A model generated the notes under the pieces. The model was not told where the DNA came from and did not search any database. It worked only from the letters and a program-made list of their open reading frames with translations. From positions 6,624,999 to 6,688,998 of the forward strand of contig OU696591.1 in assembly GCA_916048095.2 (NCBI GenBank): a stretch of DNA of 64,000 nt. Direction: 5' to 3'. Position 1 is the stretch's first letter. Every line of letters starts with the position of its first letter. The DNA is from Sacculina carcini. Taxonomy: Eukaryota; Arthropoda; Thecostraca; Sacculinidae. The position numbers were made by a program, and so were the translations under genes. This document shows positions 1 to 64,000 of this stretch, in pieces.

Positions 1-805
1 TATTTTTTATAATTAGAAGTTTGCGGAGAGTTCTGTGGTTGAGATTGAGGAAGAGAGCAGAGCAGTATCTGATGCGCGAGAGAATGAAAGAGTCAGCAAG
101 CTTAAGAGTAGCGTCAGTGGTTAAGTGTTTTCTAATAAAATATATACGACGAATGTGGTAATTACAAGTTCTAACTAATTGTGAAATATGTACATTAAAC
201 GTGAGTGTATCGTCTATTGCTACGCCAAGATGTTAGGTGACATTTACCAGCGCAGTGTTGCAGTTGGGAGGAATCACAGGATCATTTCGCCTTATTACCA
301 TGGGTCTGGTCTTGTCAGTGTTCAGCTTGAGCCGCTTGTTTGCGGCCCAGTGCGTGATGTTTTGCAACAGTTCGCTTACAATTGAAATGGCCTGAACAAA
401 ACTATCAAATTAGAAAAATATTAAAACACCATCAGCAAAGATTTGATATTGCACTCCAAATTTGTCTAAGACATGACGTAATGATATTATATATACATTA
501 TATAGCAGTGGGACAAGAATAGATCCCTGAGGAACGCCAGAGTGCAAGGGAAACACTTGACTTTTGGTTCCATTTACAATTACTGTTTGCGTTCGATCCT
601 GGAGGTAATCTCGAAGAATCGAGAGCGCACCGCCAGATACACCGCACATTGATAAGTCTTCCAGCAATATTTCGTGGCACACTGTATCAAATGCCGCCGA
701 GAAGTCTAGTTGCATAAGAAGTACATTATGGCCGCTCAAAAGGGAAGTGAGCGAATAATCATATGTACAAATTAGTGAAGTGGCACAAGAGTGTTTTTTT
801 GAAAG
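1..805 (-). pseudogene. L2-like LINE reverse transcriptase fragment 1 (runs off left edge)
   Basis: Minus-strand reading gives RT motif A (QLDFSAAFDTV), the motif GVPQGSIL, then FADG where an active enzyme has F/YADD, and after a frame break the segment WAANKRLKLNTDKT and SRIRYCSALFLNLNHR, which continues to base 1. The order and spacing are those of the palm and C-terminal part of a CR1/L2-group LINE RT. Its 5' end stops abruptly in the CA-rich tract at about 806, at the point where the family motif resembling FRKNHSTET begins. At least one frameshift or stop (near 385-410) and the lost second catalytic Asp mark it as dead. It is homologous to the next fragment (1461-2612), same strand. L2 rather than CR1 is my inference from the C-terminal motifs. 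Confidence 0.8.
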
Positions 806-836
<31 letters not shown>

Positions 837-1425
837 ACACACACACACACGCACACGCACACACACAAAACACACACACAAGCTCAAGCACAAGAGTCAT
901 ACACATACACAATCACGAACACACACACTCACCCACACACACACACACAAACACACAAAACAGACAAGTACATATACGCACAAACCCAAAAATACACTCA
1001 CGTTTACATACTCAAAGACACAAAAATACACACGCACACACACATACATATTGAATAAGATAGCACAGCAGACATACAGCACAGGAAACAACAGAAAATA
1101 CAACACACTAAGACAACACATGAGGCATACAGCGACATACACTCAGATTGACAAATCACAACACAATGGGCACACAAATACAAACCAGAAAACACAACAT
1201 ATCAGACACACAAAGACATACACTCAAACAAGTAGACAGAGAAAACAACACAACAGACACACAAACACATATAACAAAGCTCAACATAACACACATGCAG
1301 CACACAATGGAGAAACATACAGACACAAGAACGGAAAACACACGCATGAAGCACATACACATAGAAGACAGAATTAGGAAACAATCAGACCTTATATTCA
1401 GTACTAATATATACAATATTATTTA
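806..1425 (+). repeat. CA-rich low-complexity tract
   Basis: About 600 bases of degenerate (CA)n with scattered A-rich interruptions; open frames here are only Thr-His or Cys-Val runs. It separates two copies of the same LINE family. Confidence 0.9.
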
Positions 1426-1460
1426 GACAGTAATAAGATTTAGTGAGAAAGAAATTTTTA

Positions 1461-2611
1461 CTATGTTTTTTTGAAAAGAGATAGAGATTTGATTGAGTGT
1501 ATTGAGGGAGATAGCCTATTGTAGATACGGGGTCCTAAGATAGAGAAACAACGACTGTAGTGAGAATGCCTAGAAGGAAAGGATGGTTCAACTAGTAGAA
1601 ATGGATCGTTAGAAGACCTAAGAGAAAGAGATGAGGTTTTATAAGAGAGGAGGTCAAACAGATACGCAGGCTTACGAAGATGAAGAGCTGAATGAATAAT
1701 TAAGCAAATACGATACTCAACAAGAGCCTTAATGGGAAGTAACCCAAGTTTTTGTAAAGAAGAAGAAACATGAGAGCCCGAAGGAAGATTAAATATCATA
1801 CGACAGGCCTTATTAATGATAGATTTAAGTTCCCTAAGCTGGCGGTGGTTGAGAGATAGTAGAAGAGAACAGCAATATTGAACTTTGCTAAAGATGAATG
1901 AGTTGGCTAACTTAAAGGCAGCAAAGATAGTTATATATCTACGAATGGAATAGATACGCCTTAGTTGAAAGTTACAGCACTTGATAATGTCAGAGATGTG
2001 TGAATCAAAAGAAAGAGAGCTATCGATAATGATACCAAGACTACGTACAGAGCAGGATAGAGGTTTACTAAGAGAAGTAGTACTATTAGAAGATGGAAAG
2101 AGAATATACTTAGTCTTATCAGGATTAAGTTTGAGATGACGAGTGAACGCCCAGCTTTCAATATCAGATAGGATGGTACTGACTGAAGAGTGAGAAATAG
2201 ACTCAGACGAGAGAAGGATTTGAATGTCGTCAGCGAATATTTGAAAGGACACATCGTGACGACGAAGAACTTTCCCTACAGAGGTAAGATACATATTGAA
2301 GAGGAGAGGACCTAAGACAGAGCATTGAGGTACACCACAAGTTAGTGGGCAAGACTCACTACAAGAATCAGCAGAGGTAGAAACAAACTGAAGTCTATCA
2401 GAAAGATAAGAGGGAATGAAAGAAAAGAGCTGTGTCGCTAATGCCTAAATCTAACAGAGTATCAATAAGAAGCAGATGATTAACAGTGTCAAATGCAGCA
2501 GAGAAGTCTAGTTGTATAAGTAGAACATCATTACCAGATAGAGTAGATTTGAGAATATAATCATAGAGAAACATTAGAGAAGTTTCTGTAGAGTGAAAGT
2601 GACGGAAACCA

Positions 2612-2612
<1 letters not shown>
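1461..2612 (-). pseudogene. L2-like LINE reverse transcriptase fragment 2
   Basis: Minus strand from 2612: SGFRHFHSTETSL, then motif A QLDFSAAFDTVNH, then (after a one-base frameshift near 2410-2440) the motif CGVPQCSVLGPLLFNMYL, SFQIFADDIQILLSS, HLKLNPDKTK and the long C-terminal region ending ...SIKSLSLFKKT. The catalytic FADD is kept, but Gly is replaced by Cys in GVPQGS and the frame is broken. The C-terminal block (ALHLRKPAYLFDLL, LRSS, FSILGPRIYNRLS) is typical of L2-type LINEs, which end shortly after such a region. The endonuclease half is missing; the 5' end abuts (CA)n at 2613. Same family and strand as the fragment at 1-805. Confidence 0.85.

Positions 2613-2682
<70 letters not shown>
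2613..2682. repeat. (CA)n microsatellite
   Basis: Pure CA dinucleotide run joined directly to the truncated RT. Confidence 0.97.
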
Positions 2683-2836
2683 ATACACACCCGCCTCCCA
2701 ATATCCAGCTCGTACACACTGCAGCCGGTTCAAGCCGGATATTTCTGGATATACCGTCGCGAGTGGGCGAAAACAAGCAGCGGCCAGCAGCGCGCACGCT
2801 GCACGTGACAGAGGCGATTCTAAAAGTCCGACACAT
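2683..2836 (-). mobile_element. Short dispersed repeat, copy 1
   Basis: About 150 bases nearly identical to 8331-8545 (shared pieces: CAATATCCAGCTCGTACACA, GATATTTCTGGATAT, GCACGTGACAGA). The second copy has an extra 49-base block. Both sit beside a CA tract next to a LINE RT fragment. It looks like a short non-autonomous retroposon whose minus-strand end is (TG)n; no A/B box was recognised. Confidence 0.6.
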
Positions 2837-3130
2837 ACACACACACACACGAAGCATCAACCATACCGTGTATGTAAAGTAAAGTAAATTGCATTTATTG
2901 CTCATCCATCCAGATATACATCATCAGGCTTTTCAGTACAATATGAAAATTCACACGCTCGCACACACACACCCAAGCCACCCATGATTAACTACATATG
3001 TATGCACATTCACAACATCATCATATATACATACATACGCAACATATACACATATATCATAACCCAAAAGATTTGTGTGAATGAAATTTTCGAGTTTGTT
3101 CGTGACAAAGTGTGTTTTCATGTAAATGTT
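2837..3130. other. No gene seen
   Basis: AT-rich DNA with short CA runs; no coding signal recognised. It leads into the (TA)n at 3133. Confidence 0.6.
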
Positions 3131-3132
3131 CC

Positions 3133-3210
<78 letters not shown>
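3133..3210. repeat. (TA)n microsatellite at PLE 5' end
   Basis: Pure TA run of about 78 bases, flanked on both sides by the same short motif (ccgtatata / tatatacgg). The PLE body begins right after it. Confidence 0.97.
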
Positions 3211-5382
3211 GGAACATACTCGTGGTTTCCTGTTTGTGCTTATTGAACAGCACAAACAGGGTGCACGTTCAACAGTGCAGAGAAAACTTATCAAATTGAA
3301 TGGCGGAAGACTGAACATCCCGAATCAAACCGAAGTCTATTTGAACCTGTCTGATGAAACTTTATCTGAAGACCAAATTGTGCTGCTCAGTATGGGCCTA
3401 AATTGCCACTTCTCAACTAAGGCCAAGTTGCATGAGAAGCGAGTTGAAATTGAAGTGTTGTTAGACGACATACAGAGAAGAGAAGAACGAGGTGAGCTAA
3501 AGACAACACCTGAGCTACAATCCATTCTCCTGGCAGAGTCGACAAAATCAAGAGGATCCTATCAGAATCGGATAATCGATGAACGCCTACGAAATGCAGC
3601 AAAAGAGCTACGTAGCAACCCCAATATCGTCGTCCGCCGCGCTGACAAAAGTTCATCGTTTGTCGTACTGAAAAAAGATGAATATATGATCAAAATGAAT
3701 GAAATATTGAGCGATAGCACAAAGTTTACAAAATACGACGAAATCCAACAGACGCCATCAAAAAGAAACTCAACAGGTTGATTGCTCAGTTCAACAAATC
3801 TGACAGCACACACAAACTGCCTATGCTGACTGGGGAATTTTCACCCGGTTACGCGTATGGCAATGTCAAAACCCACAAGTCTGGCAATCCATTGAGACCG
3901 ATAATCTCAAAAATACCAACTGCAACCTACAGTGTCGCCAAAAAACTCAACGAAATTCTACGAACATATGTGCAGAGTGACTACAGCTTGAGCAGCTCAC
4001 ATGACTTTCTGGAATTGTTGAGAAATGGAAAGCATGAAGGAGGCACGATCGCATCTTTGGATGTCGAAAGCCTTTTCACAAACATACCAGTTGATCGCAC
4101 CATCGACATCATAATGGACCGTGTATATAGGTGCGAAGGAAATGAGCCACTACAAACACCAGAAAAGGTAATGCGTGCCCTATTGACCGTCTGTACCAAG
4201 GAAGCTCCTTTCACCTGTCCCGCTGGGCAACTATTCCAGCAGGTAGACGGAATTGCGATGGGTAGCCCCTTGGGTGTTCTTTTCGCCAACTTTTTTATGG
4301 GAGCAGCGGAAGCAGAAGTGCTAAAAAACAGCAAACCGTCGGTATACTGTCGCTACATCGACCATATATTCGTCAAAGTGCAGTCACCAGACGAGATAGA
4401 GAACCTGCAATCAGCACTTGAAAAAGAAACGTTGCTAAAACTGAACCAAGAATACGCACAAAATAATCGCTTGCCATTTCTCGATGTGCTGGTTCAATTA
4501 AATGGTGAACGAATAGACACCAGTGTCCACACCAAGCCCACCAACGCAGGCCTGTGCATGAGCGGCCGAAGCAAATGCCCAAACAGATACCGGCGAGCAA
4601 CGATTTCTGCATACGTGCGACGTGCTCTGACACACTGTTCAACGTGACAATCAACTCACAGTGAACTGGAGCGAGTTACGCAAGTCTTGGTTAATAATGG
4701 TTACTGCAACACAGAAATATCAGACGTCATCGCAGAAACGCTGAATAATTTTTTCCAAAAAGATACATCGAATCGCCCAGGCACGAAAAGCATTGAGCTC
4801 TATTAAACAAACGTATTTTCGACCTCACACAGAGTGGATGAACGTGTGATGAAAAACATTGTCGAGAATAACGTGAAGGCCACTAAAGAAAACACTGTAG
4901 TGAAATTGATTATTTATTACAAAACGCAGAAGACGGCAAACTTGGTTCTCCGCAACAAACCAGAATGTGACAAGCCTGCGCAGCTGCAGCAGCATCACGT
5001 CGTTTACCAATTCACATGCAATGTTGAGGGGTGTGGACCACAAAGTTATATTGGTATGACGACGACGACGCTGTCGCGGCGGCTGACTTGCCACCTGAGC
5101 AACGGCGCCATCAAAAAACATTTCAACTCGGCTCACAAACAAAAACTGACACGTGAGGATATTGTTCGCGGTACTGAGGTGTTGGCGTATGAAAACGACG
5201 CACGTCGACTGCGCCTGCTTGAAGCAGTGTACATCACCCAGCTGAGGCCATCAATAAGCGTTCAGCAGGAAGAAAATGGTGTACTTCCAACTCAGCGAGC
5301 CCCCCCATCTGAGCGAAACTCGACTCGCCCTTGCGACAGTCAGACGCCCGCACATCCGCTTGATGATAGCACCTTGGCGTGA
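3211..5382 (+). pseudogene. Penelope-like element: RT plus GIY-YIG endonuclease
   Basis: A retroelement polyprotein in three frames. It opens with a segment ending LNLSDETLSEDQIVLLSMGL, followed by VRRADKSSSFVVL, KTHKSGNPLRPIIS, motif A SLDVESLFTNIPVD and VDGIAMGSPLGVLFANFFMG, the usual RT blocks of Penelope-like elements. The catalytic motif reads RYIDH instead of RYVDD, so one catalytic Asp is lost. Frame breaks lie near 3760-3780 and 4647-4830. The C-terminal part (4834-5382) has the GIY-YIG nuclease: FTCNVEGC, SYIGMTTTTLSRRL, KKHFNSAH and LEAVYITQL, with the family Arg and Glu present. In PLEs the RT primes at nicks made by this nuclease. The copy is inactive. The N-terminal region expected before 3211 is instead found downstream of the stop (see 5383-5698). 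Confidence 0.9.
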
Positions 5383-5693
5383 TCCCTGGTCGCTAGCACC
5401 TAGGAGCGACTCTAGTCATTGTATTTAAATATTCGCCCACATTTTGAACAATTGTTTATATTCGTTGTGTATTGTGTGTATCATGTGTATTGTGCATTTA
5501 TGAATTGTCTGAAGATGGAGTCAGTAAACTCCGAAGCGTTACAGAATATAGGAACGCTTTTGAAGTGTTTGAGTCAAAGCGACCAGAAACTGGCAAGAGA
5601 TTTAGAATCCACCAGGAAAAAGATTGCAAAATGCGAAATTGCAATTGACTTCAATCTCGTTTGTATGCGCGAAAATCTACTGCCTGGCTACAC

Positions 5694-5698
<5 letters not shown>
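5383..5698 (+). mobile_element. PLE 3' segment carrying the displaced N-terminal coding end
   Basis: After the PLE stop comes about 130 bases of AT-rich UTR, then an open stretch (5515-5695) with DQKLARDLESTRKKIAKCE and ending ENLLPGYT, running into (TA)n. The same sequence follows the GIY-YIG end of the two minus-strand PLE copies (20133 down, 43305 down). Its Lys-rich helix and Cys/Arg pattern resemble the N-terminal start of PLE ORFs, so this looks like the start of a following unit (a pseudo-LTR) rather than true 3' UTR. Confidence 0.6.
5509..5540 (+). ncRNA. Hammerhead-ribozyme-like core, degenerate
   Basis: CTGAAGA, a hairpin GGAGT...ACTCC and CGAAG in the order of a hammerhead core (CUGAUGA, stem II, GAAA). 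Two core bases differ from consensus here; the sister copies at 20183 and 43227 match it exactly. Hammerhead motifs are known from PLE terminal repeats. I could not pair stems I and III. Confidence 0.35.

Positions 5699-5737
<39 letters not shown>
5697..5737. repeat. (TA)n microsatellite
   Basis: Pure TA run between the PLE end and the Helitron-like repeat. Confidence 0.95.
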
Positions 5738-6150
5738 TAGCATTAAAACCCGCCCGTTGTGCGGAACAATAAAAAAAAAATAGCAAATCAAAAAATAAAT
5801 GAGGTAAACTCATAAAAACCTTAATCAATTCAAAAGTCTAAATTTCATTATTCTTTATTTTATTTTGACAAAATATTTTTACTCAGCCCGCCTCATATTT
5901 AAACCCGCCCGGCGTGCGGAATAATTCAGAGCTCGAACACCATTCGTTCTGAATCTTGAAGTCAAATAAATTAGTTTTGTATATTAATTCATTCTATACG
6001 GTGAAATTGAACGTTTTATTGTCTATAGTTGCTGCCCGTGTTATCGCTTTGCTTGCGCTTGAAGCCCTTGACCTATACCATTGAACTCGCGCAATTATGT
6101 CACCTCATATCCAAGCATACATACACAGACAGACAGATAATTTCTTTTAT
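5738..6150 (-). mobile_element. Helitron-like dispersed repeat (CTAG end with CCGC/GCGG hairpin)
   Basis: Read on the minus strand it ends GTTCCGC...GCGGGTTTTAATGCTAGT: a short GC hairpin about 9 bases before CTAG, as at Helitron 3' ends. A second copy of the CCGCCC.GCGTGCGG motif lies about 165 bases inside (near 5905). The far end (GACCTATACCATTGAACTCG ... cacagacagacagat) recurs at 59700 and, inverted, at 23210 and 45740. No protein is encoded. About 25 related motif copies occur in the window. The Helitron assignment is inference. Confidence 0.45.
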
Positions 6151-6154
6151 ATAT

Positions 6155-6157
<3 letters not shown>

Positions 6158-6243
<86 letters not shown>
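6158..6243. repeat. (TA)n(TG)n microsatellite
   Basis: Compound dinucleotide run. Confidence 0.97.
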
Positions 6244-6244
<1 letters not shown>

Positions 6245-6245
6245 A

Positions 6246-6444
6246 CATCGGCGTGACGTCAAACTCGAAGCACAACATTCATAATCAAGTATTATTGTTC
6301 AACGCAATACCAGAGATACACCAAAAACCCAACAGACAATACACGACCAATCCCAGGACAAGAGTAACACGCGGCCAGCAGTCCCCCTCCCAGAATCCCT
6401 AATCCTGCGCGCGTGTGTCAATACTATATAAACAATACGCTACA
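6246..6444 (-). repeat. Partial LTR of a Gypsy element
   Basis: On the minus strand a purine-rich GCGGGGAGA is followed at 6444 by TGTAGCGTATTG, the usual polypurine tract plus TG start of a 3' LTR, then a TATA-like TTTATATAG. It lies directly downstream of the integrase fragment. The other end merges into (TG)n, so the LTR length (about 200) and its CA end are uncertain. Confidence 0.55.
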
Positions 6445-7181
6445 TCTCCCCGCACTTTAAGAACATCTACTCGGCTAAGCGAGAAGGTAAACATCACCTG
6501 CGACCTCTGAAGGAGGACGATAGTTCTCGTCGAGACCTTCCGTCATCCGGGGGCTTAGCGTGACTCGATGTCGCCCCTGTCTGCGTTGCGCTTGCGAGCT
6601 TAAGCTGATCGCCTTCAACCGGTCTCTCGAGCCCGGGTGCTGATGCCGAGTACTGCTCAGCAATTGCGTCCTCCGTTGACGCATCACCTTCAGCCGGTCT
6701 CTCGAGTCTGCGTGACGGCGCCGAGGTCTCGTTCTGTCACAGCGTCTTCTGTTGGCGACTGAGGAAGCCAACAGTCCGTTTCGTCCTCCAATAATGGTGA
6801 ACCGGTTCGGTGAACAGCTGCATTTTTGGCGAGATGGGCCGCATTCCGCACAGACCCGCCTTCCAGGCGGTACGCCGATCCTCTCATCGCCGTTATAAGC
6901 AACGGACCCTTGAAACGACGTCCCGATTTACCGACGTGGTCTTGCACCCGAACAATCACCGAGTCTCCCGGGGCGAACGTCGGAATCTTCGTGGCATTAC
7001 GGCGATCATAGTTCCGCTTGTTGCGTGACTGCTGCCTGCGGACACGCTGCTCGATAGATGAATCCACGCACTTGTTAAAAACCGGTAAAGTCAGCTTCAT
7101 GCGTCGGCCGTGCAATATCGCCGATGGAGACGCTCCGGTAGTGCAGTGTGGCGTGGCTATGTACTCGGTGAACAGCGACAA
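6445..7181 (-). pseudogene. Gypsy (Ty3-type) integrase C-terminal fragment
   Basis: The minus-strand ORF (7181 to 6690) starts inside the integrase: TPHCTTGASPSAILHGRR is the conserved end of the catalytic core region. RNKRNYDRRN and FAPGDSVIVRVQ follow, and GPLLITAMRGSAYRLEG is the GPY/F C-terminal module that binds DNA. Everything upstream (gag, protease, RT, RNase H, catalytic DDE) is missing because the fragment starts at 7181 against satellite-like DNA. After the stop at 6690 about 245 bases of non-coding sequence lead to the polypurine tract and LTR, a normal element end. No start codon is meaningful. Inactive remnant. Confidence 0.85.
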
Positions 7182-7184
7182 GTG

Positions 7185-7365
7185 TAATTTTGGATGTATT
7201 TGAGAATTTTGCCAAGTTTACACATTTTGTGTATCATTTGCGGGTATAAATTTTATCTTCTCTTGTAGAACACAAAATTCTCTACAAAATAGTATAATTT
7301 CTATAGCTCTAACTTTGCTGGTTTATGAGGAATAGATAGCGGAATATTGACCAAAATATTGCTTG
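7185..7365 (+). repeat. Single monomer of the TATAAATTATA satellite family
   Basis: Starts AAGTGTAATTTTGGATGTAT and ends GAATATTGACCAAAATATT; closely matches units at 18980-19290, 30000-30110 and elsewhere. Its right end abuts, and overlaps the reading frame of, the minus-strand RT fragment. Confidence 0.8.
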
Positions 7366-8250
7366 TAACACGTTCAGTGATTGTCGCTAGTCCCACTATA
7401 ATGTATACGTCTGTTATAGAGTCACGCTTTCTTGTATATGTAAAAATTCTAGCACGAAAATTCAATATTTTCTGTAGCTTGTGTTGATGTTCAGAGCACG
7501 CGGTCCCACATACACTTATAAAATATGTTAAAATCGACGTGATGAAAGCCTTTATCAGCGATCTGTTAATGTGCATGATCAATGTTGCTAACGATTTGTT
7601 TGCCAGATTGTCGATATGCTGCTTAAAATCCAAATGCTTGTCTATTGTCACGTAATTTCATAGAATTTTGCACTGCTAAATTGGTTCCCATGAATTTTAT
7701 TATTATTTCCGGAAAAGTGGACAATATATAGTTTGTGCCTGCTAGTAGAACTTGTGTTTTTCAGGATTTATTTTAATCTTGTTAGAAGAGAATTAGTAAT
7801 ACGCGTGCTGCAGTTTTCGCTCGAGACTTTCTACATCGATCCCCAATTCAATTCGGCTCGAAGTAAGTATAAAAGTCGTGTCGTCAGCATATTGTAATCT
7901 GTAGATGCGTGTGGTCGTCTGATATGTGAAATGCTAAGTTCTTGGAGAATATCAAAAACGGTGTACAGCTCAAACTACCTCCCTGAAATACCGACATGTT
8001 CGGCGTGGTCGGCTTGGTGTTAGACAAACGGTAACCGCCTGCAGTAGCTGCTGTCTTCACCTGTTGTGTGTGTCCGCTTAAATAATTCTTGAATCATCGC
8101 TCATCAATGTTACACGCTGACATTTTTAAAGCAGCAAGTTATGGACGACTATGTCGAAAATTCTTGTCAAATCGATCGATGTTAAAATGGTGACTTTCCT
8201 GTCTTGTATCGCACTATATATCGTGTGTGTTACATTGATAGTGCATCGAT
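7345..8250 (-). pseudogene. LINE reverse transcriptase fragment 3
   Basis: Minus-strand pieces: LTSIDLTRIFDIVVHNLLL (motif A, second Asp region altered), SVFQGGSLSCTPFLIF (degraded GVPQGS block), LQYADDTTFILTSSRIELG with the YADD codons at 7891-7880, and IDKHLDFKQHIDNLANKSL, the RT thumb signature. The pieces are in different frames, so the copy is dead. It is more diverged than the fragments at 1-2612 and probably a different Jockey/CR1-group family. Its 5' side again meets a CA tract plus the short dispersed repeat. Confidence 0.7.
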
Positions 8251-8290
8251 GGCAGCAGTGACACACATGTGTTTGTTGAGTGTTGGTCGC

Positions 8291-8330
8291 TTTGCACACA
8301 TACACACACACACAGACACACACACACACT
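8291..8330. repeat. (CA)n tract
   Basis: Short interrupted CA run. Confidence 0.9.
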
Positions 8331-8545
8331 GATACACACCCGTCTCCACAATATCCAGCTCGTACACACTGCAGCCGGTTCAAGCCGGATATTTCTGGAT
8401 ATGCCGTCGCGAGTGGGCGAAAACAAGCAACAACAACAACGTGTATTTGCTATAGCGCCGGTAAAACACAAGCGCGAAAAGCAGCGGCCAGCAGCACGCG
8501 CGCTGCACGTGACAGAAGCGATTCCAAAAGTCCGACATATGGACT
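8331..8545 (-). mobile_element. Short dispersed repeat, copy 2
   Basis: Second copy of the repeat at 2683-2836. It contains a 49-base block around 8431-8480 that copy 1 lacks; copy 1 therefore has a clean internal deletion. Confidence 0.6.
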
Positions 8546-8676
8546 AATTCCCTATTACAGTCGTGTTAAGGCTGGCACAGTCTCGTGCGGCTAAGTGACC
8601 GGCCAGCATACATGGGGGCATAAATTATTCCCCCCGCGACAGACAGCCTGGCTACGCCTCTGACACAAGAAAAGTC

Positions 8677-8710
8677 TATATAAGAGCACCCCAACAGAGC
8701 CACGTAGACA
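8677..8710 (+). promoter_or_regulatory. TATA box and initiator of the secreted-protein gene
   Basis: TATATAAG at 8677-8684 and an arthropod-style initiator ACAGTT with its A at 8710, 33 bases downstream. A good splice donor follows at 8745. The sequence fits a core promoter; that it drives the gene at 9489 is inference. Confidence 0.5.
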
Positions 8711-8744
8711 GTTCACTCGCAGCACTCGGCCATTCTACACGCAG
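8710..8744 (+). other. Inferred non-coding first exon
   Basis: From the initiator to the donor ACACGCAG/GTATGC. It would join to the acceptor TTGCCACAG at 9458, giving a 5' UTR of about 65 bases before the ATG at 9489. Supported only by signals. Confidence 0.4.
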
Positions 8745-8830
8745 GTATGCCATCTTTGCCATAGTATCAAGTATGTATATAGTCATTTATTGAAGTATGT
8801 CATTTAGTCAAGTATGTATATAGTCATTTC

Positions 8831-8916
8831 TGCGGTGGCAGCGAGCTGCACGGGACACACCTGTGTGTGTTCATAAGCTTAGACTTCTTCCCGTGTAGCA
8901 GCTGTCACTTGAGCTT
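8831..8916 (+). mobile_element. 3' fragment of the tRNA-Val SINE
   Basis: Matches the 3' half of the SINE at 29281-29602: CTGCGGTGGCAGCGAGCTGC and TTCTTCCCGTGTAGCAGCTG. The tRNA-like head is absent. Confidence 0.75.
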
Positions 8917-8969
8917 GCCTTTCATACGTCCAGTCGTCTGTATGTGTATTTGAGCATTTGTGAGAGATA

Positions 8970-9411
8970 CAGTAAAAGCCCTCTTATCCGGCATCAACGG
9001 GACCGCCGACATGCCGGATACTTGAATAGAATCAAAATTATGTCCACAATCACCACCCTACACTCACGCATCTTACCATAACAAAGATCAGCTGATACAA
9101 TACTGCTGTATTCAGAGCCGCAGACTCTGCTTATATTCAGAGCCGTACAAACACCTGTGAGTGGGGTTAAAGGTGTGGTCAATATGTTCACTTCTCAATA
9201 CCGCATCAGAACAACGTGTGGACAATATGTTCACCTGAATTTCAGCGTTTTTAAACCCAGTAGTGTATTCATCAGACAGTGAGCTTTGATTAGCCAGTGG
9301 TTTCCAACATAATTTTCAACTTAGTGGTTTCAATGGTGCGAATCATTTCAGAGTACCAACTCGGGGAAAATGTTCCGGATACTCGGATGCCGGATAAGAA
9401 GGTTTTTACTG
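8970..9411. mobile_element. pogo/Tigger-type MITE, 442 bp
   Basis: Left end CAGTAAAAGCCCTCTTATCC and right end, inverted, CAGTAAAAACCTTCTTATCC; both continue GGCAT and both are flanked by TA (8968-8969 and 9412-9413). CAGTA...TTATCCGG termini with a TA target duplication are the pogo/Tigger pattern. No transposase inside. It fills much of intron 1 of the inferred gene. Confidence 0.8.
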
Positions 9412-9488
9412 TATTGTCATATTCACTGCTGATACTTTGTTGTGTTGTGTTGCCACAGAGGTATTCTACACCACCTTCTCGAATCAAA

Positions 9489-9810
9489 ATGAAATTTGCA
9501 ACCACGTCCCACTTGCTGCTGGTATTTCTGGTAAGTGAGGATATAAGTAATTCATATTTTCGTATTAAAGCTTATTATTGTTATTATTATTAATTACAGG
9601 CAAATCCAGTAGCATGGGGGAAGGGTGCAAGTGCACTATTACCACCCTGCGGTGACCCCATGTGTACTGGAAGCTAACCAAATGATGTATGGAGAGAAAG
9701 AGAGTTCGAAAAGTGAATGTTTAAGTCAGGAAAATGAAAGTTAATTAATAAATAATTGCAAAAGTATTAAGCAAGAAATAATATATTATCCAATTAAATA
9801 TGTCAAATGA

Positions 9811-9871
<61 letters not shown>

Positions 9872-10518
9872 CCATGCAACATGCGCAAAATTGAAATTCA
9901 ACCTAATTAGTGAATGCTGATGTACAGGTGTATATTTCGGCAAGCAATAAAGTGCAGTCGCTGAATCCCCAGGAGTTGCTAGTGTTCAATAATTTGATCA
10001 ACCAACACATTGTGGACGCCAGGGGTATTGTGGATAATCTGGTAAGGACTAACGGTGAAGTGGGCCGACGCAAAGTCCAGTTTGATGAACAAACGCGGGA
10101 AACTATGCAAGTACTGGAAGCGACCAGGGACGATGATATACCGTCGAACAAACTCGTTTACCTACGGGTTTCTGAAGGTGTGCGTGGCATATTGTTCGCT
10201 ACAAACATAAATGATAATATATACAGATCCTGGATTAATGCACTGCACAATGAGCGTCAAGATGCTATTTACATGCTCATGACCATACAAGCAATACTGT
10301 CAGATGATTCCGCAGGAGAATATCAGGGACCGTTGAATGGGTGCAAAACTGATCTCGAAAATGTCCTGGCTTTTACCTACGACCCCGTATTTCTGCAACA
10401 GGAAGTGCAACAAGCTCACGAGAGAATCACAGACCTCGGTTTTTATCTGTTAACACAAAAATGGACTATCCTTCCATTATCACCTGCATATTCACATGCC
10501 GATGACAACAATGAATAA
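9489..10518 (+). CDS. Unrecognised secreted protein, two coding exons
   Basis: Coding exons 9489-9530 and 9928-10518. Exon one gives MKFATTSHLLLVFL and ends at a consensus donor CTG/GTAAGT; the second begins after GATGTACAG in phase 0 with VYISASNKVQSLNPQE. The joined N-terminus is a good signal peptide, with cleavage likely after ISAS, leaving a mature protein of about 190 aa. It looks mostly helical, rich in Asn, Gln, Asp and Glu, with one Cys in the mature part and no transmembrane segment. A TATA promoter and possible non-coding exon lie at 8677-8744. AATAAA overlaps the stop codon (10514-10519), though cleavage would have to lie further on. I recognise no family. It is antisense to, and probably within an intron of, the dipeptidase gene. 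An alternative is a transposon-borne ORF, but no transposon flanks it. Confidence 0.65.
9557..9677 (-). mobile_element. LINE 3' tail with (TTA)n, in the gene's intron
   Basis: CAAATCCAGTAGCATGG ... TTACCACCCTG is the inverted match of 39030-39127, the (TAA)n-ended tail of the LINE at 38425. The ATT repeats at 9573-9595 are its tail. Confidence 0.7.
9815..9869. repeat. (TA)n microsatellite
   Basis: Pure TA run in intron 2 of the secreted-protein gene. Confidence 0.97.
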
Positions 10519-10610
10519 ATCAGTTTTTTAATATATCACTATATTTTGCTATATCCTGGTGTAGACAATGACAATGTTTAAAGTCTACTTCTAAACCGGT
10601 TTATCTATCG

Positions 10611-10686
<76 letters not shown>

Positions 10687-12807
10687 ATCTATCTATCTGG
10701 GTGTGTATGTATAAATACATTTTGGGAGAAAATAAACAGAAAATTGTATCGTGTTTAAATGACCACAAATCCATGTGCATTTTAATGCACTTGCACTTCG
10801 TATTAGAACACATAATATATACATTTTTATATGCGTTTTTTAAAGATACACACTGATGGATCCAGAAGGAGCTCAGATGGTTGAAGCCCCCAAATGCTTC
10901 TATCAACTCCTCATAAACAAGAGATTCACATTGGGGGTGGGGGTTAAACCCCTACAACCCCTGTCCCTTGGTGCTGCCCCTTGGTAGTGGTACCATTCTA
11001 GAATTTTACTTCGAGGCGCAATAATCTAATGATTCGATTCTGCATGTATAGTTGCATTTGATGTTTTTCTAGTGAGCAGCAGATTTGTTGTGTTGTTCGA
11101 GCTGCGACTTGTGACAAGCGGACACGTTTTTCTCACAGGCAACACAAAACATACTGTACCATCAGACACGTTTTTCTGAGAAAATTCCACTTCACGTTGA
11201 ATTCGTTCAATCCATTTGAGCTTGACAGTACAGACGCCATTTTAGCAATTTGTGTTGAATAATTTCCCGAAAATGTAAATATGAAATACACGTATGCATA
11301 ATCCTACAGTACCAAAAGACCAATGGCACGTGAACCTAGCTTGGAGCGATTGAATTACAACAATTAAACCACCGTCACAACACATACGGTAGTTTTTTAT
11401 ATTTCGGGTAGAAGGATAGGACAGAAGACAGCTGCAGTTATCCAAGGGGATGCCTGTTGGATTATCGCTCATCCATCGGACATGGCAGTACAGGAAGGGA
11501 AGAAGCAGAGGGTCCGCTTTTAGTCGCCTCTTACACGACACGCAGCGGGTACGGCGGCAGTATTCTTATCCCTGACCGCAGGACAAATGCGGTAGTTAAC
11601 CAGGGTTATAACACCGTGCTACTCACATGGTATCTCGACTTGAAAATCTATCAGGAACATTGCTGTACATTTATGCAGTGTTTGAGTATATCATAACATG
11701 TTGAATCCGTGATCTGTGATATTACAATTATTAGCAGAATATATAAATTCCGGGCGCAATCTATAGAATTATATATTTGAACAATATTTTCAGTGAAAAT
11801 TACATTTTATCTTTTTTTCGCTTAAAACGGCATATTTGTGAGAAATATTTTTACAATGTAATTATAATTTGGCTTTGTTTGACAGCTGGTTTTTGATCGC
11901 CGCTTACAGCTGATTTACGGTTAAAAATCAGTTTATATTTAATAAGTTTGTAATAATGTTCCCAATATGTTGACAACGAGGTTACGAGACGCGGGTTTAC
12001 TAGCGACAAAAACCGCATTGAAATATTGCCCGAGGTCATTTTCAATAGAGAGCTCAATTCATGTTGTGCCAATCAATTTTGATACAGAGCAAGATTGATT
12101 GATCATTTCTGCTCAAACACTACATCAAGCTGTTCGACACTCAATCACACTGACACACCGACACACACACACACACACATGCATACGTGTTCGTATTGCA
12201 TGCGAGTGTGTTTGCTCAGGTGTCATTGATGCTGATAAAGTGGGCAGTTGCACCAATTGAGCCCCAGACTACACCAGCGCCATCTGGATCTCTGTATTTT
12301 CAGGAAGCAAGGACTAGTCTCTGAATTTCACTATAAAGAATGGTGTATTATATATATATATCTCTCTGAATTACAGAGAATGGTGTATTATATACATATC
12401 TCTGTAATTCAGAAAATGGCGAAATGCATTAAATACTTAGAAAAATACATTTAATGTATAATGTAAAGGTTTGTCTGAATATTTGGCGCGATAAATTCGT
12501 GCAGGAATTATAATAGCAAAACAGAAAATTGGCAGGGAATTTCACATAAAAAACATGTGCATTGTAGCTGAGCCAACCTCCCGTTGAATTCAACACTACA
12601 CTATAGTGTGGGCACAATTACAATGTGTATGTGTGTGTGTGTGTTATTTGTGTGTTATTTGTGTGTTAAGTGTATGAAAGTGTAAGAACATGGATAGTAT
12701 GTGTTATTCAATGCCGTGTTCAATATTAAAGGACTTATTTTTCAATATACTTGTCTTGAGCACAAACACACAGCCAAACATACACACAAACATACAAACA
12801 TACACAC
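10519..12807. other. Inferred dipeptidase intron, no further exon seen
   Basis: Contains (TA)n plus (TATC)n at 10612-10698, a SINE-like repeat at 11436-11640, CA runs near 12160 and AT-rich unique sequence. I looked on the minus strand for the next M19 exon (expected to begin like FWS.Y.PC) and found none here or to the left edge. Confidence 0.5.
11436..11640 (-). mobile_element. SINE-like dispersed fragment
   Basis: Minus strand contains GTCGTGTAAGAGGCGACTAA, a string I associate with widespread invertebrate SINE bodies. No second copy in this window and no A/B boxes seen, so this rests on motif memory only. Confidence 0.35.
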
Positions 12808-12964
12808 CTGGGCCCCGACATGACCTTGCCTGAGGCGAGGCAGGTCAGTGTGTGACCATCGGCTCGAGTTCCACGGGGTCACGTGACGCAGGTCACTGTC
12901 AAAATTGAACGTTTTCAGTTCGTTCTGTACAAACTTGCGAATATTCCACGGCAAATCGTTGTGT
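12808..12964 (-). CDS. Membrane dipeptidase (peptidase M19), exon D with zinc-binding HND
   Basis: The exon runs from acceptor TGTTAG/ACACAACG to donor GCCCAG/GTGTGT, 157 bases. With two bases from exon C it reads DGHNDLPWNIRKF, then LRHVTPWNSSRWSHTDLPRL and RQGHVGAQ. This is the N-terminal signature of family M19 dipeptidases (renal dipeptidase DPEP): GHND supplies His and Asp of the binuclear zinc site, and HTD.PRL..G.VGAQ leads into the segment usually starting FWS. These enzymes hydrolyse dipeptides and leukotriene D4 at the cell surface. The Asn-Ile-Arg-Lys form and SSRWSHTDLPRL are closer to invertebrate than vertebrate enzymes. Phase in is 2 and out is 0. The catalytic barrel exons are not in this window; the gene continues past the left edge or in exons I missed. 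Confidence 0.85.
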
Positions 12965-13152
12965 CTAACACATTCACACACATGTAATATATTACATTAT
13001 ATTACATTGTAACTGACACATTCACACACATGTAATACATTACATTATATTACATTGTGTCTAACACATTCACACACATGTAATATATTACATTATATTA
13101 CATTGTAACTGACACATTCACACGCATGTAATACATTACATCACATTATATT
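12961..13152 (-). repeat. 48-bp minisatellite in alternating A-B order
   Basis: Four monomers: GTGTCTAACACATTC at 12961 and 13057, GTAACTGACACATTC at 13009 and 13105; each ends ATTACATTATATTACATT. The higher-order period is exactly 96. The first monomer overlaps the splice acceptor of dipeptidase exon D. Confidence 0.9.
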
Positions 13153-13480
13153 ATTTTACATTATTTTACATTGCTTTACACTATTTTAAGTTATTTGAAA
13201 TTACATTATTTGGCATCGTATTGTATTACATAACAGTAAATTACATTACATTGTGACTGACACACTTACACACATACAATACATTAAATTACATCATATA
13301 CCATTATAATATATTAAATTACATTACATTACATACATTAGATTGCATTACACACCATTACATCAAATTAAATTACATAAAATTACATTACATTACAAAA
13401 TATCGATGCACACATAAATACACAATACACATTAAATTATATTACATTGCAAATATATATATATATAAACACACACGCAC
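13153..13480. repeat. Degenerate ATTACATT-rich repeats
   Basis: Decayed continuation of the minisatellite: many ACATTACATT variants with a third, looser GTGACTGACACAC block at 13254. Confidence 0.75.
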
Positions 13481-13744
13481 ACACATACACACATAGGCAC
13501 TGTCTGTGTGTCTGTATGTGAGTTATTGTGGGCAATACAGACATAAATAGGCGGGCAAATAGAATAAACTTGAACAAGAGAGAGCGAGAGATAGATAGAT
13601 AGGCTAAGCTTATGATACTAGCGAAACTGTCATCAAATGAAGCCTTATGTGTGGGTGGGTGTGTGTCAGTGTATATGTTCTTATGGCTCCCTAATTAACA
13701 CACTGACACACACTGACACACACACACACACACACACACACACT

Positions 13745-13783
<39 letters not shown>

Positions 13784-14227
13784 ACACACACACACACACA
13801 CTGACACACACTGACACACACTGACACACACTGACACACTGACACACACTGACACACACACTGACACACTGACACACACATCCACACACTGACACACACA
13901 CACACCGATGTGCACATAAATGGGGAATAAGATGATAAACGAAGGGAGAGGAATGATATTGAACAAGTTTGTTTATATAGTGTTCTTCAGTGAGTATACG
14001 ATACTCTTAAGAGTGAGGCGAGTTAATTACACTCTTATGAGAGAATGAGAGATATATTGAACTGTTATGAGTGAGTGATTGTGAATGAGTTAATTATACT
14101 CACGTGAGTGAGTGTGAGAGAGTATGGTGCACTCTTGTGAGATAGGGAGTGAGAGAGTATAGTGTACTCTTGTGAGATAGAGAGATAAAGAGAGTATAGA
14201 GCGCTCTTATGAGAGAGTGCTGCTTAC
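13481..14227. repeat. Intron with CA/CACTGA and GAGAGTAT repeats
   Basis: 13698-13910 is (CA)n with regular CACTGA interruptions; 13985-14220 is a loose repeat of GAGTGAGAGAGTATA...ACTCTT(A/G)TGAG. No exon seen. Confidence 0.8.
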
Positions 14228-14525
14228 CCGTCTATGACCCGAGTGACGGAGTTTAGCAGAGTGCGACTGTTTACTGTTTCACTATCCAGCAGAATCACGG
14301 ATGCTACATCATCACCATCATCATGAACACCTACTCCTGCTTCCTCCACTGATGACGATGACAGGAAGTGTGGCTGCCACACAGGCCACTTCCAGTGAGG
14401 CGACATGAGAAGCAGCATTGTGACCGCCATCAGGACACACAATAGCAACACCGCCACACACACCACACCTCTGCTGCCAGTGCATGACGCTGTTGAAGGA
14501 TTGAGTGAAGTTGTGTCAACGACAG
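14228..14525 (-). CDS. Membrane dipeptidase exon C: transmembrane segment and stalk
   Basis: Acceptor TTTCTGGCAG/CTGTCG and donor AGACGG/GTAAGC bound 298 bases; phase 1 in, phase 2 out, both fitting neighbours. It encodes a short hydrophilic lead, one strong hydrophobic segment (GVVCVAVLLLCVLMAVTMLL) at about residues 218-238 of the joined protein, then an acidic stalk ending NSVTRVIDG, which completes the DGHND motif with exon D. The enzyme would thus be a type II or N-terminally anchored membrane protein with the catalytic domain outside, as in several arthropod M19 homologues. The phase match and the IDG/HND join make this exon secure; the acceptor lies near TG-rich sequence and could shift slightly. 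Confidence 0.75.
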
Positions 14526-15076
14526 CTGCCAGAAATAACACACAAACACACACAAAAACACATAACAAACACACAATGACATACATCTCATAGATTCCTG
14601 TCATTAAGCCCATATTTTAATACAAAAATCTACTTCATATTATCCACGGAGGACTTAATAGCCACAGTTATTTCACATGATGAAAAACGTTCAGTCTGCC
14701 TAAGTTTTATACATACACAAAACAATAAGTTTCAATACACTGTGAATTATACCAATAAAGTACAAATGTGTGCAATAGTTTGTTGAAAAACGTAAATTAA
14801 CACTTGAATGATAGGAAAGGACGGATTTATTTTCAAATCCTCCTAAATCATCTTAAAGGAATTGCATGAATGAATATTAAATATATAAATTGTTATTTCG
14901 TCGTTTGTATTTATATATTTTCGTATAGCTATCAAGAATCCATGGGGGGTGCGAGAACTGACTGTGGATTTGTGAAAGAAGTTCTAGCAGTGAGAAAGTT
15001 TGAGAACCACTGATCAAGGGTATGTAATATTCCCAACAAGTAAAACACACACACACACACATACATACAAACATAC
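14526..15076. other. Dipeptidase intron B-C
   Basis: AT-rich, with a CA run at 15040-15065; no exon or element recognised. Confidence 0.5.
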
Positions 15077-15218
15077 TGTGTTTGGTTGCGACGTGATGGT
15101 CAAATACATCTGACGTGACTTCAACTCGAGCTGACGGAAGAATGGTTACGTCTTGATCTTCAACAATGTCTTCACTTTGTGATTGCTTCGACAGTCTTGT
15201 GCAACACTTGCTGGAGCA
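15077..15218 (-). CDS. Membrane dipeptidase exon B (cytoplasmic part)
   Basis: Bounded by acceptor GTGTGAACAG/TGCTCC and donor AACACA/GTATGT, 142 bases, phase 0 in and 1 out. It encodes 47 codons beginning CSSKCCTRLSKQSQSEDIVE and ending VFDHHVATKH. It is open, not repeat-like, and its phases match exon A (0) and exon C (1). The Cys cluster might be lipid-modified close to the membrane, which is speculation. There is no domain homology here to confirm it; support is splice signals, phase and position between A and C. Confidence 0.6.
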
Positions 15219-17913
15219 CTGTTCACACACACACACACACATACATACATACACACACATGCACACACAATCACACACATAAACACATACACATTATGTG
15301 GTGAATTCAATGTGGTAGTGCTTGATAGTGCAAGTATGTGTGTGTATATGTGTATGTGTGTGTGTATATATGTGTGCTTATGTGTGTGTGTGTGTGTGTG
15401 TGTTGGAATGCACAGAAAATAAACAGAAAGAATGGCAGAGAGAGAGAGAGAAAGAGAGAGTGGAAGATACGTGTGAGAGAGAGGGAGGGAGATAAGTCCA
15501 TCTGTTGTTATTTATTATTTACAAGCAATGAAAGCCTCACAAACACAAACACACACACACGCGCGCGCTAAAAAAAATCCATCAAATAACGCCAATATTC
15601 AATGCACGAGATTGAAATATTTAAGATTAAATTATATAATTAAACATGAGGGGGAAATATTAGTATTTTTTCACAAAATTAGTGCTCAATGAATTATATA
15701 CAAATAATAATTATATTATTATTATTAAAATGAATCAATATTATTATATATTTTTAACACAAAGTTAGAAGTATTCGAAGTGTACTCATACGCATATTCG
15801 CTAAATGTTAAGTATAGACTTCATACATACTCTAGTGTATGAGTGTAGAATAGCTAGCTCGTAATATACCAGCTCGCATACCACGTGGTAACATTACCAC
15901 TACACTTCTCGCTTATACTCTGAGAATATTAATCATTCCAGCTCTTCATAATGCATTTGCTGCTCAAATTCTGACAAATGGCTCTGTATATGTGTATGTA
16001 TGTCTGTCTGTCTGTCTGTGTGTGTATGTATGTCGGTGTGTGTGTGTGTGTGTGTTATCGCTTCACAAATGCATAAGCACTACAGTTTGAGTGTCTGTCT
16101 GTATTTATGAGTGTGTGTGTGTATATATCTATGAGTGCAGGTGTGTATGTCTGTATGTCAATGTATGTATGTCTGTATGTATGCATGTATGTATGCTTTT
16201 ATGTGTGTATACAAATGAGTGTGTGTGTGTTAATTGCCTAGATTATGTTGATGAAAGCATAAAATTACACCGATATAATTTAAGGTATCTCACTCATCAG
16301 ACACACACACAGACACAAATTGTAACAATATTTAAACAGAACCGGTTCCCAATTGGTTCCTATTGCTATTTGGTCTACTTGGTTCTTTGATGGAAGTCGG
16401 TTACGCAAATAATACAATGGGATGCATACAATTTCAGAAAATTTCTGTATTTTGCCCAGTCGAACACACAGACATACACACACACATACACACATATATA
16501 CACTCATACATACATACACACACACACAAACACACAAAGACAGACAGACAGACAGAAAGAGGCATTAGCGAATGGGAGAGAATCAATTAGTTCATTGATT
16601 CTTGCTTGTAAGTTGAGTTTCATGTTATCTCCTTTTCGCTTAAGACCATTAGTGCGCGAAATGGCCCCAGATTGCAAGCATGTGTGTGCGTGTGTGTGTG
16701 TGTTTGTGGGAAAAGAAAATATAGAAAAAGACTTGAGAGATAGAAAGATGGATGAGATAGGAAGATAGATAAGATAGAAAGATAGATAGATAAGATATAA
16801 AGATAGATAGATAAGATAGAAAGATAGATAGCATATGATAGAAACATAGATAGAAAAACATAGAAAAAAGATAGAAAGTTAGATAGAATTGTATATTTAT
16901 ATTTAATTGACGTAATTGTATTATAATTGACGCAATTGTAGAGATAATTCTGCAATTGCTTATTCCACAAGAGTGTTGATATTGCAGCACGGCACATTTA
17001 CACAAACAAACATTAACAGACATAAACATACATTAACACAAATTAACACACATTAATACACATTAATACACATTAACACACATTAATACACATTAATACA
17101 CATTAACACACATTAACACACATTAACACACATTAATACACATTAACACACATTAATACACATTAACACACATTAATACACATTAACACATATTAACACA
17201 CAATAACACATATTAATACACATTAATACACATTAACACACATTAGCACACATTAACACACATTAATACACATTAATACACATTAATACACATTAACACA
17301 TATTAACACAAAATAACACATATTTACACACATTAACACACATTAACACATAATGACACATATTAACACACATTAATACACATTAACACATATTAACACA
17401 CAATAACACATATTTACACACATTAACACACATTAACACAAATTAATACACATTAACCATCATTAACAACCAAACAAAACACACGCATTTGTGAAAAACC
17501 GTGTGTGTGTATGTGTGTGTGTATGTGTGTGTGTGTATGTATGTGTGTCAGTGTGTGTTTGTGTGTCAGTGTGTGTGTGTGTATGTGCGTGTGTGTGTGT
17601 GTCAGTATGTGTGTACTTATATATACGTGTACACATCTGTATTACTAAATGAAGTCCACAAATATCAGAGTATATTTCTAGCAACTTTTTCCACAAAAGA
17701 AGCTTCTAATAAACCATGCTATGTTCAAGATAAGAAATATAATATTTATACATATATTTCATATTGCCTGTAATATATATCAATTTTCCTGGCATATTTT
17801 CATATACACATATATATATTTTGTTTTTCATATATATTTTTGTTATATATTCAAGAAATACCTATATTAATTACCCTTTATTATGATTTTTTATTATTAT
17901 CGAAGTGTCTTAC
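15219..17913. other. Dipeptidase intron A-B, microsatellite-rich
   Basis: Holds CA/TG runs (15220-15410, 16000-16230, 16465-16535), GA-rich 15436-15500, TAGA repeats 16735-16860, and the 10-bp array at 17030-17465. No exon seen. The left end of the segmental duplication (about 16525) falls in its CA run. Confidence 0.7.
17030..17465 (+). repeat. 10-bp tandem array CACATTAA(C/T)A
   Basis: About 43 units of ACACATTAACA/ACACATTAATA. The matching array in the second duplication copy (40205-40310) has about 10 units, so it has expanded or contracted since duplication. Confidence 0.95.
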
Positions 17914-18459
17914 TTGGTCGGGTTTTGAGCGCAGGTAGTACAGCAAGCGAAGGAGAACTTGTCTGACACGTGAAGGAGGTGGAGGAACTAGTGGAGGAAC
18001 TAGTGGAGGAACTGGTGGAGGAGGTGGAGGAGTTAGATCCAGCACACAACATTCTCCTCCTCTGCTCGTCTTCAGCAAACACTCCTGCGGCATGTGCAGG
18101 AATGAGTGTTGATGCGAGTACTTTGTGATGTCTGAGAGATGTTCATCATCTTGATGCTGGTGTTGATGGGAAACACAATGGTGATAATGCTCTGAGAACC
18201 TCTTCCTGGACGATATCGCAGCAGACGGAAGCACGTGATCAAACAGCATTGATCGAGAACAAGGTGCAAACACAGGATTTGATTGACGAGGCAAAGAAGA
18301 TGAGGAAAACGTGGAATTAGCGCGAGATTTCGGACAATATAATTCTTCTTGTCCCTCATCACACATATTGTGTATTTGTTCACACAATGTCAGCTTGCAG
18401 GGGTGAACATTGAGCAGAACCAAGCTCCTGCTTGCAATAATACCCCGATCATAAATATC
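17914..18459 (-). CDS. Membrane dipeptidase exon A (probable first coding exon)
   Basis: Open across the exon, ending at donor GACCAA/GTAAGA in phase 0 (17914). The likely start is the ATG at 18366 (MCDEGQEELYCPKSRANSTF), giving 151 codons; the frame stays open to a possible acceptor TTGACAG at 18460. The product is a hydrophilic cytoplasmic N-terminus: Ser-rich, a HQHQHQDDEH stretch, a Cys pair, a proline run LTPPPPPPVPPLVPPLVPP and a basic Leu/Arg end LLRLLYYLRSKPDQ. Proline runs of this kind can bind SH3/WW domains. The duplicated copy at 40751-41203 has the same length and intact donor, with nine base changes (six amino-acid changing). If this exon is first, either copy could start the mRNA. 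Confidence 0.6.
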
Positions 18460-18672
18460 CTGTCAATTTCACTGTTGTAATGTCGCAGTGTTAATTTCTG
18501 CTTCACTTGCACCTTACAAGCAGCGGTAATGCACAGACAAATGGCGATAGGAACATTTAACCTTTAGAAGAACATACAAACAGTCATTTAACTCTGAATT
18601 AAAGTTCGAAAATCAAATAAGAAACACACACACAATCACACAACCTATCACATCGGCTTACACTATCCCACT

Positions 18673-18714
<42 letters not shown>

Positions 18715-18844
18715 AGCGCCAACGCAAACGCCCAAGAGCACACACGCACATACAAACGAGTACAATTGTGTTGATACAGCAGCACGCTTGGAGAAATATG
18801 AGCGGTAATTGGGAAATATTCCACCGAGAGCATGTGCAAAGTGG

Positions 18845-19860
18845 TCTCCATCACCTCATTACAAATTATACCGTATTGTAGAAAAAAGATTTCTATTACG
18901 ATGGTATAATTTATTTTTATGTATAACAAATAGTTACTGAGAAATAGTAGAAAAGTGAATTAATTTTAGTCGCCCGGTGTTCAAGTGTAATTTTGGATGT
19001 ATTTGAGAATTTTGCCAATTTTACACGTTTTTGTATCATTTGTGGGTATAAATTATAGCTTATCTTGTAGAACACAAAATTATCTACGCAGTAGTATATT
19101 CCTGTGTAATCGCAAGTGCGTAAATTGTGATTGGACTTCAGTGAAATTAAATCAGTGTATCATTTGTGGGTATAGCTTATACCTTTTCTTGTAGAACACA
19201 AAAACATCTACACAATAGTATACTTTTTATAGCTGTACCATTACTGGCTTATGAGGAATAGATAGCGGAATATTGACCAAAATATTCACGTTTTTTGTGC
19301 TAATTTTGCGTTTTTGACTTTGTGATTTACAATTCACACCGCCGTAACTTTTTTTAATACACTTTGGAAAATTAAAAATTATACCGTGTTGTAGAAAACA
19401 AAATTCCCAGCATGATAGTATTATTTATTTAGATGTGTGATAATTAGTTTTTGAGAAATAGAGAAAAACGTATAGAAAATCGGACGCGAGAAGTTTAAAT
19501 ATAATTTTTAATGTAGATTGAATTTTTTTCCATTCTACATGTTTAATATTTAATTTTTGGGTATAAATTATAATTTATTGAGTAGAACAGAAAATTTTCT
19601 ACACAATGGTATAATTTGTATAGTTGTACAATTGCTGGTTTAGGAAGTTTAATCTGCAGAATATTGACCAAAATTTTCGCATTTTTCAGGGTTGATTTTG
19701 TCTTTTTACCGCTATAACTTTTTTATTACATTTTTTAAATTAAATATTTAACCTAAAGTGTAAACAAGAAAATTTCCCAAATGATGTATAAATTTTTAGT
19801 GGGTACACCTAGTGATGATTGAGTAGCAGCTGATAGAAAATGGACCAAGAAGGGTAGGAC
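18845..19860 (+). repeat. TATAAATTATA satellite block (in duplication copy 1)
   Basis: Units built on a shared plan: CGCCGTAACTT, ATTATACCGTATTGTAGAAAACA, CACGATGGTATAATT, GGGTATAAATTATA, TTGTAGAACACAAAATT. Alternating halves of about 170 bases make about 340-base units. The block ends with AGCAGCTGATAGAAAATGGACC and the CA/TA tract. Confidence 0.9.
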
Positions 19861-19865
19861 AGGCA

Positions 19866-19867
<2 letters not shown>

Positions 19868-19922
<55 letters not shown>

Positions 19923-19949
19923 ACACACACACACACACAGAGGATCTCT

Positions 19950-20018
<69 letters not shown>
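19868..20018. repeat. (CA)n...(TA)n compound tract
   Basis: CA run, AGAGGATCTC, then TA run; the same AGAGGATCTC link recurs at 38414, 43038 and (inverted) 57880. Confidence 0.95.
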
Positions 20019-20019
<1 letters not shown>

Positions 20020-20620
20020 TATGATGTTGGTGTAGCCAGGCAGTAAATTTTCGCGTTTGCAAACGAGAATAAACTGGATTGCTATTTCACATTTAGCAAT
20101 TTTATTTTTGGTCGATTCCATGTCTCTAGCCAATTTCTGATCGCTTCTATTCAGACAACTCTACAAGTTCCCTATATTACTTAACGTTTCGGAGTCACCA
20201 GACTCCATCATCAGACACAAATCACATGAGAACACAATAACAACGCAAATACCATCATACAATCACTACAACATTCAAACAATAATTCACAGGCTATTTA
20301 TGTCATTAACCAGGTGTCACTCCTAGGTGTCATTGTCTGGTAGGTTTGAAAGTGGTGTTGGCTGGCTATCGCAGGGGTTCGTCGAGCTTCGCTCCAACGG
20401 GGGGGTTCGGTGAGTTGGCAGAATACCGTTTTCTTCGAGCTGTATTATCAGCGTCGGCTTCAGTTGGGTGATATATACCGCCTCTAACATGCGCAATCGC
20501 CGTGCGTCGTTTTCGCGGGCCAAAACCTGTGTTCCTTCGACGATGTCTTGACGTGTGATTTTTATGTCATGTGCCGAACTGAAATGCCTCTTGATAGCAC
20601 CGTTTTTGAGGTGGCAGTGT
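20019..20620 (-). pseudogene. PLE 3' end: GIY-YIG fragment plus displaced N-terminal segment
   Basis: Minus strand begins inside the nuclease at CHLKNGAIKRHFSSAHD, keeps LARENDARRLRMLEAVYI and ends ...SNLPDNDT at 20323. The UTR, the hammerhead-like core and the N-terminal segment (MESTKNKIAKCEIAIQF, ENLLPGYT) follow down to (TA)n. It is homologous to the plus-strand PLE at 3211-5698. The RT is missing: the element is cut at about 20620, where a Gypsy fragment on the opposite strand begins. Copy 2 has the same junction, so the truncation predates the duplication. Confidence 0.85.
20183..20214 (-). ncRNA. Hammerhead-ribozyme-like core in PLE end
   Basis: CTGATGA, then stem GGAGTC / GACTCC closed by TGGT, then GAAAC: exact hammerhead core bases with a perfect 6-bp stem II. 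Stems I and III are not evident; PLE hammerheads often act as dimers. Confidence 0.5.
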
Positions 20621-21590
20621 CCCGCTCGACAGGCCCATGCAAATTTTGCAAGAAAAAAGGACATTTTCAGAAGTGTGTCGCCGGCGTTCAAGGACACAAT
20701 CGCAAAGCGTCTCACAGATGCAAGTTACGAGCATCATAGCCAGCACGACGACTGAACATGCACCACGGGTGACAGTGACGTTGCAAACCGACAAGACCAT
20801 CAAAGTATCGGCACTCCCGGATTCCGGAGCTGATATTTCAGTAGCTGGACTCGATATACTGCATCGACTGAGTATGACATCAGCTGATTTGACTCCAGCT
20901 TAGGCTCATAATCGTGCAAAGTTGGACGATCAATCAGCAGTTGAGACTCTGGGAACATTTTTAGGAAACGTCTCTTGCGGGCAACACAACGCACGAAAAG
21001 TCTTTCATGGTCTGCCTGGAGTTCAAGGACTCATTCTATCATGGCGCACCTCGCGTGCATTTCATTTCTTCCATGAACAGTACCCAAGACAAATAGTGTG
21101 CGGGATCGACGCTAGTGGTACTGTAAAGGTACATCCCGTCACTAGTGAACCTTCAAAGGCGATGGTCTCACATCCAGCAAGCGATGCAGATGACATAATG
21201 CAGTGTTTTCCTCATGTTTTTGACGGAATCATCAGACCACTTTCGGGTGAAAAATTCTTAATTGCTCTTCGTGAAGACACCAAGCCTTTCTGCGTTAAAT
21301 CACCCAGAAGGATATCGTTCGCTCTAAGAAACAAACTTAAAGATGAGCTTGACACTGTCGTACGGAGCGGCGTAATCACTCCAACGACTGAAATGTCGGA
21401 CTGGTGTGCGCCAATAGTCGTGACACCAAAAAAAACATTGCGACAAAATTCGTCTTTGCATCGATCTGACGCGCCTAAATCGGTATGTCGTCAGGGAGCC
21501 TTACATGAGCGACAGTCCGGCAGATGTTGTGTCATCTATTTCAAAATCTGACGCACAGTATTTTGCAGCCTTCGATGCGCTCAAAGGTAT
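20621..21590 (+). pseudogene. Gypsy gag-pol fragment: zinc knuckle, protease, RT start (copy 1)
   Basis: Reads CKFCKKKGHFQKC (CCHC knuckle with the spacing C-2-C-4-H-4-C), then the aspartic protease LPDSGADISVAG, then the pre-RT region SGEKFLIALRED and the RT start VRSGVITPTTEMSDWCAPI. Damage private to this copy: a TAG at the end of LTPA near 20900, and an extra A in the CCAAAAAAAACA run near 21430 that shifts the RT frame. The RT ends before its catalytic motifs at 21590. No LTR adjoins. Inactive. Confidence 0.85.
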
Positions 21591-21902
21591 AAATGAATAA
21601 ATACAGTCAAAAGCTTAACCAATAGCAAAATCGAAATTTGTAAATTCTTACTCTACCTGTGTGTGAACATTAGCTCCAAGAATTATTGGTGTGATTTTAT
21701 TGCGTACGGGCTAACTATGAGTCTCTTGGGTCTAGCTTAACTCTTTGGGTCTATTTGAGGCTATTTGAGGGAAAATATTTTGTGAAAATAAAAATGAAGA
21801 TATTCACATTTAGACTTTTCTATTGGTTTATAGGTGAGACATATTATGGGTTCACATATTGTTTTATTTGTATTCCTTTTTAATTTATAAATTGAATATG
21901 AA
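21591..21902. other. Dispersed AT-rich repeat
   Basis: TTAACCAATAGCAAAATC and TAGACTTTTCTATTGGTTTA form a loose inverted pair, and related TTAACCAATAGAAAAGTCTA strings occur at 36090 and 60210; part of the CCGC/GCGG repeat family. Confidence 0.5.
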
Positions 21903-22458
21903 TGTAGCTGTCGCTGAAAGTGTATTTTTAGTTTGTCATGTTTTAAGTATGGCTGAAATTTATTTATCTCTAAAATAAATATATAAAAGTGAATTTACTC
22001 CATGATAGGTTCATGCTAAAAGTGTTTCCATATAACCGCGTGTGGCGACAATTGTGGTTGGAAGCAGAAACGTGAGTTTGGTATTCTTTGGAACTTTGGT
22101 TTGGTGAATGAGAACGGTGCTATTTGGATGCGTTAAGCAATTTGTTTGAGCGTCAGTTCTCATACTTTTCTGGATTGTGTGTCAAGGAGCCAATCGAGGT
22201 CAGTTTTCCATTGGATATGCCTATAAGTTTGGCTGTATGTGGACTGTCGTGTGTAAGTTGTATTCGTTATAATTCGTTCGTTGAAGTTGTATTCGATATA
22301 TCATATTATAATGTGTTTATTTTCCATGTGTTAATTTTGATTTTCCAGGTTAACGATTTCTCTGCGTTGCAATATACAATTATATACAATCTGGTGTTTT
22401 GGAGCTTCGAGGCGGCGCAGGGGGACCCGTCGACCAACTCCGTAGACTCACAATCACA
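21903..22458 (+). mobile_element. Solo LTR with 5-bp target duplication, 556 bp
   Basis: Starts TGTAGCTGTCGC, ends CACAATCACA, flanked by ATGAA on both sides. Copy 2 of the segmental duplication has the empty site (GAATATGAATATT near 44968). It contains a TATA box (AATATATAAAAG near 21980). TG...CA ends with a 5-base duplication mean an LTR left after recombination between the two LTRs of a full element. It inserted after the segmental duplication. Gypsy or BEL/Pao type both give 4-6 base duplications. Confidence 0.9.
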
Positions 22459-23240
22459 ATGAATATTATTTTATGAAGTGTTCCGCACGACGGACGAGTT
22501 TAAATTCTAGCTTGTGAGAGATTTCTCAGTAGCATTATTGGTGAGCCCACTTTCGAGGTAAGTCTGTGAGTCTGACAAGGTGTGATAAAACATTATAAGA
22601 AAGAATAAGTTATGTCGCATATTGTCTGCTGTGTAGTGTGTGTGCGTACACGAAACACACAAACACACACACACACACACACATGCACACACACACACAC
22701 AAGTTCCAAAAGCTACAGTAAACAACCATGAAGACAGTGGGCCTGTCAGCACACATTGCGCTGCACAAACCACAGCGAGCTAGCACGGAAACGCCCCAAT
22801 GCAAAACGAAACGATGGATGTTTATGAAATGAAAATGTCCCGCGGGCAGCAACTATAGACAATAGGACGTTCAATTTCACCGTGTAGAATGAATTCATAT
22901 ACAAAACTACCGGATTTGACTTCAAGATCCAGAACGGATCGTGTTCGAGTTCTGAATTATTCAGCACGACGGGCGGGTTTGAATATGAGGAGGGCTGAGG
23001 GGAAGTATTTTGTTGAAATTGAAATAAAAATTACTTAATTTTGACTCCAATTGATAAAAAATGTATGAGTTTACCTTTTTTCCTTTTAAATTTGCCATAT
23101 TTGTATAAATTAAATACGAATTTCATTTTATTAATTGCTCCGCACAGCGGGCGTTTTTTAATGCTAGTATTTATATAAATATAAATGAAATGATCTATCT
23201 GTCTGTGTGTGTATGCTTGAATATGAGGTGACCTAACTGT
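22459..23240 (+). mobile_element. Helitron-like CCGC/GCGG repeats, inverted relative to 5738
   Basis: Contains GTTCCGCACGACGGACGAGT...CTAG (22478-22512), AGCACGACGGGCGGGTTTGA (22965), CTCCGCACAGCGGGCG...AATGCTAGT (23140-23167), then the far-end motif near 23210. A CA tract at 22646-22700 interrupts it. Confidence 0.5.
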
Positions 23241-24486
23241 GCGGACTCAATGGTATAGATCAGGGGCTTTGCAGTGTTTGTACTTATATATTTGCAAATA
23301 ATTGATCTGTTGAATGAAATGATGAAGGTTATTATAATCAACGTAGAATCTTGCTATTGTACGGCTGTAGCTGGCATCGTTTTCCAGGATGTTTGCAAAC
23401 ACAAACTTCGGCCTCAGTCGGTGCTCTGTTCCTCTTTTTGTCGTTTTCTAGAAGTTTCGAGCTGCTGCACGCTTTTCCTAATTGTCCTGGTGACTTGACA
23501 ATGACATTTGATGAAGGCTATGAAACCTTGCCTCTTGATTCCTTGTACGAGCCAACTCTGGAAGCGCACCTACTGTGAAAGAAATGCTCATCTGCCACTT
23601 CATATTGCTTCGAGTCGAATTATGTCTGGGTGATTCTCCATTTCTGCGCCATTCTTGCACTAACCATCGGCACATTGCTCACGTGGGACAACACTTGGTG
23701 TTCAAGCATAGCTCACCGTAATATCACGTTGATGAAATGACGAGATTCTGTGATATGTCTTACGATTGTAGCTTATAGGATTGCATGAATGACCTGTTAA
23801 AGCGCTCATTGTTCCAATTGTGCACTGCAGCTGCTGATTTGTCGGTATCTTTGTGAATGCGAGCCGTCGGTAAACGCTCAGATACTCATCAATATTTCTA
23901 CCAAATTCATCCTGACTTTTACTTTGTTGTGCTTCTGATCATGATGTAGAACTCCATTGGCTACATCTGTATCCAAACACTTGGCGGAATTGTGTACTCA
24001 AAATATTGCATGGTTGATTTTTAATCAAGTATCGGTACTTTGGTCCCAAACACCATTTTCAACCACAAACATTTCAATTGGCTATTCGAAACATACACTG
24101 ATTAGACCCAAGCTTGTACGATCACTGAGATCAATGACAAACTACTTTAGGATATTTCAGCGGGCACACCATTACATGCACTGAACGAGGATTGAATGTC
24201 AACTGGAAACCGTAATCTGTGCTGTTTCACATTATGAGTGTTTATTGAGAGACGGCTGACTGTCACGACAATATAATCCATTTGTAAATGGTTGAGATAA
24301 CGTTTTTGCCTCAAGCAGAGTATGTCAGTATGTCGAAAACGGCAAAGGTAAAATTCCTGTCTAAGTCATCATCAATCCTTTAGACTTGGAAAAGTAAACG
24401 GCCCACGCACGAAGCAAAGCACTATTTGCAAATGAGAACAGAAGGGCAATGCTTAAAAGTCAAATCAATCAAGATGATTTAGGGCA
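23241..24486. other. Unassigned sequence, duplicated at 45775-47015
   Basis: About 1.2 kb of non-repetitive-looking DNA. Short ORFs on both strands (for example minus 23675-23478) differ by frameshifts between the two duplication copies, so no conserved coding is evident. It may be part of an unrecognised transposon. Confidence 0.4.
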
Positions 24487-24842
24487 TTGGTTCTCAGCTG
24501 GATTCGGCTCGTGGACACCTAACGGTCTTCGGGCACTTTCCGTGGACCCCGCCTCAATTTTGTCAAAAACGCGAATTTCAATTTCAATGCGAGACCTGCT
24601 CTTTGCAGTCCGCGACCAGTTTTAATATGTTTATATAATTATATAAATTTACGCATTTGAACACAGCAATGGATAGGCTAATGTTCGCGTGGGCAAAGCC
24701 TCACGGCCCCGGCTGGCACACCGCAGGTCCGGCCGCACGGATTTTGCAGTCACCGCCAGCACAGAAACTGCACGGCTGCGCGCACACAAAACCCGCAGTG
24801 CGAAAATTGGGCTACCCTTTCAGAAACGAGCCCAAACGTTTC

Positions 24843-24913
24843 ACCTCACCAGGGAATCGAGCCCTGGAACTCTCGTGCACAGAGCGTGCGTCTTAGCCAC
24901 TCGGCTACGAGGC
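24843..24913 (-). mobile_element. tRNA-derived sequence (class II tRNA-like)
   Basis: Minus strand: A box TAGCCGAGTGGCTAAGACG, B box GGCTCGATTCC inside a perfect T arm CCAGG...CCTGG. In copy 2 the B box reads GGTTCAATTCC. The anticodon arm is abnormal and the acceptor stem poor, so it is a tRNA-like SINE head or tRNA relic, not a working tRNA. Confidence 0.6.
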
Positions 24914-24924
24914 GGACAAAAATG

Positions 24925-24959
24925 ATATGTTTGTTATGTTATGTTATGTTATGTTATGT
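24925..24959. repeat. (TATGT)n tract
   Basis: Five-base repeat TTATG about six times; repeated in copy 2 at 47470. Confidence 0.9.
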
Positions 24960-26705
24960 TAATATGTTTGGTTTGGTCTCAGAACATGCGAGTCTCATAT
25001 CACTACTCATTTCAAGTCGATTTCTTTTATTTTGCTTCAGATCGAACATCACTGAAAACCCTGTTTCACACAAGTACGTCGTAGGAAACGGGAGAAACAT
25101 CTCCGCTGCCTTGTTGCAAAGACGTGGATAAATGTCCTGCTGTTGTAGCCAGAATTTGCTGAGGCTTAGCTTTCGGAATTCGGCCTTGGCCACTGCTGAC
25201 TCTCGGAGCATGAGCAGCTACTCTGCCTCCTCCATTTCGTCGTCCACTACCGCTCCGAATGGGTCTTTGTACCATGGGTAGTAGGCCGGTTCGACGCCGT
25301 CGAAGTAAACCTTGATATCACTCGTGAGCCCTTCGAGATGCGCAGCGATAGACTCCTTCAAATCATCAGGGAGGTCAAGTTGTTTGTCGAGGAGGAAGGC
25401 ATCCAGCAATGGAAAGGCAGCGACGTTCCCTCGGTGCAGTCTCCGAATCCAGAGGGCAATTCGAGCCCCCAATCCGGCGAGTTTGCCCTTCACGTCCGAT
25501 ACAGACGCCTCACGGCCCTGGAGAGTGACATTTACTTCGTTCAAGGTGCCGAAAATGTCTGCCAAGTACGCCAGCTTCATCAGAAACTCCGGGTTCTTGT
25601 AGTTTTTGTGGCGATGATCTCCTCTGGTTTCCATCTCGCGAAGGAAGATATCCACTTCCGTGTGCATTTCAAAGACCCTGGCCAGGCACTTTCCCCTCGA
25701 GAGCCAGCGAACCTGAGTGTGGTAGAGGAGGCTCGTATGGGTCGAGCCTATTTCCTGTGCCATCATTCCGAAGAACCGGTGGTTCTTGGCGCGCCCTCGG
25801 ATGAAGTTGATGGAGCTGATCACGGAGTCGAGCACAGACATCAACTCAGGAGGCATCGTCTTCGAAGCGAGAGCGTATCGGTGAAGAGAGCAGTGAGAAT
25901 TGGAGATGTGAGGCCACTTACTCTTCACGAGGGTAATTAATCCTGTCCGAACACCGATCATGGCTGGCGCTCCATCAGTGCAAATGTGCTGGAACTGCAT
26001 CCACGACAACCCGTTCTTCTCGAAAAAGTAATCAACAATCTTCTTGACCACCTCCGCCGTCGTTGTGGTAGTCAGGAGCTCGCAGAAAAGGAACTCCTGC
26101 TTCACCTTATTCTCCTTTTCGTAGCGGACAAAGGCGATCAGCTGACTTTGGTTCGCTATGTCGGTAGACTCGTCGAGTTGAAGACTTGCCCGAAATGCAC
26201 TGGCCCGGATCACTTGGCAAACTTGGTTGCACACGTCGGCCGCCATGACGTCAATCCTCCGCCGTACGGTGTTGTTGGAGAGTGAGATCTTTGAGATCTC
26301 CCGCTTGGCCTTTTCTCCGAGAACATTGCGAACCATGATCTCCGCGCATGGTTTGATGAGCTCTTCGCCGATCGTATGCGCCTTCTTCCTCTCCGCGATC
26401 TTCAGGGCAACTTCGAAGCTGGCTTGAACCATAGGCTTGGATTCGGGTTGGAATCCGTAAGTAGGCAGAGTACCTTGCTTATCAAAGCGTTTCCTCTTGG
26501 CTTCAAAGTCCTCCTCGGTCAGCTCAATATTCGGGTGTAGATTGCTCTGGTGGCGCGACAACTTCGCCGGTTTTAGGGAGCAGTTGGCCAAGACAGTGGA
26601 GCAGTAGAAGCATTGAGCCGCGTCCAGTCCGTCCCGCGAGAACTTGGTGAAGCCATACTGCTGGTAGGTTTCGTTCCACTTCCTCTTCTTGGACGTTGAA
26701 GCCAT
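24954..26705 (-). pseudogene. hAT transposase, ZBED5-like, copy 1 (in-frame stop)
   Basis: Starting at MASTSKKRKW (ATG 26705), the protein has a BED-type finger (C32, C35, H52, H57), the catalytic Asp regions LQLDESTD (D178) and HICTDGAPAM (D244), and the Cys/His block NSHCSLHRYALASK (270-282). A TAG at 25220-25218 stops it after DDEMEEAE. The same frame then continues through SLSKFWLQQQDIYP and the hAT dimerisation domain FPTTYLCETGFSVM to 24954. It is the vertebrate ZBED5/SCAND3-like group of hAT proteins, many of which are transposon-derived. The stop is shared with copy 2, so it is older than the duplication. Without the C-terminal domain transposition is unlikely. An alternative start MSKIKYN lies 12 codons upstream. 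Confidence 0.88.
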
Positions 26706-26840
26706 CTGCGAAGTACAATTATATTTTATTTTTGACATGGTCATAGCGATCAAAACTGTATGTATCAAACAAGTCGTAATACAATGATTTAACTCAGACA
26801 ATACAATGATGAGACTTAGACACACTCATTCACACAGACA

Positions 26841-27914
26841 GACACAGACTATCAGAAGCGTTCCCTCGAGAGTGACGTCATTTCTTTCTCTATGTCTCAC
26901 ATTTATTTTGATAAATAAGTCTTGATGGAAGAAGGTCTTTTTTCTGAGAAGGTGAAAAAGGCTGTTTTTTATTTTAAGAAAGACTCTGAGTTATAAATAT
27001 ATGCAGAAATCTTGTTTTTTATATTTCATGTTTTGGAAACGAACGAATGAGATACGTTCCCGCGAATGACGTCATTGCCTTCTAGTTGTTTAAAAAACAC
27101 GAAGGACATTCTTTATAAGACAATTTTTGTATGTAATAAGGTCGACAAGAATTATGCTATGCGATTTAATAAAACAATTCTTATAAATATTGCTCGTAAA
27201 CTAATTCATTTATGTTCGTTGTTACATGTAAAAACATAAATGTTTATAAATAGTCACTCACGGGGTCCAATAGACCCCCAAGGGGTCCACTGGACCACTG
27301 TTGGGATCCACGGATTTGGGGAAAGCGTCTTTGAACTTCCTCTGTTTGCCTGTGCACCCTGTGTGCTAATCTGCCAGCACGTGGACAGCGCACTGCACAA
27401 ACATGGTCTGCATGAGCAGCCGCCCTGCAGCGTTTGCTGCAGACTGCAAAAAACAACGACTCAAAACAAAACGCTCAAAACAAGCGATGCAGCCGGGACC
27501 AAGGCGTGCGTCGTACAACTTCTGTGCTGAACAGCCACACAAACGTGCTTCAACACGAAAACACACACATGCTATTCGTAGACAATTTCAAATTGTTATT
27601 GAACTTTATTTAATCTAAGATATTTTTGCCAACTTTCAACAAAATATCATGCTGGTAAATTCACTGATACAATGAAACTTTTTAAAATTTTGCTCGTAGG
27701 AAGAGCGTTATTTATATAAGAAAATCGGTATAATTCCATACCCCGCCAATGACATCGATAGCCCAAATCAGTTGTTTTGTGATTGTCTATGGTTTACTGT
27801 GTGTACGTGTGTGTGTGTGTGTACGTGTGTGTGTGTGTGTGTTTTGTTGTTTCTTGATGAAGGCAACACGATTTTTACTCGGAAATTGATCGGCCTTTGA
27901 GTATTCTATGGAGA
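26841..27914. other. hAT upstream flank and unassigned repeat
   Basis: AT-rich DNA with two GCGTTCCC...GTGACGTCATT repeats (26855-26885; 27052-27078) and a CpG-rich island at 27350-27560. Open frames at 27240-27530 and opposite overlap each other and look spurious. (TG)n at 27797-27841. Confidence 0.45.
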
Positions 27915-28258
27915 ATGTATCAGATGCGGTTGATCAGACCAGTTTCTTGAAGAAAAATGCACACATGTCGTCGCATGAAGAGATGCATGCCAGGGCTCAT
28001 ATTGGTGCCACCAAGCAGCATTGAAATAATGATGTTTTGTATACCACGTCTTTGAAGTTTGGTCATGAGCAGCTGCTGGCTGTCAGCGTACTTGCAACAC
28101 TGAACAAGTACGTGATCGACAGTCTCGTCTTCTGCGCAGTGCGGGCATGCTGCATTCGTGATGAGCTTGAGACGCGTCATATGCTGGTTGAGTTTGGTAT
28201 GTCCAGATCGGAGTCGGAAGAGTGATACATCGAGATGCCGATTAGTGCATTTGGCCAG
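27915..28258 (-). pseudogene. I-like LINE C-terminal fragment, copy 1
   Basis: Minus strand reads MTRLKLITNAACPHCAEDET, HVLVQC, MLLGGTNMSPGMHLFMRRH and ends ETGLINRI, the zinc-knuckle-like C-terminal end that follows RNase H in I/Jockey-type LINEs. It is cut at 28258, the duplication border; copy 2 keeps the RNase H (50442-51350). Confidence 0.8.
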
Positions 28259-28445
28259 TCTTATCTAATAGAAAAGTATATAGGTGAATATTTTTTATAT
28301 TTGGACACAATATTTCCCTCAAATAGCTTCATATTTAAGCCTGCCCGTCGTACGGAAATATTCAGAACTCAAACACGACATAGTGAAAAATGATGAAAAA
28401 TGAAACATTTTCATCAGAATATTTCCAATATATATATATATATAT
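28259..28445 (+). mobile_element. Dispersed repeat, 5' part, split by a PLE
   Basis: Near-identical to 57508-57685. The right part resumes at 29071, with the PLE fragment between. Confidence 0.8.
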
Positions 28446-28990
28446 TTTGAGCTTTCTGATGTTATGCTCCTGGCAAATGACGGATGTATTGTCAGTGAGG
28501 ATTGTTCTGTTGAGCTTGATCTTATGCTCTTGCGCGTAGTGCCGAAAAATAGCGCCGTCGTGCAAGTGAGCAGTGAGTCGCTTGTGCAAAGTTGTTGTTG
28601 TGTGGCCGATGTATTCAGAATTACGGAGACTGCAGTCTCCAGTTTGGCATTTATGTGAATACACGACGTTCACTTTTTGCGTCTCTTCGGTCCTTGGTAG
28701 GCAGCTATTCTTGACAATCGACTGGTATGTTTTTCGAGTTTTGTAGTAAATGACTAGTTTAATTTTTGTTTCTGGTTGACATGGAGTAACGTGTTTCCTA
28801 ATGATTTTCTGAAGTGCAGTCTCGTCTTGTTTGTAATTTGAGCTCATAGTGTTTCTGTAATATAATTTGAGTGTATCTTGGTCTCTGTCTTGGTTGTTTT
28901 CATTCGTAATCATGAAGTCATGTAGTTTTTGTCTGATTACGTCATCGATGCCTTTTTGTGTGTAGCCATTATTAGTCAATAATTTGCCGA
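28446..28990 (-). pseudogene. PLE fragment with GIY-YIG nuclease, nested insertion
   Basis: Minus strand: LVIYYKTRKTYQSIVKNS, VNVVYSHKCQTGDC, EYIGHTTTTLHKRLTAHLHD, then RHYAQEHKIKLN and EHNIRKLK, where (TA)n cuts it. This is the linker and GIY-YIG domain of a PLE from a family distinct from the one at 3211 (about half the positions differ). The RT and the Glu-containing end are missing. TA runs lie at both ends. Confidence 0.85.
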
Positions 28991-29014
28991 CTCTATTGAT
29001 TTCCGGCTCTATTG

Positions 29015-29018
<4 letters not shown>

Positions 29019-29071
<53 letters not shown>
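29019..29071. repeat. (TA)n microsatellite
   Basis: TA run at the PLE's upstream end. Confidence 0.97.
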
Positions 29072-29073
<2 letters not shown>

Positions 29074-29280
29074 CTTAACATAATTCCCCAACATCATTTG
29101 CACAAGTACTATTATACTTTTACCAGTATAATATTAACTGCCGAAAAATTAGTATATTTCTTATTATTAGTTTCTTATTATTATTTCTTATTATCTTATT
29201 TCTTATTATTATTATTCTTATCTTATTTTCTTATTATTATTCTTATTATCTTATTTCTTTCTTAAATTAAAGGTTAAAAG
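29072..29280 (+). mobile_element. Dispersed repeat, 3' part, then TTATT repeats
   Basis: AACTTAACATAATTCCCCAA to GCCGAAAAATT matches 57684-57765; then degenerate (TTATTA) to 29270. Confidence 0.75.
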
Positions 29281-29602
29281 GTTAAATGCCTAAGTGGCAG
29301 CTGCTACACGGGAAGAAGCCGAAGCTTATGAACACACAGGCGTGCCCCGTGCAGCTCGCTGCCACCGCAGAACCGACCCTCTCCACGCTATGGCGCCACA
29401 AGGACGTAAGACGTATTAGAGAGGGCCACCTCCCCAGAATGCATGGCACAACTCATGACTGATATCTGGTACCATTTACTGCTGGGTTGACAGGGGCTGT
29501 GGGATTGTAGAATTCGCCCAATGAAATTCTGCTCCGCCGGGTTTCGAACCACGGACCTCCCGCTTGTGAGGCGGGTGTGCTAACAACTGCACCACGGAGT
29601 CC
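29281..29602 (-). mobile_element. tRNA-Val-derived SINE, full length
   Basis: Minus strand starts GGACTCCGTGGTGCAGTTGT with A box GTGGTGCAGTTGTTAGC. The anticodon arm CCCGCCTCACAAGCGGG carries CAC (Val), and the B box is GTGGTTCGAAACC. A body of about 250 bases follows, ending CAGCTGCCACTTAGGC. The 3' part recurs at 8831-8916. The tRNA head is well kept but continuous with the body, so it is a SINE, not a tRNA gene. Confidence 0.85.
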
Positions 29603-29636
29603 ACGGAGTCCTTATTTCTTATTATTATCTTATTAT

Positions 29637-30615
29637 TAGTATAAGTATATTTCTGTGTAATCGCAAGTGCGTAAATTGTGATTGGACTTCAGTGAAATTA
29701 AATCAGTGTATATTCATGTGTAATCGCAAGTGCGCATAATAGCTGTCAAATTGGCAACATGACATTTTGACTTTACACCGCCGTAACTTACTTCAGATAT
29801 ACTTTGGAAAATTACAAATTATACCGTATTGTAGAAATCAAGATTTCTAGCACGATGGTATAATTGATTTTAATGTGTGACAAATAGTTCCTGAGAAATA
29901 GTAGAAAAATGAATTGATTTTAGTCACCTGGTGTTCAAGTGTAATTTGGGATGCATTTGAGAATTTTGCCAATTTTACACGTTTTTTGTATCATTTGTGG
30001 GTATAAATTATAACTTTTCTTGTAGAACACAAAATTATCTACACAATAGTATAATTTCTATAGCTGTACCATTGCTGGTTTATGAGGAATAGATAGCGAA
30101 ATATTGACCAAAATATTCACGTTCATGTGTGCTAATGTTGCCTTTTTGACTTTGTCATTTACACTTCACACCGCTGTAACTTGTTTTTAATACACTTTGG
30201 AAAGTTAAAAATTATACCGTGCTGTAGAATACAAACTTTCCAGCATGATGGTATTACTTATTTAGATGTGTGATAATTACTTTTTGAGAAATAGAGAAAA
30301 AAGTATAGAAAATCGGACGCGTGGAGTATAAATATAATTTTGAATGTAGATTGATTTTTTTTACATTTTACATGTCTTAAATTCGTTTTTTGGGTATAAA
30401 TTATAGTTTGTTGAGTGGAATAGAAAATTTTCTACACAGTGGTATAATTTTATAGTTGTACCATTGCTGGTTTAGGAAGAGTAGTCTTCAGAAAATTGAC
30501 CAAAATTTTCCCATTTTTCAGGCTTCATTTTGTCTTTTCACCGCTCTAATTTTTTTGGTTTTATTTTTAAAATTAAAAATTTAACCTACAGTGTAGACAA
30601 AAAAATTCCGGAGAT
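29637..30615 (+). repeat. TATAAATTATA satellite block, composite copy I
   Basis: Same unit plan as 18845-19860. It leads without a gap into the 142-bp tandem repeat. Confidence 0.9.
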
Positions 30616-31030
30616 AGGGTATAGGAGGAGATAGGGTAAACAGACACAAATGACCTCAATGACCTTAAAAATGACCTCAGAGTTAAACAAAACCTAGCCT
30701 ATGACCTTCTCGCATCCATTTTACCCCTAGGGACCAAGTTTCATCAAAATCGGTCCAGTGGTTCAGAAGGAGATTGGGTAAAAAGACACAAATGACCTCA
30801 ATGACCTTGAAAATGACCTCGGAGTTCATCAAAACCTAGCCTATGACCTTCTTGCATCTATTTTACCGCTAGGGACCAAGTTTCATCAAAATCGGTCCAG
30901 TGGTTCAGAAGGAGATTGGGTAAACAGACACAAATGACCTCAATGACCTTGAAAATGACCTCGGAGGTCATTGTCGTTCCTCGGAGGAGACAGGATACAA
31001 ACAGACATTTAGAAAATTTGCAATCAGTGC
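30616..31030 (+). repeat. 142-bp tandem repeat, composite copy I
   Basis: GACACAAATGACCTCAATGA starts at 30643, 30785 and 30927: period 142. Each unit holds TTCATCAAAATCGGTCCAGT. The same array has two units at 54209 and four at 62562. Confidence 0.92.
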
Positions 31031-31900
31031 AGGGCAAAAAAATCATCAATTCGGACCTTCGGGCCGAATTGGAAAATGCTGCAGTCGTTTCTGTTTGTCG
31101 TTCCTCGCAAACAGCGCGTGTTGCTCAACGGTAGAACGACACAGGGGTCCGATGTAACCAGCCGAGTGCCGGAGGGATCCTGATACTGAGTCCGTACTGA
31201 GTCCGCTCCTGTTTGACATACTCGTCAATGACCTAGCAGTGAGCTTGGGAGACTCGGCGCTACTCTACGCTGACGATATCATCAATTCTTCATTGTGTCG
31301 AGATGGCTACAGATGGCCAGATTCTACAGTGTCTAATTGGCCGTTTTTGTACCTGCTGCGGTGAATGCGAATTGAGACTTGACTCAATCAAATGTTGAAA
31401 GCTCAGCGTTACACTCAGAAAGCAGTTGTGCTTGTGCGAGTATAAAATTGGCGGTGAAATAGTACAGACGATTTGCGTGGTTCGTGTCCTGGTTGTCATG
31501 ATGAATCTAATCTCACCGTCCTGGGTGTCATGATAAATCTAATATCACCGTCCTGGGTGTCATGATGAATCCAATCTCACCGTCCTGGGTGTCATGATGA
31601 ATCTAATCTCACCGTCCTGGGTGTCATGATGAATCTAATCTCACCGTCCTGGGTGTCATGATGAATCTAATCTCACCGTCCTGGGTGTCATGATGAATCT
31701 AATCTCACCGTACTGGGTGTCATGATGAATCTAATCTCACCGTCCTGGGTGTCATGATGAACGATAAACTCACCTTCGACCCACATGCTGAAGCCATTAC
31801 TCAGGTAATTGTGCGAGAAATTGGTTAGGTAATTGTGTGAGTGGTTGGTTAGGTAATTTTGCAGGTAATTGTTACCTAAAAATACCCCCTTACACAAAAA
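31031..31900 (+). pseudogene. CR1-like RT fragment containing the 32-bp minisatellite, composite copy I
   Basis: Plus-strand RT pieces: FVVPRKQRVLLNGRTT, a degraded GVPQGS block (RVPEGS), LLFDILVNDLAVSLGDSALL followed directly by YADDIIN, then GECELRLDSIKC, EYKIGGEIVQTICVVRVLGV and, after the minisatellite, MMNDKLTFDPHAEAITQ. This is motif order B to E of a CR1/Jockey-group LINE. YADD is intact, but frames change several times. The coding piece stops at AITQ near 31802, and GGTAATT repeats follow. All three window copies share the start and end, so they descend from one already broken copy. Confidence 0.75.
31486..31774 (+). repeat. 32-bp minisatellite, 8 units plus the 33-bp source unit
   Basis: Eight exact 32-base steps from 31486 to 31741 (unit GTCCTGGGTGTCATGATGAA + TCTAATCTCACC), then a 33-base version GTCCTGGGTGTCATGATGAA + CGATAAACTCACC, which encodes VLGVMMNDKLT in the RT frame. 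Confidence 0.97.
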
Positions 31901-32446
31901 TACCCAATTACCCCAAAAATACCCACCCAACCCAGTCTCTGACTTTCAGTCTCTGACTTTCAGTCTCTGACTAACCCTCGCTGAGTGTGCACGTGTTTTC
32001 CGTCGCTCGTTCGCGCCCGGCTGTCTACGCTTCGCTGACGCTCACCGACGACAGATCCTGCTTTCTGCTAACGCTGAGTGTTCATTGAGTTATATTTCAG
32101 TTGTTTTATTATTATATTTGATTTAGCGTTATTTTGATTTTTCATTACTCGTTTTGTTCATTGATAATTTTTGCCTTTTTAAAGGCGGATATTTTCTTCT
32201 TGCGAGCTCATTCATTTACTTTTAAGACTGTTTAAGACTTTTAAGTCAATTAATCTTTTTTTATTTCAGGTTATATATTTGAATTTTTATATTTTGTTTC
32301 TGAATGTGATTGAGAATCAGGGTTCGCAGCCATAGTTGCTTTGCAATCTTCCTGCTGAATTCTCTCATCACATTCTTTTTCGTCACTTTTCAGTTCAGTT
32401 TGTATATTATTTAATTTAACTTTGTCTATAAACATAAGTGTTGTTC

Positions 32447-35400
32447 ATGGATATATGTATTATTTTCTGTCTCATGTCTGTTTTGTTGATGTGGCGGGCC
32501 GAAAATTGTAGCCCCGCCCCGACGGCTAACGGCCGGTTTTCCCGTTTTCCGTCAGCGCCCAGCTCTTTCCTCGCACTGAGGTGCCAACTAATTCTATGTT
32601 GCTCTCATACTCTGTCTTTGTGGTCGCCCATTGGACATTTTGCCTTGCGATATGTGTTTAACAATGAGCTCTCAATAAATTGTTCTCACATGTGTTTTCT
32701 AGTGTTTTTCTTGTGTGTGTATTTGTGTGTATGTTTGCTTTGTATTGTGTGTGTTGTATGCTTGTTTTTTGTTGTGAAATTTCGTATGCATGTGTTATGT
32801 GTTGTGTTTTTGTGTTCGCATGCGTCGTGCATTATGTGTTTATTTGTATGTCTGCTTTGTGTTGTGTGTGTGCCTTCTCACACCGTGGATTTGTCGTTTC
32901 TACTGATGATGTGTGGCGATGTTGAAATGAATCCCGGTCCTGCTCGACCACAAAAACGATTTTCAAATATACTTTTCGCCAACATCAGGGGCTTGTATAA
33001 GAACATCAGAGATTTGACAGCAGCCAGTCGCTCCAAGGACATCGTTATCTGTGCCGAAACGCTTGTGTCCGATTATCGGGACCAATCTGAGCTCTTGATG
33101 CCAGGTTTCAGTAAGCCATTGCTAATCAAACGTGACTCAAAAAACAGGCGGCGTGGCATGGCAGTGTACGTACGCAAAGGCTTTTCAGCAACGAGAATTA
33201 CAGCTCACGACTGCACTTGTCATGAATTTATGCTGCTGTGTGTCAACACCGCCTTGATGAATTTTTACATCTTTGGAGCCTACCGAAATCCAGACAGTAA
33301 CGACTCTATCTACGAATGTCTCTTGTCAGCCATGTCAACAATTCAGGAGAAGGACACCAAGTCAGCATTTGTATTTGTGGGAGACATGAACGCCCATCAC
33401 CGTGAGTGGCTCTTGTCGACATCTCCTACAGACGCTCATGGTAGAGCAGCATATGATTTCTGCAACATTTCTGGCTGCTCCCAAATGGTGTCCGGTCCCA
33501 CACATCAAGCGGGAAACTGTTTGGACTTGGTTATGACAGACGTCTCAGATATCGTGAGTGTAAGCGTGGAAGCTCCAATAGGAAGTTCAGATCACTCGTC
33601 GCTGTCCGTGAAGTTGACATTGAGACAGAAGGTTTCTCCTTACACGATTTCAAGGCTCGTGCACATGAAGAACAATGTTGACTGGGTGAAGGTGAATGAT
33701 GAATTGAAAGCAATTAAAGTTTCAAATCTGCAGCAGAAGGAATGCCCCATCGATGCATTGAACAAATACATTACCGATGTCATCTCAAGGAGAGTGCCTA
33801 CTAAAAAACTACGTTTTCGCTCTGATGACAAAGCCTGGTTCACCAACGAATGTCGCAGCGCTCGTGAATCCAAGCAGGAGGCTTACCACAAGTGGCTCCA
33901 ATCACGCTCAGCCGATTCATGGAATGTCTACACTGAGGCCAGACGGCATGCTGAGCATGTGTATTCAGAAGCGGAAACACGTCACTCAAAGAAACTTGCT
34001 GAAAAGCTAACATCTGCCAATGACGCCCACAAATGGTGGTCAACGTTGAAATCGTCAGTGTTTGGACATGACCTGTCTGTCCCTCCTTTATTTTCAGCGA
34101 ACGGTGAGCTCAAAATCAACCCAACAGAGAAGGCAGAGTTGCTTATGGATTACTTCAATACCAAGCAATGTCAAGGGTCCATTCCGTCTGACGATTCATC
34201 TGTCCTCGCCCCGAAAATCAAAGGCATTGCCTTCCGATCAAAAGAAGTGGCGAATCTCATGAAAGACCTTGATGCCCACGGAGGAACAGACCCTCTGAAT
34301 ATGTTTCCGCTATTTTTCAAGAACACGGCAGATACTCTAGCTCCGAAGCTCAGTGCTCTTTTCAGGCGCTTGATGAAGACTGGTTCGTTTCCATCATGTT
34401 GGCGGGTTGCGAATATCACGCCCATACCAAAAGGAACCAATTCAGCTGATGTTGCAAACTACCGGCCAATATCAATTACGCCGATTCTGTCCAAAATATT
34501 CGAGCATTTGATATCTTCCAGACTGTCCAAGTACCTGGAGAGCAACAATCTGCTGTCGGAAAACCAATTTGCATACCGCAAAAAACTCAGCACGACTGAC
34601 GCTCTGCTTACTATCACACATGAGCTCCAGCAAGTGCTAGACAAAGGCAGTGAAGCCTGGATTGTGCAGTTGGATTTCTCGGCAGCATTTGACCGTGTGA
34701 GCCACCAGGGCTTGTTGCAAAAACTGAGAAAGATTGGAGTCGGCGGCCGTTTGCTAAGTGTTTTGCATCAATTTCTATCCAATCGCGTACAACGTGCTGC
34801 CATCGATGGAGCATACAGTGGCTGGCAGAGCATTGCGTCCGGTGTCCCGCAGGGAAGTGTGTTGGGTCCTATTTTGTTCAACATTTACACCGCTGACCTG
34901 TACACAACCACACGCAACCCTGTATATGGATATGCTGATGATATCACCTTGATGGCTGTAATTTCATCTCCTTCGGACAGACCACAGGTGCGTCAAACGG
35001 TCAAGTACGATCTCAGCAGCGTCCTGAAGTGGTGTGAGAGGTGGAATATGATGCTGAACACTTCGAAATCTAAATGCTTGTTGGTTTCTAGGTCACGTAC
35101 CGTTCAGCCTTCACATGGAGCTATCCTCATAAATGACGCCCAACTCAACGTGTGTGATGAGCTCAAAATATTGGGAGTACATGTAGACTCAAAGCTCACG
35201 TTTGAGAGTCACATTCGGAAGCTAGTTTGTTCGGCATCGCGGAAACTGGGAATTATAAGAAAGGCATATCGGATGTTCGGTAGCAGCACAATCTCAAAAA
35301 GTTGTTTTCGCTGTTTCATTTTGCCAATTCTGGAGTACTGCGCCCCCGTGTGGTCTTCTGCTGCGGATTGTCACCTCAATCTCATCAACAGAGTTGTTAG

Positions 35401-35743
35401 AACTTGCAAGTTCCTCTGTGGTGACTTGGTTCATGGTGATCTTTGCCATCGTCGAAAGGTCAGCAGTGTGTGCATGCTGTACAAGATCAAGCACAACGAC
35501 CATCATCCGATGAGCAAGTCAATTCCTGATAATTTCGTGGCAGCAAGAAGTACACGGTTTACATCCAAACAGCATTCCCAGTGCATGGCTCCAATTCGTT
35601 GTCGTACAAAACAATTCCAACGTTGCTTTCTTCCGGCCACTGTGTCTACTTGGAACACGTTGAAGGAGGAGGCTTTCTTGCAGAGCAATTTGAACAAATT
35701 CAAGGCCAAAGTAAATGAAATGCTACTGAAAGAGCGGAATTGA
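32447..35743 (+). CDS. LINE ORF: 2A peptide, APE endonuclease, reverse transcriptase
   Basis: Uninterrupted 1,098-codon ORF. Residues 80-150 are strongly hydrophobic (Cys/Val/Leu, from TG-rich DNA) and may serve as a signal peptide. Residues 150-165 read LSFLLMMCGDVEMNPGP, a complete 2A motif (D-V-E-x-N-P-G-P), which makes the ribosome skip the last Gly-Pro bond. The APE-type endonuclease follows (NIRG, CAET, VGDMNAHHREW, GSSDHSSL). Then comes the RT: ITPIPKG, QLDFSAAFDRVSH, SGVPQGSVLGPILFNIYT, GYADDITLMA (about 829-832), and a long thumb/C-terminal region. All catalytic residues are present. CR1-group is my best placement. 2A-bearing LINEs of this sort are known in sea urchin and some other invertebrates. 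The true start is unsure: ATGs at 32447 and 32690 both precede the 2A. Likely a young, possibly active copy. Confidence 0.92.
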   Translation: MDICIIFCLMSVLLMWRAENCSPAPTANGRFSRFPSAPSSFLALRCQLILCCSHTLSLWSPIGHFALRYVFNNELSINCSHMCFLVFFLCVYLCVCLLCIVCVVCLFFVVKFRMHVLCVVFLCSHASCIMCLFVCLLCVVCVPSHTVDLSFLLMMCGDVEMNPGPARPQKRFSNILFANIRGLYKNIRDLTAASRSKDIVICAETLVSDYRDQSELLMPGFSKPLLIKRDSKNRRRGMAVYVRKGFSATRITAHDCTCHEFMLLCVNTALMNFYIFGAYRNPDSNDSIYECLLSAMSTIQEKDTKSAFVFVGDMNAHHREWLLSTSPTDAHGRAAYDFCNISGCSQMVSGPTHQAGNCLDLVMTDVSDIVSVSVEAPIGSSDHSSLSVKLTLRQKVSPYTISRLVHMKNNVDWVKVNDELKAIKVSNLQQKECPIDALNKYITDVISRRVPTKKLRFRSDDKAWFTNECRSARESKQEAYHKWLQSRSADSWNVYTEARRHAEHVYSEAETRHSKKLAEKLTSANDAHKWWSTLKSSVFGHDLSVPPLFSANGELKINPTEKAELLMDYFNTKQCQGSIPSDDSSVLAPKIKGIAFRSKEVANLMKDLDAHGGTDPLNMFPLFFKNTADTLAPKLSALFRRLMKTGSFPSCWRVANITPIPKGTNSADVANYRPISITPILSKIFEHLISSRLSKYLESNNLLSENQFAYRKKLSTTDALLTITHELQQVLDKGSEAWIVQLDFSAAFDRVSHQGLLQKLRKIGVGGRLLSVLHQFLSNRVQRAAIDGAYSGWQSIASGVPQGSVLGPILFNIYTADLYTTTRNPVYGYADDITLMAVISSPSDRPQVRQTVKYDLSSVLKWCERWNMMLNTSKSKCLLVSRSRTVQPSHGAILINDAQLNVCDELKILGVHVDSKLTFESHIRKLVCSASRKLGIIRKAYRMFGSSTISKSCFRCFILPILEYCAPVWSSAADCHLNLINRVVRTCKFLCGDLVHGDLCHRRKVSSVCMLYKIKHNDHHPMSKSIPDNFVAARSTRFTSKQHSQCMAPIRCRTKQFQRCFLPATVSTWNTLKEEAFLQSNLNKFKAKVNEMLLKERN
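32897..32941 (+). other. 2A 'stop-go' recoding site
   Basis: Codons for SFLLMMCGDVEMNPGP. The skip would fall between GGT (32936-32938) and CCT (32939-32941), releasing the hydrophobic leader from the endonuclease-RT. Confidence 0.85.
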
Positions 35744-36030
35744 CTGTTGAGTCTTATTAATTGTATATTTATTCATATTTATTGTTATTTATTCATGCTT
35801 ATTGTTATTTATTTTCTATTTATTTATATTTATTCCTATTTTACTCTCTATTTATTACTATTTATCATTGGTTGTTGCTATTTATTAAATTATACTTTTA
35901 CTCAGTGTTGGCTGTTGTTGTTTATTCAATCATATTTATTGTTGTTGCTGTTTATTGTACAATTAATAATAATACTTGTATTATTATTGTAATTGTATTA
36001 TTATTGTACAATTATTGTTAATTGTACTAG

Positions 36031-36680
36031 TATAGTAGAATTAATAAAAAACGATTAGAAATTAAAAAAGAAAAAGTAAACCCATAAAGAGTTTTAACCA
36101 ATAGAAAAGTCTAAATATGAATGTTTTTATTTTAGATGTGGCAAATTATTTTCCCTCGAACAGCCTCGTATTTAAACCCGCCCGTCGTGGGGGACTATAA
36201 ATAAAATATAATGAATCAAAAAGCAAAAAGCTGATCCAATAGAAAAATACATAATTGTAAATTCTTGTTTTAATTATTGACGAAGTTTTTTCCCTCAACA
36301 CTGCTCAAATTCACACCCGTCCTTCGTGTGTAGTAATTCAGAAGTGTAACACTATCAAAACTATGAAACCTGCTGTCATCTCTATAATTCCAGATTTATG
36401 CGTCCGCTAAAACAGCATATTCATATAGTTGGCATTGTATGATATTACAACCCATATCCTTATGCAACTTAAGCTTATGCAACTTGAAATTAAGCCAATT
36501 AAATTATATAGTAAGATTCAGTAGTTAACTTTGTTCCCAGTAGTATTTACTACTGTAGTTTTGTTCCCAGTAATATTGAGGACAATAAAGCCTTTCTATT
36601 CAGTATAGTGTAGCATTAATTAAACTGTACCCAATAAAACCACACCATCCATGCTTGGAGCTAATATGATGCATTCTTAA
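36031..36680 (+). mobile_element. CCGC/GCGG dispersed repeats
   Basis: Closely follows 60180-60780: TTAACCAATAGAAAAGTCTA, GTATTTAAACCCGCCCGTCG, TTCAAATTCACACCCGTCC-type strings, GGAGCTAATATGATGCATTC. No coding. Confidence 0.7.
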
Positions 36681-38345
36681 TTGTGATTGGGCTTCAGTGA
36701 AATTTAATCGGTGTATATTCCTGTGTAATCGCAAGTGCTCATAATAGCTGCCAAATTGGTTATATGTGCTTTTGAATTTACACCGCCGTAACTTCCTTCA
36801 GATACACTTTGGAAAATTACAAATTATACCGTATTGTAGAAAACAAGATTTCTAGCACGATGGTATAATTTATTTTTATGTGTAACAAATAGTTACTGAG
36901 AAATACGTAAAAAATGAAAAAAATTTAGTCGCCCGGTGTTCAAGTGCAATTTTGGATGAATTTGAGAATTTTGCCTATTTTACACGTTTTTTGTATCATT
37001 TGTGTGTATAAATTATAACTTATCTTGTAGAACACAAAATTATCTACACAGTAGTATATTCCTGTGTAATCGCAAGTGCGCATAATAGCTGTCAAATTGG
37101 CAATATTTCTTTTTGAATTTACACCGCCGTAACTTCCTTTAGGTACACTTTGGAAAATTAAACATTATACCGTATTGTAGAAAACAAGATTTCTAGCACG
37201 ATGGTATAATTTATTTTTATATATAACAAATAGTTACTGAGAAATAGTAGAAAAATGAATTAATTTTAGTCGCCCGGTGTTCAAGTGAAATTCTGGATGT
37301 ATTTGAGAATTTTGCCAATTTTACACGTTTTTTGTATCATTTGTGGGTATAAATTATAGCTTATCTTGTAGAACACAAAATTATCTACACAGTAGTATAT
37401 TCCTGTGTAATCGCAAGTGCGCATAATAGCTGTCAAATTGGCAATACGTCTTTTTGAATTTACACCGCCGTAACTTCCTTTAGGTACACTTTGGAAAATT
37501 AAACATTATACCGTATTGTAGAAAACAAGATTTCTAGCACGATGGTATAATTTATTTTTATGTATAACAAATAGTTACTGAGAAATAGTAGAAAAATGAA
37601 TTAATTTTAGTCACCCGGTGTTCAAGTGTAATTTTGGATGTATTTGAGAATTTTGCTAATTTTACACGTTTTTTGTATAATTTGTGGGTATAAATTAAAA
37701 TATTTCTTGTAGAACACAAAATTATCTACACAATAGTATAATTTTTATAGCTGTAACTCTGCTGGTTTATGAAGAATAGATAGGGGAATATTGACCAAAA
37801 TATTCGCGTTTTTCAGTGCTAATTTTGCATTTTTGACTTTGTCATTTTGACTTCACACCGCCGTAACTTTTTTTTAATACACTCTGGAAAATTAACAATT
37901 ATACCGTGCTGTAGAAAGCAAAATTCCCAGCATGATGGTATTATTTATTTAGATGTGTGATAATTAGTTTTTGAGAAATAGAGAAAAAAGTATAGAAAAT
38001 CGGACGCGTGGAGTTTAAAAAATATTTTGAATGTTGATTGAATTTTTTTCCCTTTTACATGTTTTATATTTAATTTTTGGGTTTAAATTTTAATGCGTTG
38101 AATAAAACATGAAATTTTCTACACAGTGGTATAATTTGTATAGTTGTAACATTGTTGCTTTAGGAGTAGTATTCTTCAGAAAATTGAACAAAATTTTCGC
38201 ATTTTTTAGGGTTCATTTTGTCTTTTCATCGCAATAACTTTTTTTGGTTTTATTTTTAAAATTAAAAATTTAACCTACAGTATAGACAAGAAAATTTCCA
38301 ACATGATGGTATAAATTTTGAGCGGGTACGCCAAGTGATGCCCGA
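36681..38345 (+). repeat. TATAAATTATA satellite, clearest 340-bp tandem stretch
   Basis: GTGTAATCGCAAGTGC(G/T)CATAATAGC occurs at about 36722, 37062 and 37402: period 340. Three full units are followed by the diverged half-units. Ends at the AGCAGCTCATAGAAAATG link. Confidence 0.92.
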
Positions 38346-38383
38346 GTAGCAGCTCATAGAAAATGAACCAAGGAGGGTGGGAC

Positions 38384-38425
38384 AAACACACACACACACA
38401 CACACACACACAGAGGATCTCTTTT
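38384..38425. repeat. (CA)n - AGAGGATCTC - (TA)n link
   Basis: Short version of the tract at 19868; here a LINE 3' end follows instead of a PLE. Confidence 0.9.
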
Positions 38426-39127
38426 ATATATATAGATTTATTTATATTTATTCCTATTTTACTCTCTATTTATTACTATTTATCATTGGTTGTTGTTATT
38501 TATTAAATTATACTTTTACTCAGTGTTGGCTGTTGTTGTTTATTGAATCATATTTATTGTTGTTGCTGTTTATTGAGTCATATTTATTGTTGTTGTTGTT
38601 TATTGAATCATATTTATTGTTGTTGCTGTTTATTGAATCATATTTATTGTTGTTGTTGTTTATTGAATCATATTTATTGGTGTTATTGTTTATTGAATCA
38701 TATTTATTTGTGTTGTTGTTACTTATTGAATCATATTTATATTTATTGTTGGATGTTTCTTTTTTGAATCATATGTATTGTTCTTGATTGTTATTTATTA
38801 CTTATTTATTAATATTTATTCTTATTTATTGATGGCTGTTTTTTTAATGAATCACATATTTATTGTTGATTGTTATTATTTATTGAGGAACGTGGGCGGA
38901 GTGACATTATGGATTGTTATCGGATGATGGTTTATTATTTATTGTTATTTATTTATTATTTTCTTTCCAACTCTCTTTCTAGACTTATTTCTCTTCGAAC
39001 TCTCTTTCTCTCTTAATCTTTTGGGCGCTTCCGGTACATGGGGCCACCTTAGGGTGGTAATAGTGCTTGCACTCTTCCCATGCTACTGGATTTGCCTGTA
39101 ATTAATAATAATAATAATAATAATAAT
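38426..39127 (+). mobile_element. 5'-truncated copy of the 2A LINE 3' UTR, with (TAA)n tail
   Basis: TTCCTATTTTACTCTCTATT and TGTTGGCTGTTGTTGTTTAT match 35831-35940. A 30-bp unit (TTGTTGTTG.TGTTTATTGAATCATATTTA) is amplified about seven times at 38540-38730. It ends GGATTTGCCTGTAATTAATA then (TAA)n. No protein: the Cys-rich open frames are UTR repeats. Confidence 0.8.
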
Positions 39128-39839
39128 CTGATTGTTGTCATTGTCATAGCGTGGCAATGATTAGTTCAATTCGTACAGTGCTGTGGCACATTTACACATG
39201 TGTATGCACGTTATTTGGTGTGATTTTCATTGTGTGCAGTAAGCGCTAGGTTCCTGCGATCACACCTATGTATTGTCTTGTACTTCATTGGCAAGTTCAA
39301 CCGCGTTGTTATGGTTTTGATTGCTCCGCAACTGGCAGGGGAGTGACTGTGGCGTATGCGTGTATGTGCGTGTATGCAAGTGTAACGTCTGTGTGTCAGC
39401 AAGTGTAATGTATGCGCGTATGTGTGTAAGCAAGTGTAATGTATGCGCGTATGTGTGTAAGCAAGCGTAATGTATGCGTGTATGTGAGTAAGCAAGTGTA
39501 GAGTATGCGTGTCTGTGTGTATGTAACAAGTGTGGCAGTTTGTGCGAATGTGTGTGAAGCTTGTGTGTATGAACGTTTGTATGTTTGTCTGTAGCCCTAA
39601 GTGTCAGTGTGATTGTGCGTGTGAGAATCATGGTGTAGGTTTGTGTGTGAGTCCATGTGTATGTGTGCGTGTGTGCACAGTTTCACGTCACGTGACCGAC
39701 ATTATTTAATCCATGACTAAGCACAGCAATGAGAATTCCAGGCCAGACATTCGTCAGTTATTGAGCTGTTCTTGCTCGGTGCCGCAATACACCCAGCTTC
39801 ATCTGTGCCATCTTTATATGTGGCTTGACCACCACACAT
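39128..39839. repeat. Unassigned DNA with 31-bp minisatellite
   Basis: AGCAAGTGTAATGTATGCGC begins at 39398, 39429, 39460 and 39491: period 31, TG-rich, about five units, in a TG-rich stretch 39350-39680. No gene seen. Confidence 0.85.
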
Positions 39840-40750
39840 ACATACACACACAAACACACACAAAGACAGACAGACAGACAGAAAGAGGCATTAGCGAATG
39901 GGAGAGAAGCAATTAGTTCATTGATTCTTGCAAGTAAGTTGAGTTTAATGTTATCTCCTTTTCGCTTAAGACCATTAGTGCGTGAAATGGCCCCAGATTG
40001 CACGTGCGCGCGCGTGTGTGCGTGTGTGCGTGTGAGTAGAAAAAGAAAATATGGAAAACGACTTGAGAGATAGAAAGAAGGATGAGATACGAGGATAGAT
40101 AAGATAGATAAGATAGAAAGATGGATAGAATGATAATTGACGCAATTGTAGAGATAATTCTACAATTGCTCATTCCACAATTGTGTTAACATTGCAGCAC
40201 GACACATTAACACACATTAACACAATTGAGCACACAATAACACACATTAACACACATTAACACATAATGACACATATTAACACACATTAACACATTAGCA
40301 CTCATTAATAACCAAACAAAACACACGCACTTGTGAAAACCCGTGTGTGTGTATGTGTGTGTGTGTGTGTGTCAGTGTGTGTTTGTGTGTCAGTGTGTAT
40401 GTGTATGTATGTGTATGTGCGTGTGTGTGTGTGTGTCAGTATGTGTGTACTTATATGTACGTGTACACATCTGTATTACTAAATGAAGTCCACAAATATT
40501 ACGGTATATTTTAGCAAATTTTTCCACAAAAGATGTTTCTAATAAACCATGCTATGTTCAAGATAAGAAATATAATATTTATACATATATTTCATATTGC
40601 CTGTAATTTATAACAATTTTCCCGGTACATTTTCATATACACATATATATATTTTGTTTTTCATATATATTTTTTGTTATATATTTAAGAAATACCTATA
40701 TTAGTTACCCTTTATTATTATTATTTTTTATTATTATAGAAGTGTCTTAC

Positions 40751-41203
40751 TTGGTCGGGTTTTGAGCGCAGGTAGTACAGCAAGCGGAGGAGAACTTGTC
40801 TGACACGTGAAGGAGGTGGAGGAACTAGTGGAGGAACTAGTGAAGGAACTGGTGGAGGAGGTGGAGGAGTTAGATCCAGCACACAACATTCTCTTCCTCT
40901 GCTCGTCTTCAGCAAACACTCCTGCGGCATGTGCAGGAATGAGTGTTGATGCGAGTACTTGGTGATGTCTGAGAGATGTTCATCATCTTGATGCTGGTGT
41001 TGATGGGAAACACAATGGTAATAATGCTCTGAGAACCTCTTCCTGGCCGATATCGCAGCAGACGGAAGCACGTGATCAAACAGCATTGATCGAGAACACG
41101 GTGCAAACACAGAATTTGATTGACGAGGCAAATAAGATGAGGAAAACGTGGAATTAGCGCGAGATTTCGGACAATATAATTCTTCTTGTCCCTCATCACA
41201 CAT
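40751..41203 (-). CDS. Duplicate of dipeptidase exon A (possible alternative first exon)
   Basis: Same 151-codon frame as 17914-18366 from MCDEGQEELYCPKSRANSTF to the phase-0 donor GACCAA/GTAAGA, with no indel. Nine base changes separate them, six amino-acid changing (two Ser/Tyr-type, Pro/Ser twice, Ser/Ala, Gly/Arg) and three silent, close to what neutrality predicts. The possible acceptor AG used upstream of copy 1 (TTGACAG) is TTGACCG here, so if the exon were internal this copy could not be spliced in. As a first exon it lies upstream of copy 1 on the gene's strand and could splice to exon B 25 kb away. Alternatively it is an orphan pseudo-exon; its own B, C and D are not duplicated. Confidence 0.5.
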
Positions 41204-41689
41204 CTTGTGTATTTGTTCACACAATGTCAGCTTGCAGGGGTGAACATTGAGCAGAACCAGACTCCTGCTTGCAATAATACCCCGATCATAAATATCCGGT
41301 CAATTTCACTATTGTAATGTCGCAGTGTTAATTTCTGCTTCACTTGCACCTTACAAGCAGCGGTAATGCACAGACAAAAGGCGATAGGAACATTTAACCT
41401 TTAGAAGAACATACAAACAGTCATTTAACTCTGAATTAAAGTTCGAAAATCAAATAAGAAACACACACACAAACACACAACCTCTCACATCGGCTTACAC
41501 TATCCCACTGACACACACACACACACGCACACATGAGCGCCAACGCAAACACCCAAGAGCACACTTGGTACACACGCACATACAAACGAGTACAATTGTG
41601 TTGATACAGCAACACGCTTGGAGAAATATGAGCGGTAATTGTGAAATATTCCACCGAGAGCATGTGCAAAGTGGTCTCCATCACCTCAT

Positions 41690-42910
41690 TACAAATTATA
41701 CCGTATTGTAGAAAAAATATTTCTAGCACGATGGTATAATTTATTTTTATGTATAACAAATAGTTACTGAGAAATAGTAGAAAAGTGAATTAATTTTAGT
41801 CGCCGGGTGTTCAAGTGTAATTTTGGATGCATTTGAGAATTTTGCCGATTTTACACGTTTTTTGTATCATTTGTGGGTATAAATTATAGCTTGTCTTGTA
41901 GAACACAAAATTATCTACACAGTAGTATATTTCTGTGTAATCGCAAGTGCGTAAATTGTGATTGGACTTCAGTGAAATTAAATCAGTGTATATTTCTGTG
42001 TAATCGCAAGTGCGCATAATAGCTGTCAAATTGGCAATATGTCATTTTGACTTTACACCGCCGTAACTTCCTTCAGATATACTTTGGAAACTTACAAATT
42101 ATACCGTATTGTAGAAAACAAGATTTTTAGCACGATGGTATAATTAATTTTAATGTGTGACAAATCGTTCCTGATAAATGGGTATAAAAATGAATAAATT
42201 TTAGTCACCCGGTGTTAAAGTGTAATTTTGGATGTATTTGAGAATTTTGCCAATTTTACACGTTTTTTTGAAACATTTGTGGGTATAAATTCTAATTTTT
42301 CTTGTAGAACACAAAATTATCTACGCAATAGTATAATGTTTATAGCTGTATCATTGCTGGTTTATGAGGAATAGATAGCGGAATATTGACCAAAATATTC
42401 ACGTTTTTTGTGCTAATTTTGCCTTTTTGACTTTGTCATTTACAATTCACACCGCCGTAACTTTTTTTTAATACTTTTTGGAAAATTAAAAGTATACCGT
42501 GTTGTAGAAAACAAAATTCCCAGCATGATAGTATTATTTATTTAGATGTGTGATTATTAGTTTTTGAGAAATAGAGAAAAAAGTATAGAAAATCGGACGC
42601 GTGGAGTTTAAATATAATTTTGAATGTAGATTGAATTTGTTCCCATTTTACATGTTTTATATTTTATTTTTGGGTATGAATTATAATTAGTTGAGTAGAA
42701 CAGAAAATTTTCTACACAGTGGTATAATTTGTATAGTTGTACCATTGCTGGTTTAGGAAGAGTAATCTGCAGAATATTGACCAGAATTTTCGCATTTTTC
42801 AGGGTTCATTTTGTCTTTTTACCGCTATAACTTTTTTATTTCATTTTTAAAATTAAATATTTAACCTACAGTGTAAACAAGAAATTTTGCCAAATGATGT
42901 ATAAATTTTT
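41690..42910 (+). repeat. TATAAATTATA satellite block (duplication copy 2)
   Basis: As 18845-19860, but with an additional half unit near 41930-42290, so the satellite has changed length since the duplication. Confidence 0.9.
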
Positions 42911-42973
42911 AGCGGGTACACCTAGTGATGATTGAGTAGCAGCTGATAGAAAATGGACCAAGAATGGTAGGAC

Positions 42974-42974
42974 A

Positions 42975-43041
<67 letters not shown>

Positions 43042-43063
43042 GATCTCTTTTATATATATAGAT
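42974..43063. repeat. (CA)n with short TA link
   Basis: Copy 2 has a long CA run but only a few TA repeats, against the 90-base TA run in copy 1. Confidence 0.95.
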
Positions 43064-43665
43064 ATGATTTTGGTGTATCCAGGCAGTAAATTTTTGCGTT
43101 TGCAAACGAGATTGAACTGGATTGCTATTTCAAATTTAGCAATTTTCTTTTTGGTCGATTCCATGTCTCTAGCCAATTTCTGATCGCTTCTATTCAGACA
43201 ACTCAACAAGTTCCCTAAATTACTTAACGTTTCGGAGTTCCAAGACTCCATCATCAGACACAAATCACATGAGAACACAATAACAACGCAAATACCATCA
43301 TACAATCACTACAACATTCAAACAATAGTTCACAGGCTATTTATGTCATTAGCCAGGTGTCACTCCTAGGTGTCATTGTCTGGTAGGTTTGAAAGTGGTG
43401 TTGGCTGTCTATCGCAGGGGCGCGTCGAGCTTCGCTCCAACGGGGGGGTTCGGTGAGCTTGCAGAATACCGTTTTCTTCGAGCTGTATTATCAGCGTCGG
43501 CTTCAGTTGGGTGATATATACCGCCTCTAACATGCGCAATCGCCGTGCGTCGTTTTCGCGGGCCAAAACCTGTGTTCCTTCGACGATGTCTTGACGTGTG
43601 ATTTTTATGTCATGTGCCGAACTGAAATGCCTCTTGATAGCACCGTTGTTGAGGTGGCAGTGTCC
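43064..43665 (-). pseudogene. PLE 3' end, duplicate copy 2
   Basis: CHLNNGAIKRHFSSAHD to SNLPDNDT (stop at 43366), UTR, hammerhead-like core, and the N-terminal segment MESWNSETLSNLGNLL...KKIAKFEIAIQFN. It joins the Gypsy fragment at the same base as copy 1. Confidence 0.85.
43227..43257 (-). ncRNA. Hammerhead-ribozyme-like core, copy 2
   Basis: CTGATGA, GGAGTC TTGG AACTCC, GAAAC. Stem II has one mismatch compared with copy 1. Confidence 0.45.
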
Positions 43666-44665
43666 CGCTCGACAGGCCCATGCAAATTTTGCAAGAAAAA
43701 AGGACATTTCAGAAGTGTGTCGCCGGCGTTCAAGGACACAATCGCAAAGCGTCTCACAGATGCAAGTCACGAGCATCATAGCCAGCACGACGGCTGAACA
43801 TGCACCACGGTTGACAGTGACGTTGCAAACCGACAAGACCATCAAAGTATCGGCACTCCCGGATTCCGGAGCTGATATTTCAGTAGCTGGACTCGATATA
43901 CTGCATCGACGGAGCATGACATCAGCTGATTTGACTCCAGCTGAGGCTCATAATCGTGCGAAGTTGGCCGATCAATCAGCAGTTGAGACTCTGGGAACAT
44001 TTTTAGGAAACGTCTCTTGCGGGCAACACAACGCACGAGAAGTCTTTCATGGTCTGCCTGGAGTTCAAGGACTCATTCTATCATGGCGCACCTCGCGTGC
44101 ATTTCATTTCTTCCATGAACAGTACTCAAGACAAACAGTGTGCGGGATCGACGCTAGTGGTACTGTAAAGACACATACCGTCGCTAGCGAACCTTCAAAG
44201 GCGATGGTCTCACATCCAGCCAGCGATGTTGATGCCAAAGTGCTGAAAAAAATACCGATGACATAATGCAGCGTTTTCCTCAAGTTTTTGACGGAATCAT
44301 CAGACCACTTCCAGGTGAAAAATTCAAAATTGCTCTTCATGAAGACGCCAAGCCTTTCTGCGTTACATCACCCAGAAGGATACCGTTCGCTCTAAGAGAC
44401 AAACTCAAAGATGAACTTGACACTGTCGTACGGAGCGGCGTAATCACTCCAACGACTGAAATGTCGGACTGGTGTGCCCCAATAGTCGTGACACCAAAAA
44501 AACATTGCGACAAAATTCGTCTTTGCATCGATCTGACGCGCCTAAATCGGTATGTCGTCAGGGAGCCTTACATGAGCGACAGTCCGGCAGATGTTGTGTC
44601 ATCTATTTCACAATCTGACGCACAGTATTTTGCAGCCTTCGATGCGCTCAAAGGTATAAATGAAT
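43666..44665 (+). pseudogene. Gypsy gag-pol fragment, copy 2
   Basis: Protease LPDSGADISVAG and RT start TEMSDWCAPIVVTPKK, LCIDLTRLNRYVV are readable. This copy lacks the TAG and the extra A of copy 1, but a base is missing after GHF in the zinc knuckle and an insertion near 44230-44255 adds a stop at 44266. It ends at the same point before the RT catalytic motifs. Confidence 0.85.
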
Positions 44666-45160
44666 AAATACAGTCAAAAGCTTAACCAATAGCAAAATCG
44701 AAACTTGTAAATTTGTACTCTACCTGTGTGTGAATATTAGCTCCAAGAATTATTGGTGTGATTTTATTGCGTACGGGCTAACTATGAGTCTCTTGGGTCT
44801 AACTTAACTCTTTGGGTCTATTTGAGGCTATTTGAGGGAAAATATTTTGTGAAAATAAAAATGAAGATATTCACATTTAGACTTTTCTATTGGTTTATGG
44901 GTTAGACTTTTTATGGGTTCACATATTCTGTTTTATTTGTATTCCTTTTTAATTTATAAATTGAATATGAATATTATTTTATGAAGTGTTCCGCACGACG
45001 GACGAGTGTAAATTCTAGCTTGTGAGAGATTTCTCAGTAGCATTATTGGTGAGCCCACTTTCGAGGTAAGTCTGTGAGTCTGACAAGGTGTGATAAAACA
45101 TTATAAGAAAGAATAAGTTATGTCGCATATTGTCTGCTGTGTAGTGTGTGTGCATACACG

Positions 45161-45217
<57 letters not shown>

Positions 45218-45774
45218 TGCACACACACACACACAAGTTCCAAAAGCTACAGTAAACAACCATGAAGACATTGGGCCTGTCAGCACACACTGCGCTGCAC
45301 AAACCACAGCGAGCTAGCACGGAAACGCCCCAATGCAAAACGAAGCGATGGATGTTTATGAAATGAAAATGTCCCGCGGGCAGCAACTATAGACAATAGG
45401 ACGTTCAATTTCACCGTGTAGAATGAATTCATATACAAAACTACCGGATTTGACTTCAAGATCCAGAACGGATCGTGTTCGAGTTCTGAATTATTCAGCA
45501 CGACGGGCGGGTTTGAATATGAGGAGGGCTGAGGGGAAGTATTTTGTTAAAATTGAAATAAAAATTACTTAATTTGGACTCCAATTGATAAAAAATGTAT
45601 GAGTTTACCTTTTTTCCTTTTAAATTTGCCATATTTGTATAAATTAAATACGAATTTCATTTTATTAATTGCTCCGCACAGCGGGCGTGTTTTAATGCTA
45701 GTATTTATATGAATATAAATGAAATGATCTGTCTGTCTGTGTGTGTATGCTTGAATATGAGGTGACCTAACTGT
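44666..45774 (+). mobile_element. CCGC/GCGG repeats, duplicate copy 2
   Basis: Matches 21591-23240 minus the LTR. Empty LTR site GAATATGAATATTATT near 44968. CA tract 45163-45233. Confidence 0.7.
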
Positions 45775-47015
45775 GCGGACTCAATGGTATAGATCAGGGG
45801 CTTTGCAGTGTTTGTACTTATATATTTGCAAATAATTGATCTGTTGAATGAAATGATGAAGGTTATTATAATCAACGTAGAATCTTGCTATTGTACGGCT
45901 GTAGCTGGCATCGTTTTCCAGGATGTTTGCGAACACAAACTTCGGCCTCAGTCGGTGCTCTGTTCCACTTTTTGTCGATTTCTAGAAGTTTCGAGCTGCT
46001 GCACGCTTTTCCTAATTGTCCTGGTGACTTGACAATGACATTCGATGAAGGCTATGAAACCTTGCCTCTTGATTCCTTGTACGAGCCAACTCTGGAAGCG
46101 CACCTACTGTGAAAGAAATGCTCATCTGCCACTTCATATTGCTTCGAGTCGAAATATGTCTGGATGATTCTTTCCTTCTGCGCCATTCTTGCACTAACCA
46201 TCGGCCCATTGCTCACGTGGGACAACACTTGGTGTTCAAGCATAGCTCACCGTAATATCACGTTGATGAAATGACGAGATTCTGTGAGATGTCTTAAGAT
46301 TGTAGATTATAGGATTGCATGAATGACCTGTTAAAGCGCTCATTGTTCCAATTGTGCACTGCAGCTGCTGATTTGTCGGTATCTTTGTGAATGCGAGTCG
46401 TCGGAAAACGCTCAGATACTCATCAATATTTCTGCCAAATACTCCTGACTTTTACTTTGTTGTGCTTCTGATCATGATGAAGAACTCCATTGGCTGCATC
46501 TGTATCCAAACACTTGGCGGAATTGTGTACTCAAAATATTGCATGGTTGATTTTTAATAAAGTATCGGTACTTTGGTCCCAAGCACCATTTTCAACCACA
46601 AACATTTCAATTGGCCATTGGAAACATACACTGATTAGACCCAAGCTTGTACGCTCACTGAGATCAATGACAAACAACTTTAGGATATTTCAGCGGGCAC
46701 ACCATTACATGCACTGAACGAGGATTGAATGTCAACTGGAAAAAGTAATCTGTGCTGTTTCACATTATGAGTGTTTATTGAGAAACGGCTGACTGTCACG
46801 ACAGTATAATCCATTTGGACATGGTTGAGATGACGTTTTTGCCTCAAGCAGAGTATGTCAGTATGTCGAAAACGGCCAGCGTAAAATTCCTGTCTAAGTC
46901 ATCATCAATCCTTTAGACTTGGAAAATTAAACGGCCCATGCACGAAGCAAAGCACTATTTGCAAATGAGAACAGAAGGGCAATGCTTAAAAGTCAAATCA
47001 ATCAAGATGATTTAG
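45775..47015. other. Unassigned sequence, duplicate copy 2
   Basis: Matches 23241-24486; small indels scatter through it, with no frame conserved. Confidence 0.4.
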
Positions 47016-47019
47016 GGCA

Positions 47020-47460
47020 GTGGCTCTCAACTGGATTCGGCTCGTGGACACCTAACGGTCTTCGGGCACTTTCCGTGGACCCCGCCTCAATTTTGTCAAA
47101 AACGCGAATTTCAATTTCAATGCGAGACCTGCTCTTTGCAGTCCGCGACCAGTTTTAATATGTTTATATAAATATATAAATTTACGCATTTGAGCACAGC
47201 AATGGAAAGGCTAATGTTCGCGTGAATTTATTCATGGGCAAAGCCTCACGGCCCCGGCTGGCACACCGCAGGTCCGGCCGCACGGGTTTTGCAGTCACCG
47301 CCAGCACAGAAACTTCACGGCTGCGCGCACACAAAACCCGCAGTGCGAAAATTGGGCTACCCTTTCAGAAACGAGCCCAAACATTTCACCTCACCAGGGA
47401 ATTGAACCCTGGAAATCTCGTGCACAGAGCGTGCGTCTTAGCCACTCGGCTACGAGGCGG
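47020..47460. mobile_element. hAT end and tRNA-like segment, copy 2
   Basis: CAGTGGCTCTCAACTGG at 47019 is closer to a standard hAT terminus than copy 1. tRNA-like B box GGTTCAATTCC near 47400 (minus). Confidence 0.55.
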
Positions 47461-47498
47461 ACAAAAATAATATGTTTGTTATGTTATGTTATGTTATG

Positions 47499-49248
47499 TT
47501 ATGTTAATATGTTTGGTTTGGTCTCAGAACATGCGAGTCTCATATCACTACTCATTTCAAGTCGATTTCTCTTATTTTGCTTCAGATCGAACATCACTGA
47601 AAACCCTGTTTCACACAAGTGCGTCGTAGGAAACGGGAGAAACATCTCCGCTGCCTTGTTGCAAAGACGTGGATAGATGTCCTGCTGTTGTAGCCAGAAT
47701 TTGCTGAGGCTTAGCTTTCGGAATTCGGCCCTGGCCACTGCTGATTCTCGGAGCATGAGCAGCTACTCTGCCTCCTCCATTTCGTCGTCCACTACCACTC
47801 CGAATGGGTCTTTGTACCATGGGTAGTAGGCCGGTTCGATGCCGTCGAAGTAAACCTTGAGCTCACTCGTGAGCCTTTCGAGATGCGCAGCGATGGACTC
47901 CTTCAAATTATCAGGGAGGTCAAGTTGTTTGTCGAGGAGGAAGGCATCCAGCAATGGAAAGGCAGCGACGTTCCCTCGGTGCAGTCTCCGAAAAAGAGGG
48001 CAATTCGAGCCCCCAATCCGGCGAGTTTGTCCTTCACGTCCGATACAGACGCCTCACGGCCCTGGAGAGTGACATTTACTTCGTTCAAGGTGCCGAAAAT
48101 GTCTGCCAAGTACGCCAGCTTCATCAGAAACTCCGGGTTTTTGTAGTTTTCGTGGCGATGATCTCCTCTGGTTTCCATCTCGCGAAGGAAGATATCCACT
48201 TCCGTGTGCATTTTAAAGACCTTGGCCAGGCTCTTTCCCCTCGAGAGCCAGCGAACCTGAGTGTGGTAGAGGAGGCTCGTATGGGTTGAGCCTATTTCCT
48301 GTGCCATCATTCCGAAGAACCGGTGGTTCTTGGCGCGCCCTCGGATGAAGTTGATGGAGCTGATCACGGAGTCGAGCACAGACATCAGCTCAGGAGGCAT
48401 CGTCTTCGAAGCGAGAGCGTATCGGTGAAGAGAGCAGTGAGAATTGGAGATGTGAGGCCACTTACTCTTCACGAGGGTAATGAATCCTGTCCGAACACCG
48501 ATCATGGCTGGCGCTCCATCAGTGCAAATGTGCTGGAACTGCATCCACGACAGCCCATTCTTCTCAAAAAAGTAATCAACCAGCTTCTTGACCACCTCCG
48601 CCGTCGTTGTGGTAGTCAGGAGCTCGCAGAAAAGGAACTCCTGCTTCACCTTATTCTCCTTTTCGTAGCGGACAAAGGCGATCAGCTGACTTTGGTTCGC
48701 TATGTCGGTAGACTCGTCGAGTTGAAGACTTGCCCGAAATGCACTGGCCCGGATCTCTTGGCAAACTTGGTTGCACACGTCGGCCGCCATGACGTCAATC
48801 CTCCGCCGTACGGTGTTATTGGAGAGTGAGATCTTTGAGATCTCCCGCTTGGCCTTGTCTCCGAGAACATTGCGAACCATGATCTCCGCGCATGGTTTGA
48901 TGAGCTCTTCGCCGATCGTATGCGCCTTCTTCCCTTCTGCGATCTTCAGGGCAACTTCGAAGCTGGCTTGAACCATAGGCTTGGATTCGGGTTGGAATCC
49001 GTAAGTAGGCATAGTACCTTGCTTATCAAAGCGTTTCCTCTTGGCTTCAAAGTCCTCCTCGGTCAGCTCAATATTCGGAGGTAGATTGCTCTGGTGGCGC
49101 GACAACTTCGCCGGTTTTAGGGAGCAGTTGGCCAAGACAGTGGAGCAGTAGAAGCATTCAGCCGCGTCCAGTCCGTCCCGCGAGAACTTGGTGAAGCCAT
49201 ACTGCTGGTAGGTTTCGTTCCACTTCCTCTTCTTGGACGTTGAAGCCA
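47499..49248 (-). pseudogene. hAT transposase, copy 2 (frameshift plus shared stop)
   Basis: Same protein as 24954-26705 from MASTSKKRKW (ATG 49248): BED finger, LQLDESTD, HICTDGAPAM and HCSLHRYALASK all present. Near 47990 a one-base loss (GAAAAAGAGG against GAATCCAGAGG) changes frame within ARIAL. The downstream part then reads in another frame to the same TAG (47765-47763) and on to the dimerisation block FPTTHLCETGFSVM. It is therefore broken twice, once from before and once from after the duplication. Confidence 0.88.
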
Positions 49249-50290
49249 TCTGCGAAGTACAATTATATTTTATTTTTGACATGGTCATAGCGATCAAACA
49301 AGTCGTAATACAATGATTTAACTCAGACAATACAATGATGAGACTCAGACACACTCATTCACACAGACAGACACAGACTATCAGAAGCGTTCCCTCGAGA
49401 GTGACGTCATTTCTTTCTCTATGTCTCACACTTATTTTGATAAATAAGTTTTATTGGAAGAAGGTCTCTTTTCTGAGAAGGTGAAAAAGGCTGTTATTTA
49501 TTTTAAGAAAGACTCTGAGTTATAAATATATGCAGAAATCTTGTTTTTTATATTTCATGTTTTGGAAACGAACGAATGAGATACGTTCCCGCGAATGACG
49601 TCATTGCCTTCCTAGTTGTTTTAAAAACACGAAGGACATTGTTTATAAGACAATTTTTGCATGTAATAAGGTCGAAAAGAATTATGCTATGCGATTTAAA
49701 AAAACAATTCTCTTATATATTGCTCGTAAACTAATTCATTTATGTTCGTTGTTACATGTAAAAACATAAATGTTTTTAAATAGTCACTCACGGGGTCCAA
49801 TAGACCCCCAAGGGGTCCACTGGACCACTGTTGGGATCCACGGATTTAGGGAAAGCGTCTTTGAAATTCCTCTGTTTGCCTGTGCACCCTGTGTGCTAAT
49901 CCGCCAGCACGTGGACAGCGCACTGCACAAACATGGTCTGCATGAGCCGCCGCCCTGCAGCGTTTGCTGCAGACTGCAAAAAACAACGACTCAAAACAAA
50001 ACGCCCAAAACAAGCGATGCAGCCGGGACCAAGGCGTGCGTCGTACAACTTCTGTGCTGAACAGCCACACAAACGTGCTTCAACACGAAAACACACACAT
50101 GCTATTCGTAGACAATTTCAATTGTTATTGAACTTTATTTAATCTAAGATATTTTTGCCAACTTTCAACTAAATGTCATGCTGGTAAATTCACTGATACA
50201 ATGAAACGTTTTAAAAATTTGCTCGTAGGAAGAGCGTTATTTATATATAAAAATCGGTATCATTCTAGACCCCACCAATGACATCGATAG
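49249..50290. other. hAT upstream flank, duplicate copy 2
   Basis: Matches 26706-27780. No gene seen. Confidence 0.5.
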
Positions 50291-50327
50291 CCCAAATCAG
50301 TTGTTCTGTGATTGTCTATGGTTTACT

Positions 50328-50362
50328 GTGTGTACGTGTGTGTGTGTGTGTGTGTGTGTGTG
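50328..50362. repeat. (TG)n microsatellite
   Basis: TG run just downstream of the I-like LINE 3' end. Confidence 0.95.
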
Positions 50363-50441
50363 TTGCTGTTGTTTCTTGATGAGGGCAACACGATTTTTAC
50401 TCGGAAATCGATCGGTCTTTGAGTATTCTATGGAGAATGTA

Positions 50442-51350
50442 TCAGATGCGGTTGATCAGACCAGTTTCTTGAAGAAAAATGCACAAATGTCGTCGCATGA
50501 AGAGATGCATGCCAGGTCTCATATTGGTGCCACCAAGCAGCATTGAAATAGTGATGTTTTGTATACCACGTGGTTGAAGTTTGGTCATGAGGAGCAGCTG
50601 CTGGCTGTCAGCGTACTTGCAACACTGAACAAGTACGTGATCGACAGTCTCGTCTTCTGCGCAGTGCGGGCATGCTGCATTCGTGATGAGCTTGAGACGT
50701 GTCATATGCTGGTTGAGTTTGGTATGTCCAGATCGGAGTCGGAAGAGTGATACATCGAGATGCCGATTAGTGCATTTGGCCAGCTGCCGAATGGAGTTGA
50801 TAACACGCTGTGTCGTCGATGAATCTTGTGAGAGCAGTTGTTGCAGGTGTTGCCGCCACTCTGTTTTGATGAAATGTGCTACGGCGTCACTGAGGTCTTC
50901 CCACGAGAGAGTTTCGGAGAAATTGTCTGCAGAATGACAGGCTTTCTTTGCTGCGTTGTCGGCTATCTCGTTGCCGATGATGCCTGCATGTGACGGTATC
51001 CACTGGAGATGTATTCGGCAGGATGACTCATTCAATATAGAAATAAGTCTATGTATGATGTTGATTTGACCTTGATGATTTTTCGGCTGTGGCTGGTTGG
51101 TGAGGTCGAGACATGATTTCGAGTCGGTGTAAATGACGACATTTTCTCACGGTGGGAGATGGTTATGAATGTATTGGAGAGCTTGATGAATGGCGAAAAG
51201 CTCGGCATGAGTAACCGAGGCAAAACGATGAAATTTCCACGTTTGAATTTGGTTGTGCTGCTGTACGTACAGTGCAGCTCCTGACTCTTTTCTTGTGGGG
51301 TCTTGTGAGCCATTCGTGGATATGTTGACAAAATTTTGGTAAAGGCATCT
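50442..51350 (-). pseudogene. I-like LINE RNase H and C-terminal domain
   Basis: Minus strand, several frames: NGSQDPTRKESGAALYVQ (first catalytic Asp replaced, since the family has TDGS), THAELFAIHQALQYI (Glu), IYTDSKSCLDLTNQ (Asp), LQWIPSHAGIIGNEIADNAA (final His/Asp). These are the four blocks of a retrotransposon RNase H. After it come HMTRLKLITNAACPHCAEDE and HVLVQC, a Cys/His end. An in-frame TGA near 51146 and frame changes break it. RNase H removes the RNA strand after reverse transcription and is found in I, R1 and LOA-type LINEs. The RT itself is absent. Confidence 0.85.
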
Positions 51351-51562
51351 ATGTGATTTTGGAGAGGCCTTTTGGTAAGGAATCTATGTGATTGAATTTG
51401 GATAGTATAGTGTCGGAATTGATGGGTGGTATTGAAAATGCTGCTGTGTATACATTTATCGATGAATGGTGCCAAGCACATTCGACCAAGGTGGTATAGG
51501 TGATATGGCTGGTGAATGAATTATGGTGGGAATTCTGTTCATATAGTGTGCAATGATAAAAG

Positions 51563-51700
51563 CAGGGCCGGATTAAGACTTCGCGGGGCCCTAGGCAGTT
51601 AAGATCCGCGGAACCCCCATGATATGAGATATGAACAAGCAAACCTGGGCATGATATTGTGACGCCCCACTCAGTTGAGTCAACCAGCACCTTGCCTACA
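51563..51700 (+). mobile_element. Possible hAT terminus
   Basis: CAGGGCCGGATTAAG with GGGGCCCTAGGCAG resembles common hAT ends (CAGGGCCGG). No transposase adjoins and no mate was found. Confidence 0.35.
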
Positions 51701-52260
51701 CCGCCGAAAAACTCATCAACTTTTCAGTAACACATGCAGAAAATGGGTATATAATAACGGCTTCAACAACTTTTTTGTACCTCCCGAACCCGAAAATGGA
51801 ACCCGCAATATAGAATGATTTGCCTGATTGATATCCTGCACGACTCAAATTCGGTCACCTCCAATCGCTAATAGAATACAAGCACAAAACACGCATAATA
51901 TATTACAACACAACATACAACACAAGATACATTAGAAGATATAACAAAAGATAGATTATACTAACACTTTCATACATGAAACACTGAGCTCTCAATATTG
52001 CTTTATCCTATAGTTCATTCACTGTTGCAGACAATATTTCACCTCACAGGTGCAGTTTTGACCCAGCTAGCTCTATCTAATATTTGTGAAAATTTCCATA
52101 CAAATTTGGTTATACAAATGTAAATATATCTGGAAGACGCAAATTTGCCGCAAATTTTCCTTGGAGTTGATACAAAAACAATCGTATTCATGAAACATGT
52201 ATCGTAATCGAAATCATGAGGTGACCGGTGACTACCATTCCACCAGCAGTATTACATCTA
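51701..52260. other. No gene or known element seen
   Basis: AT-rich single-copy-looking DNA with ACAACACAACATACAACAC repeats near 51890. Confidence 0.4.
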
Positions 52261-52961
52261 TATCTATACTAGCATTAAAACCCGCCCGTTGTGCGGAACA
52301 ATTCATACTATTCAATTTGTATTCAATTCATAAGAGAAAAGGAATATGAATTAAAGAAGAGTGGAGTGAACCCATAACAAAGTCTAAATTTATATATTTT
52401 AATATATATGTTTATATTAGTTTGCCTAAACCGCCTCATATTTAAACCTGCCCGCCGTGCTGAATAATTCAGAACTCAGACACGAAACAATGAACAATGA
52501 CTACACTTTTTCATCATAATGTTTCCAAAATATATTGATAACTTAACATCACTATCTAGCATTGACACCCGCCAGTTGTGCGGAGCAATTAATAGAATAA
52601 AATTCATATTCAATTAAAAATAGAAGAGATACAAATTATAAAGAAAAAAGTCACCCCATTAAAAGTCTTATCTAATAGAAAAGTATATAGGTGAATATTT
52701 TTTTATATTTCGACACAATATTTCCCTCAAATAGCATCATATTTAAGCCTGTCCGTCGTACGAAAATATTCAGAACTTAAACACGAAATAATGAAGAATG
52801 ATGAAAAATAAAATATTTTCATACATATCATTTATATCATATCATTTATATACATACATTATATTCCGCATTCATATTAAACCCAATATAGCCTGACCCA
52901 ATCCTACCAAACTCAACCCAACCATCCCATCTTATCGTATATCATCTCATCCCCCTTTAGT
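52261..52961 (-). mobile_element. CCGC/GCGG Helitron-like repeats, two in tandem
   Basis: ACTAGCATTAAAACCCGCCC at 52268 and CTAGCATTGACACCCGCCA at 52556, each with an internal second motif about 170 bases on. Followed by a 110-bp repeat (CCTGACCCAATCCTACCAA) also at 58575 and 59200. Confidence 0.6.
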
Positions 52962-54185
52962 ACACTTTGGAAAATTACAAATTATACCGTATTGTAGGAA
53001 ACAACATTTCTAGCACCATGGTATAATTTATTTTTATGTATAACAAATAGTTACTGAGAAATAGTAGAAAAATGAATTAATTAAAGTCACCTGGTGTTCA
53101 AGTGTAATTTGGGATGTATTTGAGAATTTTGCCACTTTTACGCGTTTTTGTATCATTTGTGGGTATAAATTATAACTTTTCTTGTAGAACACAAAATGAT
53201 CTACACAGTAGTATATTTCTGTGTAATCGCAAGTGCGTAAATTGTGATTGGACTTCAGTGAAATTAAATCAGTGTATATTCATGTGTAATCGCAAGTGCG
53301 CATAATAGCTGTCAAATTGGCACTATGACATTTTGACTTTACACCGCCGTAACTTACTTCAGATATACTTTGGAAAATTACAAATTATACCGTATTGTAG
53401 AAATCAAGATTTCTAGCACGATGGTATAATTGATTTTAATTTCTGACAAATAGTTCCTGAGAAATAGTAGAAAAATGAATATATTTTAGTCATCCGGTGT
53501 TCATGTGTAATTTTGGATGTATTTGAGAAGTTTGCCACTTTTACACGTTTTTTGTATCATTTGTGGGTATAAATTATAACTTTTCTTGTAGAACACAAAA
53601 TTATCTACACAAGAGTATAATTTTTATAGCTGTACCATTGCTGGTTTATGAGGAATAGATAGCCAAATATTGACCAAAATATTCACGTTCATGTGTGCTA
53701 ATGTTGCCTTTTTGACTTTGTCATTTACACTTCACACCGCTGTAACTTGTTATTAATACACTTTGGAAAGTTAAAAGTTATACCGTGTTGTAGAACACAA
53801 ACGTTCCAGCATGATGGTATTATTTATTTAGATGTGTGATAATTAGTTTTTGAGAAATAGAGAAAAAAGTATAGAAAATCGGACGCGTGGAGTATAAATA
53901 AAATTTTGAATGTAGATTGATTTTTTTTCCATTTTACATGTTTTAAATTCGTTTTTGGGTATAAATTATAGTTTGTTGAGTGGAACAGAAAATTTTCTAC
54001 ACAGTGGTATAATTTTAGAGTTGTACCATTGCTGGTTTAGGAAGAGTAGTCTTCAGAAAATTGACAAAAATTTTCCCATTTTTCAGGCTTCATTTTGTCT
54101 TTTCACCGCTCTAACTTTTTTGGTTTTATTTTTAAAATTAAAAATTTAACCTACAGTGTAGACAAAAAAATTTCCGGAGATAGGG
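52962..54185 (+). repeat. TATAAATTATA satellite, composite copy II
   Basis: Same order of units as 29637-30615. Confidence 0.9.
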
Positions 54186-54510
54186 TATAGGAGGAGATAG
54201 GGTAAACAGACACAAATGACCTCAATGACCTTAAAAATGACCTCGGAGGTCATCAAAACCTAGCCTATGACCTTCTTGCATCCATATTACCGCTAGGGAC
54301 TAAGCTTCATCAAAATCGGTCCAGTGGCTTAGGAGGAGATATGGTAAACAGACACAAATTATCTCAATGACCTTTAAAATGACCTCGGAGGTCAACGAAA
54401 CCCAGCCTATGACCTTCTTGCATCCATTTTACCCCTAGGGACCAAGTTTAATCAACATCGGTCCAATGGTTTAGGAGGAGATAGGATACAAACAGACATT
54501 TAGAAAATTT
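54186..54510 (+). repeat. 142-bp tandem repeat, composite copy II
   Basis: Units start at 54209 and 54351. Confidence 0.9.
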
Positions 54511-55400
54511 GCAATCAGTGCAGGGCAAAAAAATCATCAATTTGGACCTTCGGGCCGAATTGGAAAATGCTGCAGTCGTTTCTGTTTGTCGTTTCTCGCA
54601 AACAGCACGTGTTGCTCAACGGTAGAACGTCACAGGGGTCCGATGTAACCAGCCGAGTGCCGGAGGGTTCCATACTGAGTCCGTACTGAGTCCGCTCCTG
54701 TTTGACATACTCGTCAATGACCTAGCAGTGAGCTTGGGAGACTCGGCGCTACTCTACGCTGACGATATCATCAATTCTTCATTGTGTCGAGATGGCTACA
54801 GATGGCCAGATTCTACAGTGTCTAATTGGCCGTTTTTGTACCTGCTGCGGTGAATGCGAATTGAGACTTGACTCAATCAAATGTTGAAAGTTCAGCGTTA
54901 CACTCAGAAAGCAGTTGTGCTCGTGCGAGTATAAAATTGGCGGTGAAATAGTACAGACGATTTGCGTGGTTCGTGTCCTGGGTGTCATGATGAATCTAAT
55001 CTCACCGTCCTGGGTGTCATGATAAATCTAATCTCACCGTCCTGGGTGTCATGATGAATCTAATCTCACCGTCCTCGGTGTCATGATGAATCTAATCTCA
55101 CCGTCCTGGGTGTCATGATGAATCTAATCTCACCTTCCTGGGTGTCATGATGAATCTAATCTCACCGTCCTGGGTGTCATGATGAATCTAATCTCACCGT
55201 CCTGGGTGTCATGATGAATCTAATCTCACCATCCTGGGTGTCATGATGAACGATAAGCTCACCTTCGACCCACATGCTGAAGCCATTACTCAGGTAATTG
55301 TGCGAGTAATTGGTTAGGTAATTGTGTGAGTGGTTGGTTAGGTAATTTTGCAGGTAATTGTTACCTAAAATACCCCCTTACACAAAAATACCCAATTACC
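54511..55400 (+). pseudogene. CR1-like RT fragment, composite copy II
   Basis: Same pieces as 31031-31900 (LLFDILVNDLAVSLGDSALL, YADDIIN, EYKIGGEIVQT). Ends in the same GGTAATT repeats and TACCCCAAAAATACCC. At CCCAACCCA the two copies part: this one has unrelated DNA where the 2A LINE begins in copy I. Confidence 0.75.
54975..55263 (+). repeat. 32-bp minisatellite, 8 units plus source unit
   Basis: 256 bases from 54975 to the 33-base source version at 55231. Confidence 0.97.
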
Positions 55401-55420
55401 CCAAAAATACCCACCCAACC

Positions 55421-55670
55421 CAACGTTGAAGACCTCATTCAGCACAGTTTATTTCGACCTCTCTAGATAAGCCATGAACAAATCAACTGCGCTAATCGCA
55501 ATGTTTTCGCTCAATTATTTACAGCAGCCATTTGGCGATGCAATTGTTACTAAAACTCTTTGCCGATGAAAACTTGTGTTTGAGCAAAAACATTTTCGAG
55601 CACGATCTTGGTTGTTGTTTATATTTATTTTTATATTAATTAATGTGTGTATATACCTTTTTGAGCACCA
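55421..55670. other. No gene or element recognised
   Basis: AT-rich DNA between the composite repeat and the palindrome. Confidence 0.4.
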
Positions 55671-55770
55671 GAAACGAAACCAATTTGAAACCTCATTATT
55701 CCATGTGTGCCCTAAAGTGACTACAACAAAAAACAGCTGACATATAATATATTCATGTAAAGTAGGTGTT

Positions 55771-55808
<38 letters not shown>

Positions 55809-56178
55809 TGTGTTTTTACACTACGCCACAAAAGATTCTATTTTTAGACGCGGTGGCTAGGAAATACCTGGAAAAAACATCAAAACAACTGTGTGTGGAA
55901 GTCATGTGCTTGGCACATGTGTGCAGCTGCAGTTTGCAAAATTCACGCGCCACGCACATGACTTGCACACACAGTTGTTTTGATGTTTTTTCCAGGTATT
56001 TCCAAGCCACCGCGTCTAAAAATAGAACCTTTTGTGGCGTAGTGTAAAAACACAGCACATATATATATATATACAGAAAACACCTATTTTACATGAATAT
56101 ATTATATGTCTGCTGTTTTTTGTTGTAGTCACTTTAGGGCACACATGGAATAATGAGGTTTCAAATTGGTTATGTTTC
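55671..56178. mobile_element. 508-bp palindrome (foldback element)
   Basis: The left arm from 55671 (ACCAATTTGAAACCTCATTA ... AGGTGTTTTCTGTATATA ... GACGCGGTGGC ... GTCATGTG) reappears inverted from 56178 back to about 55950, with few mismatches and a shorter TA run in the right arm. The loop is about 35 bases (around TGCAGCTGCAGTTTGC). It has no coding capacity beyond mirror-image frames. This could be a foldback MITE; no target duplication was found. Confidence 0.9.
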
Positions 56179-56187
56179 ATTCGTATC

Positions 56188-56392
56188 ATTTGTGGGTATG
56201 AATTATAGCTTATCTTGTAGAACACAAAATTATCTACACAGTAGTATATTCCTGTGTAATCGCAAGTGCGCATAATAGCTGTCAAATTGGCAATATGTCC
56301 TTTTGACTTTACACCGCCGTAACTTCCTTCAGATACACTTTGGAAAATTACAAATTATACCGTATTGTAGAAAACAAAATTTCTAGCACAGA
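56188..56392 (+). repeat. TATAAATTATA satellite fragment
   Basis: GTATCATTTGTGGGTATGAA to GTAGAAAACAAAATTTCTAG; cut by the CA tract. Confidence 0.85.
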
Positions 56393-56404
56393 CAGACACA
56401 CACA

Positions 56405-56440
<36 letters not shown>

Positions 56441-56476
56441 GACACACACACACACACACACACAAGCACACACACA
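56393..56476. repeat. (CA)n tract joined to a truncated RT
   Basis: CA/CAGA repeats ending directly at the RT codons. Confidence 0.95.
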
Positions 56477-57318
56477 TTTATATAAATGATATATTTGAAG
56501 GTGTAGAGAATTATATGAGTCTATTCGCTGACGATGCAAAATTGATGAAGAACGTGAGATCCAAGGAAGACTGCAAACTGCTGCAAAAGGACCTAGACCA
56601 AATTCATCAATGGAGTATAGACTGGAACATGGAATTCAATCATACGAAATGCCATCACATGAAACTCGGAAAGAGTAAATATCGCCCGAGCTACGAGTAT
56701 AACATAGGAGGACATTTAATAGAAGAGGTGGATGAAGAAAAGGACCTGGGTATAATTTTTCAGAATAATTTATCATGTGGACGACATATAGGCAAAGTAG
56801 TAAGTATGGCGTATCAAACAATAGCGCAAATTAGAACAGTATTTAATTATTTAGACTGCGAAACACTACAAAAAGTTATGGTTGCTATAATAAGACCCAA
56901 GTTGGAGTATGCTGAACCTGTGTGGACGCCATACAAAAAGAAAGATATAGCAAAATTAGAGAAGGTTCAAAAAATATTTTCGAAAATGATTCCGGAACTA
57001 GAGAAATTACCATATGAAGATAGACTAAAAAGACTTGGCTTGAAGACACTGCAGGAACGGAGGAAGAGAGGAGATTTAATTGCCGTTTTCAAGTATTTAA
57101 ATGAGTATGACACAGGATTTGACATTTCGGAATACAAACAAAAAGAAGGAAGACGAGGACACAACAGGAAACTAAAGAAAACCAGATGCCGCAGCGACTT
57201 GAGGAAATATGGCTTCCCGTTTAGGTGCATTACCAAATGGAATTCTTTGAGCAATGATGTTGTGGCAGCCTCAACCATTAGTTCCTTTAAGTCGTTGTTG
57301 GACAAATGTGGCAATTGA
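56477..57318 (+). pseudogene. CR1-like RT C-terminal half, uninterrupted
   Basis: Opens mid-domain at IYINDIFEGVENYMSLFADD, so it lacks the fingers and motif A but keeps the catalytic FADD. It continues through WNMEFNHTKCHHMKLG, EEKDLGIIFQNNL, IIRPKLEYAEPVWTPYKKKD, LGLKTLQERRKRGDLIAVFK and FRCITKWNSLSNDVV to a stop at 57318. This end region is that of CR1/Rex-type LINEs. The 280 codons are open with no stop or frameshift, unlike other fragments, so insertion was recent. 5' truncation is the normal result of incomplete LINE reverse transcription. The 3' UTR is short, to about 57378. Confidence 0.85.
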
Positions 57319-57378
57319 GACGGGACAGCTCGAGCCATGCTCATCTCCCGTAAATTCAACTCGGTGAGAACACACTGA

Positions 57379-57796
57379 TAACTTAACATCACTATCTAGC
57401 TTTGAAACCCGCCAGTTGTGCGGAGCAATTAATAGAATAAAATTAATATTCAATTAAAAATAGAAGAGATACAAATTATAAAGAGAAAAGTTACCCCATT
57501 AAAAGTCTTATCTAATAGAAAAGTATATAGGTGAATATTTTTTATATTTGGACACAATATTTCCCTCAAATAGCATCATATTTAAGCCTGCCCGTCGTAC
57601 GGAAATATTCAGAACTCAAACACGACATAGTGAAAAATGATGAAAAATGAAACATTTTCATCAGAATATTTCCAATATATATTTATAACTTAACATAATT
57701 CCCCAACATCATTTGCACAAGTACTATTATACTTTTACCAGTATAATATTAACTGCCGAAAAATTCATATACATACATTCATATACATTTATATAC
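57379..57796 (+). mobile_element. Dispersed repeat, uninterrupted (empty site of the PLE at 28446)
   Basis: CCAATATATATTTATAACTT at 57672-57691 is the joined sequence that the PLE and TA runs split in the copy at 28259-29150. Confidence 0.8.
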
Positions 57797-57797
57797 A

Positions 57798-57880
<83 letters not shown>

Positions 57881-57884
57881 GATC

Positions 57885-57960
<76 letters not shown>
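57797..57960. repeat. (TA)n - GAGATCCTCT - (TG)n
   Basis: Inverted version of the CA/TA link found next to the satellites. Confidence 0.97.
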
Positions 57961-57963
<3 letters not shown>

Positions 57964-58470
57964 TCCCACCCTCCTTGGTCCATTTTCTATCGCTGCTACT
58001 CGGCCATCAATTGGCATACTCGCTAAAACTTTATACCATCATGTTGAAAATTCTGTTGTCTACCCGATATGCTAAATTTCAAATTTAAAAAATAAAACCC
58101 AAAAAAGATTATAGCGGTCAAAAGACAAAATGAACCCTAAAAAATGCGAAAATTTTGGTCAATTTTCTGAAGACTACTCCTCCTAAATCAACAGTGGTAC
58201 AACTATACAAATTATACCACTGTGTAGAACATTTTCTGTTCTACACAACGAATTACAATTCATACCAAAAATTGAATATAAAACATGTAAAATGGAAAAA
58301 AATTCAATATACTTTCAAAATTGTATTTAAACTCCACGCGTCCGATTTTCTATACTTTTTTCTGCATTTCTCAAAAACTAATTATTACACATCCAAATAA
58401 ATAATACCATCATGCTGGTAATTTTGTTTTCTACAACACGGTATAATTTTTAATCTTCCAAAGTGTATTA
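57961..58470 (-). repeat. TATAAATTATA satellite, opposite orientation
   Basis: GTCCATTTTCTATCGCTGCT then inverted satellite units to GTATTAAAAAAATG. The only block in the window on this strand. Confidence 0.9.
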
Positions 58471-60784
58471 AAAAAATGAATGAATGAATTGAATTGAAAT
58501 ATGAATTGCTCCGCACAACGGCCGGGTTTTAATGCTAGTACATTATATTCCGCATTCATATTAAGCCCAATATAACCTGACCCAATCCTACCAAGCCCAA
58601 CCCAACCATCCCATCTTATCGTATATCATCTCATCCCCTCTTAGTATCAAACACGCGGCCCACCAATAATAATGTTCTCGCAGCCCGCCAGTATAATATA
58701 GAAACCAAACTGTAAGACAGATTAATACACATTTATTGAATATTGCCATTTAATTATATATTATTTAATTTAAGTTCTCATATAGCATTGAAACCCGCCA
58801 GTTGTGCGGAGAAATTGATAGAATAAAATTAATATTCAATTAAAAATAGAAGAGATACAAATGATGAAGAAAAAAGTCACCCCATTAAAAGTCTTATCTA
58901 ATAGAAAAGTATGAAGGTGATTTTTTTTTATATATTTGGACAAAATATTTCCCTTAAATAGCGTCATATTTAAGTCTGCCCGTCGTACGAAAATATTCAG
59001 AAATTATACACGAAATAATGAAGAATGATGAAAAATGAAATATTTTCATCATGATGTTTCCAAAATATATGCATAACTTAACATCATTCCTCAACATCAT
59101 TTGCACAAGTACTCTTATACTTTTGCCAGTACAATATTTACTGCCAAAAAATATATATACATACATTATATTCCGCATTCATATTAAACCCAATATAACC
59201 TGACCCAATCCTACCAAACCCAACCCAACCATCCCATCTTATCGTATATCATCTCATCCCCTTTTAGTACCAAACACGCGGCCCACTAATAATTTTCTCG
59301 AATACCGCCAATATAATACAGTAACCAAACTGAAAGACAGATTAATTCACATCTATTGTATAATGCGATTTAATTATATATAATTTAATTCAAGTTCTCA
59401 TCTAGCAGTTAAACCCGTTTGTCGTGCAAAACAATTAATAAAACAAAGGATATCAATTGAAAAGTGTAAATGTAATGATTTTCAGGTTAATTTTGACAAA
59501 ATTTTCCCTCATCCCGCTTCATATTTAAACCCACCCGTCGTGCGGGATAATTCAGAACTCGAACACGATCTTGAAGTCAACTCCGTTAGTTTTGTATATG
59601 AATTCATTATACACGGTGAAATTGAACGTTCTATTGTCTATAATTGCTACCCGCGGGACATTTTTATTCCATAAAAATGATCCATCGTTTCGTTTACGCT
59701 TAAGACCCCTGATCTATTTCATTGAACCCGCTCAGTTATGTCACCTCGTATCCAAGCATACACACACACACAGATAATTCATTATATATATATAAATTTA
59801 TAGTCGCCCGTCGTGCGGAACAATACATAAAATCTATTCATATTCAATCCATAAAAGAAAATGAATACAAATTAAAAAGCAAACAAATTAAATCTGTAAA
59901 TATGCTAACTAATAGTAAAGTCCAAATATGGATGTTTTTATTTTAATTTTGACAGAATATTATCCCTCAACCCGCTTCATATTTAAATCTGCCCGTCGTG
60001 CGGAATAATTAGAAATTCAGACACGAAAAAATAAAATTGTCTTAATTTTTTATCATAATGTTTCCAAAGTATATTTATAAATTAACATCATCTAGCATTG
60101 AAACCATCCCGTATAGCGGAACAATTAGAACAAAAAGTAAAATAAATATTGAATTAATAAAATTACTAATACAAATTAAAAAATTAAAAAAGCAAGCCCA
60201 TAAAAAGTCTTAACCAATAGAAAAGTCTAAATATGAATGTGTTTATGTTAGATGTGGCAAAATATTTTTCCTCGAATAACCTCGTATTTAAACCCGCCCG
60301 TCGTGCGGAACTATTAATAAAGTATAATGAATCAGAAATCAAAAAGCTTATCCAATATAAAAATATAAATGTGTAAGTTCTTGTTTTAATTATTGACGAA
60401 TTTTTTCCCTTCAACACTGCTCAAATTCACACCCGTCCTTCGTGTGTAGTAATTCAGAAGTGTAACACTGTCAAAACAATGCAACTTTCTGTCATCTCTA
60501 TAATTCCAGGTTAATGCTTCCGCTAAAACAGCATAAGTTGGCATTACATGATATTGCAACCCATATCCTTATGCAACTTATGCTTATGCAACTTGAAATT
60601 AAACCAATTAAATTACACAGTTACATTCAGTAGTTTAATTTGTTCCCAATAGCATTTTACCCGCCCGTCGTGCGGAACGTTATTGAGGACAATAAAGCCT
60701 TTATATTCAGTATAGTGTAGCATTAATTAAACTGTACGCAATAAAACCACACCATCCATGCTTGGAGCTAATATGATGCATTCT
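58471..60784 (-). mobile_element. Cluster of CCGC/GCGG Helitron-like repeats
   Basis: Motif copies near 58505 (opposite), 58793, 58972, 59410, 59530, 59807, 59990, 60108, 60293 and 60659. Units of about 300-400 bases, each with two motifs. 60180-60784 parallels 36031-36680. No coding. Confidence 0.65.
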
Positions 60785-62530
60785 TAATTGTGATTGGGCT
60801 TCAGTGAAATTTAATCGGTGTATATTCCTGTGTAATCGCAAGTGCGCATAATAGCTGTCAAATTGGTAATATGTGCTTTTGACTTTACACCGCCGTAACT
60901 TCCTTCAGATACACTTTGGAAAATTACAAATTATACCGTATTGTAGAAAACATCATTTCTAGCACCATGGTATAATTTATTTTTATGTATAAAAAATAGT
61001 TACTGAGAAATGGTAGACAAATGAATTAATTTAAGTCACCTGGTGTTCAAGTGTAATTTGGGATGTATTTGAGAATTTTGCCACTTTTACACGTTTTTGT
61101 ATCATTTGTGGGTATAAATTATAACTTTTCTTGTAGAACACAAAATTATCTACACAGTAGTATATTTCTGTGTAATCGCAAGTGCGTAAATTGTGATTGG
61201 ACTTCAGTGAAATTAAATCAGTTTATATTCATGTGTAATCGCAAGTGCGCATAATAGCTGTCAAATTGGCAACATGACATTTTGACTTTACACAGCCGTA
61301 ACTTACTTCAGATATACTTTGGAAAATTACAAATTATACCGTATTGTAGAAATCAGGATTTCTAGCACGATGGTATAATTGATTTTAATGTCTGACAAAT
61401 AGTTTCTGAGAAATAGTAGAAAAATGAATTAATTTTAGTCATCCGGTGTTCATGTGTAATTTTGGATGTATTTGAGAAGTTTGCCACTTTTACACGTTTT
61501 TTGTGTCATTTGTGGGTATAAATGATAACTTTTCTTGTAGAACACAAAATTATCTACACAGTAGTATAGTTCTGTGTAATCGCAAGTGCGTAAATTGTGA
61601 TTGGACTTCAGTGAAATTAAATCAGTGTATATTCATGTGTAATCGCAAGTGCGCATAATAGCTGTCAAATTGGCAACATGACATTTTGACTTTACACAGC
61701 CGTAACTTACTTCAGATATACTTTGGAAAATTACAAATTATACCGTATTGTAGAAATCAGGATTTCTAGCACGATGGTATAATTAATTTTAATGTCTGAC
61801 AAATAGTTTCTGAGAAATAGTAGAAAAATGAATTAATTTTAGTCATCCGGTGTTCATGTGTAATTTTGGATGTATTTGAGAAGTTTGCCACTTTTACACG
61901 TTTTTTGTGTCATTTGTGGGTATAAATTATAACTTTTCTTGTAGAACAAAAAATTATCTACACAATAGTATAATTTTTATAGCTGTACCATTGCTGGTTT
62001 ATGAGGAATAGATTGCGAAATATTGACCAAAATATTCACGTTCATGTGTGCTAATGTTGCCTTTTTGACTTTGTCATTTACACTTCACACCGCTGTAACT
62101 TGGTTTTAATACACTTTGGAAAGTTAAAAATTATACCGTGTTGTAGAACACAAACTTTCCAGCATGATGGTATTATTTATTTAGATGTGTGATAATTAGT
62201 TTTTGAGAAATAGAGAAAAAAGTATAGAAAATCGGACGCGTGGAGTATAAATATAATTTTGAATGTAGATTGATTTTTTTCCATTTTACATGTGTTAAAT
62301 TCGTTTTTGGGTATAAATTATGGTTTGTTGAGTGGAACAGATAATTTTCTACACAGTGGTTTAATTTTATAGTTGTACCATTGCTGGTTTAGGAAGAGTA
62401 GTCTTCAGAAAATTGACCAAAATTTTCCCATTTTTCAGGCTTCATTTTGTCTTTTCACCGCTCTAACTTTTTTTGGTTTTATTTTTAATATTAAAAATTT
62501 AACCTACAGTGTAGACAAAAAAGTTTCCGG
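60785..62530 (+). repeat. TATAAATTATA satellite, composite copy III
   Basis: As copies I and II but with one extra duplicated stretch: GTAATCGCAAGTGCGTAAATTG occurs at 61177 and 61576. Confidence 0.9.
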
Positions 62531-63150
62531 AGATAGGGTATAGGAGGAGATAGGGTAAACAGACACAAATGACCTCAATGACCTTAAAAATGACCTCAGA
62601 GTTAAACAAAACCGAGCCTATGACCTTCTTGCATCCATATTACCGCTAGGGACTAAGCTTCATCAAAATCGGTCCAGTGGTTCAGAAGGAGATTGGGTAA
62701 ACAGACACAAATGACCTCAATGACCTTGAAAATGACCTCGGAGGTCATCAAAACCTAGCCTATGACCTTCTTGCATCCATTTTACCGCTAGGGACTAAGT
62801 TTCATCAAAATCGGTCCAGTGGCTTAGGAGGAGATTGGGTAAACAGACACAAATGACCTCAATGACCTTGAAAATGACCTCGGAGGTCATCAAAACCTAG
62901 CCTATGACCTTCTTGCATCCATTTTACCGCTAGGGACTAAGTTTCATCAAAATCGGTCCAGTGGCTTAGGAGGATATATGGTAAACAGACACAAATGATC
63001 TCAATGAACTTGAAAATGACCTCGGAGGTCAACGAAACCCAACCTATGACTTTTTTGCATCCATTTTACCCCTAGGGACCAAGTTTCATCAAAATCGGTC
63101 CAATGGTTTAGGAGGAGATAGGATACAAACAGACATTTAGAAAGTTTGCA
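62531..63150 (+). repeat. 142-bp tandem repeat, composite copy III
   Basis: Units start at 62562, 62704, 62846 and 62988, all exactly 142 apart. Confidence 0.95.
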
Positions 63151-64000
63151 ATCAGTGCAGGGCAAAAAAATAATCAATTTGGACCTTCGGGCCGAATTGG
63201 AAAATGCTGCAGTCGTTTCTGTTTGTCGTTTCTCGCAAACAGCACGTGTTGCTCAACGGTAGAACGTCACAGGGGTCCGATGTAACCAGCCGAGTGCCGG
63301 AGGGATCCATACTGAGTCCGTACTGAGTCCGCTCCTGTTTGACATACTCGTCAATGACCTAGCAGTGAGCTTGGGAGACTCGGCGCTACTCTACGCTGAC
63401 GATATCATCAATTCTTAATTGTGTCGAGATGGCTACAGATGGCCAGATTCTACAGTGTCTAATTGGCGGTTTTTGTACCTGCTGCGGTGAATGCGAGTTG
63501 AGACTTGACTCAATCAAATGTTGAAAGCTCAGCGTTACACTCAGAAAGCAGTTGTGCTCGTGCGAGTATAAAATTGGCGGTGAAATAGTACAGACGATTT
63601 GCGTGGTTCGTGTCCTGGGTGTCATGATGAATCTAATCTCACCGTCCTGGGTGTCATGATGAATGTAATCTCACCGTCCTGGGTGTCATGATGAATCTAA
63701 TCTCACCGTCCTGGGTGTCATGATGAATCTAATCTCACCGTCCTGGGTGTCGTGATGAATCTAATCTCACCGTCCTGGGTGTCATGATGAATCTAATCTC
63801 ACCGTCCTGGGTGTCATGATGAATCTAATCTCACCTTCCTGGGTGTCATGATGAATCTAATCTCACCGTCCTGGGTGTCATGATGAATCTAATCTCACCG
63901 TCCTGGGTGTCATGATGAATCTAATCTCACCGTCCTGGGTGTCATGATGAATCTAGTCTCACCGTCCTGGGTGTCATGATGAACGATAAACTCACCTTCG
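63151..64000 (+). pseudogene. CR1-like RT fragment, composite copy III (runs off right edge)
   Basis: Same RT pieces as copies I and II, including YADDIIN near 63395; the stop-rich frame differs slightly. Continues past base 64000. Confidence 0.75.
63612..63996 (+). repeat. 32-bp minisatellite, 11 units plus source unit
   Basis: 352 bases from 63612 to the source version at 63964. Confidence 0.97.

Follow-up and report, generated by a model that had tools for sequence, protein, structure and literature searches.

Short tandem repeats are known to arise from pieces of the coding sequence of transposable elements. Among the systems described in the sources cited here, the closest to ours is the satellite CficCl-61-40 of Chenopodium. 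As that paper describes it, the monomer comes from the tnp2 domain of Jozin, a CACTA-like element: the start monomer is a ~40-bp fragment of the tnp2 transposase domain, and with arrays of up to ~125 monomers it forms a major satellite family (PMC7320549). Coding sequences of LINEs can also feed tandem repeats, and a review lists the ORF2-like satellites HinfI (similar to CR1, in chicken) and PROsat (similar to L1, in Phodopus) (PMC9659126). Other elements carry short arrays with them. Tetris of Drosophila virilis, a foldback element with TIR-220 repeats, is described as non-autonomous, with a long inverted repeat and variable internal tandem repeats (PMC4079207), and the Cg_HINE Helentrons of Crassostrea gigas are described as non-autonomous elements that spread short satellite-like arrays (PMC7492417).

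Here we describe a 32-bp minisatellite from the genome of Sacculina carcini. It is a further case of the route from a transposon coding sequence to a tandem repeat, and the record of its source unit is unusually clear. As reported for CficCl-61-40, the monomer resembles a conserved stretch in the coding sequence of a transposable element, and the coding fragment is the end monomer and has the same direction (here in 49 of 50 arrays, with the remaining one truncated). Unlike CficCl-61-40, whose source is a transposase, our array probably comes from the reverse transcriptase (RT) of a non-LTR element. Also, our arrays have 1 to 26 units and were seen only within a larger repeat, which we call the carrier. 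The array shares with HinfI and PROsat a source in LINE coding sequence; those satellites are described as containing partial ORF2 or a small similar region, whereas our unit is 11 codons long, with the source unit still in place at the array's end. The carrier is like Tetris in being non-autonomous, with a long inverted repeat and variable internal tandem repeats. In Tetris, as described, the repeats lie within the terminal inverted repeats, but in our carrier a palindrome lies at one end and the array is outside it. The carrier is also like the Cg_HINE elements in spreading short arrays, although Helentron termini are not established for it and its ends are not fixed.

The array and its terminal unit

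The window is the whole stretch of DNA that was analyzed, 64,000 nucleotides at C29:6624999-6688998 in a genome of 264 Mb and 43 contigs. An earlier, sequence-only reading of the window had placed the array at 31486-31774, with a 33-base last unit that runs into FDPHAEAITQ, and the unit coordinates agree with this exactly. Eight 32-bp units with the consensus GTCCTGGGTGTCATGATGAATCTAATCTCACC occupy 31486-31741 (plus strand) and start at 31486, 31518, 31550, 31582, 31614, 31646, 31678, and 31710. The ninth unit, at 31742-31774 (plus strand), is 33 bp long and keeps the RT reading, as VLGVMMNDKLT. The sequence 3' of this unit is TTCGACCCACATGCTGAAGCC, and the RT frame carries on as FDPHAEAITQ (31775-31804, plus strand), in a common frame with the 33-bp unit. 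At the other end of the array, the first unit (VLVVMMN) is likewise in frame with the left flank YKIGGEIVQTICVVR. TRF gives the array a score of 517 with 96% matches. The window contains two other arrays of this kind, both on the plus strand: eight 32-bp units and a 33-bp unit at 54975-55263, and eleven 32-bp units and a 33-bp unit at 63612-63996.

When we aligned the 33-bp source to the 32-bp consensus, we found 29 matches, 3 mismatches, and 1 deleted base, and none of 10,000 shuffles reached this score. This fits the earlier view of the units as the same segment with small changes. The differences form one block: AACGATAAACT in the 33-bp unit corresponds to AATCTAATCT in the 32-bp consensus, and the remaining positions are identical. 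The 32-bp units had been thought to lose a base unit by unit. A base is indeed missing, but because the differences are confined to one short block that is common to the units, it is more likely that a single event altered one unit and that this altered unit was then amplified.

Arrays across the genome

To count arrays, we searched for their junctions with up to 3 mismatches; control patterns read backward had 0 hits in each search. Across the whole genome, there are 170 junctions of the left flank with a 32-type unit, 168 of a 32-type unit with a 33-type unit after it, and 166 of a 33-type unit with the right flank. A 33-type unit followed by another unit was found at 0 places genome-wide (again with up to 3 mismatches). 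So the genome contains about 170 arrays, and their structure is uniform. We also found 1389 32-type units, which amounts to 8.2 for each left junction and 8.4 for each right junction.

We read 50 distinct arrays with 402 units. All of the units are 32 bp long except for one of 31 bp, and 253 match the consensus exactly. The mean is 8.0 units per array. Comparing this with the 8.2-8.4 units per junction suggests that few if any units lie outside the RT context (a few stray units are possible), which agrees with the sequence-only reading that the array arose inside the RT coding region. Nor did we find long arrays that stand as a separate satellite: the carriers account for the 1389 units in ~170 arrays, and the longest array read has 26 units.

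The 33-type unit is the 3' end of 49 of the 50 arrays, and the exception (L038) is truncated. The largest array (L028) has 26 units, including the one of 31 bp, and is without the left flank. The sequence-only reading had pointed to RT copies with zero or one unit. The smallest array (L060, on C11) is a one-unit copy, in which a single 32-bp unit precedes the 33-bp unit, but a zero-unit copy, in which a 33-type unit would directly follow the left flank, was found 0 times genome-wide (with a 45-base pattern and up to 3 mismatches). We regard L038, as well as L037 and L047, which have a single unit followed by other sequence, as truncated arrays.

The loci that we read are the best matches, not a random sample, and copies that arose by segmental duplication are not independent. 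We left L001-L008 out of the counts owing to their overlap with larger loci or with the window, and L029, L032, L034, and L056 as duplicates. The plus-strand copy in L023 and L035 are one copy and were counted once, and L060-L062 were included. Copies entered the array count if they had two or more unit starts, which excluded L037, L047, L058, and L059.

The carrier is a composite repeat

In a full-looking copy (L024, ~1929 to 5483), the carrier is 3.5 kb long. Besides the 32-bp array, it contains four tandem arrays, with periods of 19, 142, 24, and 18/19 bp. At its right end is a palindrome (4596-5027 and 5052-5483 of L024) with two 432-nt arms that are 98% complementary and 24 nt apart. In the window, the 142-bp repeats are at 30626-30971 (plus strand), and the 24-bp and 18/19-bp repeats are at 31803-31934 (plus strand), where a LINE insertion interrupts them at 31934. 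The palindromic right part is at 55468-56178; it is incomplete in the window and complete in L024. We rejected 31934 as the right end of the carrier: this is where the LINE entered the first copy in the window, and other copies continue.

The left end of the carrier lies next to a TA run, and the exact end is not fixed. The 142-bp repeats occur with two forms of the left flank. The first form is in L011, L012 (minus strand), L019, L020, L021, L023 (both copies), L024, L025, L026, and L038, and the second form is in most of the copies from C29 and in some others. Because the left flanks vary between copies, we call the carrier a composite repeat and do not place it in a transposon family. A long inverted repeat is absent from the left end of L024, and the single long pair sits at the right end, which led us to reject a foldback transposon like Tetris.

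The LINE that was inserted at 31934 has an intact open reading frame at 32438-35743, which encodes a protein of 1101 amino acids (P0001) with an endonuclease and an RT according to Pfam. The LINE starts with a 14-bp tandem repeat (CAGTCTCTGACTTT), and the N-terminal part of the protein contains GDVEMNPGP, which we take to resemble 2A-like peptides. Elsewhere in the window, there are tandem repeats of 341 bp and 404 bp at 36713-37740 and 60786-62220; their relatives lie beside many copies of the carrier at other loci.

The array might have been retained for a function in the carrier, such as binding sites that aid its movement or a local role in chromatin within clusters of copies. The left and right junctions are nearly equal in number, each with units, and the period of 32 bp is close to three helical turns. 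Also, the Tetris paper mentions the proposal that internal repeats raise the transposition of foldback elements (PMC4079207). On the other hand, the number of units can drop to one (L060), and the carrier's four other tandem arrays suggest that it is unstable in general. We consider a retained function to be improbable.

Shared unit variants and the spread of the carrier

Variants of the unit can be followed between arrays. G18A is present in 28 of the 50 arrays and is at unit 2 in 21 of these 28. Arrays with G18A at unit 2 have 3 to 15 units and are found on contigs C29, C26, C11, C25, C21, and C37. T14G is present in 6 of the 50 arrays, which have 8 to 26 units and are on C35, C20, C16, and C1, and it is always within the last four units. 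Variants that are shared at like positions of arrays on different contigs show that a multi-unit array with distinguishable units existed before dispersal and that its interior changed length later. G18A is missing from 22 of the 50 arrays, and related copies are not independent, so either the loss of G18A or a second lineage must be allowed.

If the array had instead formed anew, by separate local expansions, in many RT-fragment copies, then the range of 1 to 26 units between copies would be easy to understand, as would the variants that are private to one cluster. However, recurrent expansion should give differing periods or differing changed blocks, and just 1 of the 402 units has another length (31 bp). 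Furthermore, the same block change is found in the units, G18A and T14G recur at like positions on different contigs, and no place was found, with up to 3 mismatches, where the left flank directly abuts the 33-bp unit. Independent origins therefore seem very unlikely, and we return to a single array that was dispersed with its carrier.

The best 150 of the 232 candidate fragments are on 20 contigs, so the carrier is present on at least 20 contigs. Of these 150 listed copies, 129 are within 150 kb of another, versus 23 expected under uniform placement. If copies up to 600 kb apart are linked, then eight contigs have clusters of at least 7 copies among the matches listed; examples, also among the matches listed, are C37 3.36-4.20 Mb (28 copies), C29 6.25-6.78 Mb (20), and C25 3.83-4.24 Mb (15). 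We would guess that the clusters are pericentromeric. Equal spacings between copies, of 11,111 and 11,113 bp on C36 and of 121.0-121.8 kb for four pairs on C23, indicate segmental duplication.

At a larger scale, the regular spacing of the carrier at C23 5.87-6.12 Mb (~121 kb) and at C36 2.65-2.67 Mb (~11.1 kb) suggests large tandem segmental duplications. The window itself seems to contain a segmental duplication, of ~17900-31900 and 40700-55400, with an offset of about 22.5-23.6 kb. The two parts have pairs of tandem repeats (17979/40816, 26778/49307, and 30626/54188) and paired minus-strand open reading frames (25218-26825, 535 amino acids; 47903-49354, 483 amino acids), which have a weak similarity to DUF4371 (E = 0.00077 and 0.00016) that falls short of Pfam's cutoff.

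Probable origin of the unit from a reverse transcriptase

We compared the terminal unit and its surroundings to P0001 and to other RT remnants in the window. VLGVMMNDKLTFDPH aligns with ILGVHVDSKLTFESH (residues 911-925 of P0001), and in 500 shuffles of P0001 this score was never reached. At the homologous place, two other RT remnants in the window have LGVAIDDTLTFNVHISQLVR (E = 0.10) and LGIIIDSSLSFDSHISDI (E = 0.19), and each of these matches is weak alone. In other RTs from the window, the corresponding segment is ~75 codons after the YADD motif.

The fragment just upstream of the array (31191-31485, plus strand) contains LYADD and ends with YKIGGEIVQTICVVR immediately before unit 1. Its similarity to P0001 is modest (1 of 500 shuffles reached its score), and the RVT_1 model from Pfam matches it with E = 0.073, which falls short of Pfam's cutoff. 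A Pfam search with the repeat unit gave no match. The upstream part of the fragment is at 31055-31205 (plus strand), and its homolog in L059, which does not have an 11-bp duplication that is present here, matches the RT of P0001 with 39.7% identity over 58 amino acids (E = 3e-9). Two features of non-LTR RTs, YADD and the LGV..L.F..H stretch, are present at their usual spacing, in a broken fragment only.

Because the unit stretch matches the homologous segment of other RTs in the window, its derivation from RT coding sequence, as originally proposed, is well supported by these comparisons, and within the fragment the array occupies the homologous position. P0001 is a relative of the source RT and not its parent, as it belongs to a different family. 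A protein search of the genome did not reach the parent: the best 150 of 232 candidates all share 89-100% identity with the query.

It is highly improbable that an unrelated minisatellite came first and abuts the RT fragment by chance. In favor of such a history, no continuous RT frame runs through the 32-bp units, and the left piece of 15 amino acids, taken by itself, does not match P0001 significantly (score 20, p = 0.79). Against it, both the 33-bp unit and the codons that follow are similar to RTs at the homologous place; unit 1 begins 223 bp from the L of LYADD, versus an interval of 80 codons (240 bp) in P0001; and the source and the unit are clearly one sequence.

State of the RT when the array spread

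An 11-bp tandem duplication at ~31185-31205 breaks the upstream RT frame. More broadly, all 51 distinct fragments are broken by a stop at most 33 codons after the L of LYADD, at the same codon in 43 of them, and a complete open frame for the RT was found in 0 of the 51. These early stops make it well supported that, for the copies examined, the RT was already dead when the array spread; the very first duplication may have taken place in a live RT. The sequence-only reading had proposed spread after the death of the element or movement in trans. The first part holds up for these copies. Movement in trans found no support, and part of the spread was by segmental duplication.

The 11-bp duplication is missing from 4 of the 51 fragments (L012, on the minus strand, L059, L061, and L062), and 3 of these 4 contain the array. 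So, either the array is older than the 11-bp duplication or the duplication was lost from those copies. We rejected two candidates for RT copies without an array. L059 ends short of the array's position, so it is uninformative about a former array, and L058 breaks off before that position. Directly upstream of the RT fragment in L059, we noticed by eye an LTR-like stretch (TG...CA, L059:79-676).

Proposed origin of the array

Taken together, we think it very probable that a broken RT fragment, a 33-bp duplication, amplification of a 32-bp form, and dispersal with the carrier jointly explain these arrays. The starting point would be a truncated and broken fragment of a non-LTR RT inside a non-autonomous composite repeat. 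In a founder copy, the 11-codon (33-bp) stretch would have been duplicated; we infer this step, as neither an intact parent RT nor a zero-unit copy was found. A block change in the upstream duplicate would have shortened it to 32 bp. This form was presumably amplified by slippage or unequal exchange, so that the 3' end of the array would stay fixed as the original 33-bp unit. The multi-unit array was then copied with the carrier to many contigs, as the unit variants shared between contigs show. Segmental duplication further enlarged the clusters, and the interiors of the arrays changed length from copy to copy (1 to 26 units). The product is probably repeat DNA, selfish or neutral, that yields no protein.

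A more specific version of the last steps is that the array is polar: the 33-bp coding-derived unit would anchor the 3' end without ever being amplified, with turnover in the interior only. We consider this rather doubtful. If true, it would point to directed expansion, such as fork slippage set by the neighboring palindrome, instead of free unequal exchange, and the ~170 copies would be a natural series for measuring directed expansion.

The source and the product of a minisatellite's birth are seldom seen side by side, and here 49 of the 50 arrays that we read retain the source codons. Several of the steps can be read in sequence, from the broken fragment, the array, and the 11-bp duplication to dispersal and changes in length. 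With their shared and private unit variants, the ~170 copies in S. carcini offer material for measuring how arrays grow.
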